A DNA stretch of 64,000 nucleotides from positions 2,170,001-2,234,000 of the forward strand of contig NZ_CP053748.1 in NCBI RefSeq assembly GCF_024400215.1, read 5' to 3'. The notes beneath the pieces were generated by a model that saw only the letters and a program-made list of their open reading frames with translations, was not told where the DNA came from and made no database searches. Position 1 is the first letter of the stretch. Each line of letters opens with the position of its first letter. The position numbers were made by a program, and so were the translations under genes. This document shows positions 1 to 64,000 of the stretch, in pieces. The stretch comes from Massilia sp. erpn (GTDB taxonomy: Bacteria > Pseudomonadota > Gammaproteobacteria > Burkholderiales > Burkholderiaceae_D).

Positions 1-2640
1 AGCGGCAGCGAAGCGGTGTGTGGCGGTGTCGAGTATCGCGTGCTGTGCGTCTCGCTGAACGCGCACCTGCCGCTGAAGGAGCTGATCGCACTGCCGGCCG
101 CCATCGACATCGTTACCGACCGTGGCGACGTGCGCAGCGTATGCGGCATCGTCAGCCAAGCCAGTGCGGGCGAGAGCGACGGCGGCCTGGCCAGCTATCA
201 GCTGGTGGTACGCGACGCGCTTGGCATTTTGGAAAAGCGCATCAACACCCGCGTGTTCCGCCAGAAGAGTGAGGTCCAGATCATCCGCCAGATCGTGGAA
301 GAATGGCGCCAGACCAATGCCGTGCTGGCGCACGCCTTCCGCTGTGAAAGCGGTGAAGGCTTTGATGAACAGCGCTATCCGCCGCGTGAATTCACCATGC
401 AATATAACGAGTCGGACGCCGCCTTCATCCGCCGGCTGATGCGGCGGCGCGGCATCGCCTGGCACTTCCGCTCCCTGCCGGATGCGCAACCGGTCCATGC
501 GCTGGTGATGTTCGATACGCCGCATGCGCTGCGGAGAAATGCCGCCGGCGCCGTGCGCTACCACCGCGATGCGGCCACCGAGGAACGCGACAGCATCACC
601 ACCTGGTGCGCGGTGCGTACGATTCAGCCAGGCAGCGTGGCGCGTCATAGCTGGAACTACCGCAACCTGCAGCCCACCTTTATGCAGAGTACGGCGCGCA
701 GCGATGTGGACCAAGGCCCATCCGGCAGCACGCTCTGCGCCAGCCTGGAGGACTACCAGATCCTGCCGCCGCACGTGGGAGACAACCACGACGATCTATG
801 CAGCCTGGGACTGCTGCGCATGCGCCGCCACGACTACGAATCCAAATGCTTCCACGGTCAGGGCAGTGTGCGCGATTTCTGCGCCGGCGAATATTTCACG
901 CTGGATGAACATCCCGAAATCGACACGCATGCCGAATCCGAACGCGACTTCGTGGTGACGGCCCTGCATCTGCGCGCGGAGAACAATTTGCCGCAAGCCT
1001 TGTCCGCGCGCGTAGCCAAACTGTTTGCGCACCAGCGCTGGCATGCCGATGCGGATGGTGAAGCTCCGTTCGCAGCAAGCGATGCAACTGGCCCGACCCG
1101 CACGCGCATCCACTTCACGGCAGTGCGACTAGGAACCGATATCGTACCGGCCTACGATCCGCGCAACGACCTGCCGCATGTTCGGCTGCAAAGCGCGATT
1201 GTCACCGGACCCAAAGGAGAGGAGGTGCATTGCGACGCGCTGGGGCGGGTGAAGATCCGCTTTCCTGGCATGCGTCAGCAGGATCATACGAATGGCCCCG
1301 GCGCCAGCGGGACGGATGCCGATTCCGCCTGGGTGCGTGTGGTCAGCAGTTGGGCAGGCGATGGCATGGGCAGCATCGGCCAATGCGGCAGCCTGAGTTT
1401 GCCGCGCGCGGGCAGCGAAGTACTGGTCGATTTTCTGGGAGGCGATCCCGATAAGCCGGTGATCGTCGGGCAACTCTACAACGAAAATGCGCGCCCGCCG
1501 GCACTGAGCAAAGGCGGCGGCCTGCCCGGCAACCGCTACCTGTCTGGTCTGAAGAGCCGCGAGATCCGCCAAGGCCGCGCCAACCAGCTGCGTTTCGATG
1601 ATACCGAAGGCCAGATCAGCGCGCAGCTCGCCAGCGACCATGGCGACACCCAGCTCAATCTGGGCTATCTGAGCGGCTCAAGGGAGGAAGGCCAAGCCAG
1701 GCCGCGCGGCGAGGGCGCGGAACTGCGCAGCAGCGAAGCGATTGCACTGCGTGCCGGCAAAGGACTGCTGCTCTCGACCTGGCCGCTGCCCTCGGCCGAC
1801 GCCAGCCAATTGCAGCGTCAGGATTATCTGGCCCTGCTGACAGACAGCATGGAACTCAGCCAAAGCCTCGCCACCGCCGCCGCGCAAAGACAGGCGATGG
1901 CAGCCGATGGCAAGGCGCAGCAGGAACTAAACGCAGTATTCAAGGCCTGGGAAAACGGCAGCAACACCACGCCGCAGGGTGCCGGCGGCGGCAAACCAGC
2001 CATCGGCATAACGGCAGCGGAAGGTATCGGCTTCGCCACGTCAAAGACCGTGATCACCTACGCCGCCAATATCGACAGCTGCTCGCAGAAGAACACGCAG
2101 CTCTGCGCCGGACAAAGCCTGATCGCCAATGCCGGCAAAGGCATTTCGCTGTTCACCCACAGCGAAGGCATCAAAGCCATCGCCCAGCGCGGCAAGCTGC
2201 TGCTGCAAAGCCAGCATGACGATACGGAGCTGAATTCCGCCAAGGACGTGAAGTTCACTTCCACCGAAGGGAAGATCATCGGTATGGCGAAAGAAATCGT
2301 ACTGATCGCGGAAGACGGTTCCTTCATCAAGATCGGCGGCGGCATCACGCTCGGCACGCAAGGCACGATCACGCATCACGGCGCCAGCTTCCCCTTCAAA
2401 GGCCCATCGACCATGGCGGCATCGCTGCCTCAATTCACCGATGGCGGAACGGAAATCAAGTTCCAGGCCCGTTACTATCCGGCGAAGGAGGGCGGGGTTG
2501 CCGCGCCAGGCCTTCATGTGGATATGAACAGCAGCGATGGCAGCGGCAAGAAGGACCGTAGCGATACTGGAGGCAGGACCACGCAGCTGCAAAGCGACGA
2601 TATGCACCTGGCATCCGCCAACGTCGTTCGAAACAAATAG
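1..2640 (+). CDS. vgrG: Type VI secretion system tip protein VgrG (5' partial)
   Basis: VgrG trimers form the puncturing tip of the T6SS needle and carry effectors. The reading frame is open to the left window edge, and the first possible internal start is a GTG at 16, so the true start is probably upstream. Visible parts are a gp27-like N-terminal half, a gp5-type OB region around residues 400-490 (motifs WVRVVSSWAG, GSEVLVDFLGGDPDKPVIVG), and a long C-terminal extension of the DUF2345 beta-repeat kind from about residue 560. It ends 12 nt before a Tle3-like lipase gene. This vgrG-effector-adaptor layout indicates a dedicated cargo. No toxin domain is obvious in the C-terminus itself. Confidence 0.93.
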   Translation, partial: SGSEAVCGGVEYRVLCVSLNAHLPLKELIALPAAIDIVTDRGDVRSVCGIVSQASAGESDGGLASYQLVVRDALGILEKRINTRVFRQKSEVQIIRQIVEEWRQTNAVLAHAFRCESGEGFDEQRYPPREFTMQYNESDAAFIRRLMRRRGIAWHFRSLPDAQPVHALVMFDTPHALRRNAAGAVRYHRDAATEERDSITTWCAVRTIQPGSVARHSWNYRNLQPTFMQSTARSDVDQGPSGSTLCASLEDYQILPPHVGDNHDDLCSLGLLRMRRHDYESKCFHGQGSVRDFCAGEYFTLDEHPEIDTHAESERDFVVTALHLRAENNLPQALSARVAKLFAHQRWHADADGEAPFAASDATGPTRTRIHFTAVRLGTDIVPAYDPRNDLPHVRLQSAIVTGPKGEEVHCDALGRVKIRFPGMRQQDHTNGPGASGTDADSAWVRVVSSWAGDGMGSIGQCGSLSLPRAGSEVLVDFLGGDPDKPVIVGQLYNENARPPALSKGGGLPGNRYLSGLKSREIRQGRANQLRFDDTEGQISAQLASDHGDTQLNLGYLSGSREEGQARPRGEGAELRSSEAIALRAGKGLLLSTWPLPSADASQLQRQDYLALLTDSMELSQSLATAAAQRQAMAADGKAQQELNAVFKAWENGSNTTPQGAGGGKPAIGITAAEGIGFATSKTVITYAANIDSCSQKNTQLCAGQSLIANAGKGISLFTHSEGIKAIAQRGKLLLQSQHDDTELNSAKDVKFTSTEGKIIGMAKEIVLIAEDGSFIKIGGGITLGTQGTITHHGASFPFKGPSTMAASLPQFTDGGTEIKFQARYYPAKEGGVAAPGLHVDMNSSDGSGKKDRSDTGGRTTQLQSDDMHLASANVVRNK

Positions 2641-2652
2641 TCGGATCAGAAA

Positions 2653-4917
2653 ATGGGCATCTATCCGAAATTGCCTTACGTGGCGGGCAGCGCGACTGGC
2701 GTGTATGCAGCCAAGCGCTTGAACGACAAGATCATCGCGGTACGCCACAACACCCCCGGAAATATCATCCTCATACACGGCGTGAACGATGTCGGCACAG
2801 GCTATGCAGCCGTCGAGAGCGGCCTATGCGAGGGACTAAGTACCCGGCTGGATGGCGATCTTAAACCCGCTGAGTACCGCTTGCCGGCTGCACCCGACAA
2901 GACCGTCGCTCTCGATGATCCGGACGCCCTGTTCTACAAAAGGAAAATCACGTCGGAAACGCTGAGCCCCGTTATTCCTTTCTACTGGGGCTATCGGGAA
3001 AACGAGCAATTCGTGCGTAAGGGCGAGGATACCTGGCACGGGCAATGTCTTGACCGGCATGGCAATCGGCTCGACAAGGACTTCTCGCTGGGTGGTGGCC
3101 CATTCGCCAACGCCACCACGACCTTGCCGGATATGTGGAACCGCGGGAAGTGGGGCGTGTACGGTGCATTGGACAGGGCGCAGCAGGATGCCACGCATCC
3201 GGTGCTGAACAATCCAGGTCGCATGTATATGGTCCTGGCAGCGCAAAGGCTGGCGGCCCTGATCTGCATGATCCGCGACTACGACGAGAACGAAACAGTC
3301 TCCATCGTCGCGCATAGCCAGGGATGTTTGATTGCGCTGCTGGCACAAGCATTTCTGATGGACCCGCGCTTCAAGGAAAAGCAGGCCAATGCCCGTTCGG
3401 CCGATACCCTGATTCTGAACAATCCGCCTTACAGTCTGGTCGACGACATCCCCATGATCGTCCGGATGATCGATGGCTATGCGGATACCGACCCGATGAT
3501 GCAGGGACGTTATGGCCACATCCATGGCATCCAGACCAGGCACGCGCGCTTGACGACGCTGGCGAACATCGTGCGCGGCGTCTGGACAAACCGTTGGGCA
3601 GCGCCGGCCCTGTCTGATTTGAATGACCACGCCAGGTACTACGGTGCCGTCGGTCCTAAATGGAATGCGGCGGAAGACCGCGATAACCGCGGCAAGGTCT
3701 ATCTCTACTTCTGCCCGGAAGACATGACTGTAGCGTTGACCAATGTGCAGGGCATAGGCTGGCAAGGCATTCCCGACAAACAGCGCGGCGCCAAGGACAG
3801 GCATGACTGCAAAACCAATTACCTATGCAAGGAGGCGGGAGATTGGCAAGCGGATGCGCTATCCGAACTAGGTTCCGGGTTCCGGCAGCGCGTCTTCACT
3901 CTCAAGAAAAGACCGCATGTCCGGGATGGACAGCATGTTCTAGTCGGCTCCAGCAGTACTGACTATTTTCACCTGCGCGCGGATGGCGAAGACGATCAGG
4001 CGCATACGGAGGTCAGCGACTCCGTCATGAGCCGACATCTCGTACGCGGCCGCCTGCAGCGTTCAGCAGACGCGCCGCTTGGCCTCACTCGGGACGAGTT
4101 GCGAACCTACGGCGCACGCCTTATCAACGGTGAGATTCTGAAAAAACCGGTTATGGCCAGCTTGCTGGAGGCTTCCTATTTTGATGCGAAAGGACGTGCT
4201 GGTGGCATGGAGGACGTTGACCCGATCACGTCCTGCACAGCGATAACCAGCCCCTATGGCATAGAAGAGATCTGGCAATGCATCGAATTCGAGACCCGCG
4301 TCGGCAAGATGAACTATCAGGATGTTGAATACAGTCCCAGGAATAAGGTCTACGAAGGCTATGTCTTGATGCAGAACGATCTGGCAAGACAGGTCCAGGA
4401 GCATCTGAATAGTAAGAAGCTCAATCATGAATGCTGCAAGGTGCTGCTTGCCTATCTTTGCGTAAACCGGGGCTTTACGCCCACTCCGGTCACGCCCATG
4501 CGGGTTCTGATCAAAAGAACGGAGACGCCAGATGAAGCCAGATTGCGCTGGCAATCTACTCGTACCGGCCGTTCATTCCACAGCGCGATTTTCAACAGCA
4601 AGCAGAACCACCGAAACGTGACTGCGTATGACGTGGCGATTGGCGGTGGTCAGGCTTCCAGCGACCCGAATTTCTACGCCTATCTATGCCAGGTGGCGGA
4701 TTGGCGCTTGCAGCTGGATCGCAAGCTTTTGCGTGCCGGAATAATGCAGAAACCAGAATTTGATCAGCAATTTCCTACCTATTTGGCCGCTGAACCTCGG
4801 TGGAGGAAGAGTCTGATCGATGATAGCGCCGTTTATTACTCAAAAGGAAAACTGCCCCCTGGCTTGCCGGTGCTGCCTGAGGAAATTCCACTGTCGGTTC
4901 TATGCAGACTAATTTAA
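2653..4917 (+). CDS. tle3: Tle3-like T6SS lipase/phospholipase effector
   Basis: The protein has 754 residues and an alpha/beta-hydrolase fold. The nucleophile elbow is AHSQGC with Ser222, and an N-terminal strand-turn IILIHGVND is seen at residues 38-46. Tle3 effectors of this type carry an SHSQGT elbow rather than a canonical GxSxG, and act as antibacterial phospholipases delivered by VgrG. No signal peptide is visible, as expected for a T6SS cargo. It follows vgrG by 12 nt and precedes a Tla3-like adaptor gene by 18 nt. The 3' third is less GC-rich than the 5' part. The exact lipase specificity cannot be read from sequence, and the catalytic Asp and His were not assigned. Confidence 0.82.
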   Translation: MGIYPKLPYVAGSATGVYAAKRLNDKIIAVRHNTPGNIILIHGVNDVGTGYAAVESGLCEGLSTRLDGDLKPAEYRLPAAPDKTVALDDPDALFYKRKITSETLSPVIPFYWGYRENEQFVRKGEDTWHGQCLDRHGNRLDKDFSLGGGPFANATTTLPDMWNRGKWGVYGALDRAQQDATHPVLNNPGRMYMVLAAQRLAALICMIRDYDENETVSIVAHSQGCLIALLAQAFLMDPRFKEKQANARSADTLILNNPPYSLVDDIPMIVRMIDGYADTDPMMQGRYGHIHGIQTRHARLTTLANIVRGVWTNRWAAPALSDLNDHARYYGAVGPKWNAAEDRDNRGKVYLYFCPEDMTVALTNVQGIGWQGIPDKQRGAKDRHDCKTNYLCKEAGDWQADALSELGSGFRQRVFTLKKRPHVRDGQHVLVGSSSTDYFHLRADGEDDQAHTEVSDSVMSRHLVRGRLQRSADAPLGLTRDELRTYGARLINGEILKKPVMASLLEASYFDAKGRAGGMEDVDPITSCTAITSPYGIEEIWQCIEFETRVGKMNYQDVEYSPRNKVYEGYVLMQNDLARQVQEHLNSKKLNHECCKVLLAYLCVNRGFTPTPVTPMRVLIKRTETPDEARLRWQSTRTGRSFHSAIFNSKQNHRNVTAYDVAIGGGQASSDPNFYAYLCQVADWRLQLDRKLLRAGIMQKPEFDQQFPTYLAAEPRWRKSLIDDSAVYYSKGKLPPGLPVLPEEIPLSVLCRLI

Positions 4918-4935
4918 CTAGCGTTCGGGGCGAAA

Positions 4936-6546
4936 ATGAAGAAAATGGATATTTCTATAGCTGTTTTGATCTTTCTGAGTTGGATCGGTCCCGCTGTCTT
5001 TGGGAAGATAATAAATATCACTCATGCCGAGAAAAAATCCCCTCTTTCTATTAGGTTGACAAAAAAAATAGGTTCTGCGATGGATAAAGACTATGTGCTG
5101 GAAATCATAGGGCTGGGCGCGACTCTGGACAAATATCGCCAAGGTGCTATTTGGGATGCCTTGTCTAAAGGCGACGCCTACTCAACTGTTCGTGAAACAG
5201 ATCCTAAGAAGTACCCATGGCAGGCAACCGACAAAATGCAAACTTTTGGAGGAAGAGAAGGATCAACGCTTGAAAACGGCGCAGATGAACTCCCTATGTA
5301 TTGGGGAACGCCAAGTTTTAATGCAGAGCGCCTATGTTTGAACCCACTCTATGCGGATCGGAAGAATTATCCGCAATCGGGAATGGTTGCTAGCGTTGGG
5401 GTGTCTGGAATGATAGAAACCCTCTTTGTTATCGGCCCGCGTGAAATTTCTGAGCGGCCTGATAAGATATTGGGAAAAATATTTTCCTTCTTCGATGAAA
5501 ATCCCGATGTGCCCTATGTGGTTTTAACATCCGAAGACGGTCCGACCTTGCGCCATCTGTATAGACCGGAAGGTGCGAAGGCTATTCTCGAGGATGGGTA
5601 TTATATCCCCTCCTATCCTGATGCTTCGACGCTTTTTGTTTTGGCAAGGCGAGAACGAGCTGATGTACTAAGACCCTTTACGTTCAAAGATGTTAACCGT
5701 ATGGGTGATGTTTATGTCCTTAATGAGCACGGTATAGGCCGTCGCCTTTTCCTCACATACCTGGATCTAAAAGAACGCGTGCCGTTGCCAACGCCGAAAG
5801 GACCATATGATGTTGGCCGCCAACCCACTTTTTCAGAATGGCTGGAGGAGGCAAAGAAGTTCGCCGCGCGGCCGGAGATCATCGGCTCGGATAAGCTGAA
5901 CTTCTACGACATCAAAACCCTTGGCCGCCACCATCCCCCGCGCAACTGGAAGCCCACGCCATGGTTCCCGGTTCCATGGAGCGAGGACCAGCTCCGGAAG
6001 TTTGATTCTTTACCGACGCTGGGCTTCCTGCATCGCCCGGTGTTCATCAAAACCTCGGATGAGCGAGGCCGCCCGCTGCGACAGCGCCAGGATCGTGAAG
6101 AAGCGCTATACCGTGGCTGGCAGGAAGCCTTGCAAACCTTGCCCGAAGCCGAACGCGCGGCCGGCCCGGTACGGCTCGCGTATTCGACATTGGGCAATAC
6201 AGAGCAAACCATCAACTTCCACGGCCTGTTGCGCCAGATCGCAGCTGGCGGTGGACAGAAGTTCGACCCGTCAAAACAGACCCAGGTCATCGACACCGAC
6301 CGCCGCCTCGGCGACACAGGCGCCACCACTTTCTTCATGCAGATGGCGATTGGCGTGATTGGCAGCTACCGTGAAGGCGGCGTCAGCGCCGCGCTGAATA
6401 TGCGCGACCCACTGGAGTCAAGCCTGGTATTCATCAGCCCACCGCCAGAGGACAAGCGGGGTACACGGTTTGGAGAGGATCCGCTCAAGAACAAGTCAAC
6501 ACCGGTTATCGATCCGCGCAACTACGATGACCCGCGTCTACATTAG
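4936..6546 (+). CDS. tla3: Tla3-like T6SS lipase adaptor (DUF2875 family)
   Basis: The protein has 536 residues and matches my recollection of DUF2875/Tla3 proteins, which load Tle3 lipases onto VgrG in Pseudomonas aeruginosa. A hydrophobic N-terminal segment at residues 6-24 suggests a membrane anchor or signal peptide. The C-terminal half, with motifs such as TTFFMQMAIGVIGSYREGG, is the family-like part. Base composition changes within the gene: about 4936-5790 is clearly AT-rich, while 5800-6546 has the high GC of the genome, as if two segments had been joined. The gene is convergent with rtcA and overlaps it by 9 bp. No separate immunity gene follows. Confidence 0.72.
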   Translation: MKKMDISIAVLIFLSWIGPAVFGKIINITHAEKKSPLSIRLTKKIGSAMDKDYVLEIIGLGATLDKYRQGAIWDALSKGDAYSTVRETDPKKYPWQATDKMQTFGGREGSTLENGADELPMYWGTPSFNAERLCLNPLYADRKNYPQSGMVASVGVSGMIETLFVIGPREISERPDKILGKIFSFFDENPDVPYVVLTSEDGPTLRHLYRPEGAKAILEDGYYIPSYPDASTLFVLARRERADVLRPFTFKDVNRMGDVYVLNEHGIGRRLFLTYLDLKERVPLPTPKGPYDVGRQPTFSEWLEEAKKFAARPEIIGSDKLNFYDIKTLGRHHPPRNWKPTPWFPVPWSEDQLRKFDSLPTLGFLHRPVFIKTSDERGRPLRQRQDREEALYRGWQEALQTLPEAERAAGPVRLAYSTLGNTEQTINFHGLLRQIAAGGGQKFDPSKQTQVIDTDRRLGDTGATTFFMQMAIGVIGSYREGGVSAALNMRDPLESSLVFISPPPEDKRGTRFGEDPLKNKSTPVIDPRNYDDPRLH

Positions 6547-7581
6547 TACTGCTGGACGGTTTTCCAGGGGCGCGACGGAACAATGATAAACACCATCCAC
6601 TTCATCGAAGGCGAAACGCACCGGCAGGAAGCGCTCGATCACCTCCGCATTGGTCCTTGCATGCAGGGACACCGTGGCCGTGGTGAAGCGCCCGCCGCCG
6701 GCCAGGGCCATGGGCAGCATCAATTGGTCGGCGAGATGCTCACCAACAGCCGCACCGGATGCCAAATACTGCCGCACCTCGCGCATAACGTGGCGCGCAA
6801 CCGTATCTGCAGATACCGATTTTTCGCCAATCGCCGTGAACACTTCGGTCAGGTTCCCATAATCCAGCGTAAGCAAGAGGGCATTCCCCGGCCCTTGCTC
6901 CGCCGGCAGTATCCGCTCATGCAGCTACTGCACGCCCCAACCCATGCCCGCGCCGATGGTTTCCAGCTCGCGCCGTGCCACCGAAGGCGGAATGCCGGCG
7001 ACAAAACTTTCGGCATATGCCTCCCTGCGCGCGCCGCGCGTAACCCACTCGAACGGCTGCAAGCGTCCGCAGGGCTGAATGCTGGCCACGATCTCGCCGC
7101 CGCCAGCCGGATAGAAGCCGCAACGCTTCAACTGGAAGTCGACCGTTGCGCCCATATCCGCCAGCGCGCGTGCGTAGGCGCGCTGCAGGAAGTGCGCCGG
7201 CGGCGCCATCGGATTATGCGTGCCGCCCGTGATACGCACGGTCGACGGCGCATCCGCGAACAGCAGGGCTGGCACCAGGGTTTGCAGGACCAGGGTGCAG
7301 CTGCCGGCGCTGCCGATGGCGAATTCATAGTCACCGCTGCGGATCGCGCCAGGCGTGAAGGTCAGCGTTTGCGAGCCGACTGCTGCGCCTTCAGCCTCGC
7401 CGCCGCAGACCTGCGCCGCCGCCAGCACCGCCATCAGATGCTGGCGCATCAAGCCTGGCTTGGCGCGATTGGCGCGGATGTTCGTGATGCGAAAGGGCTG
7501 GCCCGTCAGCATCGAAAGGCTTAGTGCCGAGCGCAGGATTTGTCCTCCACCTTCACCGGTGGAGCCATCTAGTTCAATCAT
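6538..7581 (-). pseudogene. rtcA: RNA 3'-terminal phosphate cyclase with in-frame amber stop
   Basis: RtcA converts RNA 3'-phosphate to 2',3'-cyclic phosphate via a covalent His-AMP intermediate. The start MIELDGSTGEGGGQILR is the classic N-terminus. Reading on the minus strand, codon 219 is TAG (6925-6927), directly after GWGVQ. The same frame then continues without a shift through LHERILPAEQGPGN to the normal C-terminus at 6538. Ignoring the stop gives 347 residues, close to the family's usual 340. The second half holds the expected nucleophilic histidine (His307, SLHARTNAEV), so the 218-residue truncated product should be inactive. A CAG to TAG change would explain it. Alternatives are a sequencing error or amber suppression. 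It lies 7 nt after rtcB. Confidence 0.88.
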
Positions 7582-7588
7582 TGTCTTC

Positions 7589-8824
7589 CTATCCTTTGAC
7601 GCAGACGATCTGTTTCAGGGTATGCACCACTTCGACCAGATCGCGCTGGGCTTCCATCACTGCGTCGATATCCTTGTAAGCCATTGGGATTTCGTCGATC
7701 ACATCAGCGTCCTTACGGCATTCCACGCCTTGCGTCGCCTTCACCTGATCGTCCACGGTGAAGCGGCGTTTGGCTTCGGTACGGCTCATGGTACGTCCGG
7801 CGCCGTGGCTGCAGCTATTGAAGCTGTCCGGGTTTCCTTTACCGCGCACGATATAGCTCTTGGCGCCCATCGAACCTGGAATGATGCCCAGCTCACCTGC
7901 ACGCGCCGATACCGCGCCCTTACGGGTCAGCAGCACATCCTTACCGAAGTGATGCTCCTTCTGCACATAGTTGTGGTGGCAGTTCACCGCCTCCACATGG
8001 GTTTGGAACGGCTTGGTGATGACCGTGCGCACCGCTGCGATCAGGTTCTGCATCATCACCTCGCGGTTCATGCGCGCGAACTGCTGCGCCCAGCTGACCG
8101 CATCCACGTAGTCGTCGTAATGCTGCGTTCCTTCCGACAGGTAGGCCAGATCCTGGTCCGGCAGGTTGATGAAGTGGGTGCGCATATCCTTCTTCGCCAG
8201 CTCGATGAACCAGGTGCCGATTGCATTTCCCACACCGCGCGAACCGGAATGCAGCATGAACCACACTGCACCTTCTTCATCCAGGCAGATTTCGATGAAG
8301 TGATTACCCGTTCCCAGCGTACCCAGATGCTTGTAGTTGTTGGTGTTCTTCAGCTTCGGCGTTTTATCGCAGATGCGGTCGAAACCATCCTTCAACTGCA
8401 GCCAGGCCGCATCGACCGCGCTTGGCGGCGTATCCCACGAACCTTTGTCGCGCCCCTTGAAGCCGCGCGTTTTCGGCGACATACCGTGCGGTACGGCGCG
8501 CTCGATGGCGCTACGCAGCGGGCCGAGATTATCCGGCAGATCGTTTGCGGTCAGCGTGGTCTTGGCTGCCATCATGCCGCAACCGATATCCACGCCCACC
8601 GCCGCAGGGATGACAGCGCCCAAGGTCGGGATCACGCTACCGATGGTCGAACCTTTACCCAGGTGCACGTCCGGCATGGCGGCAATATGCTTGTAGATGA
8701 AGGGCATCTTGGCCGTGTTGGCCAGCTGCTTCTTCGCCTCATCCTCAACCGGCACGCCACGCGTCCACATTTTCACTGGGCGGCCTTGCTCCACGCTCAT
8801 TACGTCATATGTCTTAGTGTTCAT
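7589..8824 (-). CDS. rtcB: RNA-splicing ligase RtcB
   Basis: RtcB is a GTP- and Mn-dependent ligase joining 2',3'-cyclic-phosphate or 3'-phosphate ends to 5'-OH ends in RNA repair. The protein has 411 residues, the usual length. It shows the metal-site motifs MPDVHLGKGS (51-60) and VDIGCGM with Cys82, GTGNHFIE, the CHHNYV segment, and the guanylylated histidine in SCSHGAGRTMSR. It starts with ATG at 8824, only about 49 nt from the gyrB terminator, so any promoter must lie in that gap. I see no sigma-54 (TGGCAC-N5-TTGC) element and no rtcR regulator gene, unlike the Escherichia coli locus. Confidence 0.96.
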   Translation of the reverse strand: MNTKTYDVMSVEQGRPVKMWTRGVPVEDEAKKQLANTAKMPFIYKHIAAMPDVHLGKGSTIGSVIPTLGAVIPAAVGVDIGCGMMAAKTTLTANDLPDNLGPLRSAIERAVPHGMSPKTRGFKGRDKGSWDTPPSAVDAAWLQLKDGFDRICDKTPKLKNTNNYKHLGTLGTGNHFIEICLDEEGAVWFMLHSGSRGVGNAIGTWFIELAKKDMRTHFINLPDQDLAYLSEGTQHYDDYVDAVSWAQQFARMNREVMMQNLIAAVRTVITKPFQTHVEAVNCHHNYVQKEHHFGKDVLLTRKGAVSARAGELGIIPGSMGAKSYIVRGKGNPDSFNSCSHGAGRTMSRTEAKRRFTVDDQVKATQGVECRKDADVIDEIPMAYKDIDAVMEAQRDLVEVVHTLKQIVCVKG

Positions 8825-8873
8825 ATGCCCAGTTTAGCGTCTGACGGTCTTTGCTTTTCTACACACATGAAAA

Positions 8874-8899
8874 AAAACGCCGCTAAGAAGCGGCGTTTT
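8874..8899 (-). terminator. Rho-independent terminator of gyrB
   Basis: The arms AAAACGCCGCT and AGCGGCGTTTT pair around a 4-nt loop. On the minus strand the hairpin is followed by a T-run (8871-8877 complement). It sits 24 nt beyond the gyrB stop, between gyrB and rtcB. Confidence 0.88.
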
Positions 8900-8922
8900 G
8901 GTGGGCCAGTGAGTGGGCTACA

Positions 8923-11466
<2,544 letters not shown>

Positions 11467-11483
11467 TTACTGCATGCGCCGCG

Positions 11484-12590
11484 TTAAATACGCATTGGCA
11501 TCACAACGTACTTGAAGTCTGGATTGTCGGGGATCGAGATCAGGGCCGAGGAATTGGAATCGCCCAGCGACACATTGATCTGATCGCACTTCAGGTTGTT
11601 CAGCACGTCGAGCAGGTAGGTGACGTTGAAGCCGATGTCGATATTGTCGCCGCCGTAGTCGATTTCCAGCTCTTCCACCGCCTCTTCCTGGTCGGCGTTG
11701 GTGGACGAGATTTTCAGGCTGCCCGGGCTGATGATGCAGCGCACGCCCTTGAATTTATCGCTGGTCATGATGGCCGCGCGCTGCAGGGAGCGCAGCAGCT
11801 CGTCGCGGCCAATGGAGAAGTCGTTGTTGTAGCCCTTCGGGATCACGCGCGTGTAGTCGGGGAATTTGCCCTCGACCAGCTTGGAGATCAGTTCGATGTC
11901 GGCGAAGGTCAGCTTGACCTGGTTGGCCGCGATATCCAGTTGCACCGCGTCGTCGCTTTCTTCCAGCAGGCGCTGCAGCTCGATGATGGTCTTGCGCGGG
12001 ATGATCACTTCCTGGCGCTCGAAAGCCTGTTCGGTTTCGACCTGGCAGAAGGCCAGGCGGTGGCCGTCGGTGGCCACGGCGATCACGTTCTTGCCGTCCA
12101 GGACCAGCAGCAGGCCGTTCAGGTAGTAGCGGATGTCCTGCTGCGCCATGGCGAAGTGCACCATATTGAACAGGTGCTTCAGGGTTTTCTGCGGCAGCGT
12201 GAAGGAGGCGTTGTAGCTGTCGGCTTCCTGCACGGTCGGGAACTCTTCGGCGGCCAGCGTTTGCAGGGCGAAGCGCGATTTACCGCTTTGCACCGCCAGG
12301 CGCTTGTTGGCCAGGGTCAGCGACACGTCGCCCGCTTCCGGCAGCGCGCGCAGAATGTCCAGCAGCTTGCGCGCGGCCACGGTGGTGCCGGTCACTTCGG
12401 CGCCCGAACCGATATTGGCGTGCGTGGTGATCTGCACTTCGGTGTCGGTGGACAGGAATGAAACGCTTTCGCCTTCCTTGCGGATGAGGATATTGGCCAG
12501 AATCGGCATAGTGTGCCGACGCTCGACAATACCGCTCACGATTTGCAGTGGCCGAAGCAGCGTATCTCGGGTGGTTTTGACCAGTTGCAT
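11484..12590 (-). CDS. dnaN: DNA polymerase III beta sliding clamp
   Basis: DnaN forms the dimeric ring that tethers replicative polymerase to DNA. The 368 residues match the standard length, and the N-terminus MQLVKTTRDTLLRPLQIVSG and C-terminus YVVMPMRI are typical of beta-proteobacterial clamps. Three clamp repeats of about 120 residues are implied by length. It lies 122 bp after dnaA and 62 bp before the chosen gyrB start, in the usual origin-proximal order. Confidence 0.97.
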   Translation of the reverse strand: MQLVKTTRDTLLRPLQIVSGIVERRHTMPILANILIRKEGESVSFLSTDTEVQITTHANIGSGAEVTGTTVAARKLLDILRALPEAGDVSLTLANKRLAVQSGKSRFALQTLAAEEFPTVQEADSYNASFTLPQKTLKHLFNMVHFAMAQQDIRYYLNGLLLVLDGKNVIAVATDGHRLAFCQVETEQAFERQEVIIPRKTIIELQRLLEESDDAVQLDIAANQVKLTFADIELISKLVEGKFPDYTRVIPKGYNNDFSIGRDELLRSLQRAAIMTSDKFKGVRCIISPGSLKISSTNADQEEAVEELEIDYGGDNIDIGFNVTYLLDVLNNLKCDQINVSLGDSNSSALISIPDNPDFKYVVMPMRI

Positions 12591-12712
12591 AAATATCCTC
12601 AGTTAAAAGTTAAACGTTAATTCTTTTGCATCGCCTAGCGCGATGCGCCTGCTGCTTGCCTTGGCGGCGGAAACCCAGCAGTGTAATGGCAAATCTTTAG
12701 CCCCGGCCAGCA

Positions 12713-14122
12713 TCAGCCTTTGAGGGTTTGTTCCAGGACGTGCAGCTCGTGGTTGCACTCCGGGTTCTTGGTGCGGTCCAGCGCGATCTTGCGCACCGCA
12801 TGCAGCACGGTGGTGTGATCGCGGCCGCCAAACAGCTCGCCGATTTCGGGCAGGCTCTTTTGCGTCAGTTCCTTGGCCAGATACATGGCGATCTGGCGCG
12901 GACGCGCAATATTGGCGGGGCGGCGCTTGGAATACATATCCGCCACCTTGATGTTGAAGAAGTCCGCCACCGTCTTCTGGATGTTTTCCACCGAGATCTG
13001 GCGGTTCTGCACCGACAGCAGATCCTTCAGCGCTTCCTTCACGATGTCGATGCTGATGTCCTTGCCGTGGAAGCGCGAGTAGGCCAGGATCTTGCGCAGC
13101 GCGCCTTCCAGCTCGCGCACGTTCGAGCGCAGGTGCTTGGCGACGAAGAAGGCCACGTCGTCGGACAGCGTGACGCCTTCCGACTTGGCTTTTTTCAGCA
13201 GGATCGCCACCCGCATTTCCAGCTCCGGCGGCTCGATCGCCACCGTCAGGCCGGAGTCGAAGCGCGAGATCAGGCGGTCGTCCATGCCGGTGATCTCTTT
13301 GGGATAGGTGTCGCTGGTGATGATGATCTGCTTCTTGGCCGCGATCAGCGCTTCGAAAGCATAGAAGAACTCTTCCTGCGTGCGGCTTTTGCCGCCGAAG
13401 AACTGGATATCGTCGATCAGCAGCATGTCCAGCGAGTGGTAGTAATGCTTGAAGTCGTCGAAGCCCTTGCGCTGGTAAGCGGTCACTACGTCGCGCACAT
13501 ACTGCTCGGCGTGGATGTAGCGGATGCGCGAACCTGGCTGGTCGGCCATCACCTGGTTGCCGATGGCGTGGATCAAGTGGGTCTTGCCCAGACCGACGCC
13601 GCCATAGAAGAACAGTGGGTTGTAGGACACGCCCGGATTGTTCGCCACCTGGATCGCGGCGGCGCGCGCCAGCTGGTTGGCCTTACCGGTCACGAAGCTG
13701 TCGAAGGTCAGGTCGGTATTGATGCGGCTTTGCTCGCGCCCGCGCGCATTGGCGAATTCCGGCGTCGACACAATGGCCGCAGCGGCTGGCAGTTCGGCGC
13801 TGCGCGCCGTGTCGGCGGCGTGGTTGACGGGCGCGGCGCTGCTGCTGGCGGTCGGTGCGGCCGGCTTTTTCGCGGCATTCAGGCGCGGGTCGAGCACGAA
13901 CAGCACTTCGATCGGCTCTTCCCAGTATTGCGCTGCCAAGGCCGTGATGCGGCTGGCGAATTGCGTCTTCACCCAATCCAGCTTGAAGCGGTTGGGGGCG
14001 GCAATACGCAGCTTGCCCTCCTCGTAATCGAGGGGGATCAGCGGCTTAATCCAGGCACTGAATTGTTGCGGCGTCAGCTCCAGTTCCAACTGTGCGGAAC
14101 AGGTCTGCCAAAAATTTTCCAT
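12713..14122 (-). CDS. dnaA: Chromosomal replication initiator protein DnaA
   Basis: DnaA binds DnaA boxes at oriC and opens the duplex. The protein has 469 residues. Domain I is N-terminal ([20 protein letters not shown]), followed by an Ala/Pro-rich linker (about 90-130). The AAA+ domain has Walker [17 protein letters not shown] and Walker [10 protein letters not shown]. Domain IV carries the DNA-binding signature [14 protein letters not shown] near the C-terminus. It is transcribed leftward, away from the candidate oriC, and the single perfect DnaA box lies about 90 bp upstream of its start, which would allow autoregulation. Confidence 0.98.
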
Positions 14123-14212
14123 GAATCTTCTATCTGAAAAGCTGTGGGAGGGCGCCGGGAGTGAACTCTAAACGCCACACGTAACACGCTATTCTACCCC
14201 CGAAGTTCGAAG

Positions 14213-14221
14213 TTATCCACA
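14213..14221 (+). promoter_or_regulatory. DnaA box (perfect TTATCCACA)
   Basis: The nonamer TTATCCACA matches the consensus exactly. It lies 91 bp upstream of the dnaA start and close to a TAGAAT hexamer on the minus strand that could serve as a dnaA -10 element. It could therefore act both in origin recognition and in dnaA autoregulation; that role is inferred. Confidence 0.8.
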
Positions 14222-14284
14222 GGCATCACGCGAAAAATGTGCAAAAATCGGCGGCCCGCGGGGGAGGCCGGGCATGCTTCGAGG

Positions 14285-14313
14285 TTGACAAGCGGTGTCG
14301 AAATGCTGATAAT
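14285..14313 (+). promoter_or_regulatory. Sigma-70 promoter for rpmH
   Basis: A perfect -35 TTGACA (14285-14290) and a -10 GATAAT (14308-14313) are separated by 17 bp, nearly the ideal sigma-70 promoter. The predicted transcript starts near 14320 and has a leader of about 175 nt before rpmH. Confidence 0.8.
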
Positions 14314-14496
14314 TCAGGGTTCCCCGCCCGTACTCCGTGTTTTTTCAGTTTACGACCAGCGCGGATTAAGCGGGCGATGAGATTGGCCAGCTTGTGCCGG
14401 TATGTTGGCATGGGTGCGCGAAATGTCATTGGCACCAATAACTGACGGGACGTCAGACCCGATTTTGCATTTTTTTGCTTCTTTAGCGAGACCAAC

Positions 14497-14631
14497 ATGA
14501 AACGTACTTACCAACCTTCCGTTGTGCGTCGTAAGCGCACCCACGGCTTCCGCGCTCGTATGGCTACCCGTGGCGGCCGTCAAGTTCTGAACGCACGCCG
14601 TGGCAAAGGCCGCAAGCGTCTGGCTGTATAA
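14497..14631 (+). CDS. rpmH: 50S ribosomal protein L34
   Basis: L34 is a very small, highly basic protein of the large ribosomal subunit. The frame encodes 44 residues starting [18 protein letters not shown] and ending GKGRKRLAV, a textbook L34. It heads the rpmH-rnpA-yidD-yidC-mnmE series and is preceded by a strong promoter at 14285-14313. Confidence 0.98.
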
Positions 14632-14639
14632 GCCACAGC

Positions 14640-15062
14640 TTGCAAGCTGATCGCGTGGACAGCTGTACAAACGGCTCGACAGGCGAAGGTTCCCACGACT
14701 TCGCGCGCGCTCGGCGCATCATTAAAACGGATGAATTTTCATCCGTTTTTCGTTTGCGCCCGGCCCAGAAAAGCGCGCATTTCGTGCTCTATACCCGCCA
14801 GAATCAGCTGCCACATGCGCGGCTGGGCATCGTCGTTGCCAAACGCTTTGCGCCGCGCGCGGTCACGCGCAACACCATCAAGCGCGTGACCCGCGAATTA
14901 TTCCGCGTTACCGGACTGCCGCCCATCGACTGTGTCGTGCGACTGGCGAAACCGGTCAACCGCAAGGATGGTCCGGCCACCACGGCCAAACTGAAGCTGG
15001 AATTGCGCCAGGAGCTGACGCGCCTGTTCGCCTCCCAGACCAAGAACCGTCCTGCGCGATGA
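14640..15062 (+). CDS. rnpA: Ribonuclease P protein component
   Basis: RnpA is the protein cofactor of RNase P, which matures tRNA 5' ends. The family signature [13 protein letters not shown] is clear, and upstream lies the typical segment [15 protein letters not shown]. The start is uncertain: there is no ATG in frame, and candidates are TTG at 14640 (140 residues) and GTG at 14655 (135 residues), so coordinates give the longest form. It begins 8 nt after the rpmH stop. The stop overlaps the yidD start by 4 bp (ATGA), which suggests translational coupling. Confidence 0.93.
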
Positions 15063-15319
15063 AAACGCTGCTCTCCTTCCTGCTGCGCGCCTATCAGCTG
15101 ACCATCAGTCCCATGCTGGGGCCGCGCTGCCGTTTTTACCCAAGCTGCTCGAACTATGCGCTCGAAGCGCTGCGCGTGCACGGCGCGGGAAAAGGGAGCT
15201 GGCTGGCATTTCGGCGTGTATGCCGCTGCCATCCATGGAATAATGGCGGGCTTGATCCGGTTCCGCCGGCATCAGACAAGGATTCCCAAACAACCGCTTG
15301 CGGTTGCAACCACTCTTGA
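15059..15319 (+). CDS. yidD: Membrane protein insertion efficiency factor YidD
   Basis: YidD is a small membrane-associated protein that assists YidC-mediated insertion. The 86 residues include the family pattern [20 protein letters not shown], with conserved cysteines, followed by [14 protein letters not shown] and a CRCHPW motif. It sits between rnpA, which it overlaps by 4 bp, and yidC, the standard arrangement. Confidence 0.95.
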
Positions 15320-15330
15320 TACTTACCGTA

Positions 15331-17067
15331 ATGGATATCAATAAACGTACCATCCTGTGGATCGTATTCTCCGTATCGCTCGTCTTCCTGTGGAACGAGT
15401 GGATGATCTCCACCGGCAAGCCATCCATGTTCGCACCGGCGCCGACCCAGACCGCGAAAGCGCCTGCGGCCAAGGCGGCCGGCCTGCCTGCGCCGAGCGC
15501 CAGCGCGACCGCCGCCACGCCAGGCGCCGCCGCCGTTGACGGCGCCGCGCCGTTCAAGAGCGAAATCATCACCATCACCACCGACGTGATGAAGGTCGAT
15601 GTCGACACCCTGGGCGGCCAGATCAAGCGTCTGGAACTGCTGAACTACAAAGCGGCCGGCAATCCGGGCTGGTTCGGCGGCTGCTTCGGCCTGTCCGAAG
15701 CCTGCAAGAGCAATCTGGATGCGCGCGCCAACGAAGTGCTGTTCCAGCAGAACGGCAACAAGACTTATCTGGGCCAGACCGGCCTGGTAGGCGCGCCTGG
15801 CCTGCCTAACCATAACACCGGCTTCGTCGCCAAGCCTGGCGTGCGCACGCTGGACAACGGCAATCAGGTCCAGCTGGTGCTGGAAGCGGAGCAGGGCGGC
15901 GTCAAACTGACCAAGACCCTGACCTTCAAGCGCGGCGACTATGTGGTCGATGTGCGCCATGACGTGACCAATACCGGCGCGGCCCCGCTGACGCCTGAGC
16001 TGTACCTGCAGCTGGTCCACGACGGCAACAAGCCGCCAGAGTCCTCCTGGTTCAACAGCAGCTTCACCGGCCCGACCCTGTACACCGACGCCGACAAGTA
16101 CAAGAAGCTGAGCTTCGAGAAGATCGAGAAGGAAGACAAGACCCAGAAGGAAAATCCGGGCAAGCCTTTCACGCCGGATCATCCGACCAAGGCAGACAGC
16201 GGCTGGGTCGCCATCTCGCAGCACTTCTTCGTGTCCGCCTTCGTGCCGCAAGCGAAAGCCGCGCGCGACATCTTCACCAAGAAAGTGGACACCAATCTGT
16301 ACGCCATCGGCGTGGTGCAGCCGCTGGGCAGCTTGGCGCCTGGCGCCACCGTCTCCAACACGGCCCAGCTCTACTCCGGTCCGCAGAACGAAAAAGCGCT
16401 GGAAAAAGTCTCGCCTGGCCTGGAGCTGGTGAAGGACTACGGCATGCTGACCATCATCGCCAAGCCGATGTACTGGGTGATGGAACATCTGCACAGCGCA
16501 CTGGGTAACTGGGGCTGGACGATCATCGCCTTCACCATCCTGATCAAGCTGGTCTTCTTCCCGCTGTCCGCCGCCAGCTACCGCAGCATGGCCAAGATGA
16601 AGGTGGTGACGCCGAAGATGACGGAAATCCGCGAACGCTACAAAGGCGATCCGCAGAAGATGAACCAGGCCATGATGGAGCTGTACAAAACCGAGAAGAT
16701 CAATCCTCTCGGCGGCTGCCTGCCTATCCTGGTGCAGATGCCGGTCTTCATCGCCCTGTACTGGGTGCTGAACGCCTCGGTCGAAATGCGCGGCGCGCCA
16801 TGGGTGGGCTGGATCACCGACCTGACCCAGCACGATCCATGGGCGATTCTGCCGGTGCTGTACGCGATTTCCATGTTCATCACCACCAAATTGAACCCGC
16901 AGCCGGCCGATCCGGTGCAGGCCAAGATGATGCTGTTCATGCCGCTGGCCTTCTCGCTGATGTTCTTCTTCTTCCCGTCCGGCCTGGTGCTGTACTGGGT
17001 TGTGAACAACGTCCTGTCGATCGCCCAGCAATGGGTCATCACCCGCAAATACGGCGCCGCCAAGTAA
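15331..17067 (+). CDS. yidC: Membrane protein insertase YidC
   Basis: YidC inserts and folds inner-membrane proteins alone or with SecYEG. The start is set at ATG 15331 (MDINKRTILWIVFSVSL); an upstream in-frame TTG at 15298 would overlap yidD. The product is 578 residues. It has an N-terminal transmembrane segment (about 6-24), an Ala/Pro-rich stretch (about 34-70), a large periplasmic P1 beta domain to about residue 360, and the conserved C-terminal insertase core with motifs GGCLPILVQMPVFIALYWVL and FPSGLVLYWVVNN. The terminator follows 20 nt after the stop. Confidence 0.97.
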   Translation: MDINKRTILWIVFSVSLVFLWNEWMISTGKPSMFAPAPTQTAKAPAAKAAGLPAPSASATAATPGAAAVDGAAPFKSEIITITTDVMKVDVDTLGGQIKRLELLNYKAAGNPGWFGGCFGLSEACKSNLDARANEVLFQQNGNKTYLGQTGLVGAPGLPNHNTGFVAKPGVRTLDNGNQVQLVLEAEQGGVKLTKTLTFKRGDYVVDVRHDVTNTGAAPLTPELYLQLVHDGNKPPESSWFNSSFTGPTLYTDADKYKKLSFEKIEKEDKTQKENPGKPFTPDHPTKADSGWVAISQHFFVSAFVPQAKAARDIFTKKVDTNLYAIGVVQPLGSLAPGATVSNTAQLYSGPQNEKALEKVSPGLELVKDYGMLTIIAKPMYWVMEHLHSALGNWGWTIIAFTILIKLVFFPLSAASYRSMAKMKVVTPKMTEIRERYKGDPQKMNQAMMELYKTEKINPLGGCLPILVQMPVFIALYWVLNASVEMRGAPWVGWITDLTQHDPWAILPVLYAISMFITTKLNPQPADPVQAKMMLFMPLAFSLMFFFFPSGLVLYWVVNNVLSIAQQWVITRKYGAAK

Positions 17068-17086
17068 GCCTGGCAGCGTGTTGCAG

Positions 17087-17116
17087 AAAAACCCGTGCCA
17101 GGCACGGGTTTTTTTT
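17087..17116 (+). terminator. Rho-independent terminator after yidC
   Basis: The arms CCCGTG (17092-17097) and CACGGG (17103-17108) pair across a 5-nt loop and are flanked by an A-run before and eight Ts after. It ends 19 bp before mnmE, so mnmE may depend on readthrough or an overlapping promoter. Confidence 0.88.
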
Positions 17117-17134
17117 ATCATCTAGAATTCCGCT

Positions 17135-18514
17135 ATGAATCTCGACACTTCCCCCATCGCGGCAATCGCCACGGCCCCCGGACGCGGCGGCATCGGCGTG
17201 GTACGCGCCTCCGGCAAAAACCTCAACGGCCTGGCGCAAGCCCTGTTCGGCGCCACGGCCCTGCAGCCGCGCCATGCCACCTACATCCCCTTCAAGAACG
17301 TCGACGGCAGCATCATCGACCAGGGCATCGCCATTTACTTCAAGGGACCGCATTCCTATACCGGCGAAGACGTGCTGGAATTGCAAGGCCACGGCGGCCC
17401 GGTCGTGCTGCAGATGCTGTTGGCGCGCGTGCTGGAAGCGGGCCAGGAATACGGCCTGCGCCTGGCCGAGCCGGGCGAATTCACGCGCCGGGCTTATATG
17501 AACGACAAGCTTGACCTGGCCCAGGCCGAGGCGGTGGCCGATCTGATCGACGCCTCCACCGAAGCGGCGGCCAAGTCGGCCTCGCAATCGCTGTCCGGCG
17601 CTTTCTCGCAGACCATCCACGCCCTGGTGGAGCGCGTCACCCACCTGCGCATGCTGGTGGAAGCCACGCTCGACTTCCCGGAAGAGGAAATCGACTTTCT
17701 CGAAAAATCCGACGCGCGCGGCCAGCTTAAAGGCATTGTGGAAGCGCTCGACCATGTGTTCCGTCAGGCCTCACAAGGCGCGCTGCTGCGCGAAGGCTTG
17801 AACGTGGTGCTGGTCGGCCAGCCGAATGTGGGCAAGTCCTCGCTGCTGAACGCCCTGGCCGGCGCCGACGTCGCCATCGTCACGCCGATCGCCGGCACTA
17901 CGCGCGACAAGGTCAGCGAAACCATCCAGATCGAAGGCATCCCGCTCAACATCATCGACACCGCCGGCATCCGCAGCCATGACGAAGCGGTGGACGTGGT
18001 CGAGCGCATCGGCATCGAGCGCACCTGGGGCGAGGTGGGCAAGGCCGACGTCATCCTGCACCTGCTAGACGCCGACCACGGCCCGACCCGCGCCGACGAA
18101 GCCATGGTCGAAGCCTTCCCGCCTGGCGTGCCGGTGCTGCGCGTATGGAACAAGATCGACCTGTCCGGCCACAAGCCGGCGGTGGATGAGATGTCTGACG
18201 CCACCCATGTGTATTTGTCGGCCAACGAGAAGCTCGGCATCGACCTGCTGCGCGCCGAGCTGCTGCGCATCGCCGGCTGGCAGCAGACCGGCGAATCGCT
18301 CTACCTGGCGCGCGAACGCCACCTGATCGCCCTGCGCTCCGCGTCGCGCCACCTGGACCTGGCAGGCCAGCATGCCGCCCAGACCGACCAGTCGCTCGAC
18401 CTCTTCGCCGAGGAATTGCGCCTGGCCCAGGTCCAGCTCTCCAGCATCACCGGCGCCTTCTCTTCCGACGACCTGCTGGGCGTGATCTTCAGCCGCTTCT
18501 GCATCGGCAAATAA
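17135..18514 (+). CDS. mnmE: tRNA modification GTPase MnmE
   Basis: MnmE, with MnmG, builds the 5-carboxymethylaminomethyl group on wobble uridine 34 of certain tRNAs. The 459 residues show the N-terminal tetrahydrofolate-binding domain ([20 protein letters not shown]), the inserted G domain with P-loop [14 protein letters not shown], switch region GTTRDK and DTAGIR, and NKID. The C-terminal CIGK motif includes the invariant Cys. It is convergent with the minus-strand biosynthetic operon, with only 6 bp between stops. Confidence 0.97.
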
Positions 18515-18520
18515 GCCCCG

Positions 18521-19705
18521 TCAAATCAGGGCTTGCTGGATTTGCTCCTCGCTGGCCAGGCCCATGGCCAGGGCGGCATGGACCTGGTACACGGACTGGC
18601 TGGTAAAGGTGGCGTGGGTCAGTCCGGCATTGGCGTCGCGCCAGAAGCGGTGCAGCGGCGAGCTGGTATGCAGGGCACTGCCGCCGCAACGGCAGAACAC
18701 CTCGTTCACCGCGCGTACCGCGCGTCCTGCGCCGCGCACCTGCTCGGCGCGGTTGGCGGCGCGCCGCGCCAGCGATACCTCGGCGCCCTCGGCCACCAGC
18801 GCGTAGGTGGCGGCTACATTGCTCAGCATCGCCGCCTGGGCTGCGTGCACTTCGCTGGCCGCTTCGCCCAGTACCGTCAGCATGAACGGTTCCGGCGCGG
18901 CCTTCGTCTGCAGGATGCGTTCGCGGACTTGCCGCCGTGCCGTTTCCAGCAAGCCCTGGCACATGCCTAGCACTGCCGCCGTGATCGCGTTCGGGAACAG
19001 CGATGACCATGGCATGTGATACAGCGTGCCGCTGCGCCGGCAAGCGGCGGCGGCTTCGCCCGACATCACGGCCGCTGTCAGAAGGCAGCGGTAGGCGGGG
19101 ATAAACGCACCACTCACCTTGACGTCCTTGCTGCCGGTGCCTTGCAGGCCCACCACATTCCACGTGTCCTCGATGATCTCGTAATCGGCGCGCGGCAGCA
19201 TCACGTGCATGCCCTGGCGCGGCTGCGCCGGTTTGCCATGTGCGTCGCCCAGTACAGCGCCCAGCACCAGCCACTGGCAATGGTCGGTGCCGGAGGAGAA
19301 GGTCCAGCGCCCGTTCAGCAGATAGCCGCCGGACACCGGCGTCGCCACGCCCATCGGCGAATACGGCGAGGCGATCCAGTTGTCGGGATGCTCACCCCAT
19401 ATCTCCCGCAGCAGCCGGTCGTCGTTCAGGCTCGCTTCCCAGTTATGCACGCCGACCACCCCGGCGATCCAGCCCGCGCTCGGATTGTGCGCCGCGATCG
19501 CCATCACCGCCTGCAGAAAATCGTTGGGATGCGCTTCCAGACCGCCGAAAGCGCGCGGCTGCAGCATGCGGATGACATTCGATTCCTTCAGCAGCGCCAC
19601 CGTGCTGGCCGGCAGCTTGCCCAATTGGTCCGCTTCCGCTGCTTGTTCTTGCAGCAGCGTCAGCATGTCTTCGTCCAGATTCAGCACGTGGGCCATCCTT
19701 GACAT
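18521..19705 (-). CDS. Acyl-CoA dehydrogenase-fold flavin monooxygenase/dehydrogenase
   Basis: The 394-residue protein has the acyl-CoA dehydrogenase fold: an N-terminal helical domain, a middle beta domain with WTFSSGTDHCQWLVLGAV and NVVGLQGTGSKDV, and a helical C-terminus. The pattern TFSSG...GLxGTGSKDV is typical of group D flavin hydroxylases (HsaA/HpaB-like) that use reduced flavin to hydroxylate aromatic substrates, rather than of true fatty acyl-CoA dehydrogenases. No partner flavin reductase is visible. It is the last gene of the nine-gene operon, 18 nt after the cytochrome b561 gene, so a tailoring hydroxylation is inferred. The substrate is unknown. Confidence 0.75.
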   Translation of the reverse strand: MSRMAHVLNLDEDMLTLLQEQAAEADQLGKLPASTVALLKESNVIRMLQPRAFGGLEAHPNDFLQAVMAIAAHNPSAGWIAGVVGVHNWEASLNDDRLLREIWGEHPDNWIASPYSPMGVATPVSGGYLLNGRWTFSSGTDHCQWLVLGAVLGDAHGKPAQPRQGMHVMLPRADYEIIEDTWNVVGLQGTGSKDVKVSGAFIPAYRCLLTAAVMSGEAAAACRRSGTLYHMPWSSLFPNAITAAVLGMCQGLLETARRQVRERILQTKAAPEPFMLTVLGEAASEVHAAQAAMLSNVAATYALVAEGAEVSLARRAANRAEQVRGAGRAVRAVNEVFCRCGGSALHTSSPLHRFWRDANAGLTHATFTSQSVYQVHAALAMGLASEEQIQQALI

Positions 19706-19723
19706 GGTTGCGGGAGAGGGCGC

Positions 19724-20281
19724 TTACTCGGCGCGGCGGCCCAGCATGCGCGACAGGGTATGGTCCTTGTCCAGGATATGGTGTTTGAGCGCGCCGGCGA
19801 CGTGCAGCGCGATCAGGGCCAGCAGCAGATAGCCCAGGTAGCCGTGCAGGGCTTGGCCCAGGTCGGACCAGGCGGCATTGAGAGGAATCGCCTGGCCGGG
19901 TTTATCCGGCGCGTAATTGGCGGGGAAGATTTCCCAGCCGAAGATGCCAAAGCCATGCCCGCTGGCGCCGGAGAACAGCATGCCGGTCAGCGGCATGGCC
20001 AGGGTTCCCAGCAACAGCAGCCAATGCACGGTTTTGGCGGCCAGGTGTTCGAAGCGGGAAAATTCGCGCACCGGCTTGGGCAGACCGTTGACGATGCGCC
20101 ATGCCACACGCGCGATGATTAGCGTGAAGATCAGCAGGCCGATCGATTTATGGATGTGGTACAGCGGCCAGGCTTCGGTCTGCACCATATAAATGCCCAC
20201 GCCACATAGGGTCAGGATGCTCAGGGCCACCAGCCAGTGCAGGGCGACGGTCAGGCCGCTGAGTTTTTTTTCGGTATCCAT
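19724..20281 (-). CDS. Cytochrome b561 family protein
   Basis: The 185-residue integral membrane protein has four predicted transmembrane helices. Histidines suited to bind b-type haem occur in ALHWL (about 15), YHIHKS (about 42-44), VHWLLLLG (about 86) and LIALHVAG near the end. Proteins of this CybB/YodB type transfer electrons between quinol and a partner, such as superoxide or a redox enzyme. Its place inside the biosynthetic operon, 33 nt from the PCP-C gene and 18 nt from the flavin enzyme, suggests it may supply or remove electrons for a tailoring step, but it could be an unrelated passenger. Confidence 0.85.
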   Translation of the reverse strand: MDTEKKLSGLTVALHWLVALSILTLCGVGIYMVQTEAWPLYHIHKSIGLLIFTLIIARVAWRIVNGLPKPVREFSRFEHLAAKTVHWLLLLGTLAMPLTGMLFSGASGHGFGIFGWEIFPANYAPDKPGQAIPLNAAWSDLGQALHGYLGYLLLALIALHVAGALKHHILDKDHTLSRMLGRRAE

Positions 20282-20314
20282 ACTTTTCTCCTTGTTATCG
20301 CAAAAACGCCGCCC

Positions 20315-21901
20315 TCAGGACAGCAAAATAGTTTCCAACTGCGAGACGACGCTATCGAGCAAGGCTTCGATGGTGCGCGGCGAGTACATGCAGGGGCTGA
20401 AGCCCATGGTCAGTTTTAGTTCCTGTCCCGCTAGCAGGACGTTCATGAACGGCTTGATCCCGGGGCTGAACCATTTTTCACCCTCGCCGCAAGGCTCGCT
20501 GGCGCGCTCGAAAATGAATTCTTCCGTGCTGGCGCCGGCAAAGGGGATGAAGTTGAAACCGAGATGGTATAGCGGCAGCCTGGCCATGGCTTCGCGCACG
20601 GCCGCATCCTGGTTCATGTATTTTAGGCAGGTCAGCGACAGCGCATCGTCCTGTACCGCCTTGGCCTGGCGCGCGATGGATTCCACCAGCGCGATGCCTT
20701 GCAACTGCTCGGGATTGCGCAGGTACAGGGTGGCGTAATTGATCATCCAGCCTACGGTCTGCAGGACATTGGCCTCGGGGATGCTCTGGTAAATGCGGCC
20801 GTTGTGCACCATTGCCAGCGCCAGGATCCCGCTGCCCGACCAGGTGTGGAAGGCCTGCTGCAGCGCCGCCATCACCACGTAGCTGGGATCGACTGCCTGC
20901 AGGCGCTGCAGCTCGAGCAGACGGACGGTGGCTGCGCTGCTCAGCGAGCGGGAAGCAAAGCCCAGCGCTGCCATGGCGCCGTCGGCCTTGGGCAGACTGG
21001 CTGGATCGGGATCGGCGGGCAGCAGACGGTAGCCGTCCCAGTCCTGCGACTGCCAGTACGCGTAATGCGCCAGCGCCGGCCCCTGGGCATAGTTGTGCAG
21101 CAGCCTGGCCCAGTCGCCCACGCGGCGGCCGGCGGCGCTCAGGCGCAGCGGCTGGCCGGCGCGCAGCGCGCGGTAGGCGGTGGCGAAATCGCTGAAGAGA
21201 ATTTTTTCCGAGATATTGTCGATCAGGATATGGTGCAGCAGCACGAACAGGCGCGCGCCGCGTTCGCCGCCGAGATCGAAGTAGACGGCGCTGAAGGTCC
21301 GCTCTTCGACGCGGATGCTGGCCTGGTAGCCGTTGCAGATGCGGTTGATTTCCGCCGCCAGCAGATGGTCCGGTGTCGCGCGCAAATCCTCCTCATGCCA
21401 CCAGGGCGCCATGCTGTCGGGCGCCTGCAGATGCTGTTGCCACTGGCCGGCGGCATCGCGGCGCAGCAGGATGCGCAGGCCATCGTGCTGGCGCAGCACG
21501 GCGTCGATGGCGGCGCGCACGTGTCGCGGCGGGTCTTGCGCCGTCAGCCGGTACAAGTGGCCGACGTTGTAGTGATTGACGTCGATACGCTCGAACAGCC
21601 AGTAATGCACCGGCAGCAGCGGGAAGGTGTCCGCCTCCGGTGCAGCGGTGATGGCGGCGGGCGCCTCGTCCTGGCCGGCAGCCTGCTGCTGGCGCACACA
21701 TTGCTCCAGCCGCGCCAGCGTGGGTTCGTCAATGAAGTCGTCGACGGCGATTTCGATCTGGTAGGCATTACCCACATGGAGCAGCATGGCGATCAGCTGG
21801 ATGGAGGAGCCGCCGATGTCGGTAAAGCTGGCGCCAGTGGGAATCTCGTCCAGATCCAGCACCTTGCGCCAGATGGCGCGTAAATTCTCTTGTAGGTCCA
21901 C
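20315..21901 (-). CDS. NRPS-like PCP-condensation didomain protein
   Basis: The 528-residue protein begins with a carrier domain (about 1-75) bearing the phosphopantetheine site IGGSSIQ with Ser33. It continues with a condensation domain (about 90-528) containing an intact HHxxxD motif, HHILID, at 223-228. There is no adenylation, thioesterase or other NRPS domain. Condensation domains join an acyl or aminoacyl group on one carrier to a nucleophile. Here it may transfer a chain from the separate ACP, or release it onto a free amine or alcohol. It lies between the MATE exporter (18 nt) and the cytochrome b561 gene (33 nt). The substrate and the loading enzyme for its carrier are not evident. 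Confidence 0.85.
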   Translation of the reverse strand: MDLQENLRAIWRKVLDLDEIPTGASFTDIGGSSIQLIAMLLHVGNAYQIEIAVDDFIDEPTLARLEQCVRQQQAAGQDEAPAAITAAPEADTFPLLPVHYWLFERIDVNHYNVGHLYRLTAQDPPRHVRAAIDAVLRQHDGLRILLRRDAAGQWQQHLQAPDSMAPWWHEEDLRATPDHLLAAEINRICNGYQASIRVEERTFSAVYFDLGGERGARLFVLLHHILIDNISEKILFSDFATAYRALRAGQPLRLSAAGRRVGDWARLLHNYAQGPALAHYAYWQSQDWDGYRLLPADPDPASLPKADGAMAALGFASRSLSSAATVRLLELQRLQAVDPSYVVMAALQQAFHTWSGSGILALAMVHNGRIYQSIPEANVLQTVGWMINYATLYLRNPEQLQGIALVESIARQAKAVQDDALSLTCLKYMNQDAAVREAMARLPLYHLGFNFIPFAGASTEEFIFERASEPCGEGEKWFSPGIKPFMNVLLAGQELKLTMGFSPCMYSPRTIEALLDSVVSQLETILLS

Positions 21902-21919
21902 GTGTTCTCCTGTTCAGAT

Positions 21920-23281
21920 TCAGGCAGGCGCGCCGGAGCTCAGGCTGTCAATCAGCTTGATGCGCCATGCGCCACGCATCCAGCGCCAGATGTTGTAGCC
22001 ACACTTCAGCGTCTCGTCCAGCACCAGCAGCCATAGCAGAGCGAAGAAGCCGGCCACCGGCCCGATGAAATACACCAGCGGCGCTGAGACGGCCCAGGTG
22101 ATCAGAATCCCCGCCACGGTTGGCCGCATGCCGTCGCCGGCCGTTTTCAGATTGGAGCCGATCACCATATTCACCGCCTTCACCGGTTCGGCCAGAGCCA
22201 GCGGCAGCAGGCTGGTGACGGCAATCGCCAGCACGGCCGCATCGGTGGTAAACAACGCCAGTAACTGCTGGCCGAACAGCACGATGGGCAAGATCATGAG
22301 CGCCACGATCAGGACGCTGTAGCGCAGCGCCTTATAGATCAGGGCTTCGACCGTTTGATAGCTGTTGGCGCCGATGTAATTGCCGGCGAGGATTTGCGCG
22401 GTCACGGTAAAAGCCAGGCTCGGCACAATGCACAGCAGCAGAATATTCCCGCCGAGGACGCGCATGGTCAGTTCCGCCGGCCCGATGGCAGACACCATGC
22501 TGAGCACAAACATCAGGAACAGTTGCACTGACAGCGGTTCCAGCAGCGAAGGCACGGCGACCACGGTGCTGAGGCGGGCGATCCTGCCGAAATCGGCGGA
22601 CGGCCAGCTCAGACGGATGGTGAAACCCAGCTTGATCTTCTGCACCGCCACCAGGAAAACCAGGGCCGAGAACACGGCCAGAATGCTGACGCAAGCCACG
22701 CCTGTGACGCCGAAGCGGCCCAGTCCCCACACGTTGTAGACCACGGCCGCATCGCCCACGATGTTCACCAGCAGGATGATGGCGGCGGCGCCGATATTGA
22801 ATTTGACGATGCCGTACAGTGCATTCATCACCTGGAACAGATAGCGCGCACCGAGGATGCCATAGCCGCAGCCCATCAGCAGCAGGAACTGTTTGGCGAT
22901 GGGCGCCACATTGTCCGGCAGGCCGATGAGGTCCACCATGTAGGCGCTGCCGAAATAGAACAGCAGAAATTGCAGCGCCGAGATTAACAACACCAGCAGC
23001 AGGGTGCTATTGAAAATGCGCTTCGCCAGCGCGGCGTCGCCACTGCCCAGCGCCTGGGCGGCCAGCGCCTTGGCGCTGGAATTCAGGCTGCCGTAAAAGA
23101 CGTCGCAGAACACCAGAATCGGCAGCACGGCGCCCACCGCCAGCGCCGCTTGCAGCGAGATCTTGGAGAGGAAGAAGGCATCCACGGCGGGAACCGAAAA
23201 CCCCACCAGAAACTCGATCATGATGGGAATCGACAAGCCCCAGAACTCCTTCGTCATTGTGGCGTCGGTTTTGGTATTCAT
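21920..23281 (-). CDS. MATE family efflux transporter
   Basis: The 453-residue protein starts at ATG 23281 (MNTKTDATMTKEFWGLSIP). The frame stays open upstream but there overlaps the FAD monooxygenase gene in another frame, so the longer version is rejected. About twelve hydrophobic segments, with internally related halves, fit the multidrug and toxic compound extrusion family, which exports small cationic or aromatic molecules using Na+ or H+ gradients. It sits inside the biosynthetic operon, 47 nt after the FAD monooxygenase gene and 18 nt before the PCP-C gene, and is the likely exporter or self-resistance factor for the product. Confidence 0.9.
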   Translation of the reverse strand: MNTKTDATMTKEFWGLSIPIMIEFLVGFSVPAVDAFFLSKISLQAALAVGAVLPILVFCDVFYGSLNSSAKALAAQALGSGDAALAKRIFNSTLLLVLLISALQFLLFYFGSAYMVDLIGLPDNVAPIAKQFLLLMGCGYGILGARYLFQVMNALYGIVKFNIGAAAIILLVNIVGDAAVVYNVWGLGRFGVTGVACVSILAVFSALVFLVAVQKIKLGFTIRLSWPSADFGRIARLSTVVAVPSLLEPLSVQLFLMFVLSMVSAIGPAELTMRVLGGNILLLCIVPSLAFTVTAQILAGNYIGANSYQTVEALIYKALRYSVLIVALMILPIVLFGQQLLALFTTDAAVLAIAVTSLLPLALAEPVKAVNMVIGSNLKTAGDGMRPTVAGILITWAVSAPLVYFIGPVAGFFALLWLLVLDETLKCGYNIWRWMRGAWRIKLIDSLSSGAPA

Positions 23282-23328
23282 GCTGTATCGGTCCCGTTTC
23301 GTGAAAGTGAAAATGGCGTGAGGCTGCG

Positions 23329-24408
23329 TCAGGCGGCCTGTCCCAGACTGCGGAACAGGAAGGCGCGGGAAAACGCGGCCAGCGGCAGCGAGTAGTGCTC
23401 GACGATGCGGTCGAACCACTGCATCGAATGCAGCGCCTGCTGCTGGATGCTGCTGACCGCTTCGCTGCGCTGCTGCTGGTAGTGCGCCAGCGCCTCGGGC
23501 AGCGCGCCGCCTTGATGCAGGCTGTCGGCCAGGGCGATGGCGTCCTCCACGGCCAGGCGGGTGCCGGAACCGATCGAGAAGTGCGCGGTGTGGGCGGCGT
23601 CGCCGATCAGCACCATCTGCTCGCGGTGCAGCGAGTTGCAGTGGATCTGCTCGAACTGGCGCCATTCGTGCGGCGCATCGGACAGGCTGGCCAGCGAGGC
23701 ATCGCCCAGCAGGCTGGCAAAGATGTCCTCCAGCCGCGCCAGATCGGAGGAGAGTGCGCGGCGGCCGAAGCCGAAGCCGTCGAAGGTTTGCTGCGCGCAT
23801 TCGACCACGAAGGTGGACTGGTCTGCGCTGAAGGGATAGGCGTGCACCCACACTGGCCCATGCGTGGTTTGCTGGAAGTCGAACACCATGCGGTCGAAAG
23901 CCTTGTCGCAACCGAGCCAGATAAAGCGGTTGGCCGACTGCACCCGCGCGATGGGCGCATCGGCGCCGATCTGCTCGCGGCAGCCGCTCTTGATGCCGTC
24001 CGAGCCGACCAGCAGCTGATAGCTGCCGGCCAGATCGGCGGCGCTGGCCGGTGATGCGTAGTGGATGCGGCAGCCCAGCTCCACGGCGCGCGCGCGCAGC
24101 ACCTCCACCAGTGCATGGCGCCCGGTGCTGCGGCCGAATTGATTGGACAGCAGTTTGATTCCGCCTTTGTGGCGGATTTCGATCTGATCCCAGCTCACGG
24201 CGCGCGCCAGGATGGCGCCATGGCTGGCCTCATCCATCCGCTGCATGGCGGCCAGCATCGGCTCGCGCAGGATGATGCCCCAGCCGGAGTTGCGCTCCGC
24301 GCTGTCGCGCTCGAAGATATCGATCGCGGCAGCGGGCTGGCACCGCTGCATGGCGATGGCGAAGTAGAGGGCCGCCACGCCGCCGCCGATGCAGGCGATC
24401 TTCATCAC
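23329..24408 (-). CDS. FAD-dependent aromatic monooxygenase (VioD-like)
   Basis: The 359-residue flavoprotein has an N-terminal Rossmann motif IGGGVAALY (8-16) and the second FAD motif LIGDAAHTAHFSIGSGTRLA around 265-285. Its overall layout, from FERDSAERNSGWGIIL to the C-terminal MQWFDRIVEHY, resembles VioD of violacein synthesis and the N-terminal half of salicylyl-CoA 5-hydroxylase. These enzymes hydroxylate indole or aryl-CoA-type substrates. The gene overlaps the aryl-CoA ligase gene by 4 bp (ATGA), so hydroxylation of an activated aromatic acid is a reasonable inference. The substrate is unproven. Confidence 0.83.
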   Translation of the reverse strand: MMKIACIGGGVAALYFAIAMQRCQPAAAIDIFERDSAERNSGWGIILREPMLAAMQRMDEASHGAILARAVSWDQIEIRHKGGIKLLSNQFGRSTGRHALVEVLRARAVELGCRIHYASPASAADLAGSYQLLVGSDGIKSGCREQIGADAPIARVQSANRFIWLGCDKAFDRMVFDFQQTTHGPVWVHAYPFSADQSTFVVECAQQTFDGFGFGRRALSSDLARLEDIFASLLGDASLASLSDAPHEWRQFEQIHCNSLHREQMVLIGDAAHTAHFSIGSGTRLAVEDAIALADSLHQGGALPEALAHYQQQRSEAVSSIQQQALHSMQWFDRIVEHYSLPLAAFSRAFLFRSLGQAA

Positions 24409-25979
24409 GCCGCCACCGCTGGCGGAAGATCGAACTTGCCCAGCGCTGCGCGCGAGACCTTGCCGTTGTCGTTGCGCGGCAGGGTGTCGAGCGCGACCAG
24501 CTGTTTCGGCAGGCTGTGTTTTTCGCAGACCACGCCGAGAATGGCCTGCACGGCGGCGATGCCTTCATACCGCTCGCATTGCTTGGCGTCGAACACGCAG
24601 AACAGCACCGGCTCGGCCAGTTCGTTCTCGCCTTGATGCGGCACCAGCGCGCACTCCAGCACCTGGGGCAAGCGGCGCTGGATTTCGCTTTCGATCGCCA
24701 GCGGCGCCACCCAGATGCCGTTCGACTTGAACAGGTCGTCGCTGCGGCCGCGGTAGGTATAGAAGCCCTCGGCATCGCGGGTGAACAGATCGCCGGTGCA
24801 GCACCAGCCATCGACGAATTTCTCGCTGCTCGCTTCCGGTTTGTTCCAGTAGCCCAGATTCGGATGACGGCCTTTGACCCACAGGATGCCGTCGCCGTCC
24901 TGGCCCTGCGCGCCGGCCTCCAGCCTGACCTGATAGCCGACCACCGGGCGGCCGGTGGCGCCGGCCTTGAGTGTGCTGCGCGAATTGGAGAGGAAGATAT
25001 GGCCCATCTCGGTACTGCCGATGCCGTCATAGATGGGCAGGCCGAAAGCTGCCTGCCAGCGTTCGAAAATCGATTGCGGCAGGCCGGAACCGGCGGAGAT
25101 GAAGACGGTATCCTCGCTGAGATAAGGCTTCAGGCGCGCGGCATGCGGCAGCAGGGCGGCGTACAGGGCCGGCGCGCAGAAGATCGCGCTGGGGCGGTAG
25201 GCCGCGATATTGCGCATGACCGCGTAGTCGTTGCTGGGCATGGCGGAGTCCAGCACCGCCGTTGCACCCAGCAGCAGGGGAAAGAAGAAACTGGCGCCGA
25301 AGCCGTAGCCGAAGAACATCTTGGCTGCCGAATAAAACACATCGTCGGACGTGAAGCCATGCGTGCAGACTGCGAAGGCCTGGGTGTTTTCCAGCATGGT
25401 GGCGCTGCAATGTTGCACGGCCTTGGGGTGGCCGGTGGTGCCGGAAGTGTATTGCCAGAAGGCGGCTTCGTTTTCGCCGATGTCGGTGAACTCGAAAACG
25501 CATTGCTGCCGCGTCAGCGCGCTCAGATGCAGCAGGCCGGCAACCTCCTCGGAGCCGGCGTTGGCCGGGGCGACGGTGGCATAGCTGTCCTGCAGCAGCA
25601 GGCGAGGCGGGGTGGCGGCGTCCGCGCACACGGCACGGACGATGTCCAGGTTGTCGCTTTCGCAGGCCAGCAGGCTGGCGCCGCTGTCGACGACGATATG
25701 GCTCAGCGAATCGCGCGACAGCTTGGGGTTGATGACCACCGGGATGGCGCCGATCGCCAGCGCCGCCAGGAAGATTTCGCTGACGGCGGGCGAATCGTAC
25801 AAGCTGATCACGATGCGCTGGCGCGAAACCAGTCCCAGGCCGTACAGAGCCTGGGCCAGGCTGGCGGCGCGCTGGAACAGGCTGGCGTAGCTCAGTCCGG
25901 TATTCTGGTAAAGATAAGCATTTTTATTGAAATCCCTTTGACGGGAAACGATTTCCCGGGCCAGATTGATTCGCACCAT
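24405..25979 (-). CDS. Benzoate-CoA ligase-like acyl-activating enzyme
   Basis: The 524-residue member of the ANL superfamily has motifs A3 YTSGTTGHPKAVQH, A5 YDGIGSTEMGHIFLSN, A7 TGDLFTRD and A10 PRNDNGKVSR with the catalytic lysine. The A5 region GIGSTEMGH is typical of benzoate- and anthranilate-CoA ligases, including the PqsA type. The start is set at ATG 25979 (MVRINLAREI), with AGGAG upstream; an ATG at 26000 would overlap the ACP stop. It lies 20 nt after the ACP gene and overlaps the FAD monooxygenase gene by 4 bp. It probably activates an aromatic acid for transfer to CoA or the ACP. Confidence 0.87.
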   Translation of the reverse strand: MVRINLAREIVSRQRDFNKNAYLYQNTGLSYASLFQRAASLAQALYGLGLVSRQRIVISLYDSPAVSEIFLAALAIGAIPVVINPKLSRDSLSHIVVDSGASLLACESDNLDIVRAVCADAATPPRLLLQDSYATVAPANAGSEEVAGLLHLSALTRQQCVFEFTDIGENEAAFWQYTSGTTGHPKAVQHCSATMLENTQAFAVCTHGFTSDDVFYSAAKMFFGYGFGASFFFPLLLGATAVLDSAMPSNDYAVMRNIAAYRPSAIFCAPALYAALLPHAARLKPYLSEDTVFISAGSGLPQSIFERWQAAFGLPIYDGIGSTEMGHIFLSNSRSTLKAGATGRPVVGYQVRLEAGAQGQDGDGILWVKGRHPNLGYWNKPEASSEKFVDGWCCTGDLFTRDAEGFYTYRGRSDDLFKSNGIWVAPLAIESEIQRRLPQVLECALVPHQGENELAEPVLFCVFDAKQCERYEGIAAVQAILGVVCEKHSLPKQLVALDTLPRNDNGKVSRAALGKFDLPPAVAA

Positions 25980-25999
25980 GGTTTTTCTCCTGATGCTCA

Positions 26000-26245
26000 T
26001 TAAACGGCGGCGAAGAAATTCTTGCGAATCAAATTCACGGTTCGCAAATTATCCATGGAAAGCTCTTCCAGTTCGATGGCCTGATTGCGGATTTTTTCGA
26101 TTACAATCACCAGCGCCATGATTTTCAGCGAATCGAGTACACCCGACTCAATCAGATCCAGATCGTCTTCAATGGCGATGTGCGACAGTTTGTTTTGCTG
26201 GCGAAGATAATCGCGTACTTGCGCAATGGAATTTTCAATAGTCAT
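26000..26245 (-). CDS. Stand-alone acyl carrier protein
   Basis: The 81-residue acidic protein has the carrier site ESGVLDSLKIM, with the serine for 4'-phosphopantetheine. This small single-domain ACP is distinct from the housekeeping AcpP, which normally carries DSLD and sits with fab genes. It lies between the KAS III-like gene (21 nt) and the aryl-CoA ligase gene (20 nt), so it is probably the dedicated carrier for the starter or chain. Its base composition is more AT-rich than the flanking genes, which hints at horizontal transfer of the operon. No phosphopantetheinyl transferase gene is in the window. Confidence 0.88.
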   Translation of the reverse strand: MTIENSIAQVRDYLRQQNKLSHIAIEDDLDLIESGVLDSLKIMALVIVIEKIRNQAIELEELSMDNLRTVNLIRKNFFAAV

Positions 26246-26266
26246 AATGTCAACCGAAAAACACGC

Positions 26267-27184
26267 TTAAAGGGAGGCCAGCAGCAGGCAGGAGCAATGA
26301 CCGTTGCCGTCGGATTGAAGCAGCAGCAGTTCTGGATCGGCAGTCCTGGACTGGCTTGAATAATCGACCAGATTAATCATGCTGTCGCAGACATGGCAAT
26401 GGGCGATGCGGGCCACATTGCCGGGATAGAGCTGCGAAGCTTTAAATCCGCTACGCGCATCCCGCATCTTTTTTATGGGAAGGAAAATATTGTTGTTAAA
26501 TACGCGATTGATATCGCTTCTGCCGAGCTGATTTCTCCCCAGCAGAATATCCAGCGTCTGCGTTTGCAGCTGGCTCTTGTCGTTCAGCAGCACGCCGCTG
26601 GCGAACTCCTCCAGGTCGAGGCGCTGTATTGCATCGATCACCCGATACCGTGCATTGGCACCATCGGCGCGCAGGACGACAGCGCAGGCGGCGTCGCTGA
26701 ACAGGGCAAAGGCAGAGAAGCGCGTCATACCGGGTGTCATGCTGCCCAGACCCACCACGAGGACATTGTCCAGTTCGCCTGAAGCGACGCGCACCGTCGC
26801 CAGCCGCAGAGCCGATAGATAGGAAGCGCAACCGTTCAAGGTGGCGCTCTCCAGCAAGGCATTGGCGCAACCCAGGGTTTTCAGGACCTGGCCCAGCCTG
26901 GGTGCCAGCTCGTTGGGGTTTTCCGGAAAGGACGCAGCAGCAAACACCACCAGCTGAATTGCGTTGGCCGGGACCGCGCTGACCGCCAGGGCTTTTTGCG
27001 CGGCGTGCAGACCAAGTTGATAAATATCGGCGGTTTCATAATAGCTGCCCCAACCCCATAATTCGGGAAAATTCGCGCCGCCCAGGGCGCTCAGGGCCTG
27101 TTCGAAACCATCGGCCTGCTTGAATGTTTTTTCAGCCTCACCCAGCACGTAGGAGGCGCCCGAAAGATACGCGTCTCTTTTCAT
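26267..27184 (-). CDS. KAS III (FabH)-like ketosynthase with altered active site
   Basis: The 305-residue thiolase-fold protein has the nucleophile Cys119 in ATLNGCASYLSALRLA and a FabH-like segment LFSDAACAVVL. In FabH the triad is Cys-His-Asn. Here the HQAN loop is replaced by VFNNNIFLP (228-236), so the catalytic His is apparently Asn, while the GN of the third motif is kept (PGN, 254-256), followed by unusual histidines in RIAHCHVCDS. Such changes are seen in KAS III relatives that act as acyltransferases or accept non-standard starters. It lies 31 nt after the Dabb gene and 21 nt before the ACP gene. The reaction cannot be fixed from sequence. Confidence 0.8.
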   Translation of the reverse strand: MKRDAYLSGASYVLGEAEKTFKQADGFEQALSALGGANFPELWGWGSYYETADIYQLGLHAAQKALAVSAVPANAIQLVVFAAASFPENPNELAPRLGQVLKTLGCANALLESATLNGCASYLSALRLATVRVASGELDNVLVVGLGSMTPGMTRFSAFALFSDAACAVVLRADGANARYRVIDAIQRLDLEEFASGVLLNDKSQLQTQTLDILLGRNQLGRSDINRVFNNNIFLPIKKMRDARSGFKASQLYPGNVARIAHCHVCDSMINLVDYSSQSRTADPELLLLQSDGNGHCSCLLLASL

Positions 27185-27215
27185 GTTTAATTTTCCCTGA
27201 TGGCATGATGGAGTA

Positions 27216-27509
27216 TCAGGCGAGCGGCGTGTAATCTATTTCGAGGAATGCACTGACTTCGGGAATCCAGCGTTCCTTGACCAAGGTTTGATGCACCGGG
27301 TGATGGGTATAGCGATCGTAATCTTCTTGCGAGGCGAATTCCATTAAAATGCCGAAATCGTAATTAACTTGCTTGCTGGTCTGGCGCAGGCATTTAAAAT
27401 TCTGCACGCCGGGAATGTCGGAAAATTTGAATGTGTCGGCTAGAAAATCTTTTTCCTGCGCGGACCCTGGTGGATGCTTGAGCTTGAATACAATGGTGTG
27501 CTGAATCAT
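27216..27509 (-). CDS. Dabb-domain (stress-responsive alpha/beta barrel) protein
   Basis: The 97-residue protein starts MIQHTIVFKLK and contains the Dabb pattern with VNYDFGILMEFASQEDY and YTHHPVHQTLV. Dabb proteins are small dimeric alpha/beta barrels. Some, such as plant olivetolic acid cyclase, cyclise polyketides; others have unknown roles. It is the first gene of the nine-gene operon and has an AGGGGG ribosome site 5 nt before the ATG. A cyclase or chaperone role in the pathway is possible but only inferred. Confidence 0.85.
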   Translation of the reverse strand: MIQHTIVFKLKHPPGSAQEKDFLADTFKFSDIPGVQNFKCLRQTSKQVNYDFGILMEFASQEDYDRYTHHPVHQTLVKERWIPEVSAFLEIDYTPLA

Positions 27510-27839
27510 TTTATCCCCCTAAGAAATTCTGATTTCTGCTTATGTAACCAAGTATTTCAAATTTGCTAACGAGGGTAAGTGGCAAAATATTAGACGTCAA
27601 CTGGTTTTCCAATTCCCATTTTTGCAACAGTACCAATAAAGCATGCCGGTTTGACTTGCATGAAAGTGCTTATTTTTGTGGCAGGCAAGGTGGGATGGCG
27701 AGGCGCCTTGCTGGGATGGCTGGCGTAGATACCACTTCCATGCTGATGGGAAAGTGGTATCAGACCTCCCTGCCATGCGGTGATTTCATATCGACGCTAG
27801 AATCCGCTGTACCGTTATCCATTACGCAGGGTTGTTTTG
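27510..27839. other. AT-rich divergent intergenic region upstream of the biosynthetic operon
   Basis: The 330-bp gap between the Dabb gene (minus) and the GNAT gene (plus) is AT-rich, especially at 27510-27640. It must contain the operon promoter and the GNAT promoter. I see weak -35-like hexamers on the minus strand (TTGACG near 27600 and TTGAAA near 27560) but no convincing paired element and no regulator gene. A plus-strand open frame at 27563-27847 has no recognisable features. Confidence 0.5.
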
Positions 27840-28745
27840 ATGTTTGAGATTCGCAAATCGCAGCCGGGCGATGCGCCCGCGCTGGCCGAGGTCTGGCGCC
27901 GTTCCGTCAAGGCCACCCATCACTTCCTGTCGGATGAGGATTTTCGCCAGATCGACCTTCTCGTCAGCCAGCGGTATCTGCCGCAAGCGGATTTGTGGGT
28001 GGTGGTTGATGGCAATGGCGCGCCGGTGGCCTTTCTTGGCTTGAGCGGCACCCATGTGGACAGCCTGTTTGTCGATCCCGCCGTGCGTGGACAGGGCATC
28101 GGCAAGCTGCTCCTGGCCCACGTCGGCCAGATGCCGGAAGCGCTGACGGTCGACGTCAACGAGCAGAACGCGCAGGCCGTCGCCTTCTATCGCAAGCAGG
28201 GTTTTGTGCAGACGGGCCGTTCGGCCACGGATGGCGATGGCCGCCCTTATCCGCTGCTGCATCTGCGCCGTGCGGCGCCGCCCGCGCTGCCGCAAGTGCA
28301 GGAAATCCGCGTGCGCCTGGCCACGCCAGCCGACATTCCCGTCCTTTTCGAGGTCCGCACCAGCGTGCTGCAAAATCATCTGTCGCGCAGCCAGATGGTG
28401 GAATGGGGCGTCACCCCTGAGACGACCCGGCAACTGATGGAGCAGTCTCCCTGTATCTGGGTCGGTGAAGTGAATGGTGAGGTGGTGGCCTTCGCCACGG
28501 CCGATGTCGAAGGCGGCTCGGTGTTTGCCATGTTTATCCGCCCCGGCTTTGAAGGGCTGGGCCTGGGGCGGCGGCTGATGGCGGAGGTGGAGGCCCTGCT
28601 GTTCCGCCATCATGAGGCGATCTGGCTTGAAACCGATGGCCGCGATCCGGTGCGCGCCAACGGTTTCTACCTCAAGCTGGGCTGGACCCTGGCGGCCCGG
28701 CTGGAAGAGGGCGATGTGCGCTACGAGAAGCGCCGCCCCGCTTAA
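27840..28745 (+). CDS. Tandem GNAT-domain acetyltransferase
   Basis: The 301-residue protein has two GNAT domains. The first (about 1-145) has the acetyl-CoA loop VRGQGIGKLLL and the second (about 155-300) has FEGLGLGRRLM. GNAT enzymes transfer acetyl from acetyl-CoA to amines. The first domain resembles the YjaB-type, the second the small-molecule type. The start is ATG at 27840. The stop overlaps the stop of the convergent TonB receptor gene by a few bases, leaving no room for a terminator. Substrates are unknown. Confidence 0.88.
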   Translation: MFEIRKSQPGDAPALAEVWRRSVKATHHFLSDEDFRQIDLLVSQRYLPQADLWVVVDGNGAPVAFLGLSGTHVDSLFVDPAVRGQGIGKLLLAHVGQMPEALTVDVNEQNAQAVAFYRKQGFVQTGRSATDGDGRPYPLLHLRRAAPPALPQVQEIRVRLATPADIPVLFEVRTSVLQNHLSRSQMVEWGVTPETTRQLMEQSPCIWVGEVNGEVVAFATADVEGGSVFAMFIRPGFEGLGLGRRLMAEVEALLFRHHEAIWLETDGRDPVRANGFYLKLGWTLAARLEEGDVRYEKRRPA

Positions 28746-31228
28746 AAGTCCGTCGTCACCGAGAGGTTGACGGTGCGCGGTGCGCCCAGCGCTGCCATGC
28801 CGGAGAAATAGGCGCTGCCCCAGTAGTTCTTGTTGAACACGTTCTGCACGCCGGCGCGCACCACGGTGCGCTTGCCGCCGACGCGGCTCTCGTAGCGCGC
28901 GCCGATGTCCCAGCGCTGCCATGCCGGCAGGGTCAGACGGTTTTCCTCGCTCAGGAACAGGCGGCCGGTGCGCTCCATGCGCGCATTCAGCGTCAGGCCG
29001 GGCAGCCAGTGGCTGTCCCATTCGCCGCCGAGAACAAAGCGCCAGCGCGGCACGCCGAAAGCCGTGTGGCCGTCGTACAAGCCGTCTTCCGTTTTCAGCA
29101 GCTTGGCCTGGGTGTAAGCCAGGCCGCCCAGCAAGCGCAGGCCGGGCCGCATCTGTCCAAAGGTATTCCATTCGACGCCGCGGTTGCGCTGGCGGCCATC
29201 GTCGCCATAGATCGCAGTGGCGGGATTGCGCAGCAAGGTCGGCTGGGTGATCTGGTAGAAGCTCAGGGTTTGCATGATCTGGCCCAGATCCCATTTGCCG
29301 CCGACCTCGTACTGGCGGGTTCTATAGGGCGCGAACACGGCGCGGTAGTTGGCCGCCGTTTCATCCGTCACGGTGTCGCCCTTGCTCAAGCCTTCGATAT
29401 AGTTGGCGTACAGGGCCAATTGCGGCAGCGGCTTGAACACCAGGCCGGCCATCGGCGTCACGGCCTTCTCGTCGTAGCGGTCCTGGGTGCTGCGCTGGCC
29501 CGCATCGTCGTAGCTGTAGTTATCGGTCTGCACGCGCTGGCTGCGGGCGCCGATGGTCAGGCGCAGGCGTTCGTCCAGCACGGACAGGGTATCGGCCAGC
29601 ACCACGCTCGATAAGGTGGATGAGGTATCGCGTGGCGGCCTGGCCGGCGCAGCGGGAATCAGGGCCGGACCGGGCGCATAGATATTCGAGCTGAACTCCT
29701 CGCCAAAGCCGACGGCGGTGCCGCCTTCGCTATACAGGCGTGCCACGCCGAAGGTCCATTGATGCTTGACCGTGCCGGTGGCGAACTTGCCGCGCAGGCC
29801 GGCGTCGGCCGACACGGTGTTTTCGTAGCCGCTGACCGAACGCGCCGCATCGGTGAAATTGCCGCCGGCATCGGCCACCGGGCCAAAGCCCAGATGGCCG
29901 GAACGGCGGTTCTGGCGCCGTCCCACGCTGGCGTAAGCGGCCGCGCTGTCACTGATTTCGTATTCGCCGCGCAGCACCAGGCCATTGTCGCGGAAGCGCG
30001 AGTAAGCGCCGGGCAGCAGATTGGTTTTGGCGTCGGGCGCTTTCAGCACGTCGCCGGCAAAGCGGGCGAACAGGCCGGAGCCGCCGCGCATATCCTGGCC
30101 GGTATGAAAGGCGTCGAGCGAGAGCGACAGTTTTTCGCCCCGGTAATCGAGCGCGATGGAAGCCATTTGCTCGCGCTGCCTGCGGCCATCCAGGCTAGAG
30201 TCGCCGTTGGAGTGCAGGCCGTTGACGCGCACGCCCCAGGCATTGTTCGCGCCGAAGCGGCGGCCGATATCGGCACGCAGGCCGACTTGCGCATCCGATT
30301 CGTAGCTCAGGCCAAGGCGTGTCAGCGGCGCATCGGCCGCGCGCTTGGGCACCACATTGATGCCGCCGCCCACGCTGCCGGTGGGCGACATGCCATTCAC
30401 CAGCGCATTCGGCCCTTTCAGCACTTCGATGCGTTCATACATCTCCACCGGAATCTGCTGCGGCGGCAGCACGCCATACAGACCGTTCAGCGAGACGTCG
30501 CCGCTATCGATGGCGAAGCCCCGTATCATCATATTCTCGTAGGGGAAACCGGGCGGCACGATGACGCGCACCGAGGGATCGTTGGACACCACATCGCCGA
30601 TGGTGCGCGCCTGCTGGTCTTCCGCCAACTGGGCCGTGTAGCTGATCTGGCTGAAGGGCGCATCGAGCACGCTGGCATTTCCCAGCACGCCCAGACGGCC
30701 GCCGCGCGCCACCTGGCCGCCGGCATACGCCCCCGCCAGTTCTTCCAGCAGGCCGCCTTCGGCCGTTACCGTCACGGCGGGCAGCACCGCTTCGGGCGCG
30801 GCCGCCGCGCTGGCGCTGGAAGCGGCTGCGGCGGGCAGGCGCTGAATCAGATAGCCGCCGTTATCCTGCCGCAGCGCTTGCAGGCCGGTGCCGGCCAGCA
30901 GGACATGCAGCGCGCCCGCCACCGCATAACTGCCGTTCAAGCCCTGGCTTTGCACGCCCGCCGTCAGCTCGGTGGAGAAGGCGAGGATGATGCCGGCCTC
31001 GCGGCCCAGGCGCTGCAAGGCCACCGTCAAGGAGCCGGCCGGAATGCTGTAGCTGCGCGTTGCCTCGGCCTGCTGCTGCGTGCCGGCGACGGAGTGCGCC
31101 ATGGCGCCGCCGGGCAAGGCGCCCATGCCAAGCAGGGCGAGGGCTACGGCGCGGGCAATCAGGGCATGGCGGGGACGCGCGCTTGCCGCGCCAGGGTGAA
31201 GGCGGTGCTGGTGGCCGGACTGGCTCAT
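28742..31228 (-). CDS. TonB-dependent siderophore receptor/transducer with STN domain
   Basis: The 828-residue outer-membrane receptor has a signal region (about 25-45), then an STN (secretin/TonB short N-terminal) signalling domain at about 53-125 (SYSIPAGSLTVALQRLGREA), a plug (about 190-300) and a beta-barrel ending in a terminal Phe (VTTDF). The STN domain marks it as an FpvA/FecA-type transducer that signals ligand binding to FecR. It lies 87 bp downstream of fecR with an AAAGGA ribosome site. The ligand is probably a ferric siderophore, but it cannot be named. Confidence 0.93.
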   Translation of the reverse strand: MSQSGHQHRLHPGAASARPRHALIARAVALALLGMGALPGGAMAHSVAGTQQQAEATRSYSIPAGSLTVALQRLGREAGIILAFSTELTAGVQSQGLNGSYAVAGALHVLLAGTGLQALRQDNGGYLIQRLPAAAASSASAAAAPEAVLPAVTVTAEGGLLEELAGAYAGGQVARGGRLGVLGNASVLDAPFSQISYTAQLAEDQQARTIGDVVSNDPSVRVIVPPGFPYENMMIRGFAIDSGDVSLNGLYGVLPPQQIPVEMYERIEVLKGPNALVNGMSPTGSVGGGINVVPKRAADAPLTRLGLSYESDAQVGLRADIGRRFGANNAWGVRVNGLHSNGDSSLDGRRQREQMASIALDYRGEKLSLSLDAFHTGQDMRGGSGLFARFAGDVLKAPDAKTNLLPGAYSRFRDNGLVLRGEYEISDSAAAYASVGRRQNRRSGHLGFGPVADAGGNFTDAARSVSGYENTVSADAGLRGKFATGTVKHQWTFGVARLYSEGGTAVGFGEEFSSNIYAPGPALIPAAPARPPRDTSSTLSSVVLADTLSVLDERLRLTIGARSQRVQTDNYSYDDAGQRSTQDRYDEKAVTPMAGLVFKPLPQLALYANYIEGLSKGDTVTDETAANYRAVFAPYRTRQYEVGGKWDLGQIMQTLSFYQITQPTLLRNPATAIYGDDGRQRNRGVEWNTFGQMRPGLRLLGGLAYTQAKLLKTEDGLYDGHTAFGVPRWRFVLGGEWDSHWLPGLTLNARMERTGRLFLSEENRLTLPAWQRWDIGARYESRVGGKRTVVRAGVQNVFNKNYWGSAYFSGMAALGAPRTVNLSVTTDF

Positions 31229-31315
31229 TCGGGATTCCTTTCTATGCGGGTGGATGGCTTCTATCCTGTATGCCCCGCGAGATTGGAAAAGGGATCAGTG
31301 CGGACGAATTATTTT

Positions 31316-32287
31316 TCAGCCGCGCGCGGAGCGCGGCGTCAGCGTGACCCAGTAACGCGTCATGTAGTTGACTTGCAGCGGCAGCGCCTTGCCCAGCATA
31401 TCGAGCACCTTGCCGGTATCGGCCAGTGGATAGGTGCCCGTGACCTTGAGCGTGGCGACGGCCGGATCGACCGCCAGCCGGCCATGGCGATAGCGCGCCA
31501 GCGCCGCCACAAAGCGCTCCAGCGGCATATCCGTCGCCACCAGCATGCCTTGCAGCCAGGCTGTCGCATTCTCGTCGGCCGCATCCAGCAGGCTGACGGC
31601 GGCATCGCTGAATTGCAGCTTCTGGCCGGCCTGCAAGCGCTGCGGCGGCGCGTCCAGCGGCCGCACTTCCACCGCGCCTTCATAGACGGCGACTTCGGTC
31701 TGCCGGCAGTCCACCCGGCTTACGCTGAAGCGCGTGCCCAGCGCCTGCAGGCGGCCATGGCCGGTATACACGTAGAAGGGGCGCTCGGCCACGTCCTTGG
31801 CCGTCGTCACCAGGATCTCGCCATCGATCAGGCGTAGCACGCGCTCGCTGCCGCTGTAATCGATATCGATGGCCGAACTGGCGTTCATCTCCACGATGGT
31901 GCCGTCGGCCAAGGCCAGGCTGGTGCGCTGGCCGGTGCCGGTGCGCCGATCCGCGCTCCATTGCCGCCACGCGGCCTGCTCTTCCAGCATCCACGCCGCG
32001 CCGCCGGCAAACAGCGCCACTGCCAGCGCCTGCACCGCGCGCCGCCGCGCGGCCGAACGCGGAGCAGCCAGCGTCGCCTGCGCCAGGGCGGGCGGCAGCT
32101 GCTCCAGGCGGGAGCTGAATGCCGCTACTCTTTGCCAGGCCCGCTCATGGTCCTGGTGCGCCGCGCGCCAGGCCTGCCAGGCGCTGCGCGTGGCGTCGCT
32201 GGCCTGCTCCGACTGCAGCTCCACCAGCCAGCTGGCCGCCTGCAGGCGTACTTCCGCAGGGATGGTCGAAGAAAGCATGGTGTCCAT
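31316..32287 (-). CDS. fecR: FecR family anti-sigma/sigma regulator
   Basis: FecR proteins receive the signal from an STN-type receptor in the periplasm and activate the cognate ECF sigma factor. The 323-residue form starts at ATG 32287 (MDTMLSSTIPAEVRLQ), 11 nt after the sigma gene stop. A DUF4880-type cytoplasmic N-terminus (WLVELQSEQASDATRSAWQAW), one transmembrane segment around 75-90, a FecR domain (TSLALADGTIVEMNASSAI) and a C-terminal STN-interacting region are visible. It is the middle gene of a sigma-FecR-receptor unit. Confidence 0.9.
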   Translation of the reverse strand: MDTMLSSTIPAEVRLQAASWLVELQSEQASDATRSAWQAWRAAHQDHERAWQRVAAFSSRLEQLPPALAQATLAAPRSAARRRAVQALAVALFAGGAAWMLEEQAAWRQWSADRRTGTGQRTSLALADGTIVEMNASSAIDIDYSGSERVLRLIDGEILVTTAKDVAERPFYVYTGHGRLQALGTRFSVSRVDCRQTEVAVYEGAVEVRPLDAPPQRLQAGQKLQFSDAAVSLLDAADENATAWLQGMLVATDMPLERFVAALARYRHGRLAVDPAVATLKVTGTYPLADTGKVLDMLGKALPLQVNYMTRYWVTLTPRSARG

Positions 32288-32298
32288 GGCTGCGCGGC

Positions 32299-32802
32299 TC
32301 AATCGGCGAAGCAGCACTGTGCCAGCGCCTGCGCGATATAGCGTTTCACGGTCGGCAGCGAAACGTCGAGCCGGGCGGCGATTTCACCCTGGCGCATGCC
32401 ATCGAGCTGGGACAGCAGGAACGCTTCACGCACCTTGCCCGGAAGGCCGTCCAGCAGGCGGTCGATTTCGAGCAGCGTCTCCAGCACGATGGCGCGGCAT
32501 TCGGGCGAAGGGGCCAGCGGTTCGGGCAGGGCGGCCAAAGCCTGCAGATACGCCTGTTCCAGCTGGCGGCGGCGCTGCAGGTTGGCGACCATGCCCTGGG
32601 CGATGGTCGTCAGCAGGGCGCGCGGCTCCTGGATCGCCGGCGGCGCATCCTTGCTCAGCAGGCGGATGAAGGTGTCCTGGGCCAGGTCGGCGGCATCGAC
32701 GGAATCGCGCAGGCGCCGGCGCAGCCAGCCGAGCAGCCAGCCATGGTGGTCGGCATACAGCGCGGCGATGCCGGCGCCGGATGCGCAGCTGAGTGGTGAC
32801 AC
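32299..32802 (-). CDS. fecI: FecI-like ECF RNA polymerase sigma factor
   Basis: The 167-residue ECF sigma factor has region 2 (LRRRLRDSVDAADLAQDTFIRLL) split here only by notation, and region 4 (GMRQGEIAARLDVSLPTVK) with a helix-turn-helix. The start is taken as GTG 32802, 8 nt after an AAAGG ribosome site; a GTG at 32808 is an alternative. It probably directs transcription of the downstream receptor gene when the ligand is bound. A Fur-box-like sequence lies about 40-60 bp upstream. Confidence 0.9.
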   Translation of the reverse strand: MSPLSCASGAGIAALYADHHGWLLGWLRRRLRDSVDAADLAQDTFIRLLSKDAPPAIQEPRALLTTIAQGMVANLQRRRQLEQAYLQALAALPEPLAPSPECRAIVLETLLEIDRLLDGLPGKVREAFLLSQLDGMRQGEIAARLDVSLPTVKRYIAQALAQCCFAD

Positions 32803-32840
32803 GAACACATCCTTTCCCGGCCAAGCCGTTTTAAATTATG

Positions 32841-32864
32841 TAAATAAGAATCACTCGCAATTAT
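32841..32864 (-). promoter_or_regulatory. Fur-box-like operator upstream of the ECF sigma gene
   Basis: On the minus strand the sequence reads as GCGAGTGATTCTTATTTAC, closely matching the GCGAATGATTCTTATTT-type Fur sites seen before fecI-like genes. It lies about 40-60 bp upstream of the sigma gene start, so iron repression of the sigma-FecR-receptor unit is expected. Confidence 0.65.
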
Positions 32865-33010
32865 ACGGTGAAACTACCTAAATAAATGCAAGTCGCGTGC
32901 TTGCTTTTCAGGCAATTGTTACAATTGGTGAATATCGTGCGCCCCCAATGCGTATACAATCCACCCCTTTCTCTAGAGCAATACTACTAATATTAATAAG
33001 GGGTTAGCTG

Positions 33011-34186
33011 ATGTTCTTGAAGCGCGTGGCCATGGTGTTCGTGGCATTAGTGGCAGTAAGTGGCCTGTTTCCGCAAACCGCATCAGCCTCCAATATCGCC
33101 GTCGCCGGGTTTGCCTTTGCCGGCGATGCTGGCACCGCAAAAACCCGTTTCCCTCTGAGCTATGCCGTGTATGAGCACATGCGCTCCATGCCGGGCCAGA
33201 GTTTTTCCCGTCTGCTGGTGGACCGCAGCGCCGCCGTCAAGAATCCCGCCTTCGAGCTGATGGCACCGGAAAAGATGATGAACCTGAAGGCCGCGGACCA
33301 GGCGCTGATGACGGTGCTGGTGCTGAGCGGTGAGACCATCCTCACCGAAAACTTCGGCAGCTATTACAAGACCTTCGTCAATCTGCGCGGTGAAGCGCTG
33401 ATCTTCGACTTCAAGAGCAAGACCGTGGTGCGCAGCTACCCGATCAACGCCGCCCTGTTCGATGCCACCCCGAGGCCGCCATCGCAGGAGCGCATCGCCG
33501 AATTCGTCGCGCAGCTGCTGATGAAGGAAGAGGGCAAGGGCCTGTTCACCCAATACCTGAACCGCCTGTCCAGCGCCACCTTGCCGGCGCCCGGCACCCG
33601 CACCATCCAGGTGCGCAAGGCCGAAATGGCGCCCGAAGCGCTGGCGCTGATGCCGGAAGCCCTGCGCAGCCAGCCCAAGATCATCGAATCCATGCTGGCC
33701 GACTCCTTCGGCTCCGTGCTGTCGGCCAAGGCCGGCGTGCCGGTGCTGCCGTCCGGCGCCGGCCACGCCATGGGCACCATGGCCATGCGCCTGGAAAACG
33801 GCGACGACGTGCAGCTGAAGATCGGCGAAGGCGACTACCTGTTCGATATCAAGATCAACAAGTTCGCCAAGGTCAAAACGGCCGAAACCCGTGTCGGCAC
33901 CTCGTATGTATACGGCGCCTACGCCAACATCCACTTCTTCGAGCCGACCCTGAATACCGACTACATCAACACCGACCTGAAAAACGGCGAATCCGCCGTG
34001 GTGCCGGCCGGCCTGGTGTCGACCGACGATTTCGCCGCCTACCAGGACGCCATCCGCGGCATGTTCCTGAAGCTGGCCGATGCCTTTGAAGGCGCCGATC
34101 CGAAATGGGTCACCACCGCCGCCTCCGCCAAAGACATCACGAAACAGATTGAAGCAACCCGCACTATCCTGAAAGCGAGTAAATAA
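33011..34186 (+). CDS. Exported protein of unknown function (envelope operon gene 1)
   Basis: The 391-residue protein has a clear signal peptide (MFLKRVAMVFVALVAVSGLF, cleavage near TASAS at about 27). The mature part is mixed alpha/beta with no family I recognise, beginning NIAVAGFAFAGDAG. Signs of a soluble periplasmic or surface role are the lack of further membrane segments and the absence of lipobox cysteines. The stop abuts the start of the next gene with no gap, so the genes should be translationally coupled. AGGGG precedes the ATG. Its function is probably tied to the CsgG-like lipoprotein three genes downstream. Confidence 0.85.
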   Translation: MFLKRVAMVFVALVAVSGLFPQTASASNIAVAGFAFAGDAGTAKTRFPLSYAVYEHMRSMPGQSFSRLLVDRSAAVKNPAFELMAPEKMMNLKAADQALMTVLVLSGETILTENFGSYYKTFVNLRGEALIFDFKSKTVVRSYPINAALFDATPRPPSQERIAEFVAQLLMKEEGKGLFTQYLNRLSSATLPAPGTRTIQVRKAEMAPEALALMPEALRSQPKIIESMLADSFGSVLSAKAGVPVLPSGAGHAMGTMAMRLENGDDVQLKIGEGDYLFDIKINKFAKVKTAETRVGTSYVYGAYANIHFFEPTLNTDYINTDLKNGESAVVPAGLVSTDDFAAYQDAIRGMFLKLADAFEGADPKWVTTAASAKDITKQIEATRTILKASK

Positions 34187-35302
34187 ATGAAGAAATTCCT
34201 CCTGCTGTGCGCAGCCCTGCTGCTGTCGGCGCAAGCCGCCGCGCAAATCGTGCAAGTCAAAGGTGTAGCCACCATCAGCTACCCGACCACCCTGAGTCCG
34301 ATGGACAAGGAAAAAGCCTACCGCAACGCGCAGCTGGCTTCCGTCGAGCGCTACTTCGCCGAAAGCGGCGAAGCCGAATCGCAGAACTTTGAAGCGATCC
34401 AGGACAAGATCGAAGCCAACCTGGACAAATTCCTGCTCAGCACCACCGTGCTGAACGAAATGGACCAGCCGAATCTGCGCAAGTATTCCGTCTCCGTGCG
34501 TACCGAGCTGAATGTCGCCAAACTGAAAAACACCCTGAAGAGCGCCAGCGCCGCCGGCAAGACCGCTGTCGGCGAGAAGTCGCAGATGGTCTACGTCTTC
34601 GTCGGCCGCGAAGTGGCCAGCGTGAAGAGCTTTGACGACCGCGTCGTGCAGCGCGCCGAGGTGAGCGTCGACCGCGATATCAAGCGCAACGCCAACACCA
34701 AGGGCAGCGAAGGCGAATCCCTGCGCGGCGGCTCGATCTCCACCAACGCTTCCGTGCGCAAGAACGACAGCCTGTCGGCCAAGCAATCCGTGACGGTGGA
34801 AACCGGCGGCAGCACCACCCGCAAGGCCGACCAGACCGAGTTCCGCGTGTTCTCCCTGGCGAACCAGAAAACCGCCATCACCAGCGTGTTCTCGCAAGCC
34901 GGTTTCGCTGTGGCCGATCCTGAATTCGTGCTGGGCGATAAAGACATCCCATCGGTCAACCAGGACTTCTCCAAAGGTAACGACCTGGCGCCGGCCACCC
35001 TGCGCTCCATCGTCGCATCCCTGCGCAAGAACGGCGTGCCGCTGCTGGCGCTGGCCACCTTCGACGTGAACCCAGCCGCCGTGGACGAAGCCACCGGCAT
35101 GCAGCGCGTCGTCGTTTCCGTGACCGGCCGCGTGCTGGACCTGCGCGGCAACCTGCCGCGTGAAGTGGCCTCCGTGCCGCCGGTGCAGTACTTCGGCCTG
35201 GGCGCCGACAGCGCCACCGCGCAGACCAAAGCCCTGAAAGAAGCATCGGGCCTGGCTGCCAAGGAAGTGGTCAGCCGCCTGAACGCCGCTGGCGTGTATT
35301 GA
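34187..35302 (+). CDS. Exported protein of unknown function (envelope operon gene 2)
   Basis: The 371-residue protein has a signal peptide (MKKFLLLCAALLLSAQAAAQ). The mature N-terminus, VQVKGVATISYPTTLSPMDK followed by a helix AYRNAQLASVERYFAES, recalls the first alpha/beta domain of FlgT/LPP20-type envelope proteins, but the resemblance is weak. A Lys/Ser/Thr-rich middle (about 150-210) contains a low-complexity stretch. A C-terminal domain has PPVQYFGLGADSATAQTKAL. It begins directly at the previous stop. I do not assign a function. Confidence 0.82.
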   Translation: MKKFLLLCAALLLSAQAAAQIVQVKGVATISYPTTLSPMDKEKAYRNAQLASVERYFAESGEAESQNFEAIQDKIEANLDKFLLSTTVLNEMDQPNLRKYSVSVRTELNVAKLKNTLKSASAAGKTAVGEKSQMVYVFVGREVASVKSFDDRVVQRAEVSVDRDIKRNANTKGSEGESLRGGSISTNASVRKNDSLSAKQSVTVETGGSTTRKADQTEFRVFSLANQKTAITSVFSQAGFAVADPEFVLGDKDIPSVNQDFSKGNDLAPATLRSIVASLRKNGVPLLALATFDVNPAAVDEATGMQRVVVSVTGRVLDLRGNLPREVASVPPVQYFGLGADSATAQTKALKEASGLAAKEVVSRLNAAGVY

Positions 35303-35353
35303 TTGCCTCACCCTGTTTTCGTTTCATGACAACCTAGAAGAGAGAAAAGCACC

Positions 35354-35977
35354 ATGAATAAAATTCGCATGTCCGTTCTGCTGGGCGCCCTGATGATGGC
35401 AGCCTCCGGTATCGCTTCCGCCCAATTCGGCGGCCTGACCAGCGCCCTGGGCGGCGGCAAATCGGGCGGCAGCGTCAGCGCCGAACAGATCGTGAAACGC
35501 TATGTGACCGGCACCCAGAGCGTGATGAACGCCGATGCCAATATGCTGGCAGCCCTGGGCCTGAAAGACGAATCCGAAAAAGCCGCCCTGCACGCCAAGA
35601 ACCTGACCGAAGGCGCGACCAAGGATGCGCTGGAAGGCGCCTCCAAAGTGCAGACCGACAGCAGCAAGGCGCTGGAAGAGCACATGGCCGGCAAAAAAGT
35701 GGTGATGGATGAAGAGAGCAAAAAACGCTTCGCCAACGGCCTGGCCGATCTGGCGCGCGGCGTGATCCAGTACGTCGGTGTGAGCAAGGACATGTCCGGC
35801 TTCAAGCCAAGCGTGACCTCGCTGGGCGCGGCTGCCAATTCGGCTGTCTACATCGTGCAAAGCCTGCCAGGCTCGCTGAAGTCTGTGGGCAGCACCCTGA
35901 AAACCGCGATCGATTTCGCCAAGAGCAATAACATCCCTCTGCCTAAAGAGGCCAACGACGCTACCGCACTGCTGTAA
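35354..35977 (+). CDS. Small exported helical protein of unknown function (envelope operon gene 3)
   Basis: The 207-residue protein has a signal peptide (MNKIRMSVLLGALMMAASGI, cleavage near ASAQ), a Gly-rich stretch at about 25-38, and then a predominantly helical mature part without cysteines. An AGAGAGAAAAG-like ribosome site lies upstream. It is 51 nt after gene 2 and 6 nt before the CsgG-like gene, so all four genes read as one unit. I know no named family for it. Confidence 0.82.
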   Translation: MNKIRMSVLLGALMMAASGIASAQFGGLTSALGGGKSGGSVSAEQIVKRYVTGTQSVMNADANMLAALGLKDESEKAALHAKNLTEGATKDALEGASKVQTDSSKALEEHMAGKKVVMDEESKKRFANGLADLARGVIQYVGVSKDMSGFKPSVTSLGAAANSAVYIVQSLPGSLKSVGSTLKTAIDFAKSNNIPLPKEANDATALL

Positions 35978-35983
35978 TCGACC

Positions 35984-37450
35984 ATGAAATACGCCATTAC
36001 CTCCGCGCTGCTGGCTGGCCTGATCCTGGCTGGCTGCGGCGAGAAGAAAGATGCGCCGGCCGCGCCGGCTGGCCAGGCCGCACCGGCCGGTCCTAACCTG
36101 ACCCAGACGCCGGACGTGGGCAAGGTCGAGCAGGTGGCGACCACCGCCATCGGCTCCGGCATGTCGCCTGGTGCCGCCGTCAATGATGCGCTGAAAACAG
36201 CCATCATGCAGGTCAACGGCACCACGGTGGACGCTACTTCGGCCAACATCAACGTGCTGAAACAGGTCACGGAAACGCTGGACGCCGAAGTCACCGACGG
36301 CGTCGATACCGCCAAGCTGGCCGCGACCGCCACCACGACCATGCAGGGCCAGGCCTTCATCGACCAGATCGTGACCCAGTCCAAGGGCGCGGTGTCCTCC
36401 TTCAAGGTTGTGAAGCTGACGCCTCCAGCCAATAAGGGCGGCATGTTCCAGGTCGAGATCGAAGCGAAGATCGCCAAGTTCAAGGCGCCTGCGGACAGCG
36501 GCAAGATCAAGATCGTGGTCGCGCCGCTGCGTTCGGACAAGGCCAGCTTCAATATCGGCGGGCGCAATGTGCCGGCGCAGGAAGTGCTGTCGGCCATCCG
36601 CCAGCAGATCATCGATTCGCTGTCGCAGACCGGCCGCTTCACGGTGCTGGACCGCCAGTTCGAGGGCGAGCTGCAAAATGAGCTGAACATGATCGAGTCC
36701 GGCCAGACCGCCAATACCGACTTCGCCAAACTGGGCCAGGCCCTGAGCGCGGACCTGGTATGGGTCGGCGTGGTCAACGAGCTGGCTTACAACCGCAACG
36801 CGCGCAAGCTGCAGACTTCGGACCGCGAGCTGGTGTCTTATGCCGGCGCCTGGTCGGTATCGCAGCGCATGATCAATCTGGCCACGCGCCAGATCCTGCA
36901 GTCGACCACCTTGCGCGGCGAACCGCCGGCGATCGCGCCGACCACGCTGGGCACCAGCTTCAACGAAGCCGGTCTGCTGAAGGACATGCAGGCTGAAATC
37001 GTGAAGAAGGCCACCGACGCCATCCTGCTGCGCACCTTCCCGATCTCGATCGTGGAACGCGACGGCAATAACGTCGTGCTGAGCCAGGGCGGCAGCGCCG
37101 TGACCGAGAACGGCCGTTACCGCGTCTACCTGCAAGGCAAGGAGATCAAGGATCCGCAGACCGGCCAATCCCTGGGCAATATGGAAAGCCAGTGCTGCGA
37201 GGTGGTGATCAACCGCGTGACGCCGAACCTGTCCTACGGCACGCTGGAAAACGTGCAGGTCAAGCTGGATGGCGTTGCCGCCGGCGCCCTGCAGCTGCGC
37301 GAAGCCGTGGCGGCACCGAAGCAGGCTGCGGCCAAACCGGCCGGCGGCGACGCCAGCCAGGAAGCGCCGGCCAAGCCGCAGAAAGCGGCCGCCGTGGCGA
37401 AGAAGGCTGCCGCGCCGGCGGCCGATGCGCCGAAGAAGGACGACTGGTAA
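35984..37450 (+). CDS. CsgG-like outer-membrane lipoprotein (envelope operon gene 4)
   Basis: The 488-residue lipoprotein has the lipobox LAGC with Cys18. A CsgG/HfaB-type core spans about 165-350 (IKIVVAPLRSDKAS, GRFTVLDRQFEGELQNELN, ADLVWVGVVNEL). CsgG proteins form outer-membrane pores for curli, while relatives such as LpoB and HfaB have other envelope roles. The C-terminus is a low-complexity Ala/Lys/Pro tail (about 435-488). No curli genes (csgA, csgB, csgE, csgF) are present. It is the last gene of a four-gene operon and is followed by a strong terminator. Confidence 0.83.
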   Translation: MKYAITSALLAGLILAGCGEKKDAPAAPAGQAAPAGPNLTQTPDVGKVEQVATTAIGSGMSPGAAVNDALKTAIMQVNGTTVDATSANINVLKQVTETLDAEVTDGVDTAKLAATATTTMQGQAFIDQIVTQSKGAVSSFKVVKLTPPANKGGMFQVEIEAKIAKFKAPADSGKIKIVVAPLRSDKASFNIGGRNVPAQEVLSAIRQQIIDSLSQTGRFTVLDRQFEGELQNELNMIESGQTANTDFAKLGQALSADLVWVGVVNELAYNRNARKLQTSDRELVSYAGAWSVSQRMINLATRQILQSTTLRGEPPAIAPTTLGTSFNEAGLLKDMQAEIVKKATDAILLRTFPISIVERDGNNVVLSQGGSAVTENGRYRVYLQGKEIKDPQTGQSLGNMESQCCEVVINRVTPNLSYGTLENVQVKLDGVAAGALQLREAVAAPKQAAAKPAGGDASQEAPAKPQKAAAVAKKAAAPAADAPKKDDW

Positions 37451-37471
37451 GCCGTCTTTATTGCATCATGC

Positions 37472-37506
37472 AAGCCCGCCCGCAGCAATGCCGGCGGGCT
37501 TTTTTC
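37472..37506 (+). terminator. Rho-independent terminator of the envelope operon
   Basis: The arms AAGCCCGCC (37472-37480) and GGCGGGCTT (37493-37501) pair around a 12-nt loop and are followed by a T-run. It lies 22 nt after the CsgG-like gene. Confidence 0.88.
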
Positions 37507-37765
37507 ATGATGCGCGGCCCTGTCTATCGGGGCATATCTTTCCATTAAAAAAAACAGCGCCCATATGTGCGAAAACGCACAAAGGCCGGCCGAGCCTCCT
37601 GTTCTAATCCTGCTATCATTTGTGCAGGCAAAGGAAACTTTGTCTGGCGCATGGCCCCTGGCGATACCTGTATTGGATAGGGCATTTGATGCCGCTCATG
37701 CCCAGCTTCTTCCAGTGGAGTAATCTTGCCTTGAGGCTTGATGTGCTGTTTGGAAAGGGAAAACT
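37507..37765. other. Intergenic region before the Cys4 mini-protein
   Basis: These 259 bases, part of a 315-bp gap without a gene, contain no convincing coding frame. I could not identify a consensus promoter with confidence. They presumably carry the promoter of the small protein at 37766. Confidence 0.5.
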
Positions 37766-37963
37766 GTGGAAACGATCGAGACCAAGCTGTCCCCGGAAAG
37801 CGTAACGCCGCCGCTGCCTTCCGTCCCCGCCGCCAGGACGCGGCAATCCTTGCCACCAAAAGGTTCGTGCTGGTATTGCGAAAAACCCTTGGATAGCGTG
37901 CGCCGTTTCTGCGGCAAGGAATGCGCCGAATCCTTCGACGAAGAAGCGGAGTTCACCCGCTGA
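37766..37963 (+). CDS. Small Cys4 zinc-ribbon-like protein
   Basis: The 65-residue protein starts at a GTG preceded by GGAAAGGGA. It has four cysteines as CWYC (35-38) and CGKEC (49-53), a C-x2-C-x10-C-x3-C arrangement that suggests a zinc knuckle. The N-terminal 30 residues are Pro/Ser/Thr-rich and probably disordered. The C-terminus is acidic. Such proteins are common but uncharacterised in Burkholderiales. It is convergent with the HPt gene at 37970. A role in protein or RNA binding can only be guessed. Confidence 0.75.
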   Translation: METIETKLSPESVTPPLPSVPAARTRQSLPPKGSCWYCEKPLDSVRRFCGKECAESFDEEAEFTR

Positions 37964-37969
37964 TCTGAT

Positions 37970-38551
37970 TTACAGCAGCGGCAGCAGTGTCGCCAGCGCC
38001 AGTTCGAAATCGAATTCGTGCGCCGCTTCCGCGATGTCCTGATAAGTGGCGATGCCCAGCGCGGCGATCAGCGACGGCGCCGACTGTTCCAGCAAATCGA
38101 TGGCCGCGCCATTGCCCTCGTCCAGCAGCAAGGCCAGCCGATCGAGCAGGGCGCGCTGCGCCGCCGGGTCGGCCGCGGCAGGCGCGGGCAGGGGCGGATC
38201 GCTGGCCGGCGGCGGCAAGACGCCATCCAGCTTATGCAGCAGGCGCCGCATGGCATCCTCCAGGCGATGCAAGGCCGGCGTGTCGAGCTGCTGCTCGATC
38301 TGCCGCGCCAGGTCATGCACCTCATGCGCGCCCACCATGCCGGCCGCCCCCTTTAAGGTATGCACCTTGCGCCGTGCATCCTCGGCCGCGCCGGCCGCCA
38401 GCAGGGCGCCGGCCTCCTGCGCGGCATCGCGGTAGTCGTGGCGGAAGCGCTGCAGCAGGCGCTGCAGCAAGGGATGATCCCCCATCAGACGCTGCAGGCC
38501 ATCATCCAGGTCGAGAGCGGAGCGCGGCGTCGCGGGAGCGGAATCGTTCAT
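37970..38551 (-). CDS. HPt-domain phosphotransfer protein
   Basis: The 193-residue protein contains an HPt four-helix domain with phosphorylatable His64 in HTLKGAAGMVGA. HPt domains relay phosphate between hybrid histidine kinases and response regulators. A Pro/Ala linker (about 112-130) leads to a C-terminal helical region of about 60 residues resembling the tail often found after HPt domains of Oxalobacteraceae kinases. No kinase or receiver gene is next to it, so it may be an orphan serving a kinase elsewhere. It lies 5 nt after the CAP lipoprotein gene's stop in the same direction. Confidence 0.88.
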   Translation of the reverse strand: MNDSAPATPRSALDLDDGLQRLMGDHPLLQRLLQRFRHDYRDAAQEAGALLAAGAAEDARRKVHTLKGAAGMVGAHEVHDLARQIEQQLDTPALHRLEDAMRRLLHKLDGVLPPPASDPPLPAPAAADPAAQRALLDRLALLLDEGNGAAIDLLEQSAPSLIAALGIATYQDIAEAAHEFDFELALATLLPLL

Positions 38552-38556
38552 AAGCC

Positions 38557-39507
38557 TCAGCGGGTAGTAAAGGACCAGTTGCGGCTGACGGCCAGGCCGC
38601 CCACCGTGCCTTGGAAGCTGACATCGTAAATGGTATTGCTGCGCAGCGGGGCCAAAGGAATGATGGCGGCCGCCGATTTTGGCGTATGCGCGTCGCTGGA
38701 CGGCAACATCAGGCGTACCGCCAGATCGCTGCCGCCGCGCGCGCGGATGCTGAAATTCTGCACCGTCAGCAGATTATCCAGATCGGTATGCACGCTGACC
38801 GGATAACCGACCTCGTTCAGATTCGGGACGGGGTCGGGCGATTCGCTATCGCTCATGAAATTGAGCGGAACCATGGTCTGGGCGCTGGCTGGATACATGG
38901 TCAGACCATTGCGGCCCAGGCCCGCGCCATAACCGCTGATGGTGGTGAAATCGGCCGTGAAATACGTGTAGTTGTTATTGCCGCTGGCCGCCCCCGTGCC
39001 CATCTCGCGGAACACCGGCTCGAAAATCACGAAGCGGTGATAGATGGCGGCGATCAGCTCCTCTGCATGATAAAAGCCGGAACGGTCGGACGCGGCCGAA
39101 ATCACCTCGGCATACGCAAAGCCGGTACCCGGCAGAACATAGCCGGCCGCTGCCAGGCGGTCGCGCAGCGTTGCGCCGGTAAAGCCGGGCAGGCCCATGG
39201 TTTGCTCATGCGAAACGGTACTGTTCAGGAATTGATAATTCGAATGCCCTTGCGCCGCCGCATCGATGTTGCCATTGCGCGCCAGCACCGACAGGCCGAT
39301 CTGGCCGCGCCGGTAATTGAACCAGTTGAAGCCGTCCAGCGCCGTATTGCCGCTCAGCGCAGGCGCGCCTGGCGGCATCACCACCGTCGGCGTGGGCGCC
39401 GGCGCCATCCCGCTCGTGCTGCCGCCTCCGCCTCCGCCGCAGGCCGTCAGCAGGGCGGCGAACAGCAAGGCGGCAGACGGCGCGGGCCGGAGTCGAAGAG
39501 GGCGCAT
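38557..39507 (-). CDS. CAP (SCP/PR1)-domain lipoprotein
   Basis: The 316-residue protein starts at ATG 39507 with TAGGAG upstream. It has a lipoprotein signal with lipobox LLTAC, then a Gly-rich stretch. The central CAP domain (about 60-215) includes GHSNYQFLNSTVSHEQ and a YAEVISAASDRSGFYHAEEL segment. The last 60 residues form a probable Ig-like or beta-sandwich domain (YDVSFQGTVGGLAVSRNWSF). CAP domains occur in secreted proteins with binding or protease roles. Longer upstream frames are spurious. Confidence 0.85.
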   Translation of the reverse strand: MRPLRLRPAPSAALLFAALLTACGGGGGGSTSGMAPAPTPTVVMPPGAPALSGNTALDGFNWFNYRRGQIGLSVLARNGNIDAAAQGHSNYQFLNSTVSHEQTMGLPGFTGATLRDRLAAAGYVLPGTGFAYAEVISAASDRSGFYHAEELIAAIYHRFVIFEPVFREMGTGAASGNNNYTYFTADFTTISGYGAGLGRNGLTMYPASAQTMVPLNFMSDSESPDPVPNLNEVGYPVSVHTDLDNLLTVQNFSIRARGGSDLAVRLMLPSSDAHTPKSAAAIIPLAPLRSNTIYDVSFQGTVGGLAVSRNWSFTTR

Positions 39508-39681
39508 GATAAAACTCCTAGAGCGGAGAAGGCGAAGCAAGATCGATTCTATGCCTATTTCTGCTGCTATGAATGAGCCGTGACTCGCTGGCAACAAAAC
39601 TTCGCGCCCAGGAAGCGTCGCGCTGCGCGGTAAAATAGGCAATATTGGCAGCCATGCCCAACCTGAAACAGGCCGTCCCAT

Positions 39682-40461
39682 TTGAAGACCTCGCACCATC
39701 CCCGTTTGCAGCGCGCCAAGTTCGCCCTGCCCAGTTCGGTCACCCTGCTCTCGATCGCCTGCGGCTTCGCCAGCATCGTGATCTCGGTCGACAATGCCCA
39801 CGTCGGCTATGCGGCCGACTACCAGCTGTCGGCCGCGCTGCTGGTCCTGGCCGGCATCTTCGACGCCCTGGACGGCTTTGTCGCGCGCGCCACCGGCACC
39901 AGTTCCGAGTTTGGCGTCCAGCTCGACTCCATCGCCGACGTCATGAATTTCGGCTGCGCCCCCGCCATGCTGCTGTACTGCTACGGCTTCGTGCAGATCG
40001 GCCCGGCCGATCCCACCCTGCTGCGCGCCGGCGGCATTGCCGCCTTCTTCTTCGTCGCCTGTGGCGCCCTGCGCCTGGCGCGCTTTAATGTGAATGTCGG
40101 CCGCACCGACCCGCGCTACTTCGTCGGCATGCCCATTACCGCCGGCGCCGCCTGTGTTGCGGCCTTCGTGGTGGCCTGGCCCGAACCGCCCGACGACCTG
40201 CTGCACGGCTACGCCGTGGTGCTGCTGCTGTTTGCGGTGGGCAGCCTGATGGTTTCCACCATCCGCTTCCCCAGCTCCAAGCAAAAGAAAAGCACCATCG
40301 CCCTGGTCCTGCTGGCCGTCAATGTGGGGCTGCTGATCTGGCTCAAAGCCTACTACTTCGTCCTCTTCTTCGCCCTCTACATCGCCGGCACGGTAGCGTT
40401 GAACCTCGCCTGGCGCGCTGGATGGCAGCGCATCCCCCCGCCCCTCACCTACGACGATTGA
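39682..40461 (+). CDS. pssA: CDP-diacylglycerol-serine O-phosphatidyltransferase
   Basis: The 259-residue membrane protein starts at TTG 39682; the start is not certain. It has the CDP-alcohol phosphotransferase signature DG-x2-AR-x8-G-x3-D-x3-D within DALDGFVARATG and FGVQLDSIAD. About eight hydrophobic segments are visible. PssA of this class makes phosphatidylserine, the precursor of phosphatidylethanolamine. A palindromic repeat lies just after the stop. Confidence 0.93.
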   Translation: MKTSHHPRLQRAKFALPSSVTLLSIACGFASIVISVDNAHVGYAADYQLSAALLVLAGIFDALDGFVARATGTSSEFGVQLDSIADVMNFGCAPAMLLYCYGFVQIGPADPTLLRAGGIAAFFFVACGALRLARFNVNVGRTDPRYFVGMPITAGAACVAAFVVAWPEPPDDLLHGYAVVLLLFAVGSLMVSTIRFPSSKQKKSTIALVLLAVNVGLLIWLKAYYFVLFFALYIAGTVALNLAWRAGWQRIPPPLTYDD

Positions 40462-40469
40462 TAAATCTC

Positions 40470-40587
40470 AAACAATGTCCAACCCTGGTGTCAGGCGGGG
40501 CCGCCGAGGCACCACGGTCGGACATTCGCTGATCTAAATCAAAGAATGTCCTACTCCAGTGCCTGACACCAGGGTTGGACATTGTTT
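40470..40587. repeat. Nested palindromic intergenic element with perfect 26-bp arms
   Basis: The left arm at 40470-40495 and the right arm at 40562-40587 are perfect 26-bp inverted copies; each contains AATGTCC or GGACATT and CCTGG/CCAGG. Between them a second, shorter dyad GGACATTC (40520-40527) / GAATGTCC (40544-40551) gives four copies of the unit. It separates the convergent pssA and aldo/keto reductase genes and could act as a terminator or be a REP- or MITE-like mobile repeat. No transposase is adjacent. Confidence 0.88.
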
Positions 40588-40611
40588 GATCTGGCGCAAA
40601 CGGGTGGGATG

Positions 40612-41523
40612 TCAGGCGACTTCGTGGCCGCGGGCGGCGCGCAGGATTTCAAACCACTGGGCGCGGCTCAGGCTGAACTGGGTGGCTTCGACGGCCACTT
40701 GCAGGGCCTCGATGCGGCCGCTGCCGGTCAGGGGTAGCGGGCGGCTGGGATGCTGCATGATCCAGGCGAAGACGATGCTGGCGAAGGGCCGCTGCAACTG
40801 ATCGGCGATGTCCTTGATCACCAGGCGCAGGCGTTCGCTTTGCGCATCGCTGGCGCTGAACAGGCGGCCACCGCCCAAGGGCGACCAGACCATCGGCGCG
40901 ATCCCCTGGTCGTGCAAGCCGTCGAGCGTTTCGTCGAACAGGGGCGCCACGTGCAGCGGCGAGAATTCGATCTGGTTGGTGGCCAGCGCAATGCGCCGGT
41001 GCAGCATCTCGAACTGGTGGCGGCTGAAGTTGGAGACACCAAAGTGCCGCACCTTGCCGTCCTGCCGCAGGCGCTCGAAGGTGCGCGCCACCTCGTCGTA
41101 ATCCATCAGCGGGTCGGGACGGTGAATCAGCAGCAGATCCAGGTGATCGGTCTGCAAGGCCCGCAGCGAGTTGTCCACCGAGGCGAGAATATGCGCCGGG
41201 CTGGTGTCGTAATGCTGGATGCTGTGCGCCGGACGCCGTTCCGACAGCAGCTTGATGCCGCATTTGCTGACCAGCTGGATGCGCTGGCGCAGCTCAGGCT
41301 TCAGGGCCAGCGCTTCGCCGAACAGCTGCTCCACGCCATAGCTGCCATAGATGTCCGCATGGTCGAAGCTGCTCACGCCCAGCGCCAGGCATTCCTCGAT
41401 AAAGGCCAGGCGCTGCTGCGCCGTCATATTCCATTCGTTCATGCGCCACATGCCGGCCACGATCCGCGATAACTGCGGGCCGTTGCTGCTGGTCTGGATC
41501 GAAGGTGCGAGTGCCTGTGCCAT
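40612..41523 (-). CDS. Aldo/keto reductase (YdhF-like)
   Basis: The 303-residue NADPH-dependent oxidoreductase has the catalytic-tetrad segments FDHADIYGSYG (Asp/Tyr), VSKCGI (Lys) and LLLIHRPDP (His), and the C-terminal cofactor region LTGSGRIEALQVA. It resembles E. coli YdhF. The start is ATG at 41523. An in-frame TTG at 41538 is less likely. It has no operon partner. Confidence 0.9.
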   Translation of the reverse strand: MAQALAPSIQTSSNGPQLSRIVAGMWRMNEWNMTAQQRLAFIEECLALGVSSFDHADIYGSYGVEQLFGEALALKPELRQRIQLVSKCGIKLLSERRPAHSIQHYDTSPAHILASVDNSLRALQTDHLDLLLIHRPDPLMDYDEVARTFERLRQDGKVRHFGVSNFSRHQFEMLHRRIALATNQIEFSPLHVAPLFDETLDGLHDQGIAPMVWSPLGGGRLFSASDAQSERLRLVIKDIADQLQRPFASIVFAWIMQHPSRPLPLTGSGRIEALQVAVEATQFSLSRAQWFEILRAARGHEVA

Positions 41524-41581
41524 CTTGTGCGCTTTCAATGAACGTTGCCGATATCTTGATTATATGTCGGCCGAAAAATAA

Positions 41582-41604
41582 AAAAGCCCGCGCAAGGCGG
41601 GCTT
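41582..41604 (-). terminator. Rho-independent terminator of the D-Ala-D-Ala carboxypeptidase gene
   Basis: The arms AAGCCCGC (41583-41590) and GCGGGCTT (41596-41603) pair over a 5-nt loop. On the minus strand the hairpin is followed by a T-run. It lies 20 nt after the 41623 stop. Confidence 0.82.
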
Positions 41605-41622
41605 CGGCAAAGCTGGCTCAGC

Positions 41623-42768
41623 TTATTTCAGCCAGAGACGGATCGAGTCCCATGCGCGGCCAAAGATCGATGCCTGGTTCACGGTTTCCAGCGCTACCAC
41701 CGGCAGTTCCAGCAGCGGTTTGCCGTCGACCATCATCTTCAGCGAGCCGACGCGGGCGTTTTCCGCCACCGGGGCCACCAGCGGGTCTTTGCGCTCCAGC
41801 ACCGGTTTCATCTTGGCGGCCACGCCCTTCGGCACGGTGACCAGCACGTCCTGCTTGAAGCCGATCTTCAGGGTGCTCTTCGAGCCTTTCCAGATTTCCG
41901 GCGTATCCACGGCCTGGCCCTTGGAGTACAGCTTCACGGTGTCGAAGTTCTGGAAGCCCCAGTTCAGCAGCTTCTGGCTTTCCTGGGTGCGCGCCTGGTC
42001 GGAGGTGGTGCCCATCACCACGGTGATCAGGCGGCGCTCATTGGCGCCATTCGGACGGCGCGCCGAGGCCACCATGCAGTAGCCGGCCGCTTCGGTGTGG
42101 CCGGTCTTCATGCCGTCCACGGTCGGGTCGAGCCACAGCAGGCGGTTGCGGTTAGGCTGGGTGATCTTGTTGTAGGTGAAGCTTTTCACCGAGTCGATCT
42201 TGTAGAACTCGGGGAAGTCCTGGATCACATGCTTGGCCAGTACCGACAGGTCTTGCGCGGTGGTGTAGTTTTCCGGGCTGGGCAGGCCGTGCGGATTGGC
42301 AAAGCGGGTATTGGTCAGGCCCATGCGCTGGGCTTCGCGGTTCATCAGGGTGACGAAGGTACCTTCGTCGCCGGCCACGGCTTCGGCCAGGGCGACGGCG
42401 GCGTCGTTACCGGATTGCACCATCAGGCCGTGCAGCAGGTCGCTGATCGAGACCGGGGTGGCCGGGTCGATGAACATCTTGGAGCTGCTGGAGTCGACTT
42501 TCCAGGCGCGCACCGACACATTGACCTTCTGGTTCAGGTCCAGCTTCTTGTCGCGCAGCGCGCCGAAGGTGACGTAGGCCGTCATGATCTTCGTCAGCGA
42601 GGCCGGTTCGACGCGCGCATTCGGGTCTTGCGAAGCGATGATCTGGCCGCTGGTGGCGTCCAGCAGCAGCCAGGATTTGGCGGCGATGGTCGGTGGAGGC
42701 AAGGATTGCGCCGTGGCGGCGGAGAAGAACAGCACACTGGTGGCCAGTGCCGCGAGGAATTTTTTCAT
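41623..42768 (-). CDS. dacA: D-alanyl-D-alanine carboxypeptidase (PBP5/6 class)
   Basis: The 381-residue periplasmic enzyme removes the terminal D-Ala of peptidoglycan pentapeptides. It has a signal peptide (MKKFLAALATSVLFFSAATA), the active-site motifs SLTK, SGN and KTG, and a C-terminal PBP5-like domain ending in an amphipathic helix (SIFGRAWDSIRLWLK) for membrane anchoring. The start is ATG 42768; the longer upstream frame is not supported. Confidence 0.95.
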   Translation of the reverse strand: MKKFLAALATSVLFFSAATAQSLPPPTIAAKSWLLLDATSGQIIASQDPNARVEPASLTKIMTAYVTFGALRDKKLDLNQKVNVSVRAWKVDSSSSKMFIDPATPVSISDLLHGLMVQSGNDAAVALAEAVAGDEGTFVTLMNREAQRMGLTNTRFANPHGLPSPENYTTAQDLSVLAKHVIQDFPEFYKIDSVKSFTYNKITQPNRNRLLWLDPTVDGMKTGHTEAAGYCMVASARRPNGANERRLITVVMGTTSDQARTQESQKLLNWGFQNFDTVKLYSKGQAVDTPEIWKGSKSTLKIGFKQDVLVTVPKGVAAKMKPVLERKDPLVAPVAENARVGSLKMMVDGKPLLELPVVALETVNQASIFGRAWDSIRLWLK

Positions 42769-42845
42769 GGGCGATGATCCAAATGAATTGATACAGGAGC
42801 GCATGCCGGCTGGGGTTTTCCGGCATGGGCAAATATTATAGGCGC

Positions 42846-43496
42846 TTAATCGGCCTCGGCGGTGTCCTTTTGGCCCTGCCACAGGGCGATCACCCAATTC
42901 TTGATGTGGCCCAGCTTGCGGTGGAAGAAGTGGTCTGCGCCTGGAATCACGATCACGGGAATGTCCTGCGGACGCGCCCAGTCCAGCACCGCCTGCAGGG
43001 TGATGGTGTCGTCATGCTCGCCGTGGATCAGGATGGTGTCGGCCGGCACATCGGCCAGCTGCCACTTGCCGGCGGCGCTGCCGACCAGCACCAGGCGCTC
43101 GGCCGGCGTGCCGGCGGCGCTCAGGCGCTCCTGCAGTTTCGATTGCACGAAGGTGCCGAAGGAGAAGCCCGACAGCGCCACCGGCAGGTCCGGGAAGCGT
43201 TCGCGCATATGGTGGTAGAGGATTTCCATATCGTCGGTTTCGCCGTGGCCGTGGTCATGCACGCCCTCCGAGGCGCCCACGCCGCGGAAGTTGATGCGCG
43301 CCGCCACATAGCCCAGCGCCACGAAGGTGCGGGCCAGGGTCTGGGCGACCTTGTTGTCCATGGTGCCGCCATACAGCGGATGCGGGTGGGCCACCAGCGC
43401 GATGCCGCGCGGTGTGCCGGCCGGCCAGTCCAGCAAGCCTTCCATCTGGCCGGCACCGCCGGCCAGGGTAAATTTTTCCGAGTTCTTGTTCAGCAT
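42846..43496 (-). CDS. Alpha/beta hydrolase
   Basis: The 216-residue cytoplasmic alpha/beta hydrolase has a nucleophile elbow GFSFG and the early oxyanion strand VAHPHPLYGGTMDNKV. A second conserved histidine, ADHFFHRK, lies near the end. It resembles the small dienelactone-hydrolase-like proteins of unknown substrate. It is 5 nt after the ferredoxin gene and in the same direction. Confidence 0.88.
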   Translation of the reverse strand: MLNKNSEKFTLAGGAGQMEGLLDWPAGTPRGIALVAHPHPLYGGTMDNKVAQTLARTFVALGYVAARINFRGVGASEGVHDHGHGETDDMEILYHHMRERFPDLPVALSGFSFGTFVQSKLQERLSAAGTPAERLVLVGSAAGKWQLADVPADTILIHGEHDDTITLQAVLDWARPQDIPVIVIPGADHFFHRKLGHIKNWVIALWQGQKDTAEAD

Positions 43497-43501
43497 ATAA
43501 A

Positions 43502-43819
43502 TTAAATCTTCAAACGTTCCACGACCTTGCCGCCAACCAGGTGGCTCTCGATGATTTCATCGATATCGCTATTGTCGACAAAGGTATACCAGGTGCCTTC
43601 GGGGTAGACCACCAGCACCGGGCCTTCCTCGCAGCGGTCCAGGCAGCCGGCCTTGTTGATGCGGACCTTGCCCTCGCCGTTGATGCCCAGTTCCTTGCAG
43701 CGCTTCTTGGCGTATTGCTGGGCAGCTTCCGCATTGTGGTCGGTGCAGCAGGGGCGGCCATCGTCGCGCGTGTTCAGGCAAAAGAAGACGTGGTGTTTAT
43801 AGTAAGAGGTGTCGCTCAT
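43502..43819 (-). CDS. Thioredoxin-fold (2Fe-2S) ferredoxin
   Basis: The 105-residue protein has cysteines at 14, 24, 25, 59 and 63, including CLDRCEEGP, as in the thioredoxin-like 2Fe-2S ferredoxins related to the Shethna protein. Such proteins are small electron carriers of mostly unknown partner. It is followed 5 nt later by the alpha/beta hydrolase gene. Confidence 0.9.
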   Translation of the reverse strand: MSDTSYYKHHVFFCLNTRDDGRPCCTDHNAEAAQQYAKKRCKELGINGEGKVRINKAGCLDRCEEGPVLVVYPEGTWYTFVDNSDIDEIIESHLVGGKVVERLKI

Positions 43820-43873
43820 GATGGTTTTCCTACAGTGTCTTGCGCAAGGCTGAATGCGTAATGATACCTGCGA

Positions 43874-45001
43874 TCAGGGTTTATTGAGTTTATGTGAGGG
43901 CAGCCACAGGAACCACAATGCAAAGAAGGGCCAGAGCAGGGACAGGAATTGGGCCGCGCCGTTAAAGTTGAGGAACTTGCCCTGCACCCAGGTTTGCAGG
44001 GTGACGGCGAAGTAGGGATTGACCGGCGTGGTGTTGATCATGACGAGGCTGAGCAGCAGCGTGGCCGCCGCCAGCCGCCGCTGCGCCAGGTGGGGGGCGA
44101 AGGCCAGGCCGGCCAGCATGATGGCGCCGATCAGGAAGCCGCCCTGGGCGCCCGGCGTGACCCAGACGAAGGCATTCTCGGGCGAGAACAGCAGGGCTGT
44201 GGCCAGCGATTTCACCAGCAGGGCGGCCGCGAGCAGGCCGATGATCAGCAGGGGGCGCGGGGCGGGCTTGCGCAGCATGCAAAGCAGGGTCAGGGCGGCG
44301 CCCGTCATGCCGCAGGCGGTGACGATGGTTTCGGACAGCCAGTATTGTTCCACTGTCAGCTCCAGATCCTGCCGCACATAGGCGGTCAGGTCGACATCCA
44401 TCTCCAGCAGCTCGGACAGCCATTCCGATAGGATGGGCAGCAGCTGGCCGTGGCCGAACAGGAAGCTTTGCGGATAGATCTGCGCCAGCGGCCAGAGTCC
44501 CAGCAGCACCAGGCCCTGGCTGGCGTGCGGCGCGAACCAGCTTTGGCGCAGGCGGTAAAGGGGACTGCCTTCCAGCAGCTTGCGCGCCGTGAGCACGCCG
44601 AACAGCGCGCCGAAGGCGCAGCCGGCCGCGTTGGTATAGAAGTCCAGGTTCGACGAGACGCGGCTGGGCAGGTAGGTCTGCACGCCTTCCATCAGTCCCG
44701 AGACGAGGCAGCCGCAAACGGCTGCCAGCAGGAAGGCCCAGACGCCGCGCAAACGCGGATACATGGCGTACACCAGCAGCACGCCGAACGGGATATAGCC
44801 GACCACATTGATCACCGCGTCGAACATGGTCCAGTAGCGTGGCATCGACGTTGATTCGAGGAAGATCAGCGGCGACAGCCCCTGGTTATGCCAGCCGGAG
44901 AAGGGGAACCAGCTGGCATAGACGATCAGGAACAGATAGGCCAGCAGCGACGCGCGCGCTACCGGCGAGCCTTTGCGCGGCGCGACGGTGGTCTCGGTCA
45001 T
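43874..45001 (-). CDS. VanZ-family membrane protein
   Basis: The 375-residue protein has about nine hydrophobic segments. The N-terminal third is VanZ-like (FDAVINVVGYIPFGVLLVYA, LMEGVQTYLPSRVSSNLDFYTN). VanZ proteins confer teicoplanin resistance in enterococci, but bacterial homologues are mostly uncharacterised membrane proteins. It lies 3 nt after the lipoprotein gene of the Mla-like operon and may be its last member. Confidence 0.87.
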   Translation of the reverse strand: MTETTVAPRKGSPVARASLLAYLFLIVYASWFPFSGWHNQGLSPLIFLESTSMPRYWTMFDAVINVVGYIPFGVLLVYAMYPRLRGVWAFLLAAVCGCLVSGLMEGVQTYLPSRVSSNLDFYTNAAGCAFGALFGVLTARKLLEGSPLYRLRQSWFAPHASQGLVLLGLWPLAQIYPQSFLFGHGQLLPILSEWLSELLEMDVDLTAYVRQDLELTVEQYWLSETIVTACGMTGAALTLLCMLRKPAPRPLLIIGLLAAALLVKSLATALLFSPENAFVWVTPGAQGGFLIGAIMLAGLAFAPHLAQRRLAAATLLLSLVMINTTPVNPYFAVTLQTWVQGKFLNFNGAAQFLSLLWPFFALWFLWLPSHKLNKP

Positions 45002-45004
45002 GCC

Positions 45005-45604
45005 TTACTGCTGCGGAAGCGTGGCGAGCCAGGCCAGGATGTCGGCGGCGATGGCGTCGGTGCCGCCGGCCAGCGCCTGCGCCCCGCCCGGCGCATCGGC
45101 GCTCGGTGCCGGCGTGCTGCGGCTGAAGGTGCGCTGGTCCACCAGGCGGTGGGCGCGGAACAGCGAGGCGCGCAGCGAGATGCTGGCCGTGCTTTGTTGC
45201 GGGCTGCTGAAGTTCTGCGAGAACTCGTCGGCTTCGATGCGCAGCAGTGGTAGTCCGGACGCCGCGTCCTGCGTACCCAGCACCTTGACGCCGGATTGCG
45301 CGATGCGTGCCCTCACGCGCTGCGTCATCAATTGCAGGGGTGTCACGCTCCAGCTGTTGTAGGCATAGGGACGCGGCTGCTGGGCATCGTCATACAGCAG
45401 GCGGTATTGCATGCGCTGGCTGTCCAGCGAAGCGGGACCGGAAATGTCGGCCACCACCAGCGCCGGCAAGGCTGGCGCGGCGGGCGCGCCAGAGGCGGCC
45501 GGTAGTGGACCGAAGTCGAAGGCGGTCGGATGAACGGCCTTGCTGCCGGCGCAGCCGGACAGGATGGCGGCGCAGGCCAGAAGCGGGAGCAGGCGTGTAT
45601 GCAT
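45005..45604 (-). CDS. ABC-transport auxiliary lipoprotein (PqiC/DUF330-type)
   Basis: The 199-residue lipoprotein has a lipobox-type signal (MHTRLLPLLACAAILSGC). The mature part resembles the YmbA/PqiC family associated with MCE-type transporters (PLQLMTQRVRARIAQSGVKVL). The start is set at ATG 45604, with GAGGA upstream; an ATG at 45616 overlaps the MCE gene stop. It is the outer-membrane-linked partner of the MCE protein, 8 nt upstream. Confidence 0.85.
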   Translation of the reverse strand: MHTRLLPLLACAAILSGCAGSKAVHPTAFDFGPLPAASGAPAAPALPALVVADISGPASLDSQRMQYRLLYDDAQQPRPYAYNSWSVTPLQLMTQRVRARIAQSGVKVLGTQDAASGLPLLRIEADEFSQNFSSPQQSTASISLRASLFRAHRLVDQRTFSRSTPAPSADAPGGAQALAGGTDAIAADILAWLATLPQQ

Positions 45605-45612
45605 GGTGGTCC

Positions 45613-46551
45613 TCATTTTTTCGGCGCCACGAAGCCGTCTTCGCCGGGGCCGGGCGGGGTGCCGGGCGCGCCGAACAAGATGCTTTGCGGGCGGTCGTTC
45701 AGGGTGTTCATGGTACGGCGCACGGCGCGCATCGAGGAGCGCGTTTCGTCGGTCAGGCCGGTGATGCCGGGCAGGGCTTCCAGCTCGATGCCGCTGGTGA
45801 CGGCATCGAGTGAATTGCCGACGCGGTCCACCGTGCCGGTGATGCGGGTGATCGCGCCGTCCGGCCCTTGCAGGCTGGTGGTCAGCTTGCTCACATCGGT
45901 GGCCAGGCGGTTCACCGAGGCCAGCGTGCTGTGTGCCTGGTCAGCCAGCGCCGGCAGCTTGTCGACGGTGGGCGCCAGCTGTTGCGACAGGTCGCGGTAG
46001 GACTTGGCGGTGGCGCTGACGTCGGCGAAAGCGGCCAGGATGGTTTTCTGGTTTTCGGGGCTGAGCAGGGTATTCAGCTTGGCCGCCGCCTCTTCCGATT
46101 GCGAGAGGATGGCTTTGCCGCGCTTTTCCAGCTGGTCGAACAGGCCTGGCTGCAGTGGAATGCGGCTGGGATTGGCCTTGCTGGTGCCCAGGCGCGGCGA
46201 GCCGACCGATTCGTCATCGAGCTGGATATAGGCGATGCCGGTCACGCCCTGGTAGCCCAGGGTGGCATAGGTGGTGCGGGTGATCGGCGTTTCCGGGTCC
46301 ACGCTCAGGTGCACGATGATCTGGCCGGCATTGTTTGGATCGAAGTCGATATCGTCCACCTTGCCCACTTCCAGGCCGCGGTAGCGCACCGCCGCCTGCG
46401 GGTTCAGGCCGGGGATCGAAAGCGTGGTCGCCAGCAGATAGGGATTGCGTTCGATGCGGTCGCGGTTGAACCAGATGCCGAACAGGACCGCCGCCGTCAG
46501 CAGGGCGAGGGTGAAGAAGCCTGTCATTAAAGCGTGCGATTTGTTTTCCAT
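45613..46551 (-). CDS. MlaD/MCE-domain protein
   Basis: The 312-residue protein has one N-terminal transmembrane helix (about 8-27) and an MCE domain (about 38-118, with AVRYRGLEVGKVDDIDFDPN). The C-terminal 150 residues are helical. MCE proteins shuttle phospholipid between the membranes. It is 21 nt after the ATPase gene and 8 nt before the lipoprotein gene. Confidence 0.92.
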   Translation of the reverse strand: MENKSHALMTGFFTLALLTAAVLFGIWFNRDRIERNPYLLATTLSIPGLNPQAAVRYRGLEVGKVDDIDFDPNNAGQIIVHLSVDPETPITRTTYATLGYQGVTGIAYIQLDDESVGSPRLGTSKANPSRIPLQPGLFDQLEKRGKAILSQSEEAAAKLNTLLSPENQKTILAAFADVSATAKSYRDLSQQLAPTVDKLPALADQAHSTLASVNRLATDVSKLTTSLQGPDGAITRITGTVDRVGNSLDAVTSGIELEALPGITGLTDETRSSMRAVRRTMNTLNDRPQSILFGAPGTPPGPGEDGFVAPKK

Positions 46552-46572
46552 GCCTGCTCCTTGTCTGCTGCG

Positions 46573-47403
46573 CTATTCCAGCGCTTCCAGGGCGCGCTTG
46601 CCGCGGTCGCCCAGGAAAAAATCCTTGATAAACGGGTGGTCGAACTTGATCACCTCGCGCGTCGGACCCACCGCGATCACATGCTTTTCCGCCAGCACCG
46701 CGATGCGGGTGGAGAGGGCGAACAGCGTATCCAGATCGTGCGTCACCATCACCACCGTCAGTCCCAGCTCGCGGTGCAGGGACTTGATCAGGGCCACGAA
46801 GCTTTCCGACAGGTCGGGATCGAGGCCGGCCGTCGGCTCGTCCAGGAACAGCAGCTGCGGCTCCAGCGCCAGGGCGCGCGCCAGGGCCACGCGCTTGATC
46901 ATGCCGCCCGACAGATCGGAAGGCATCTTGTTCGCATGCTCCGGACCCAGGCCCACCATATTCATTTTCAGCAGCACCGCCGCGCGTATCAGTTCTGGCG
47001 CCAGGGCGTGCAGCTCGCGCATGGGCTGGGCGATATTGTCGAACACCGTCAGCGCCGAATATAGCGCGCCTTGCTGGAACAGCATGCCCCAGTGATTGCG
47101 CAGCTGCTGCAGGTGCTCGGCCGAAGCTTGCGAGATATCCTCGCCGAAGATGCGCACGCAGCCGCGCGAAGGCCGCTCCAGTCCCAGCATCTGGCGCAGC
47201 AGCACGGTCTTGCCGGTGCCGGAGCCGCCCACCAGCGACAGGATTTCGCCCTGCTCGATCGTCAGGTTCAGCTCATTGTGGATGACGGTGCGGCCGAATT
47301 TGGTCTGCAGATTGGTGATCTCGACCACCGGCACGCTGCCGTCCAGCGTCAGCTGGCTGCCGCCGTTCGGGCAACTGCTTTCTTCCGTGGACGTTTCACT
47401 CAT
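46573..47403 (-). CDS. ABC transporter ATP-binding protein (MlaF-like)
   Basis: The 276-residue ATPase has Walker A GGSGTGKTVLL, signature LSGGMIKR and Walker B LLFLDEPTAGLD. It energises the MlaE-type permease. Its start codon overlaps the permease stop by one nucleotide (TGATG), so they are translationally coupled. The N-terminal 20 residues form a short extension. Confidence 0.93.
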   Translation of the reverse strand: MSETSTEESSCPNGGSQLTLDGSVPVVEITNLQTKFGRTVIHNELNLTIEQGEILSLVGGSGTGKTVLLRQMLGLERPSRGCVRIFGEDISQASAEHLQQLRNHWGMLFQQGALYSALTVFDNIAQPMRELHALAPELIRAAVLLKMNMVGLGPEHANKMPSDLSGGMIKRVALARALALEPQLLFLDEPTAGLDPDLSESFVALIKSLHRELGLTVVMVTHDLDTLFALSTRIAVLAEKHVIAVGPTREVIKFDHPFIKDFFLGDRGKRALEALE

Positions 47404-48533
47404 CAGTAACCCACTCCATTGAAGACGATGGCGAACACCGCGTCGGCCAGGATCACCACGGTAATCGCCGTCACCACCGAGGTCGTGGTGCCGCGTCCCA
47501 GGCTTTCCGTATTCGGCTTGATGCGCAGGCCGAAGTGGCAGGATACCAGCGCGATCAGCACGCCGAAGACCGCGCCTTTGCCCAGGCCAATCAGATAGTT
47601 CGCCAGCGGCACCGCATCCGGCAGTTTCTGGATGAAATAGCGCGCCGACAGGTTCAGCTCAATCTTGGCCGAGACCATGCCGCCGATCAGCGCCGCGCAA
47701 TCGGTCCAGATCACCAGCAGCGGCATCGAAATCGCCAGCGCTACCACTTTTGGCAGGATCAGGCGGAAGCCGTGCGAGATGCCCATCACCAGCATGGCGT
47801 CCAATTCCTCCGTCACGCGCATTACGCCCAGCTGCGCCGTAATCGAGGAGCCGGAGCGGCCCGCCACCAGGATCGCCGCCAGCAGCGGCCCCAGTTCGCG
47901 GATCACGCTCATGCCCAGCAGGTTCACCAGATAGATGTCGCCGCCGAAAGTGCGCAGCTGCTGGGCCGACAGATAAGAGAGCACCACGCCGATCAAAAAG
48001 CCGACCAGGGCCGTGATGGCCAGTGCCTGGAAACCGGCATGGAAAATATTCGCCGAGATTTCGCGCCAGGGACCGCGGATCGGATGGCGCGCAAAGCGGC
48101 CCAGATCCAGCGTCACCTGGCCGATCAGGCGCACAAAGCCGCGTAGATGCGCGAAGAAATCGAGCATGCCGAAGCCCAGCGTCTGTATCCAGCCCAGGTG
48201 CGTGCGGCGCTCGCGCGGCAGTTCCAGCGGGCCGGTACTCTCCAGGCGCTTGAAAAATTCGTCCTGGCCCTCTGCCAGTTTTAGGGATGCGGGGCGTTTA
48301 TTCCCCCAAGCACTCCAGAAAACCTGGGCGCCGATATGGTCCATGCTACCGATGCCGCTCAGATCCCAGTGCAGGCTGGCGTCGCCGCGCAGCTGATCCA
48401 GCTTGCTGCTGATGTTGCGCATGCGCTTGCCCTGGGCCAGCGCGTGCACCTGCCATACGCCGTCGGCTGTCACGGTTCGTCCCGACGCGCCGCCGGGGCT
48501 GAGGGTCAATATTGGCTCTTGTGCAATGGGCAT
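47403..48533 (-). CDS. MlaE-type permease with N-terminal STAS-like domain
   Basis: The 376-residue protein has an N-terminal STAS-like cytoplasmic domain (about 20-95, DASLHWDLSGIGSMDHIGAQ) followed by the MlaE permease core with several membrane segments (ALVGFLIGVVLSYLSAQQLR, RELGPLLAAILVAGRSGS). The permease carries phospholipid or related lipids across the inner membrane. It is the first gene of the permease-ATPase-MCE-lipoprotein operon. In E. coli the STAS partner, MlaB, is a separate protein; here it is fused. Confidence 0.9.
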   Translation of the reverse strand: MPIAQEPILTLSPGGASGRTVTADGVWQVHALAQGKRMRNISSKLDQLRGDASLHWDLSGIGSMDHIGAQVFWSAWGNKRPASLKLAEGQDEFFKRLESTGPLELPRERRTHLGWIQTLGFGMLDFFAHLRGFVRLIGQVTLDLGRFARHPIRGPWREISANIFHAGFQALAITALVGFLIGVVLSYLSAQQLRTFGGDIYLVNLLGMSVIRELGPLLAAILVAGRSGSSITAQLGVMRVTEELDAMLVMGISHGFRLILPKVVALAISMPLLVIWTDCAALIGGMVSAKIELNLSARYFIQKLPDAVPLANYLIGLGKGAVFGVLIALVSCHFGLRIKPNTESLGRGTTTSVVTAITVVILADAVFAIVFNGVGY

Positions 48534-48608
48534 GCCGCAAGTGTAAGTGAGTTTCGTTTCTGCCGCTACCGCCTTGCGAGCGAGAGGGCCAGCGGAGCGC
48601 GCGGGAAA

Positions 48609-50102
48609 TCAGGCCGCCAGATGGCGCGCTTGCCGCAGCGGGGCCGCTGAATCGGCGCGCTGCGCCTTGTCCTTGCCGCCGGATTTGGCGCGCACCGCAT
48701 GGCCGTCGCGCGCCAGCAGCTCGTTGGCCTCAGTCTCGCCGAGGATTTGCGCCAGATAGCGCTGCACCAGCCCCGCCAGGCGATCCAGGGCGATGCGGTG
48801 GGTGGCATCGGTATTCTTATAAAGCCAGTCCGAGAATTCCATGAAATTATAGAAAGGCCGGTCGCCCAGCAATACCGGCGTGGTATGCGTGAAGCGTCCC
48901 GAGTTCGCCACCAGATCCCAGTAGCGCGCGAAACGCACCAGCTTCTGCATGGTCGGGAAGTCGATATCGCGGTTCGCCAGAATCGTATAGGGCGGATGCG
49001 GATCGAAGACCAGGTCGAATTCCTCGGTATGGCGGATGATGGGCGTGCCGCGCAGGCGCTTGAGAATGCCGAACTGGATTTCGTGCGGGCCGAGCGCCCA
49101 CAGCTTGTCGAAGCCTTCGGCAAAGCTTTCCACCGTTTCGCCGGGCAGGCCAGCGATCAGGTCCACGTGCATATGCACGTGCGAGTGCTCGCACAGCCAG
49201 CGGATATTGTCGGCAGCTTTCTGGTTATCTTGCTTGCGGCTGATATTCGACTGCACCACCGGATTGAAACTCTGGATGCCGATCTCGAACTGCAGCGCGC
49301 CAGGCGGGAATTTGGCGATGCCGTCCTTCAGCGCGTCGGGCAAGTGGTCTGGCACCAGCTCGAAGTGGGCATACACCGGATCCTCCGGATTCGCTGCCAG
49401 CTTATCGAGGAAGAACTGCATGATCTTCAAACTGGTCTTGATATTCAGGTTGAAAGTGCGGTCGACGAACTTGAACAGGCGGGCGCCGCGCGCATGCAGA
49501 CTCTCCATCTCGGCCAGGAAGTTGTCGATATTGAAGGGCCAGGCCGTCTTGTCCAGCGCCGACAGGCAGAATTCGCACTTGAAGGGGCAGCCGCGCGACG
49601 CTTCCACATACAAAGTGCGGTGGGCGATGTCCTCGTCCGCATATAAAGAATAGGGCAGGGCGATTTCCGCCATCGGCGGCTGCATGCCCGCGTGTACCTT
49701 CATCAGCGGCTTTGGTCCGTTCAGGATTTCATTACACAGCTTGGGGAAGGTGACGTCGCCCCAGCCGGTCACCACATAATCGGCCAGTTGGACGATATGC
49801 TGCTCATTGGTTTCATGCGAGACTTCCGGCCCGCCCAGCACGATCACCAGCTTGGGCGCGACCCGTTTCAGCATCGCCACCAGCTTGGCCGTCTCCTCGA
49901 CATTCCATATATACACGCCGAAACCGACGATCTTCGGTTCCGCCGCCAGGATGCGCTCCACCATTTCCGTGGTCTTGGCGCCGATCACGAATTCCTGAAT
50001 GCGGGTCTGCTCTTTCAGCTCCCCCATATTCGCAAGCAGGTAGCGCAGCCCAAGGGAGGCATGGGTATAGCGGGCATTGAGGGTGGAAAGCAGGATAGTC
50101 AT
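48609..50102 (-). CDS. B12-binding-domain radical SAM protein (DUF4080)
   Basis: The 497-residue protein has an N-terminal cobalamin-binding-type alpha/beta domain (about 1-130), then the radical SAM domain with the CxxxCxxC motif CPFKCEFC (about 180-190) and the later GLPGETVESFAEGF element. The C-terminal DUF4080 region follows. The start is ATG 50102 (MTILLSTLNARY), preferred over the frame that opens at 50135. The substrate is unknown, but relatives are widespread in bacteria. Confidence 0.87.
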   Translation of the reverse strand: MTILLSTLNARYTHASLGLRYLLANMGELKEQTRIQEFVIGAKTTEMVERILAAEPKIVGFGVYIWNVEETAKLVAMLKRVAPKLVIVLGGPEVSHETNEQHIVQLADYVVTGWGDVTFPKLCNEILNGPKPLMKVHAGMQPPMAEIALPYSLYADEDIAHRTLYVEASRGCPFKCEFCLSALDKTAWPFNIDNFLAEMESLHARGARLFKFVDRTFNLNIKTSLKIMQFFLDKLAANPEDPVYAHFELVPDHLPDALKDGIAKFPPGALQFEIGIQSFNPVVQSNISRKQDNQKAADNIRWLCEHSHVHMHVDLIAGLPGETVESFAEGFDKLWALGPHEIQFGILKRLRGTPIIRHTEEFDLVFDPHPPYTILANRDIDFPTMQKLVRFARYWDLVANSGRFTHTTPVLLGDRPFYNFMEFSDWLYKNTDATHRIALDRLAGLVQRYLAQILGETEANELLARDGHAVRAKSGGKDKAQRADSAAPLRQARHLAA

Positions 50103-50228
50103 GAGGCGGGATGAAGATGAGACGCGAAAAGTCACATTTTACCCTTGCGCGCCGGCCGCAGGTTCGCTATAGTTCTGTCCCTCGCAACGCAGCGCAAGCA
50201 GCGAAGCAAGGAAGAAAAAACAAGAAGC

Positions 50229-50257
50229 TTGACGGTTCATCGGAAATACTAGATAAT
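50229..50257 (+). promoter_or_regulatory. rrn operon promoter
   Basis: A -35 TTGACG (50229-50234) and -10 GATAAT (50252-50257) are separated by 17 bp, giving a near-consensus sigma-70 promoter about 230 bp before 16S. Further upstream to 50103 I see no second clear promoter. Confidence 0.75.
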
Positions 50258-50304
50258 CTCGCTTCTCTGCTGCTGACAAACACAACGCTTTGTCTTGATG
50301 CAGC

Positions 50305-50318
50305 GGTTCTTTAAAAAT
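50305..50318 (+). promoter_or_regulatory. rrn leader boxA antitermination element
   Basis: GTTCTTTAAAAATT resembles the beta-proteobacterial boxA/leader motif of rRNA operons and lies between the promoter and 16S. Confidence 0.55.
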
Positions 50319-50319
50319 T

Positions 50320-50344
50320 AACAGTCGATAAGTGTGGGCGTTTG
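50320..50344 (+). other. 16S processing stem, left arm
   Basis: This 25-nt leader stretch is complementary, with a few wobbles, to 52038-52062 just after 16S. Together they form the long stem expected for RNase III release of pre-16S rRNA. Confidence 0.7.
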
Positions 50345-50488
50345 ATGATGTGCCCAAGACTTCGGTCTTGAAGCTCAAATAATAGATTCAAACGCTCATG
50401 CAAATATATTAAACGTGACCTTCGCAAGAAGGGATCGTCAGTATTTTGAGTGAGTGACCCCGGCAGCGATGCCGGACAACAGAGATTA

Positions 50489-52021
<1,533 letters not shown>

Positions 52022-52085
52022 GAGTATGGCGCAGAGCCAAACGCTCACACTTATCGGCTGTTATGAAGTAAAGAGAAACGAGCGC

Positions 52086-52162
52086 GGGTCTGTAGCTCAG
52101 CTGGTTAGAGCACCGTGTTGATAACGCGGGGGTCGTTGGTTCGAGCCCAACCAGACCCACCA
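52086..52162 (+). tRNA. ileT: tRNA-Ile (GAT)
   Basis: The 77-nt tRNA GGGTCTGTAGCTCAGCTGGT...ACCAGACCCACCA has anticodon GAT within TTGATAAC and an encoded CCA end. It lies in the 16S-23S spacer. Confidence 0.97.
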
Positions 52163-52172
52163 AGCAGTCAAC

Positions 52173-52248
52173 GGGGGATTAGCTCAGCTGGGAGAGCACC
52201 TGCTTTGCAAGCAGGGGGTCGTCGGTTCGATCCCGTCATCCTCCACCA
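52173..52248 (+). tRNA. alaT: tRNA-Ala (TGC)
   Basis: The 76-nt tRNA begins GGGGGATTAGCTCAGCTGGG, has anticodon TGC within TTTGCAA, and ends CTCCACCA with encoded CCA. It is 10 nt after tRNA-Ile in the spacer. Confidence 0.97.
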
Positions 52249-52320
52249 AAAGCTCAAACGTAAGCGTAGCCATCACGGCGAGATGTTTAGGTTTGGTCTT
52301 TTAGAGACTAAGTGAGTTTC

Positions 52321-52336
52321 GTTCTTTAACAATCTG
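52321..52336 (+). promoter_or_regulatory. Spacer boxA antitermination element
   Basis: GTTCTTTAACAATCTG is a near-consensus boxA between tRNA-Ala and 23S. Confidence 0.65.
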
Positions 52337-52464
52337 GAAGAAGTAAAGTTTTATTAAGCGTATATCGCAAGATATACACTTAGGGTAGTGTTCCGAAAGG
52401 AACGCATACAAAAACTCATCAAACACAGTAGTAAATGCTTAACCTATAGCCGTCAACGTTATAG

Positions 52465-52471
<7 letters not shown>
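52331..52471 (+). other. 23S processing stems, left arms
   Basis: AATCTGGAAGAAGT (52331-52344) is perfectly complementary to 55384-55397, and the 22-nt stretch 52450-52471 to 55329-55350 with one mismatch. They form the stem enclosing pre-23S rRNA for RNase III processing. Confidence 0.75.
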
Positions 52472-55336
<2,865 letters not shown>

Positions 55337-55435
55337 TATAACCTTGACGGTTATCATTTACTCGAGATGAGTACCCAAAACTAACTTCTTCCAGATTCAG
55401 AGTGACGCGAGAATACGCGGCACTCGTACAAGTTA

Positions 55436-55550
55436 TGCCTGATGACCATAGCAAGTCGGTCCCACCCCTTCCCATCCCGAACAGGACCGTGAAACGACTT
55501 TGCGCCGATGATAGTGCTGCAACCAGTGTGAAAGTAGGTTATCGTCAGGC
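55436..55550 (+). rRNA. rrf: 5S ribosomal RNA
   Basis: About 115 nt, from TGCCTGATGACCATAGCAAG to GTAGGTTATCGTCAGGC, with the conserved CCCATCCCGAACAGG segment. The ends pair with each other. Confidence 0.95.
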
Positions 55551-55563
55551 TAGTTATAAAGAG

Positions 55564-55598
55564 AAAGCCCCGGCTGCGTTTGCAGTCGGGGCTTTTTT
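55564..55598 (+). terminator. rrn operon terminator
   Basis: A GC-rich hairpin with arms AAGCCCCGGCTGC and GCAGTCGGGGCTT around GTTT, followed by a T-run, lies 14 nt after 5S. Confidence 0.88.
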
Positions 55599-55793
55599 CG
55601 TTTTCAGCAGCAAGCGAAAAGTTACTTTTCTAACACATTTCCGTTAGAACATTCCACCTAAAAATCGTCAGCGTTGCGTAAAAATATATATTTTTATGCA
55701 TGCAATGAACCTGTAGCAATCCCCTGATATCCTGTTGCACTTGTGTCTTTTTGATAATTATCAGACACAGTGAAAAATAACCGGGGGGTGTAG
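55599..55793. other. Intergenic region upstream of the Ig-like gene
   Basis: AT-rich stretch after the rrn terminator, with TTGTGTCTTTTTGATAATTA-like AT-rich sequences near 55740-55760 that could serve as a promoter. No clear paired -35/-10 is certain. Confidence 0.45.
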
Positions 55794-58700
55794 ATGCTCT
55801 TGTTTACGCGGCTGAGTGCGCAGCGCATTCATTTGGTCGATTTGCTTCGCATGATACTGGTCTGTGCTATCGCCGCCCTGGTCTGGCCGGCGGCGCATGC
55901 GGCCAATCCTCAAATCAGCAAGCAGTCACCGCTGCAAGCGCAGAACACCACTACGCCGCTTATCGGCGCCAGCTTTACGCCGGCGGCGGGCGGTGGCGAG
56001 ATCGATACGCGCCGCGTCAGCCTTGTGCTGGATGGTGTGGACGTGGTGGAGCAGGCGACGGTCAGCACCTCCGGCATCAGCTACAAACCACCCAGGCCGC
56101 TGGCGGAAGGGCGCCACAGCGTCTCGCTGCTCGTGGGCGACAAGAGCGGCAATTTCGGAACGGCCAACTGGTCTTTTGTGATCGATGTGCACGAACCCGT
56201 GATTTCCGCCCAGGAGCCGAAAGGCGTGGACAATGCGAATCCACGCGTGGCCATCAGCGCCAGTTATACCGATAAGGGCGGTCCTATCAATCCGGCCAAT
56301 GTGCGCATGCAGCTTGACGGCGTGGATGTCAGCGCGGCTGCGGTGAAGACGGCCAGCACGATCAAATACCAGCCTTCAGCCCCCTTGGCTGCGGGGCCGC
56401 ACACCGTCAAGCTGAGTGTGACCGATGCCGCTGGCAATACCGTCTCCGATACCTGGGGCTTTGGGGTGGCAGGCGGTCCTTCGGGCGTCACCATCGTTCA
56501 GCTGGCGCCAGCGGATGGCAGCCTGCTTGGCGCCGACGCGCTGCCGCAAATCGGCGCAGTCTTCCAGGGCGCCTTGAATGAGCTGGATCTGGCGAAAACC
56601 TTGCTGCTGCTCGATGACGTGAACGTCACAGCCCAGGCCAGCCTGAGTAGCAGCGGCATCAGCCTGAAGCCGTCCGCCGCCCTGAGCGAAGGAGAGCACA
56701 AGGTCAAGCTTGTACTGACCGATAAAGCCGGCAAGCAGTATGACGCCGGCTGGGGTTTCATTACCCGCAGCCTGCCGCTGGTGGATCAACGCCAGCCGGC
56801 TTTCACTTTCCTGGCTGGCGGCAGCGCGCCTTTGATCAGCGCAAGCTATAGCGATGTGGGTGCCGGCATCGATGCTGGCAAGATCCGCTTCCTGCTGGAC
56901 GGCGCCGATCTGAGCGCGCAGGCGAGCATTGGCGCCAGCGGCTTCAGCTATCAGGTGCCTGCTCCGCTGGCCGATGGCGATCATGAAGTGAAGCTGCTGG
57001 TACCTGATCGTGCCGGCAACGTGACGGAATCGGTATGGACTTTCAGCCTGCTGTCGCCGCCGCAGGTCACGGCCTTGTCGCCCAAGGACGTGACTCTGCC
57101 GCCTGGCAGCAAGCCGGTCATCGCGGCCAAATACCAGGCGTCCGGCGGCATTGAGCTGGGCGGCGTGCGTCTCTTCCTGGATAAGGTGGACGTGACGGCA
57201 CAAGCCCAGGTCCGCCCCGACGGCATCAGCTATACCCCGGCCTCTCCGCTGCGGCCCGGCCAGCATCTGGTGATACTGGAAGTGCAGGGCAAGGCGCAGT
57301 CGATGGCGCAGGCGAGCTGGCAGTTCGAAGTGGATGCGGAGCCCAGTTATGACGTCACCCTGATCAAACCTGCCGCCGGTGAAGCCTTCCTGCTGCCGCG
57401 CGGCGAGATCGTGGCCACGGCCGATGCCAGCGGCACTTCGCCTGTGGGGCTGAGCGTGAATGGCATTGCGATGAGCCTGAGCGGCGCCGGCCTGGGGCCG
57501 CAGTACAGCGCCATGCTGGATCTGAAGCCCGGCCTGAATCAGCTCCTGCTGGAAGCCCGCTTCGCCGATGGCAAGTCGATCAGCAAAACGGTGGAGGTGG
57601 TGTATGAAACGCCGCCGACGGTGAGCATCACCTCGCCGCAAGACCGCGCAACGCTTGGTCCCGTGGTCGATAGCAGCCCGCGCGACCTGACCGGGAATGT
57701 GGAGCGCCCGCTCACGATTACCGGCCTTACCAACCGCCCGATGCAGAGCGTGACCATCAACCAGCAGCAGGCGACGCTGAATGGCAGCGAGTTCCGTTTC
57801 GATAGATTCTTCCTGCACGAAGGCACCAATCTGCTGACCGTGGTGGCGACCGATGCGCATGGCCGTACCGGTAGCGCCTCCGTTACCGTGTCGGTGGACC
57901 AGACTGCGCCTTTCCTGGCGATCGAAGCGCCGCTGAACAATAGCGTCACCAGCGCCAACAGCATCGATATCCGCGGCACCGTTAATGACGCAGTGGAGGG
58001 GTATTACGCTGCGCCCGAACCGCAGGTCAGCATCGTCAATGGCAAGCGCAGTATCAGCGCCAAGGTGGGCGACAAGCAGTTCCTGGCGGCTGGCGTGCCA
58101 CTGGAGCTGGGGCCGAACCAGATTAGCGTGCGCGCCACCGACGAAGTGGGCAATGTGCGCAGTGCGCAGATCAATGTGATGCGGGTGGCGGCCGGTTCCA
58201 CGCGCCTGACCATTTACGGCGGCAACGGACAGAGCGGCGCTGCCGGCGCCGCGCTGTCCCAACCGCTGACGGTGGCGGTGCTGGACCAGGATGGACGCGC
58301 CGTGCCGAATACTGCTGTGACCTTCGATGTTTCGCGCGGCACGGGCAGCCTGAAACGCGGCCAGCAAGGCGAAGCCGCGCGCAATCTGCAAGTGGGCACC
58401 GATGCCAATGGCCTGGCCAGCGTCTGGCTGGTGCTGGGCAAGCAGAGCGGCCCTGGCAGCAATGCCGTGCATGTGAGCGCGGCCGGCATTGCCGAAGACC
58501 TGAGCTTCGTGGCCAGCGGCGAAAAAGGCCCGCCCAAGCATATTCGCGCCGATCTGGGCATCAACCAGTACGTGGCCACCGGCACGCAGCCGCTGGAACC
58601 CTTGACTGCCGTGGTCAGCGACGACCAGGAAAATCGTATCGCCAATGCCGCCGTGACGTTCAGCGTGGCGGCGGGCGAGGCGCTCTTTGAGAACGGCGCC

Positions 58701-60443
58701 TCCAGCATCACCGTCAAGACCGACAAGAACGGCTACGCGGCCGTGCGACCTACGCTGGGTGCCCGCACCGGCTTGACGATCGTGAAGGCCGTGCCGGCGG
58801 AAAATGGCAATGACTTCTTCGAGGCGACCTTTACCCTGCAGGGCCTGGAAGCGAAGGAGGGAGCGACCCGCTTCAGCGGGGTGGTCATGAACGACAAGGG
58901 GCAGCCCCTGCCTGGCGCCCGCATGTCGATAGGCCGTACGGCGCTCAGCACCACGGTCGATGAGAAGGGCCGCTTCGCCTTCGAGGATGTCCCGCCCGGC
59001 AAGATCGACTTGTTTGTCGACGGCCGCACGGTGACTCTGCCCGGTCAGCAGTATCCGGCCCTGCATTTTGAGGCGACCGCCATCAAGGGGGCGCAGAACC
59101 AGTTGCCGCATCCTGTCTATCTGCCTGCGCTGGAGATGGCGGAAGCGCGCGTGGTCGGTGGCGACAAGGATGTGGTCCTGAAGATGCCTGGCTTCGAAGG
59201 CTATGAAATGACGGTCTTCGCCAATAGCGTGACTTTCCCGGACGGCAGCAAGACCGGCCCGGTCGTGGTGAGCCCGATCAGTTTCGACAAGCTGCCGATG
59301 ACGCCACCGGGCGGCTACGCCGGTTTCATGGCGCCCGCCGCCACCATCCAGCCTTCCGGCACGCGTTTCGATCCGCCGGTGCAGCTGAAGATTCCCAATA
59401 CGGCCGGCTTGAAGCCGGGCGAGAAGAAGCCGGTGTACCAGTGGGACCATGATCTGGCCACCTTTGTGCAGATGGGTCAGGCCACCGTGACTGAAGACGG
59501 CGCCTTCCTGATCACCGACGCCGGCACCGGCATCAGCAAGGCGGGTTGGCACCCGATTCCCAATCCGCCGCCGCCGGACGATTGCCCGGGCAGCGGCGGC
59601 GCGCCGTCCTGCGGCCCTTGCGCGACGCCGGAATCGACCGGCGGCAAATGCCCGAAACAGTCGTGCAAACCGAAGCCGCCTTGCCGCGCCGACCCAGTGA
59701 CAGAGAACCAGATGGCCGAGCTGCCCAAGGCTGACCTGTTCACCTCGAAGATGAAATTACTGCTTAAGGCGATTCCCATCGTGACGGTGGCCGAGGTGAA
59801 TGTGAAGGGCAAGGGTGTGCGCAAGCAGGGGGGCGAATGCTGCGCCAGCGTGATCCTGTCCTGCGAAGGCCCCAAGCCGTTCGAGGAAGTGTCGGGCGAG
59901 GGTGAAGTCAAGGGTGAACTGGGACTGGGGCCGCCCATTTTGAAGGAGCGCAGCGACGACAAGTATCTGTCCTGGGGCAAGGAGCGCTGGCACCTGAAGT
60001 TCAAGCTGCAGGTGGCGGCCGCCAAGGTGACGCTGAAAGGCAATGCCGCCGTCAAGGCCAAGAATTCGAAGTGCAATAACACTGACTGCACCAGCATCGG
60101 CGGCACGGCCAGCATCAATATCAGCTTCGCCGACGTGAAAGTGTCCGGCAGCCTGGATCTGGAAGAGGTGGTGGGCCGTCCAAGCTGGGACAAGTGGAAT
60201 GTCATCATCGGCGTTGGCGCCGAGGCAAGCGGCGCGCTGAAGGCTGGCGGCATCAAGGGCCAGTTCACGCACAACTCCGGCGGCCCGGAATGCGGCAAGG
60301 AGAATTCGATGAAGGCGAGCTGGGAAGAGGTGGCTGCCGAGGGCAAGATCAAGGTGACGGGCAAGATCCCAGGCATGATCTGGCCTGCCGGCGCACTCGA
60401 ATACGAATTCAAGTATGTGTTGATGGAGGCGCAGGATATCTGA
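55794..60443 (+). CDS. Giant exported Ig-like repeat protein
   Basis: The 1549-residue protein has a signal peptide (cleavage near WPAAHA|AN, residue 36). Five tandem Ig-like repeats of about 95 residues follow (37-517), each with LDGVDV..., SGISYKP and a closing GxxWxF. Then come further beta domains (518-800), two Big_1 invasin-type domains (about 801-910 and 911-1020), a carboxypeptidase-regulatory-like domain (about 1022-1085), a Cys-rich Pro linker (about 1261-1300) and a unique beta-rich C-terminal domain (about 1303-1549). Without a membrane anchor it is probably secreted or surface-bound, with a role in adhesion or binding. The gene has a GGGGGG ribosome site. It is followed at once by a second exported protein gene. 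Confidence 0.88.
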   Translation: MLLFTRLSAQRIHLVDLLRMILVCAIAALVWPAAHAANPQISKQSPLQAQNTTTPLIGASFTPAAGGGEIDTRRVSLVLDGVDVVEQATVSTSGISYKPPRPLAEGRHSVSLLVGDKSGNFGTANWSFVIDVHEPVISAQEPKGVDNANPRVAISASYTDKGGPINPANVRMQLDGVDVSAAAVKTASTIKYQPSAPLAAGPHTVKLSVTDAAGNTVSDTWGFGVAGGPSGVTIVQLAPADGSLLGADALPQIGAVFQGALNELDLAKTLLLLDDVNVTAQASLSSSGISLKPSAALSEGEHKVKLVLTDKAGKQYDAGWGFITRSLPLVDQRQPAFTFLAGGSAPLISASYSDVGAGIDAGKIRFLLDGADLSAQASIGASGFSYQVPAPLADGDHEVKLLVPDRAGNVTESVWTFSLLSPPQVTALSPKDVTLPPGSKPVIAAKYQASGGIELGGVRLFLDKVDVTAQAQVRPDGISYTPASPLRPGQHLVILEVQGKAQSMAQASWQFEVDAEPSYDVTLIKPAAGEAFLLPRGEIVATADASGTSPVGLSVNGIAMSLSGAGLGPQYSAMLDLKPGLNQLLLEARFADGKSISKTVEVVYETPPTVSITSPQDRATLGPVVDSSPRDLTGNVERPLTITGLTNRPMQSVTINQQQATLNGSEFRFDRFFLHEGTNLLTVVATDAHGRTGSASVTVSVDQTAPFLAIEAPLNNSVTSANSIDIRGTVNDAVEGYYAAPEPQVSIVNGKRSISAKVGDKQFLAAGVPLELGPNQISVRATDEVGNVRSAQINVMRVAAGSTRLTIYGGNGQSGAAGAALSQPLTVAVLDQDGRAVPNTAVTFDVSRGTGSLKRGQQGEAARNLQVGTDANGLASVWLVLGKQSGPGSNAVHVSAAGIAEDLSFVASGEKGPPKHIRADLGINQYVATGTQPLEPLTAVVSDDQENRIANAAVTFSVAAGEALFENGASSITVKTDKNGYAAVRPTLGARTGLTIVKAVPAENGNDFFEATFTLQGLEAKEGATRFSGVVMNDKGQPLPGARMSIGRTALSTTVDEKGRFAFEDVPPGKIDLFVDGRTVTLPGQQYPALHFEATAIKGAQNQLPHPVYLPALEMAEARVVGGDKDVVLKMPGFEGYEMTVFANSVTFPDGSKTGPVVVSPISFDKLPMTPPGGYAGFMAPAATIQPSGTRFDPPVQLKIPNTAGLKPGEKKPVYQWDHDLATFVQMGQATVTEDGAFLITDAGTGISKAGWHPIPNPPPPDDCPGSGGAPSCGPCATPESTGGKCPKQSCKPKPPCRADPVTENQMAELPKADLFTSKMKLLLKAIPIVTVAEVNVKGKGVRKQGGECCASVILSCEGPKPFEEVSGEGEVKGELGLGPPILKERSDDKYLSWGKERWHLKFKLQVAAAKVTLKGNAAVKAKNSKCNNTDCTSIGGTASINISFADVKVSGSLDLEEVVGRPSWDKWNVIIGVGAEASGALKAGGIKGQFTHNSGGPECGKENSMKASWEEVAAEGKIKVTGKIPGMIWPAGALEYEFKYVLMEAQDI

Positions 60444-61561
60444 TGGATGCGACAACCCCGACCCTGAGCCGCACCATGCGCACCTTTGCTGCGGGCGCAC
60501 TGCTGCTGCTTGGCCTGCAAGCTAACGCCGCCGAGCCGGTGAACCAGCGCTTCGCCATGCATCATCCCGGCCATCCAGCGCGGCTGGTGGTCAGCGCGGT
60601 CATCGAATCGTACAAGGGCGCTCCGCGCGAGCTGTTGCGCGCTACTTCCCGGCCGGATGGCGGCAGCGACGCCGCCACCTTCCTGCAGGCGTATTACGAG
60701 GCGGCGCGCAAGGGTGACCGGAACCGCATCGTGGCCAGCTTCGACGAGAAGATACTGCCCGCCGTGCAAAGGCGCTATGCCGACGACGCCGCCATCCGCG
60801 AGGAATTTGCCAGCGTATCCAGGGTGGAGCTGGAGGCTATCCTGTTTTGGAACGATTACCGGCTGGCGGTGCTGAGCCACTGGGCCAAGGTGGACGGCAA
60901 GGAAAAGCCCTTCGATGTCGCTTACCTGATGCGCTGCAAGCAGCGCCAATGCCGCTTTGTCGAGAACCAGCGCCTGATGCAGGCCGGCAGCAGTGTGCTC
61001 TCCTCCTTCATCGCCGACGGTAAAACTGCGGTGCAGGCCAAGGAGGGCACTGAAATCGTGCTGGCGGCGGAGCCGGTGGAGGGCGCCGCGGCAAAGGAGA
61101 CGCTGCCGTATCCCGTGACTGTACAGCTGTTGCCCGCCAGCGCCGCCGTCAGCACGCAGGTCGCGGCGCTGACGGCCAAGGTCGGGGCGCAGTTCCCGCA
61201 GCCGGACAGGAAGAAGCTGGAAGAGCAGCTCAAGCCTTTCTACAGCGCGGGCACGCCGTCGCAGGTGCAGATCTACCGCAGCGATGCGCCGATGGTGATG
61301 TATGACTTCGCCGCCTATGCGGGCTGGTATGAACGCCAGCTGCCGTGGCGGATGGTCGCCGTTTATGAGGTGGACGAGAACATGAAGCTGGCCGTGCTGC
61401 AGTCGGAGAAAACCCGTGCCCTGCTGCCGCAGTTGCTGGTGCAGGCCCGCGGCGGCTGGACGTATGTGACGGAACCGTCGCGCTACCCGGTCTGGGACCT
61501 GGCGGTGTCGGGCGCCTTCCAGCAAGCCCTGGCGGCCCGTCTGGCCCCACCGAAAAAATAA
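60443..61561 (+). CDS. Exported protein of unknown function following the Ig-like gene
   Basis: The 372-residue protein overlaps the preceding stop by 1 nt (TGATG), so translation is coupled. It has a probable signal peptide (hydrophobic about 12-28, ending LQANAAEP). The mature part includes helices and a C-terminal beta region with YPVTVQLLPASAAVS and YDFAAYAGWYERQLPWRMV. I recognise no family. Its coupling to the Ig-like protein suggests a joint function, for example as a partner or export helper. Confidence 0.85.
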   Translation: MDATTPTLSRTMRTFAAGALLLLGLQANAAEPVNQRFAMHHPGHPARLVVSAVIESYKGAPRELLRATSRPDGGSDAATFLQAYYEAARKGDRNRIVASFDEKILPAVQRRYADDAAIREEFASVSRVELEAILFWNDYRLAVLSHWAKVDGKEKPFDVAYLMRCKQRQCRFVENQRLMQAGSSVLSSFIADGKTAVQAKEGTEIVLAAEPVEGAAAKETLPYPVTVQLLPASAAVSTQVAALTAKVGAQFPQPDRKKLEEQLKPFYSAGTPSQVQIYRSDAPMVMYDFAAYAGWYERQLPWRMVAVYEVDENMKLAVLQSEKTRALLPQLLVQARGGWTYVTEPSRYPVWDLAVSGAFQQALAARLAPPKK

Positions 61562-61620
61562 GAAACATCGCTGCCGCCGCAGCGCAGGACGGCGGATGAC
61601 AAAGCCATCTAGGGGATACC

Positions 61621-64000
61621 TTGAGTACAAGCGCCATGATAAAACGACGACTGGGAAGCGGATTGCTCGGCCTGTTGACGGGCTTGTTATTGTTCTGCCA
61701 CGCGGCCCAGGCCCAGCAGACCGGCCCGGCGCCGGACGCCAATTGCGTGGTGAGCGCCTTGAACCGCAATGCCACGCTGGAAGGGACGTACTACCTGATC
61801 CCCGGTGTGCCGTCGCAACTCGGGCAGTACCGTGTGCGCGCCGTGTGCAGCGACGGCACGGTGGGGCAGACGCCCATCGTCCAGCCGGCCGGCGGCAATG
61901 CCTTTGTGGCGGGGCCGATCCAATGGGGCAGCGTGTCGCCGATCCCGCGTTCGCTGGCGATCGAAGGACCGGGTAATATCAGCTACGGACAAAGCGTACA
62001 GCTGACCGTCACCGGCAAGGCCATGGACGGCAGCAGCTTCGATATCACGCGCGCCACTTCGGGCACCAACTACAGCAGCAGTAACCCCGCCTTGGCCAGC
62101 GTCAGCGCCGATGGCCTGCTGACGGTGGCCTCGGCGCAAGGGGCGGGCTATGGCCGCCAGGTGGTCATCAGCGCGACCAACGAAGGCACGGCAGTATCGC
62201 GCCTGATCAATATCGGGCCGCGCGGCGCGGTGGCCGGCAAGGTCACGCTGGCCGATGGCAGCACGGCTGTTGCAGGCGCCCTGGTGACGATCCAGCTGCA
62301 GGCGCCGTTGACCCGCTTCCCCCAGTTGACGACGGACGCCGGTGGCAATTTCCGCCTGGCCGATGCGCCGTCCGGCGATTACACCCTGTCGGTGCTGGCG
62401 CCGAGCGGTGCGCGCGGCAGCCTGAATGCCACCCTGCCGGCCAACGGCACGCCGGGCAATTTCAATATCCGCCTGAACGGGCAGGGCCGCGTCGACATCA
62501 GTGTGCTCGGCGCCAACCAGCAACCGGTGCCGAATGCCCAGGTGCTGCTGGCGCATAGCCAGTACCAGGGCGAAGTGCGGGCGGTGCAAACCGGCGCCGA
62601 TGGCGTGGCCAGCGTGGATCGCTTCACGGCTGGCGGCTTCAATCTGACCGTGCGCGATGCCGCCAGCGGCGCGGTGGCCGTGGCGCGTGGCGATCTGGCC
62701 GCCGGTGCGGCGCTCAAGCTGAATATCAGCCTGCAGGCGGCTGGCGCGATTTCCGGCCGGGTGCTGGATGGCGGAACCGGCCAGCCAGGGCTGCAGGTGC
62801 GCCTGCTGTCGGCCGTCAAGGGCTTGGTCAGCCAGGCCCTGAGCGATGCGGGCGGCGAGTTCCGCTTCGACTCGCTGGTGCTCGGCGATGGTCCCTACAC
62901 CCTGCAGGCCGTGAAGGATGGCCGCGTGCAGGGCAGCGCCGGCAATCTGGTACTGGCCAGCGCCGGCCAGGAGCTGCGCCAGGATGTCTCCCTGGGCAGC
63001 TATGCTTCCGGCGGCAGCGTGGGCGGCAAGGTCACGGATGCGCGCGGCCAGATCGCGCCGGGCGTGGAAGTGCGCCTGGTCACGGCCAAGGGCCAGCAAT
63101 TCGCCGCCAGCACCGATGCGCAGGGCGCGTATCTGATTGGCGGCGTGCCGCTGGGCGGCTTTACCGTCAGCGCCAGTGCCGACGGCGCCAGTGCCAGCGC
63201 CACCGGCGAACTGAAAACCAATGGCGAGCAGCTCACCGTCAATCTGCAACTGCTGGCCAGCGCCCAGGTGGAGGGCAAGGTGCTGCTGTCCGGCGGCCAG
63301 CCGGCGGCGGGCGCCTTGGTCGAGCTGCGCCACGCAGTAGCAGGCAAGCGCCAGGCGACGGCCGATGCCAATGGCCAGTTCCGCTTCGCGGATGTGGCGC
63401 TGGGCAGCTACGTGCTGGATGTGGCGCATGCGGCCAGCGGCGAACGCGCCCTGGTGCAGGGCGCGCTGGCTGCGGCCGGCGCATCGCGCAGCCACAATAT
63501 CGTGCTGGCGGGTGTAAGCAAGCTGCGCGTGCTGGTGCTGCAGGATGGTGCGCCGAAGGCCAATGCCCGGGTGGCACTGGCGCTGCAAGGCGGCTTGCCA
63601 TACGGCGCGGTGGGCAGCACCGACGCGGCGGGCATCGTCGAATTTTCGGCTGTGCCGCGTTCCACCTTCAGCCTGAGCGTGTATGAGCAGCCGGGTGCAG
63701 GGGGACGTCACGGTCGCTACGAAGGCGTGCTGGCCCAGGCCAATGAATCGGCCGTGGTCGAGATGGGGAACAACTACCTGGCCAACTACAGTGTGAAAGG
63801 CACGCTGTTCGATGCCCAGGCCCGGCCTCTGGCGAACCAGTGGGTGCGTCTGAGCACGCGCGACATGCCGTTGGGCGGCACGGTGCCGATTCCCAACTCG
63901 CAGTGGGATGAGTATCTGGTGCTGACCGATGCCCTGGGTGGTTTTGAATTCGCCAATGTCTCCCTGAATGACGATGGCCGTGGACGCCTCAAGCTCGACG
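61621..64000 (+). CDS. Carboxypeptidase-regulatory-like repeat protein (3' partial)
   Basis: The frame runs open to the right window edge. The start is either TTG 61621, with AGGGG 5 nt upstream, or ATG 61636 (MIKRRLGSGLLG). It has a signal peptide, a Big_2-like domain (about 115-205) and then a series of carboxypeptidase-regulatory-like (CarboxypepD_reg) beta repeats from about residue 205 to the edge, with motifs of the type G-x-V-x-x-A-x(n)-G-x-F-x-F-x-x-V. Such repeats occur in large surface or secreted proteins. The gap after the preceding gene is 59 nt, so it may belong to the same operon. The downstream end is not visible. Confidence 0.85.
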   Translation, partial: MSTSAMIKRRLGSGLLGLLTGLLLFCHAAQAQQTGPAPDANCVVSALNRNATLEGTYYLIPGVPSQLGQYRVRAVCSDGTVGQTPIVQPAGGNAFVAGPIQWGSVSPIPRSLAIEGPGNISYGQSVQLTVTGKAMDGSSFDITRATSGTNYSSSNPALASVSADGLLTVASAQGAGYGRQVVISATNEGTAVSRLINIGPRGAVAGKVTLADGSTAVAGALVTIQLQAPLTRFPQLTTDAGGNFRLADAPSGDYTLSVLAPSGARGSLNATLPANGTPGNFNIRLNGQGRVDISVLGANQQPVPNAQVLLAHSQYQGEVRAVQTGADGVASVDRFTAGGFNLTVRDAASGAVAVARGDLAAGAALKLNISLQAAGAISGRVLDGGTGQPGLQVRLLSAVKGLVSQALSDAGGEFRFDSLVLGDGPYTLQAVKDGRVQGSAGNLVLASAGQELRQDVSLGSYASGGSVGGKVTDARGQIAPGVEVRLVTAKGQQFAASTDAQGAYLIGGVPLGGFTVSASADGASASATGELKTNGEQLTVNLQLLASAQVEGKVLLSGGQPAAGALVELRHAVAGKRQATADANGQFRFADVALGSYVLDVAHAASGERALVQGALAAAGASRSHNIVLAGVSKLRVLVLQDGAPKANARVALALQGGLPYGAVGSTDAAGIVEFSAVPRSTFSLSVYEQPGAGGRHGRYEGVLAQANESAVVEMGNNYLANYSVKGTLFDAQARPLANQWVRLSTRDMPLGGTVPIPNSQWDEYLVLTDALGGFEFANVSLNDDGRGRLKLD

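Follow-up and report, generated by a model that had tools for sequence, protein, structure and literature searches.

Nine genes on the minus strand of contig NZ_CP053748.1 of Massilia sp. erpn, lying within an analysed stretch of 64,000 nucleotides (the window), probably make and export, on balance, a small hydroxylated aryl conjugate by way of an anthranilate-ACP (acyl carrier protein), acyl transfer by a protein with the KAS III fold, and coupling by an epimerization-like (E-like) domain. In this compact system a nonribosomal peptide synthetase (NRPS) epimerase-like domain has seemingly been turned into something else, and its supply may come from a KAS III-fold transferase rather than from an adenylation domain. 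If this is true, the annotations '3-oxoacyl-ACP synthase III' and 'condensation domain-containing protein' mask a distinct coupling chemistry. A bolder proposition, advanced tentatively and still rather doubtful, is that a relay from aryl ligase to ACP to KAS III-fold acyltransferase to a stand-alone PCP, ending in an E-type domain with a condensation-like active site, would constitute a release catalyst of a new kind, and its hydroxyanthraniloyl conjugates a new class.

A conserved nine-gene operon

An open reading frame check of positions 18521..27509 found all nine frames where a sequence-only reading of the window had placed them, separated by gaps of -4 nt (ligase and FAD enzyme) up to 47 nt (FAD enzyme and MATE transporter), and every product scored above a curated Pfam cut-off (Dabb, ACP_syn_III, PP-binding, AMP-binding, FAD_binding_3, MatE, PP-binding with Condensation, Ni_hydr_CYTB and Acyl-CoA_dh_2; Table 1). 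Gene order and content are kept for 9/9 genes in three other, related genomes (L024, L025 and L026), with protein identities to the window of 86.6-98.8%, and dN/dS lies between 0.016 and 0.228 in 27/27 gene-by-genome comparisons. Because all nine genes keep one order in three other genomes and dN/dS stays in this range, their grouping reflects more than chance, and the operon proposed in the sequence-only reading stands; the gene set likewise supports its view of a coherent operon that would activate an aromatic acid, load it on a carrier, hydroxylate it and export it. The unit does not always consist of nine genes: in L024 and L026 genes for an RND adaptor and pump follow the last gene of the operon on the same strand.

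Table 1. Features of the operon and its upstream region
Feature	Position	Strand	Evidence
Dabb (dimeric alpha/beta barrel) protein, 97 aa	27216..27509	-	PF07876 57 bits; 102 bits to 3bde
KAS III-fold protein, predicted aryl acyltransferase, Cys119-His262-Asp267	26267..27184	-	ACP_syn_III above cut-off; residue alignments
DltC-like acyl/aryl carrier protein, stand-alone, with the DSL serine	26000..26245	-	PF00550 23.3 bits, cut-off 20.8; DltC model 24.9 bits, cut-off 68
Benzoate-CoA-ligase-family adenylating enzyme, PqsA-like pocket residues	24405..25979 (ORF from 26000)	-	TIGR02262 339.8 bits, cut-off 375; 2v7b, 4eat, PqsA 5oe3
FAD monooxygenase related to N-terminal part of salicylyl-CoA 5-hydroxylase	23329..24408	-	PRK08255 305 bits vs VioD 177
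MATE efflux transporter	21920..23281	-	PF01554 99 bits; TIGR00797 113.6 bits, cut-off 147.4
PCP and epimerization-like domain, condensation superfamily (HHILIDN; EGHGRE Glu missing; condensation-type Asn387)	20315..21901	-	Pfam; alignments
Cytochrome b561	19724..20281	-	PF01292 107 bits
HsaA/HpaB-like two-component flavin hydroxylase, oxygenase component	18521..19705	-	HsaA model 359 bits, cut-off 450; 2or0 390 bits
Inverted repeat GATACCACTT-14-AAGTGGTATC, possible operator	27728..27761	.	Divergent upstream region

The nine genes include no thioesterase and, as the sequence-only reading had stated, no phosphopantetheinyl transferase by Pfam; three matches to PF01648 above cut-off lie elsewhere in the genome. 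The operon also holds no adenylation partner for the PCP of the PCP-E-like didomain. Searches of an open-access library, whose coverage excludes most subscription journals, were aimed at the gene set or its hosts and listed no description of the complete set, in agreement with the earlier statement that no described cluster has this set; the trio of ligase, ACP and KAS III is an already known logic, found in aurachin, caboxamycin and chlorothricin. Homologues of the KAS III, ligase and PCP-E-like proteins at 62-71% identity agree in the length of their longest contig (12,894 or 147,364 bases), an indirect indication that the three may be linked there. A comparison with PHROGs returned a single weak match, whose family has no known function.

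Ligase and substrate

The ligase more likely starts at 25979, after an AGGAGA motif, than at 26000, which gives 524 aa, near the 523 aa of its homologues. Aligned with PqsA and BadA, it has Gly at the positions of both BadA Ala227 and Leu332, as does PqsA, and its description in the sequence-only reading as a PqsA-like aryl-CoA ligase is borne out. The two pocket glycines, which were taken as the sign of PqsA/AuaEII-type enzymes, would by inference mark an anthranilate ligase; in BadA, the A227G substitution raised activity on ortho-substituted substrates (PMC10803450). Among the 120 homologues listed, the pocket pair is Gly/Gly in 48 and Ala/Leu in 30. Against this reading, two of nine benzoate-named ligases checked also have Gly at the first position, the names being automatic annotation and row P0116 of the same name being left out. 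The genome's three PF00425 proteins match models of TrpE and PabB, and none of the three matches a salicylate or isochorismate synthase model (E up to 1e-60). Because these three chorismate enzymes are of TrpE/PabB type, anthranilate is the likeliest of the ortho-substituted benzoates predicted as substrate.

Two hydroxylases

The salicylyl-CoA 5-hydroxylase family acts on thioesters of ortho-substituted benzoates, and the FAD enzyme of the operon, earlier termed VioD-like, is closer to this family than to VioD. It scores 305 bits against the equivalog for the bifunctional salicylyl-CoA 5-hydroxylase (cut-off 1078, with profile positions 1-361 of 768 only being matched) and 177 bits against the VioD NCBIfam equivalog (cut-off 620), thus falling short of both cut-offs. 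Against this placement, VioD is the solved structure that the enzyme matches best (132 bits). In favour of it, the enzyme matches, within its own genome, an 822-aa frame at 36% identity (204 bits) and a 391-aa frame at 31% (147 bits). The second, flavin-dependent hydroxylase stays below the cut-off of the HsaA NCBIfam equivalog (Table 1).

A KAS III-fold protein with an acyltransferase-type triad

Cys119, His262 and Asp267 of the KAS III-fold protein are invariant in two sets of aligned sequences (13/13 and 20/20, both including the window's own). Throughout the set of 20 the Cys is kept, the column of the FabH His holds Asn, Ser or Gly, and that of the FabH Asn holds His; one sequence, P0013, has a His one column before the FabH His position, and none of the 20 has it in the column itself. 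Rather than the Cys-His-Asn triad of FabH-type ketosynthases, the operon's protein has Cys-His-Asp with the His-Asp spacing of five that typifies ChlB3 and CerJ. The ChlB3 triad for this comparison of spacing, Cys113-His296-Asp301, was taken from passages of PMC9573744, which describe ChlB3 as transferring an aryl group from one carrier to another; AfcL, whose triad is likewise Cys/His/Asp, hands a beta-alanyl chain over to lysyl-CoA (PMC12186527). The triad is accordingly of a kind shared with the chlorothricin ChlB1-ChlB3-ChlB2 and CerJ/AfcL systems, whereas identity to CerJ, ChlB3 and DpsC is only 16-20% by structure alignment, and the accessible passages on those systems include no E-like didomain. 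From these residues the protein is predicted to be an acyltransferase of the ChlB3/CerJ kind and not a chain-extending ketosynthase. The suggestion of the sequence-only reading that the acyl group might be extended is unlikely because the triad is of acyltransferase type. In the fold comparison NatS was the top match, though tied, and acyltransferases and FabH were not told apart, which counts against the acyltransferase assignment.

Among the best 7,994 candidates scored from 5.8 billion proteins, the KAS III family comprised 14 matches, including the window's own and one remote plant protein, and the PCP-E-like family 13, one of them remote; both families look very small. In viral contigs the pattern for the KAS III protein was matched 13 times, with no relative among the matches; in named genomes, a single scan had 108 pattern matches and yielded two loci. 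KAS III relatives in L027, L043, L044, L046, L047 and L048 were considered as benzoxazole sets because some have a ligase, an ACP and an amidohydrolase; they were dropped, as likeness of the amidohydrolases to NatAM was not established, the two checked (L043 and L046) being PF04909 proteins.

An epimerization-like didomain without the epimerase Glu

The didomain previously called PCP-C does contain a PCP, belongs to the condensation superfamily and has some condensation-type residues, but it aligns best, and end to end, with the PCP-epimerization didomains of PvdL and TycA (106-117 bits), whose matched regions we call epimerization domains from their EGHGRE-type motif. It differs from them in standing alone, in having a condensation-type Asn and in lacking the EGHGRE Glu, which has a catalytic role in epimerization (PMC7551626) and is replaced by Val in 12/13 family members and by Ile in the other. 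H222, H223 and D227, invariant in 13/13, supply the second His and the Asp of the condensation motif HHxxxDG. The Gly of that motif, listed as important for condensation activity (PMC1894796), is Asn228 in 13/13; this speaks against a condensation domain, and on its account the didomain is not classed as one. N387, also invariant (13/13), corresponds to VibH Asn335, a correspondence anchored on the VGx motif of the PvdL alignment, and the importance of that residue is given in Table 1 of PMC1894796. These residues suggest that the E-like domain may work like a condensation domain. The genome's other condensation-type domains that score above cut-off lie at 20 loci, and EGHGRE is absent from the longest open frame of each, so the genome offers no epimerase reference at those loci. 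The fold model of the didomain was unsuccessful (mean pLDDT 45).

Proposed pathway and alternatives

We infer the substrate, the order of steps, the direction of transfer and the product as follows. The substrate of the PqsA-like ligase would be an ortho-substituted benzoate, with anthranilate the likeliest, which the enzyme would adenylate and load on the stand-alone ACP. While the ring is bound to this carrier, the FAD enzyme would hydroxylate it, probably at position C5. The KAS III-fold protein would take the acyl group onto Cys119, with His262/Asp267 activating, and pass it on, the suggested acceptor being the PCP of the didomain; the E-like domain, through HHxxxD and the condensation-type Asn, would then couple it to a nucleophile, either soluble or attached to a carrier, and release the product. 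The HsaA-like enzyme would add a second hydroxyl, and the MATE transporter, in two of the four species also the RND pump, would export the product. The Dabb protein is possibly a cyclase or release enzyme.

An alkylquinolone- or aurachin-like product, for which KAS III would condense an anthraniloyl thioester with malonyl-ACP, Dabb would cyclise and the monooxygenases would decorate the quinolone, is improbable. It draws on the PqsA-like ligase common to the operon and pqs, on PqsC and PqsD among the sequence matches of the KAS III protein, on the olivetolic acid cyclase in the Dabb family (a weak match, 16.5-18 bits) and on aurachin, where a ligase, an acyltransferase and an ACP (AuaEII, AuaE and AuaB) likewise serve anthranilate (PMC10295502). 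It is opposed by the altered FabH His and Asn columns in 20/20 sequences, and the nine genes include no PqsE-type thioesterase, no KAS III enzyme of the condensing kind found in pqs and no KS-alpha/KS-beta pair; the operon also has two carrier domains, unlike pqs, lacks the type II PKS extension and prenylation of aurachin, and would leave the PCP-E-like didomain without a role. The alkylquinolone likeness seen earlier therefore survives for the ligase only.

Direct joining of two aryl units by KAS III, as may occur in caboxamycin and nataxazole, would give an aryl ester or benzoxazole-type product, with the PCP-E-like protein merely carrying or positioning intermediates. The adjacent KAS III, ligase and ACP genes cbxB, cbxC and cbxD (PMC5481532), and natS, natL1 and natAC1, form the same trio, and NatS is the tied top fold match; this route is nevertheless very improbable, as the amidohydrolase and precursor genes of those clusters give way here to the FAD hydroxylase, PCP-E-like, HsaA-like and Dabb genes, no amidohydrolase being among the nine, in nataxazole it is the ligase NatL2 that forms the ester (PMC7204872), and purifying selection acts on the PCP-E-like gene, whose product retains HHxxxD. 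There is also a small chance of a siderophore or metallophore, in which the two hydroxylases would make a catechol-type aryl unit, the E-like domain would couple it, MATE would export the product and a TonB receptor with FecI/FecR would take it up. The neighbouring TonB-dependent siderophore receptor (TIGR01783, 334 bits) has an STN domain and is accompanied by FecR and an ECF sigma factor, and its 95% orthologue was found only in the four operon carriers (74 genomes, at most 13 candidates scored per genome); on the other side, a GNAT gene on the opposite strand separates operon and receptor, and Pseudoduganella violacea carries an intact operon alongside a fragmented receptor gene.

Upstream region

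A sigma-70 scan was uninformative, since it gave three promoter-like sites against 2.6 expected. The inverted repeat, a possible operator, is largely conserved in four genomes, its right arm being altered in P. violacea.

A conserved and rare operon

The operon is real, conserved and rare. As the sequence-only reading had claimed, nine open frames are packed on the minus strand with intergenic gaps of -4 to 47 nt, within a genome of 6.15 Mb on one contig. The same nine genes lie in identical order in three related genomes (loci L024, L025 and, from genome G048, L026), with protein identities of 86.6-98.8% and dN/dS values of 0.016-0.228 in 27 of 27 comparisons. Two of the carriers have names, Pseudoduganella violacea CECT 8897 (L024) and Massilia sp. 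BJB1822 (L025), and the host is thus a close relative of both.

Coordinates of the features discussed, in the window unless another locus is named
Feature	Position	Strand
Operon: Dabb / KAS III-like / ACP / ligase / FAD enzyme / MATE / PCP didomain / cytochrome b561 / HsaA-like hydroxylase	18521-27509	minus
HsaA-like hydroxylase	18521-19705	minus
PCP-E-like protein (PCP didomain)	20315-21901	minus
FAD enzyme	23329-24408	minus
Ligase (likelier start)	24405-25979	minus
KAS III-like protein	26267-27184	minus
GGTACTGTTGCAAA	27634	minus
GGTACTGTTGCAAA, L024	9500	
GGTACTGTTGCAAA, L026	11372	
Tandem GNAT acetyltransferase	27837-28745	plus
TonB-dependent siderophore receptor with STN domain, FecR, ECF sigma factor	28742-32808	
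Hpt-like gene (by eye)	37970-38551	
Phage-type integrase and restriction-like protein (by eye), L090	5219-13128	

Among 148 relatives, the window's genome counted, four give a KAS III match below E 1e-170, and 65 other genomes match at 4e-12 to 9e-4. In a profile search of 392 family genomes, 334 give some match, four score above 500 bits and two (G293 and G332) reach 275-286; among the matches listed, those below 62 bits are taken for ordinary FabH. The PCP-E-like protein is present in four of the 392, with 88% homologues in two more Massilia strains (YIM B04103 and MB5), and four of 74 genus genomes carry a 93-100% counterpart of the FAD enzyme. For six genomes picked from 70 non-carriers, the 13.6-14.7 kb beside mnmE held no match (E up to 1e-15) to the eight operon proteins other than the ACP; pssA, which lies beyond the operon in the window, is reached in five of these stretches, the exception being L101. 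The mnmE neighbour in genome G071 is a 36% relative of the window gene that looks Hpt-like.

The HsaA-like gene of L026 shares its final base with the start of an RND adaptor gene, behind which comes a 1054-aa RND pump, both on the operon strand, and P. violacea (L024 with a further stretch, L090) has the same pair, making the operon longer in two of the four species. In the window and L025 this position is occupied by mnmE; the adaptor's closest relative within the window's own genome is 48% identical and lies at 2.82 Mb. In L090 an integrase and an apparently restriction-like protein separate mnmE from the pump.

Adjoining the operon are siderophore receptor and regulator genes. Among 74 genomes, a 95% orthologue of the receptor was found only in the four carriers, as was the GNAT acetyltransferase (E up to 1e-50); the receptor gene is fragmented in L024. 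Upstream of the operon, GGTACTGTTGCAAA recurs in L024 and L026, and with one more mismatch in L025. It is one base off the end sequence of IS6-type insertion elements, and is possibly chance or a remnant.

Ligase, KAS III-like protein and PCP didomain

The ligase falls by sequence between benzoate-CoA ligases and PqsA, in keeping with its earlier description as PqsA-like, and its score does not reach the threshold of the model for the benzoate family. Like PqsA, it has Gly at the positions of both Ala227 and Leu332 of BadA (4eat); one study reports higher activity of BadA A227G on ortho-substituted substrates (PMC10803450). The search gave 1626 homologues; among the 120 that were listed, this pocket pair is Gly/Gly in 48 and Ala/Leu in 30, the remaining 42 having another pair or one unread by the search pattern. 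The sole named anthranilate-CoA ligase listed is Gly/Gly, and Ala/Leu occurs in seven of nine benzoate-named rows checked (of 10) and in three of three 4-hydroxybenzoate-named rows. All three PF00425 proteins in the genome match TrpE or PabB models. Together, the PqsA-like pocket, the pattern in named homologues and these PF00425 proteins make anthranilate the likeliest substrate.

FabH proteins are the best sequence relatives with structures of the KAS III-like protein, but the active site differs: in alignment with Aquifex FabH (2ebd), the catalytic His of FabH is matched by Asn231 and its Asn by His262. An alignment of 20 sequences, one of them from the window, shows Gly15, Cys119, Leu142, Arg155, Asp164, Asn232, His262 and Asp267 as invariant; one homologue, P0013, has a His one column ahead of 231. 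According to PMC9573744, the catalytic residues of ChlB3 are Cys113, His296 and Asp301, CerJ is of the same type, and CerJ C116A, C116S and H295N lose activity; AfcL of Burkholderia, another Cys/His/Asp KAS III-like protein, is described as accepting a beta-alanyl chain and handing it to lysyl-CoA (PMC12186527). The predicted structure (pLDDT 91) matches NatS, ChlB3, DpsC, FabH and CerJ with near-equal Z (34.1 to 31.7), so it is the residues that point to an acyltransferase. Six distant relatives (L027, L043, L044, L046, L047 and L048) share the Cys-His-Asp residues in otherwise different clusters, with AMP ligases at all six loci and carrier proteins at five (none seen in L027).

The "PCP-C didomain" of the sequence-only reading does contain a PCP, but its second domain is best matched by EGHGRE-motif domains. 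The best solved structures are PvdL and TycA constructs that pair a PCP with an EGHGRE-motif domain (106-117 bits); the condensation-type domain that follows in that PvdL chain scores 22-23 bits. All 13 family members retain HHxxxD with an Asn after it, replace the EGHGRE Glu by Val or Ile, and carry Asn387 at the position of the condensation-domain Asn. One source gives the epimerase site as Glu and His (PMC7551626), and another gives the second His, a Gly and an Asn as important for condensation (PMC1894796); two of these three are present here, the Gly being absent. We read the domain, from its sequence, as an epimerization-type scaffold that would carry a condensation-like site. The operon holds no adenylation domain for the PCP, and 20 other condensation-type domains above the cut-off lie at other loci of the genome, so that the PCP may be loaded in trans.

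Hydroxylases

The FAD enzyme had been called VioD-like. VioD is indeed its best match among solved structures (132 bits), but the enzyme scores 305 bits against the model of bifunctional salicylyl-CoA 5-hydroxylase, over the first 361 positions, and 177 against VioD. Matches at E up to 1e-40 occur in 72 of the 74 genus genomes; beside the four counterparts, these relatives are long open frames of 34-39% identity. A 391-aa frame, 31-34% identical to the FAD enzyme and probably VioD itself, is found in 10 of 74 genomes (G000:C1:1849174 and nine others), including all four carriers; as these are closely related to one another, the overlap may mean nothing. The HsaA-like hydroxylase is classed as an oxygenase component, and two flavin reductase proteins are encoded elsewhere in the genome.

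Proposed pathway

Aimed searches of an open-access library, with most subscription journals outside its coverage, gave no description of the complete nine-gene set. Partial precedents are known: caboxamycin (PMC5481532) and aurachin (PMC10295502) offer the trio of ligase, ACP and a KAS III-fold or other acyltransferase, and chlorothricin (PMC9573744) the transferase alone. The operon is a variant of known aryl-carrier logic. Its gene set, gene order, conservation and residues are established by the sequences, and the route built on them is a proposal. Anthranilate would be loaded onto the ACP, hydroxylated at C5 while on the carrier, transferred by the KAS III-fold protein and coupled by the E-like domain; a second hydroxylation and export would follow.
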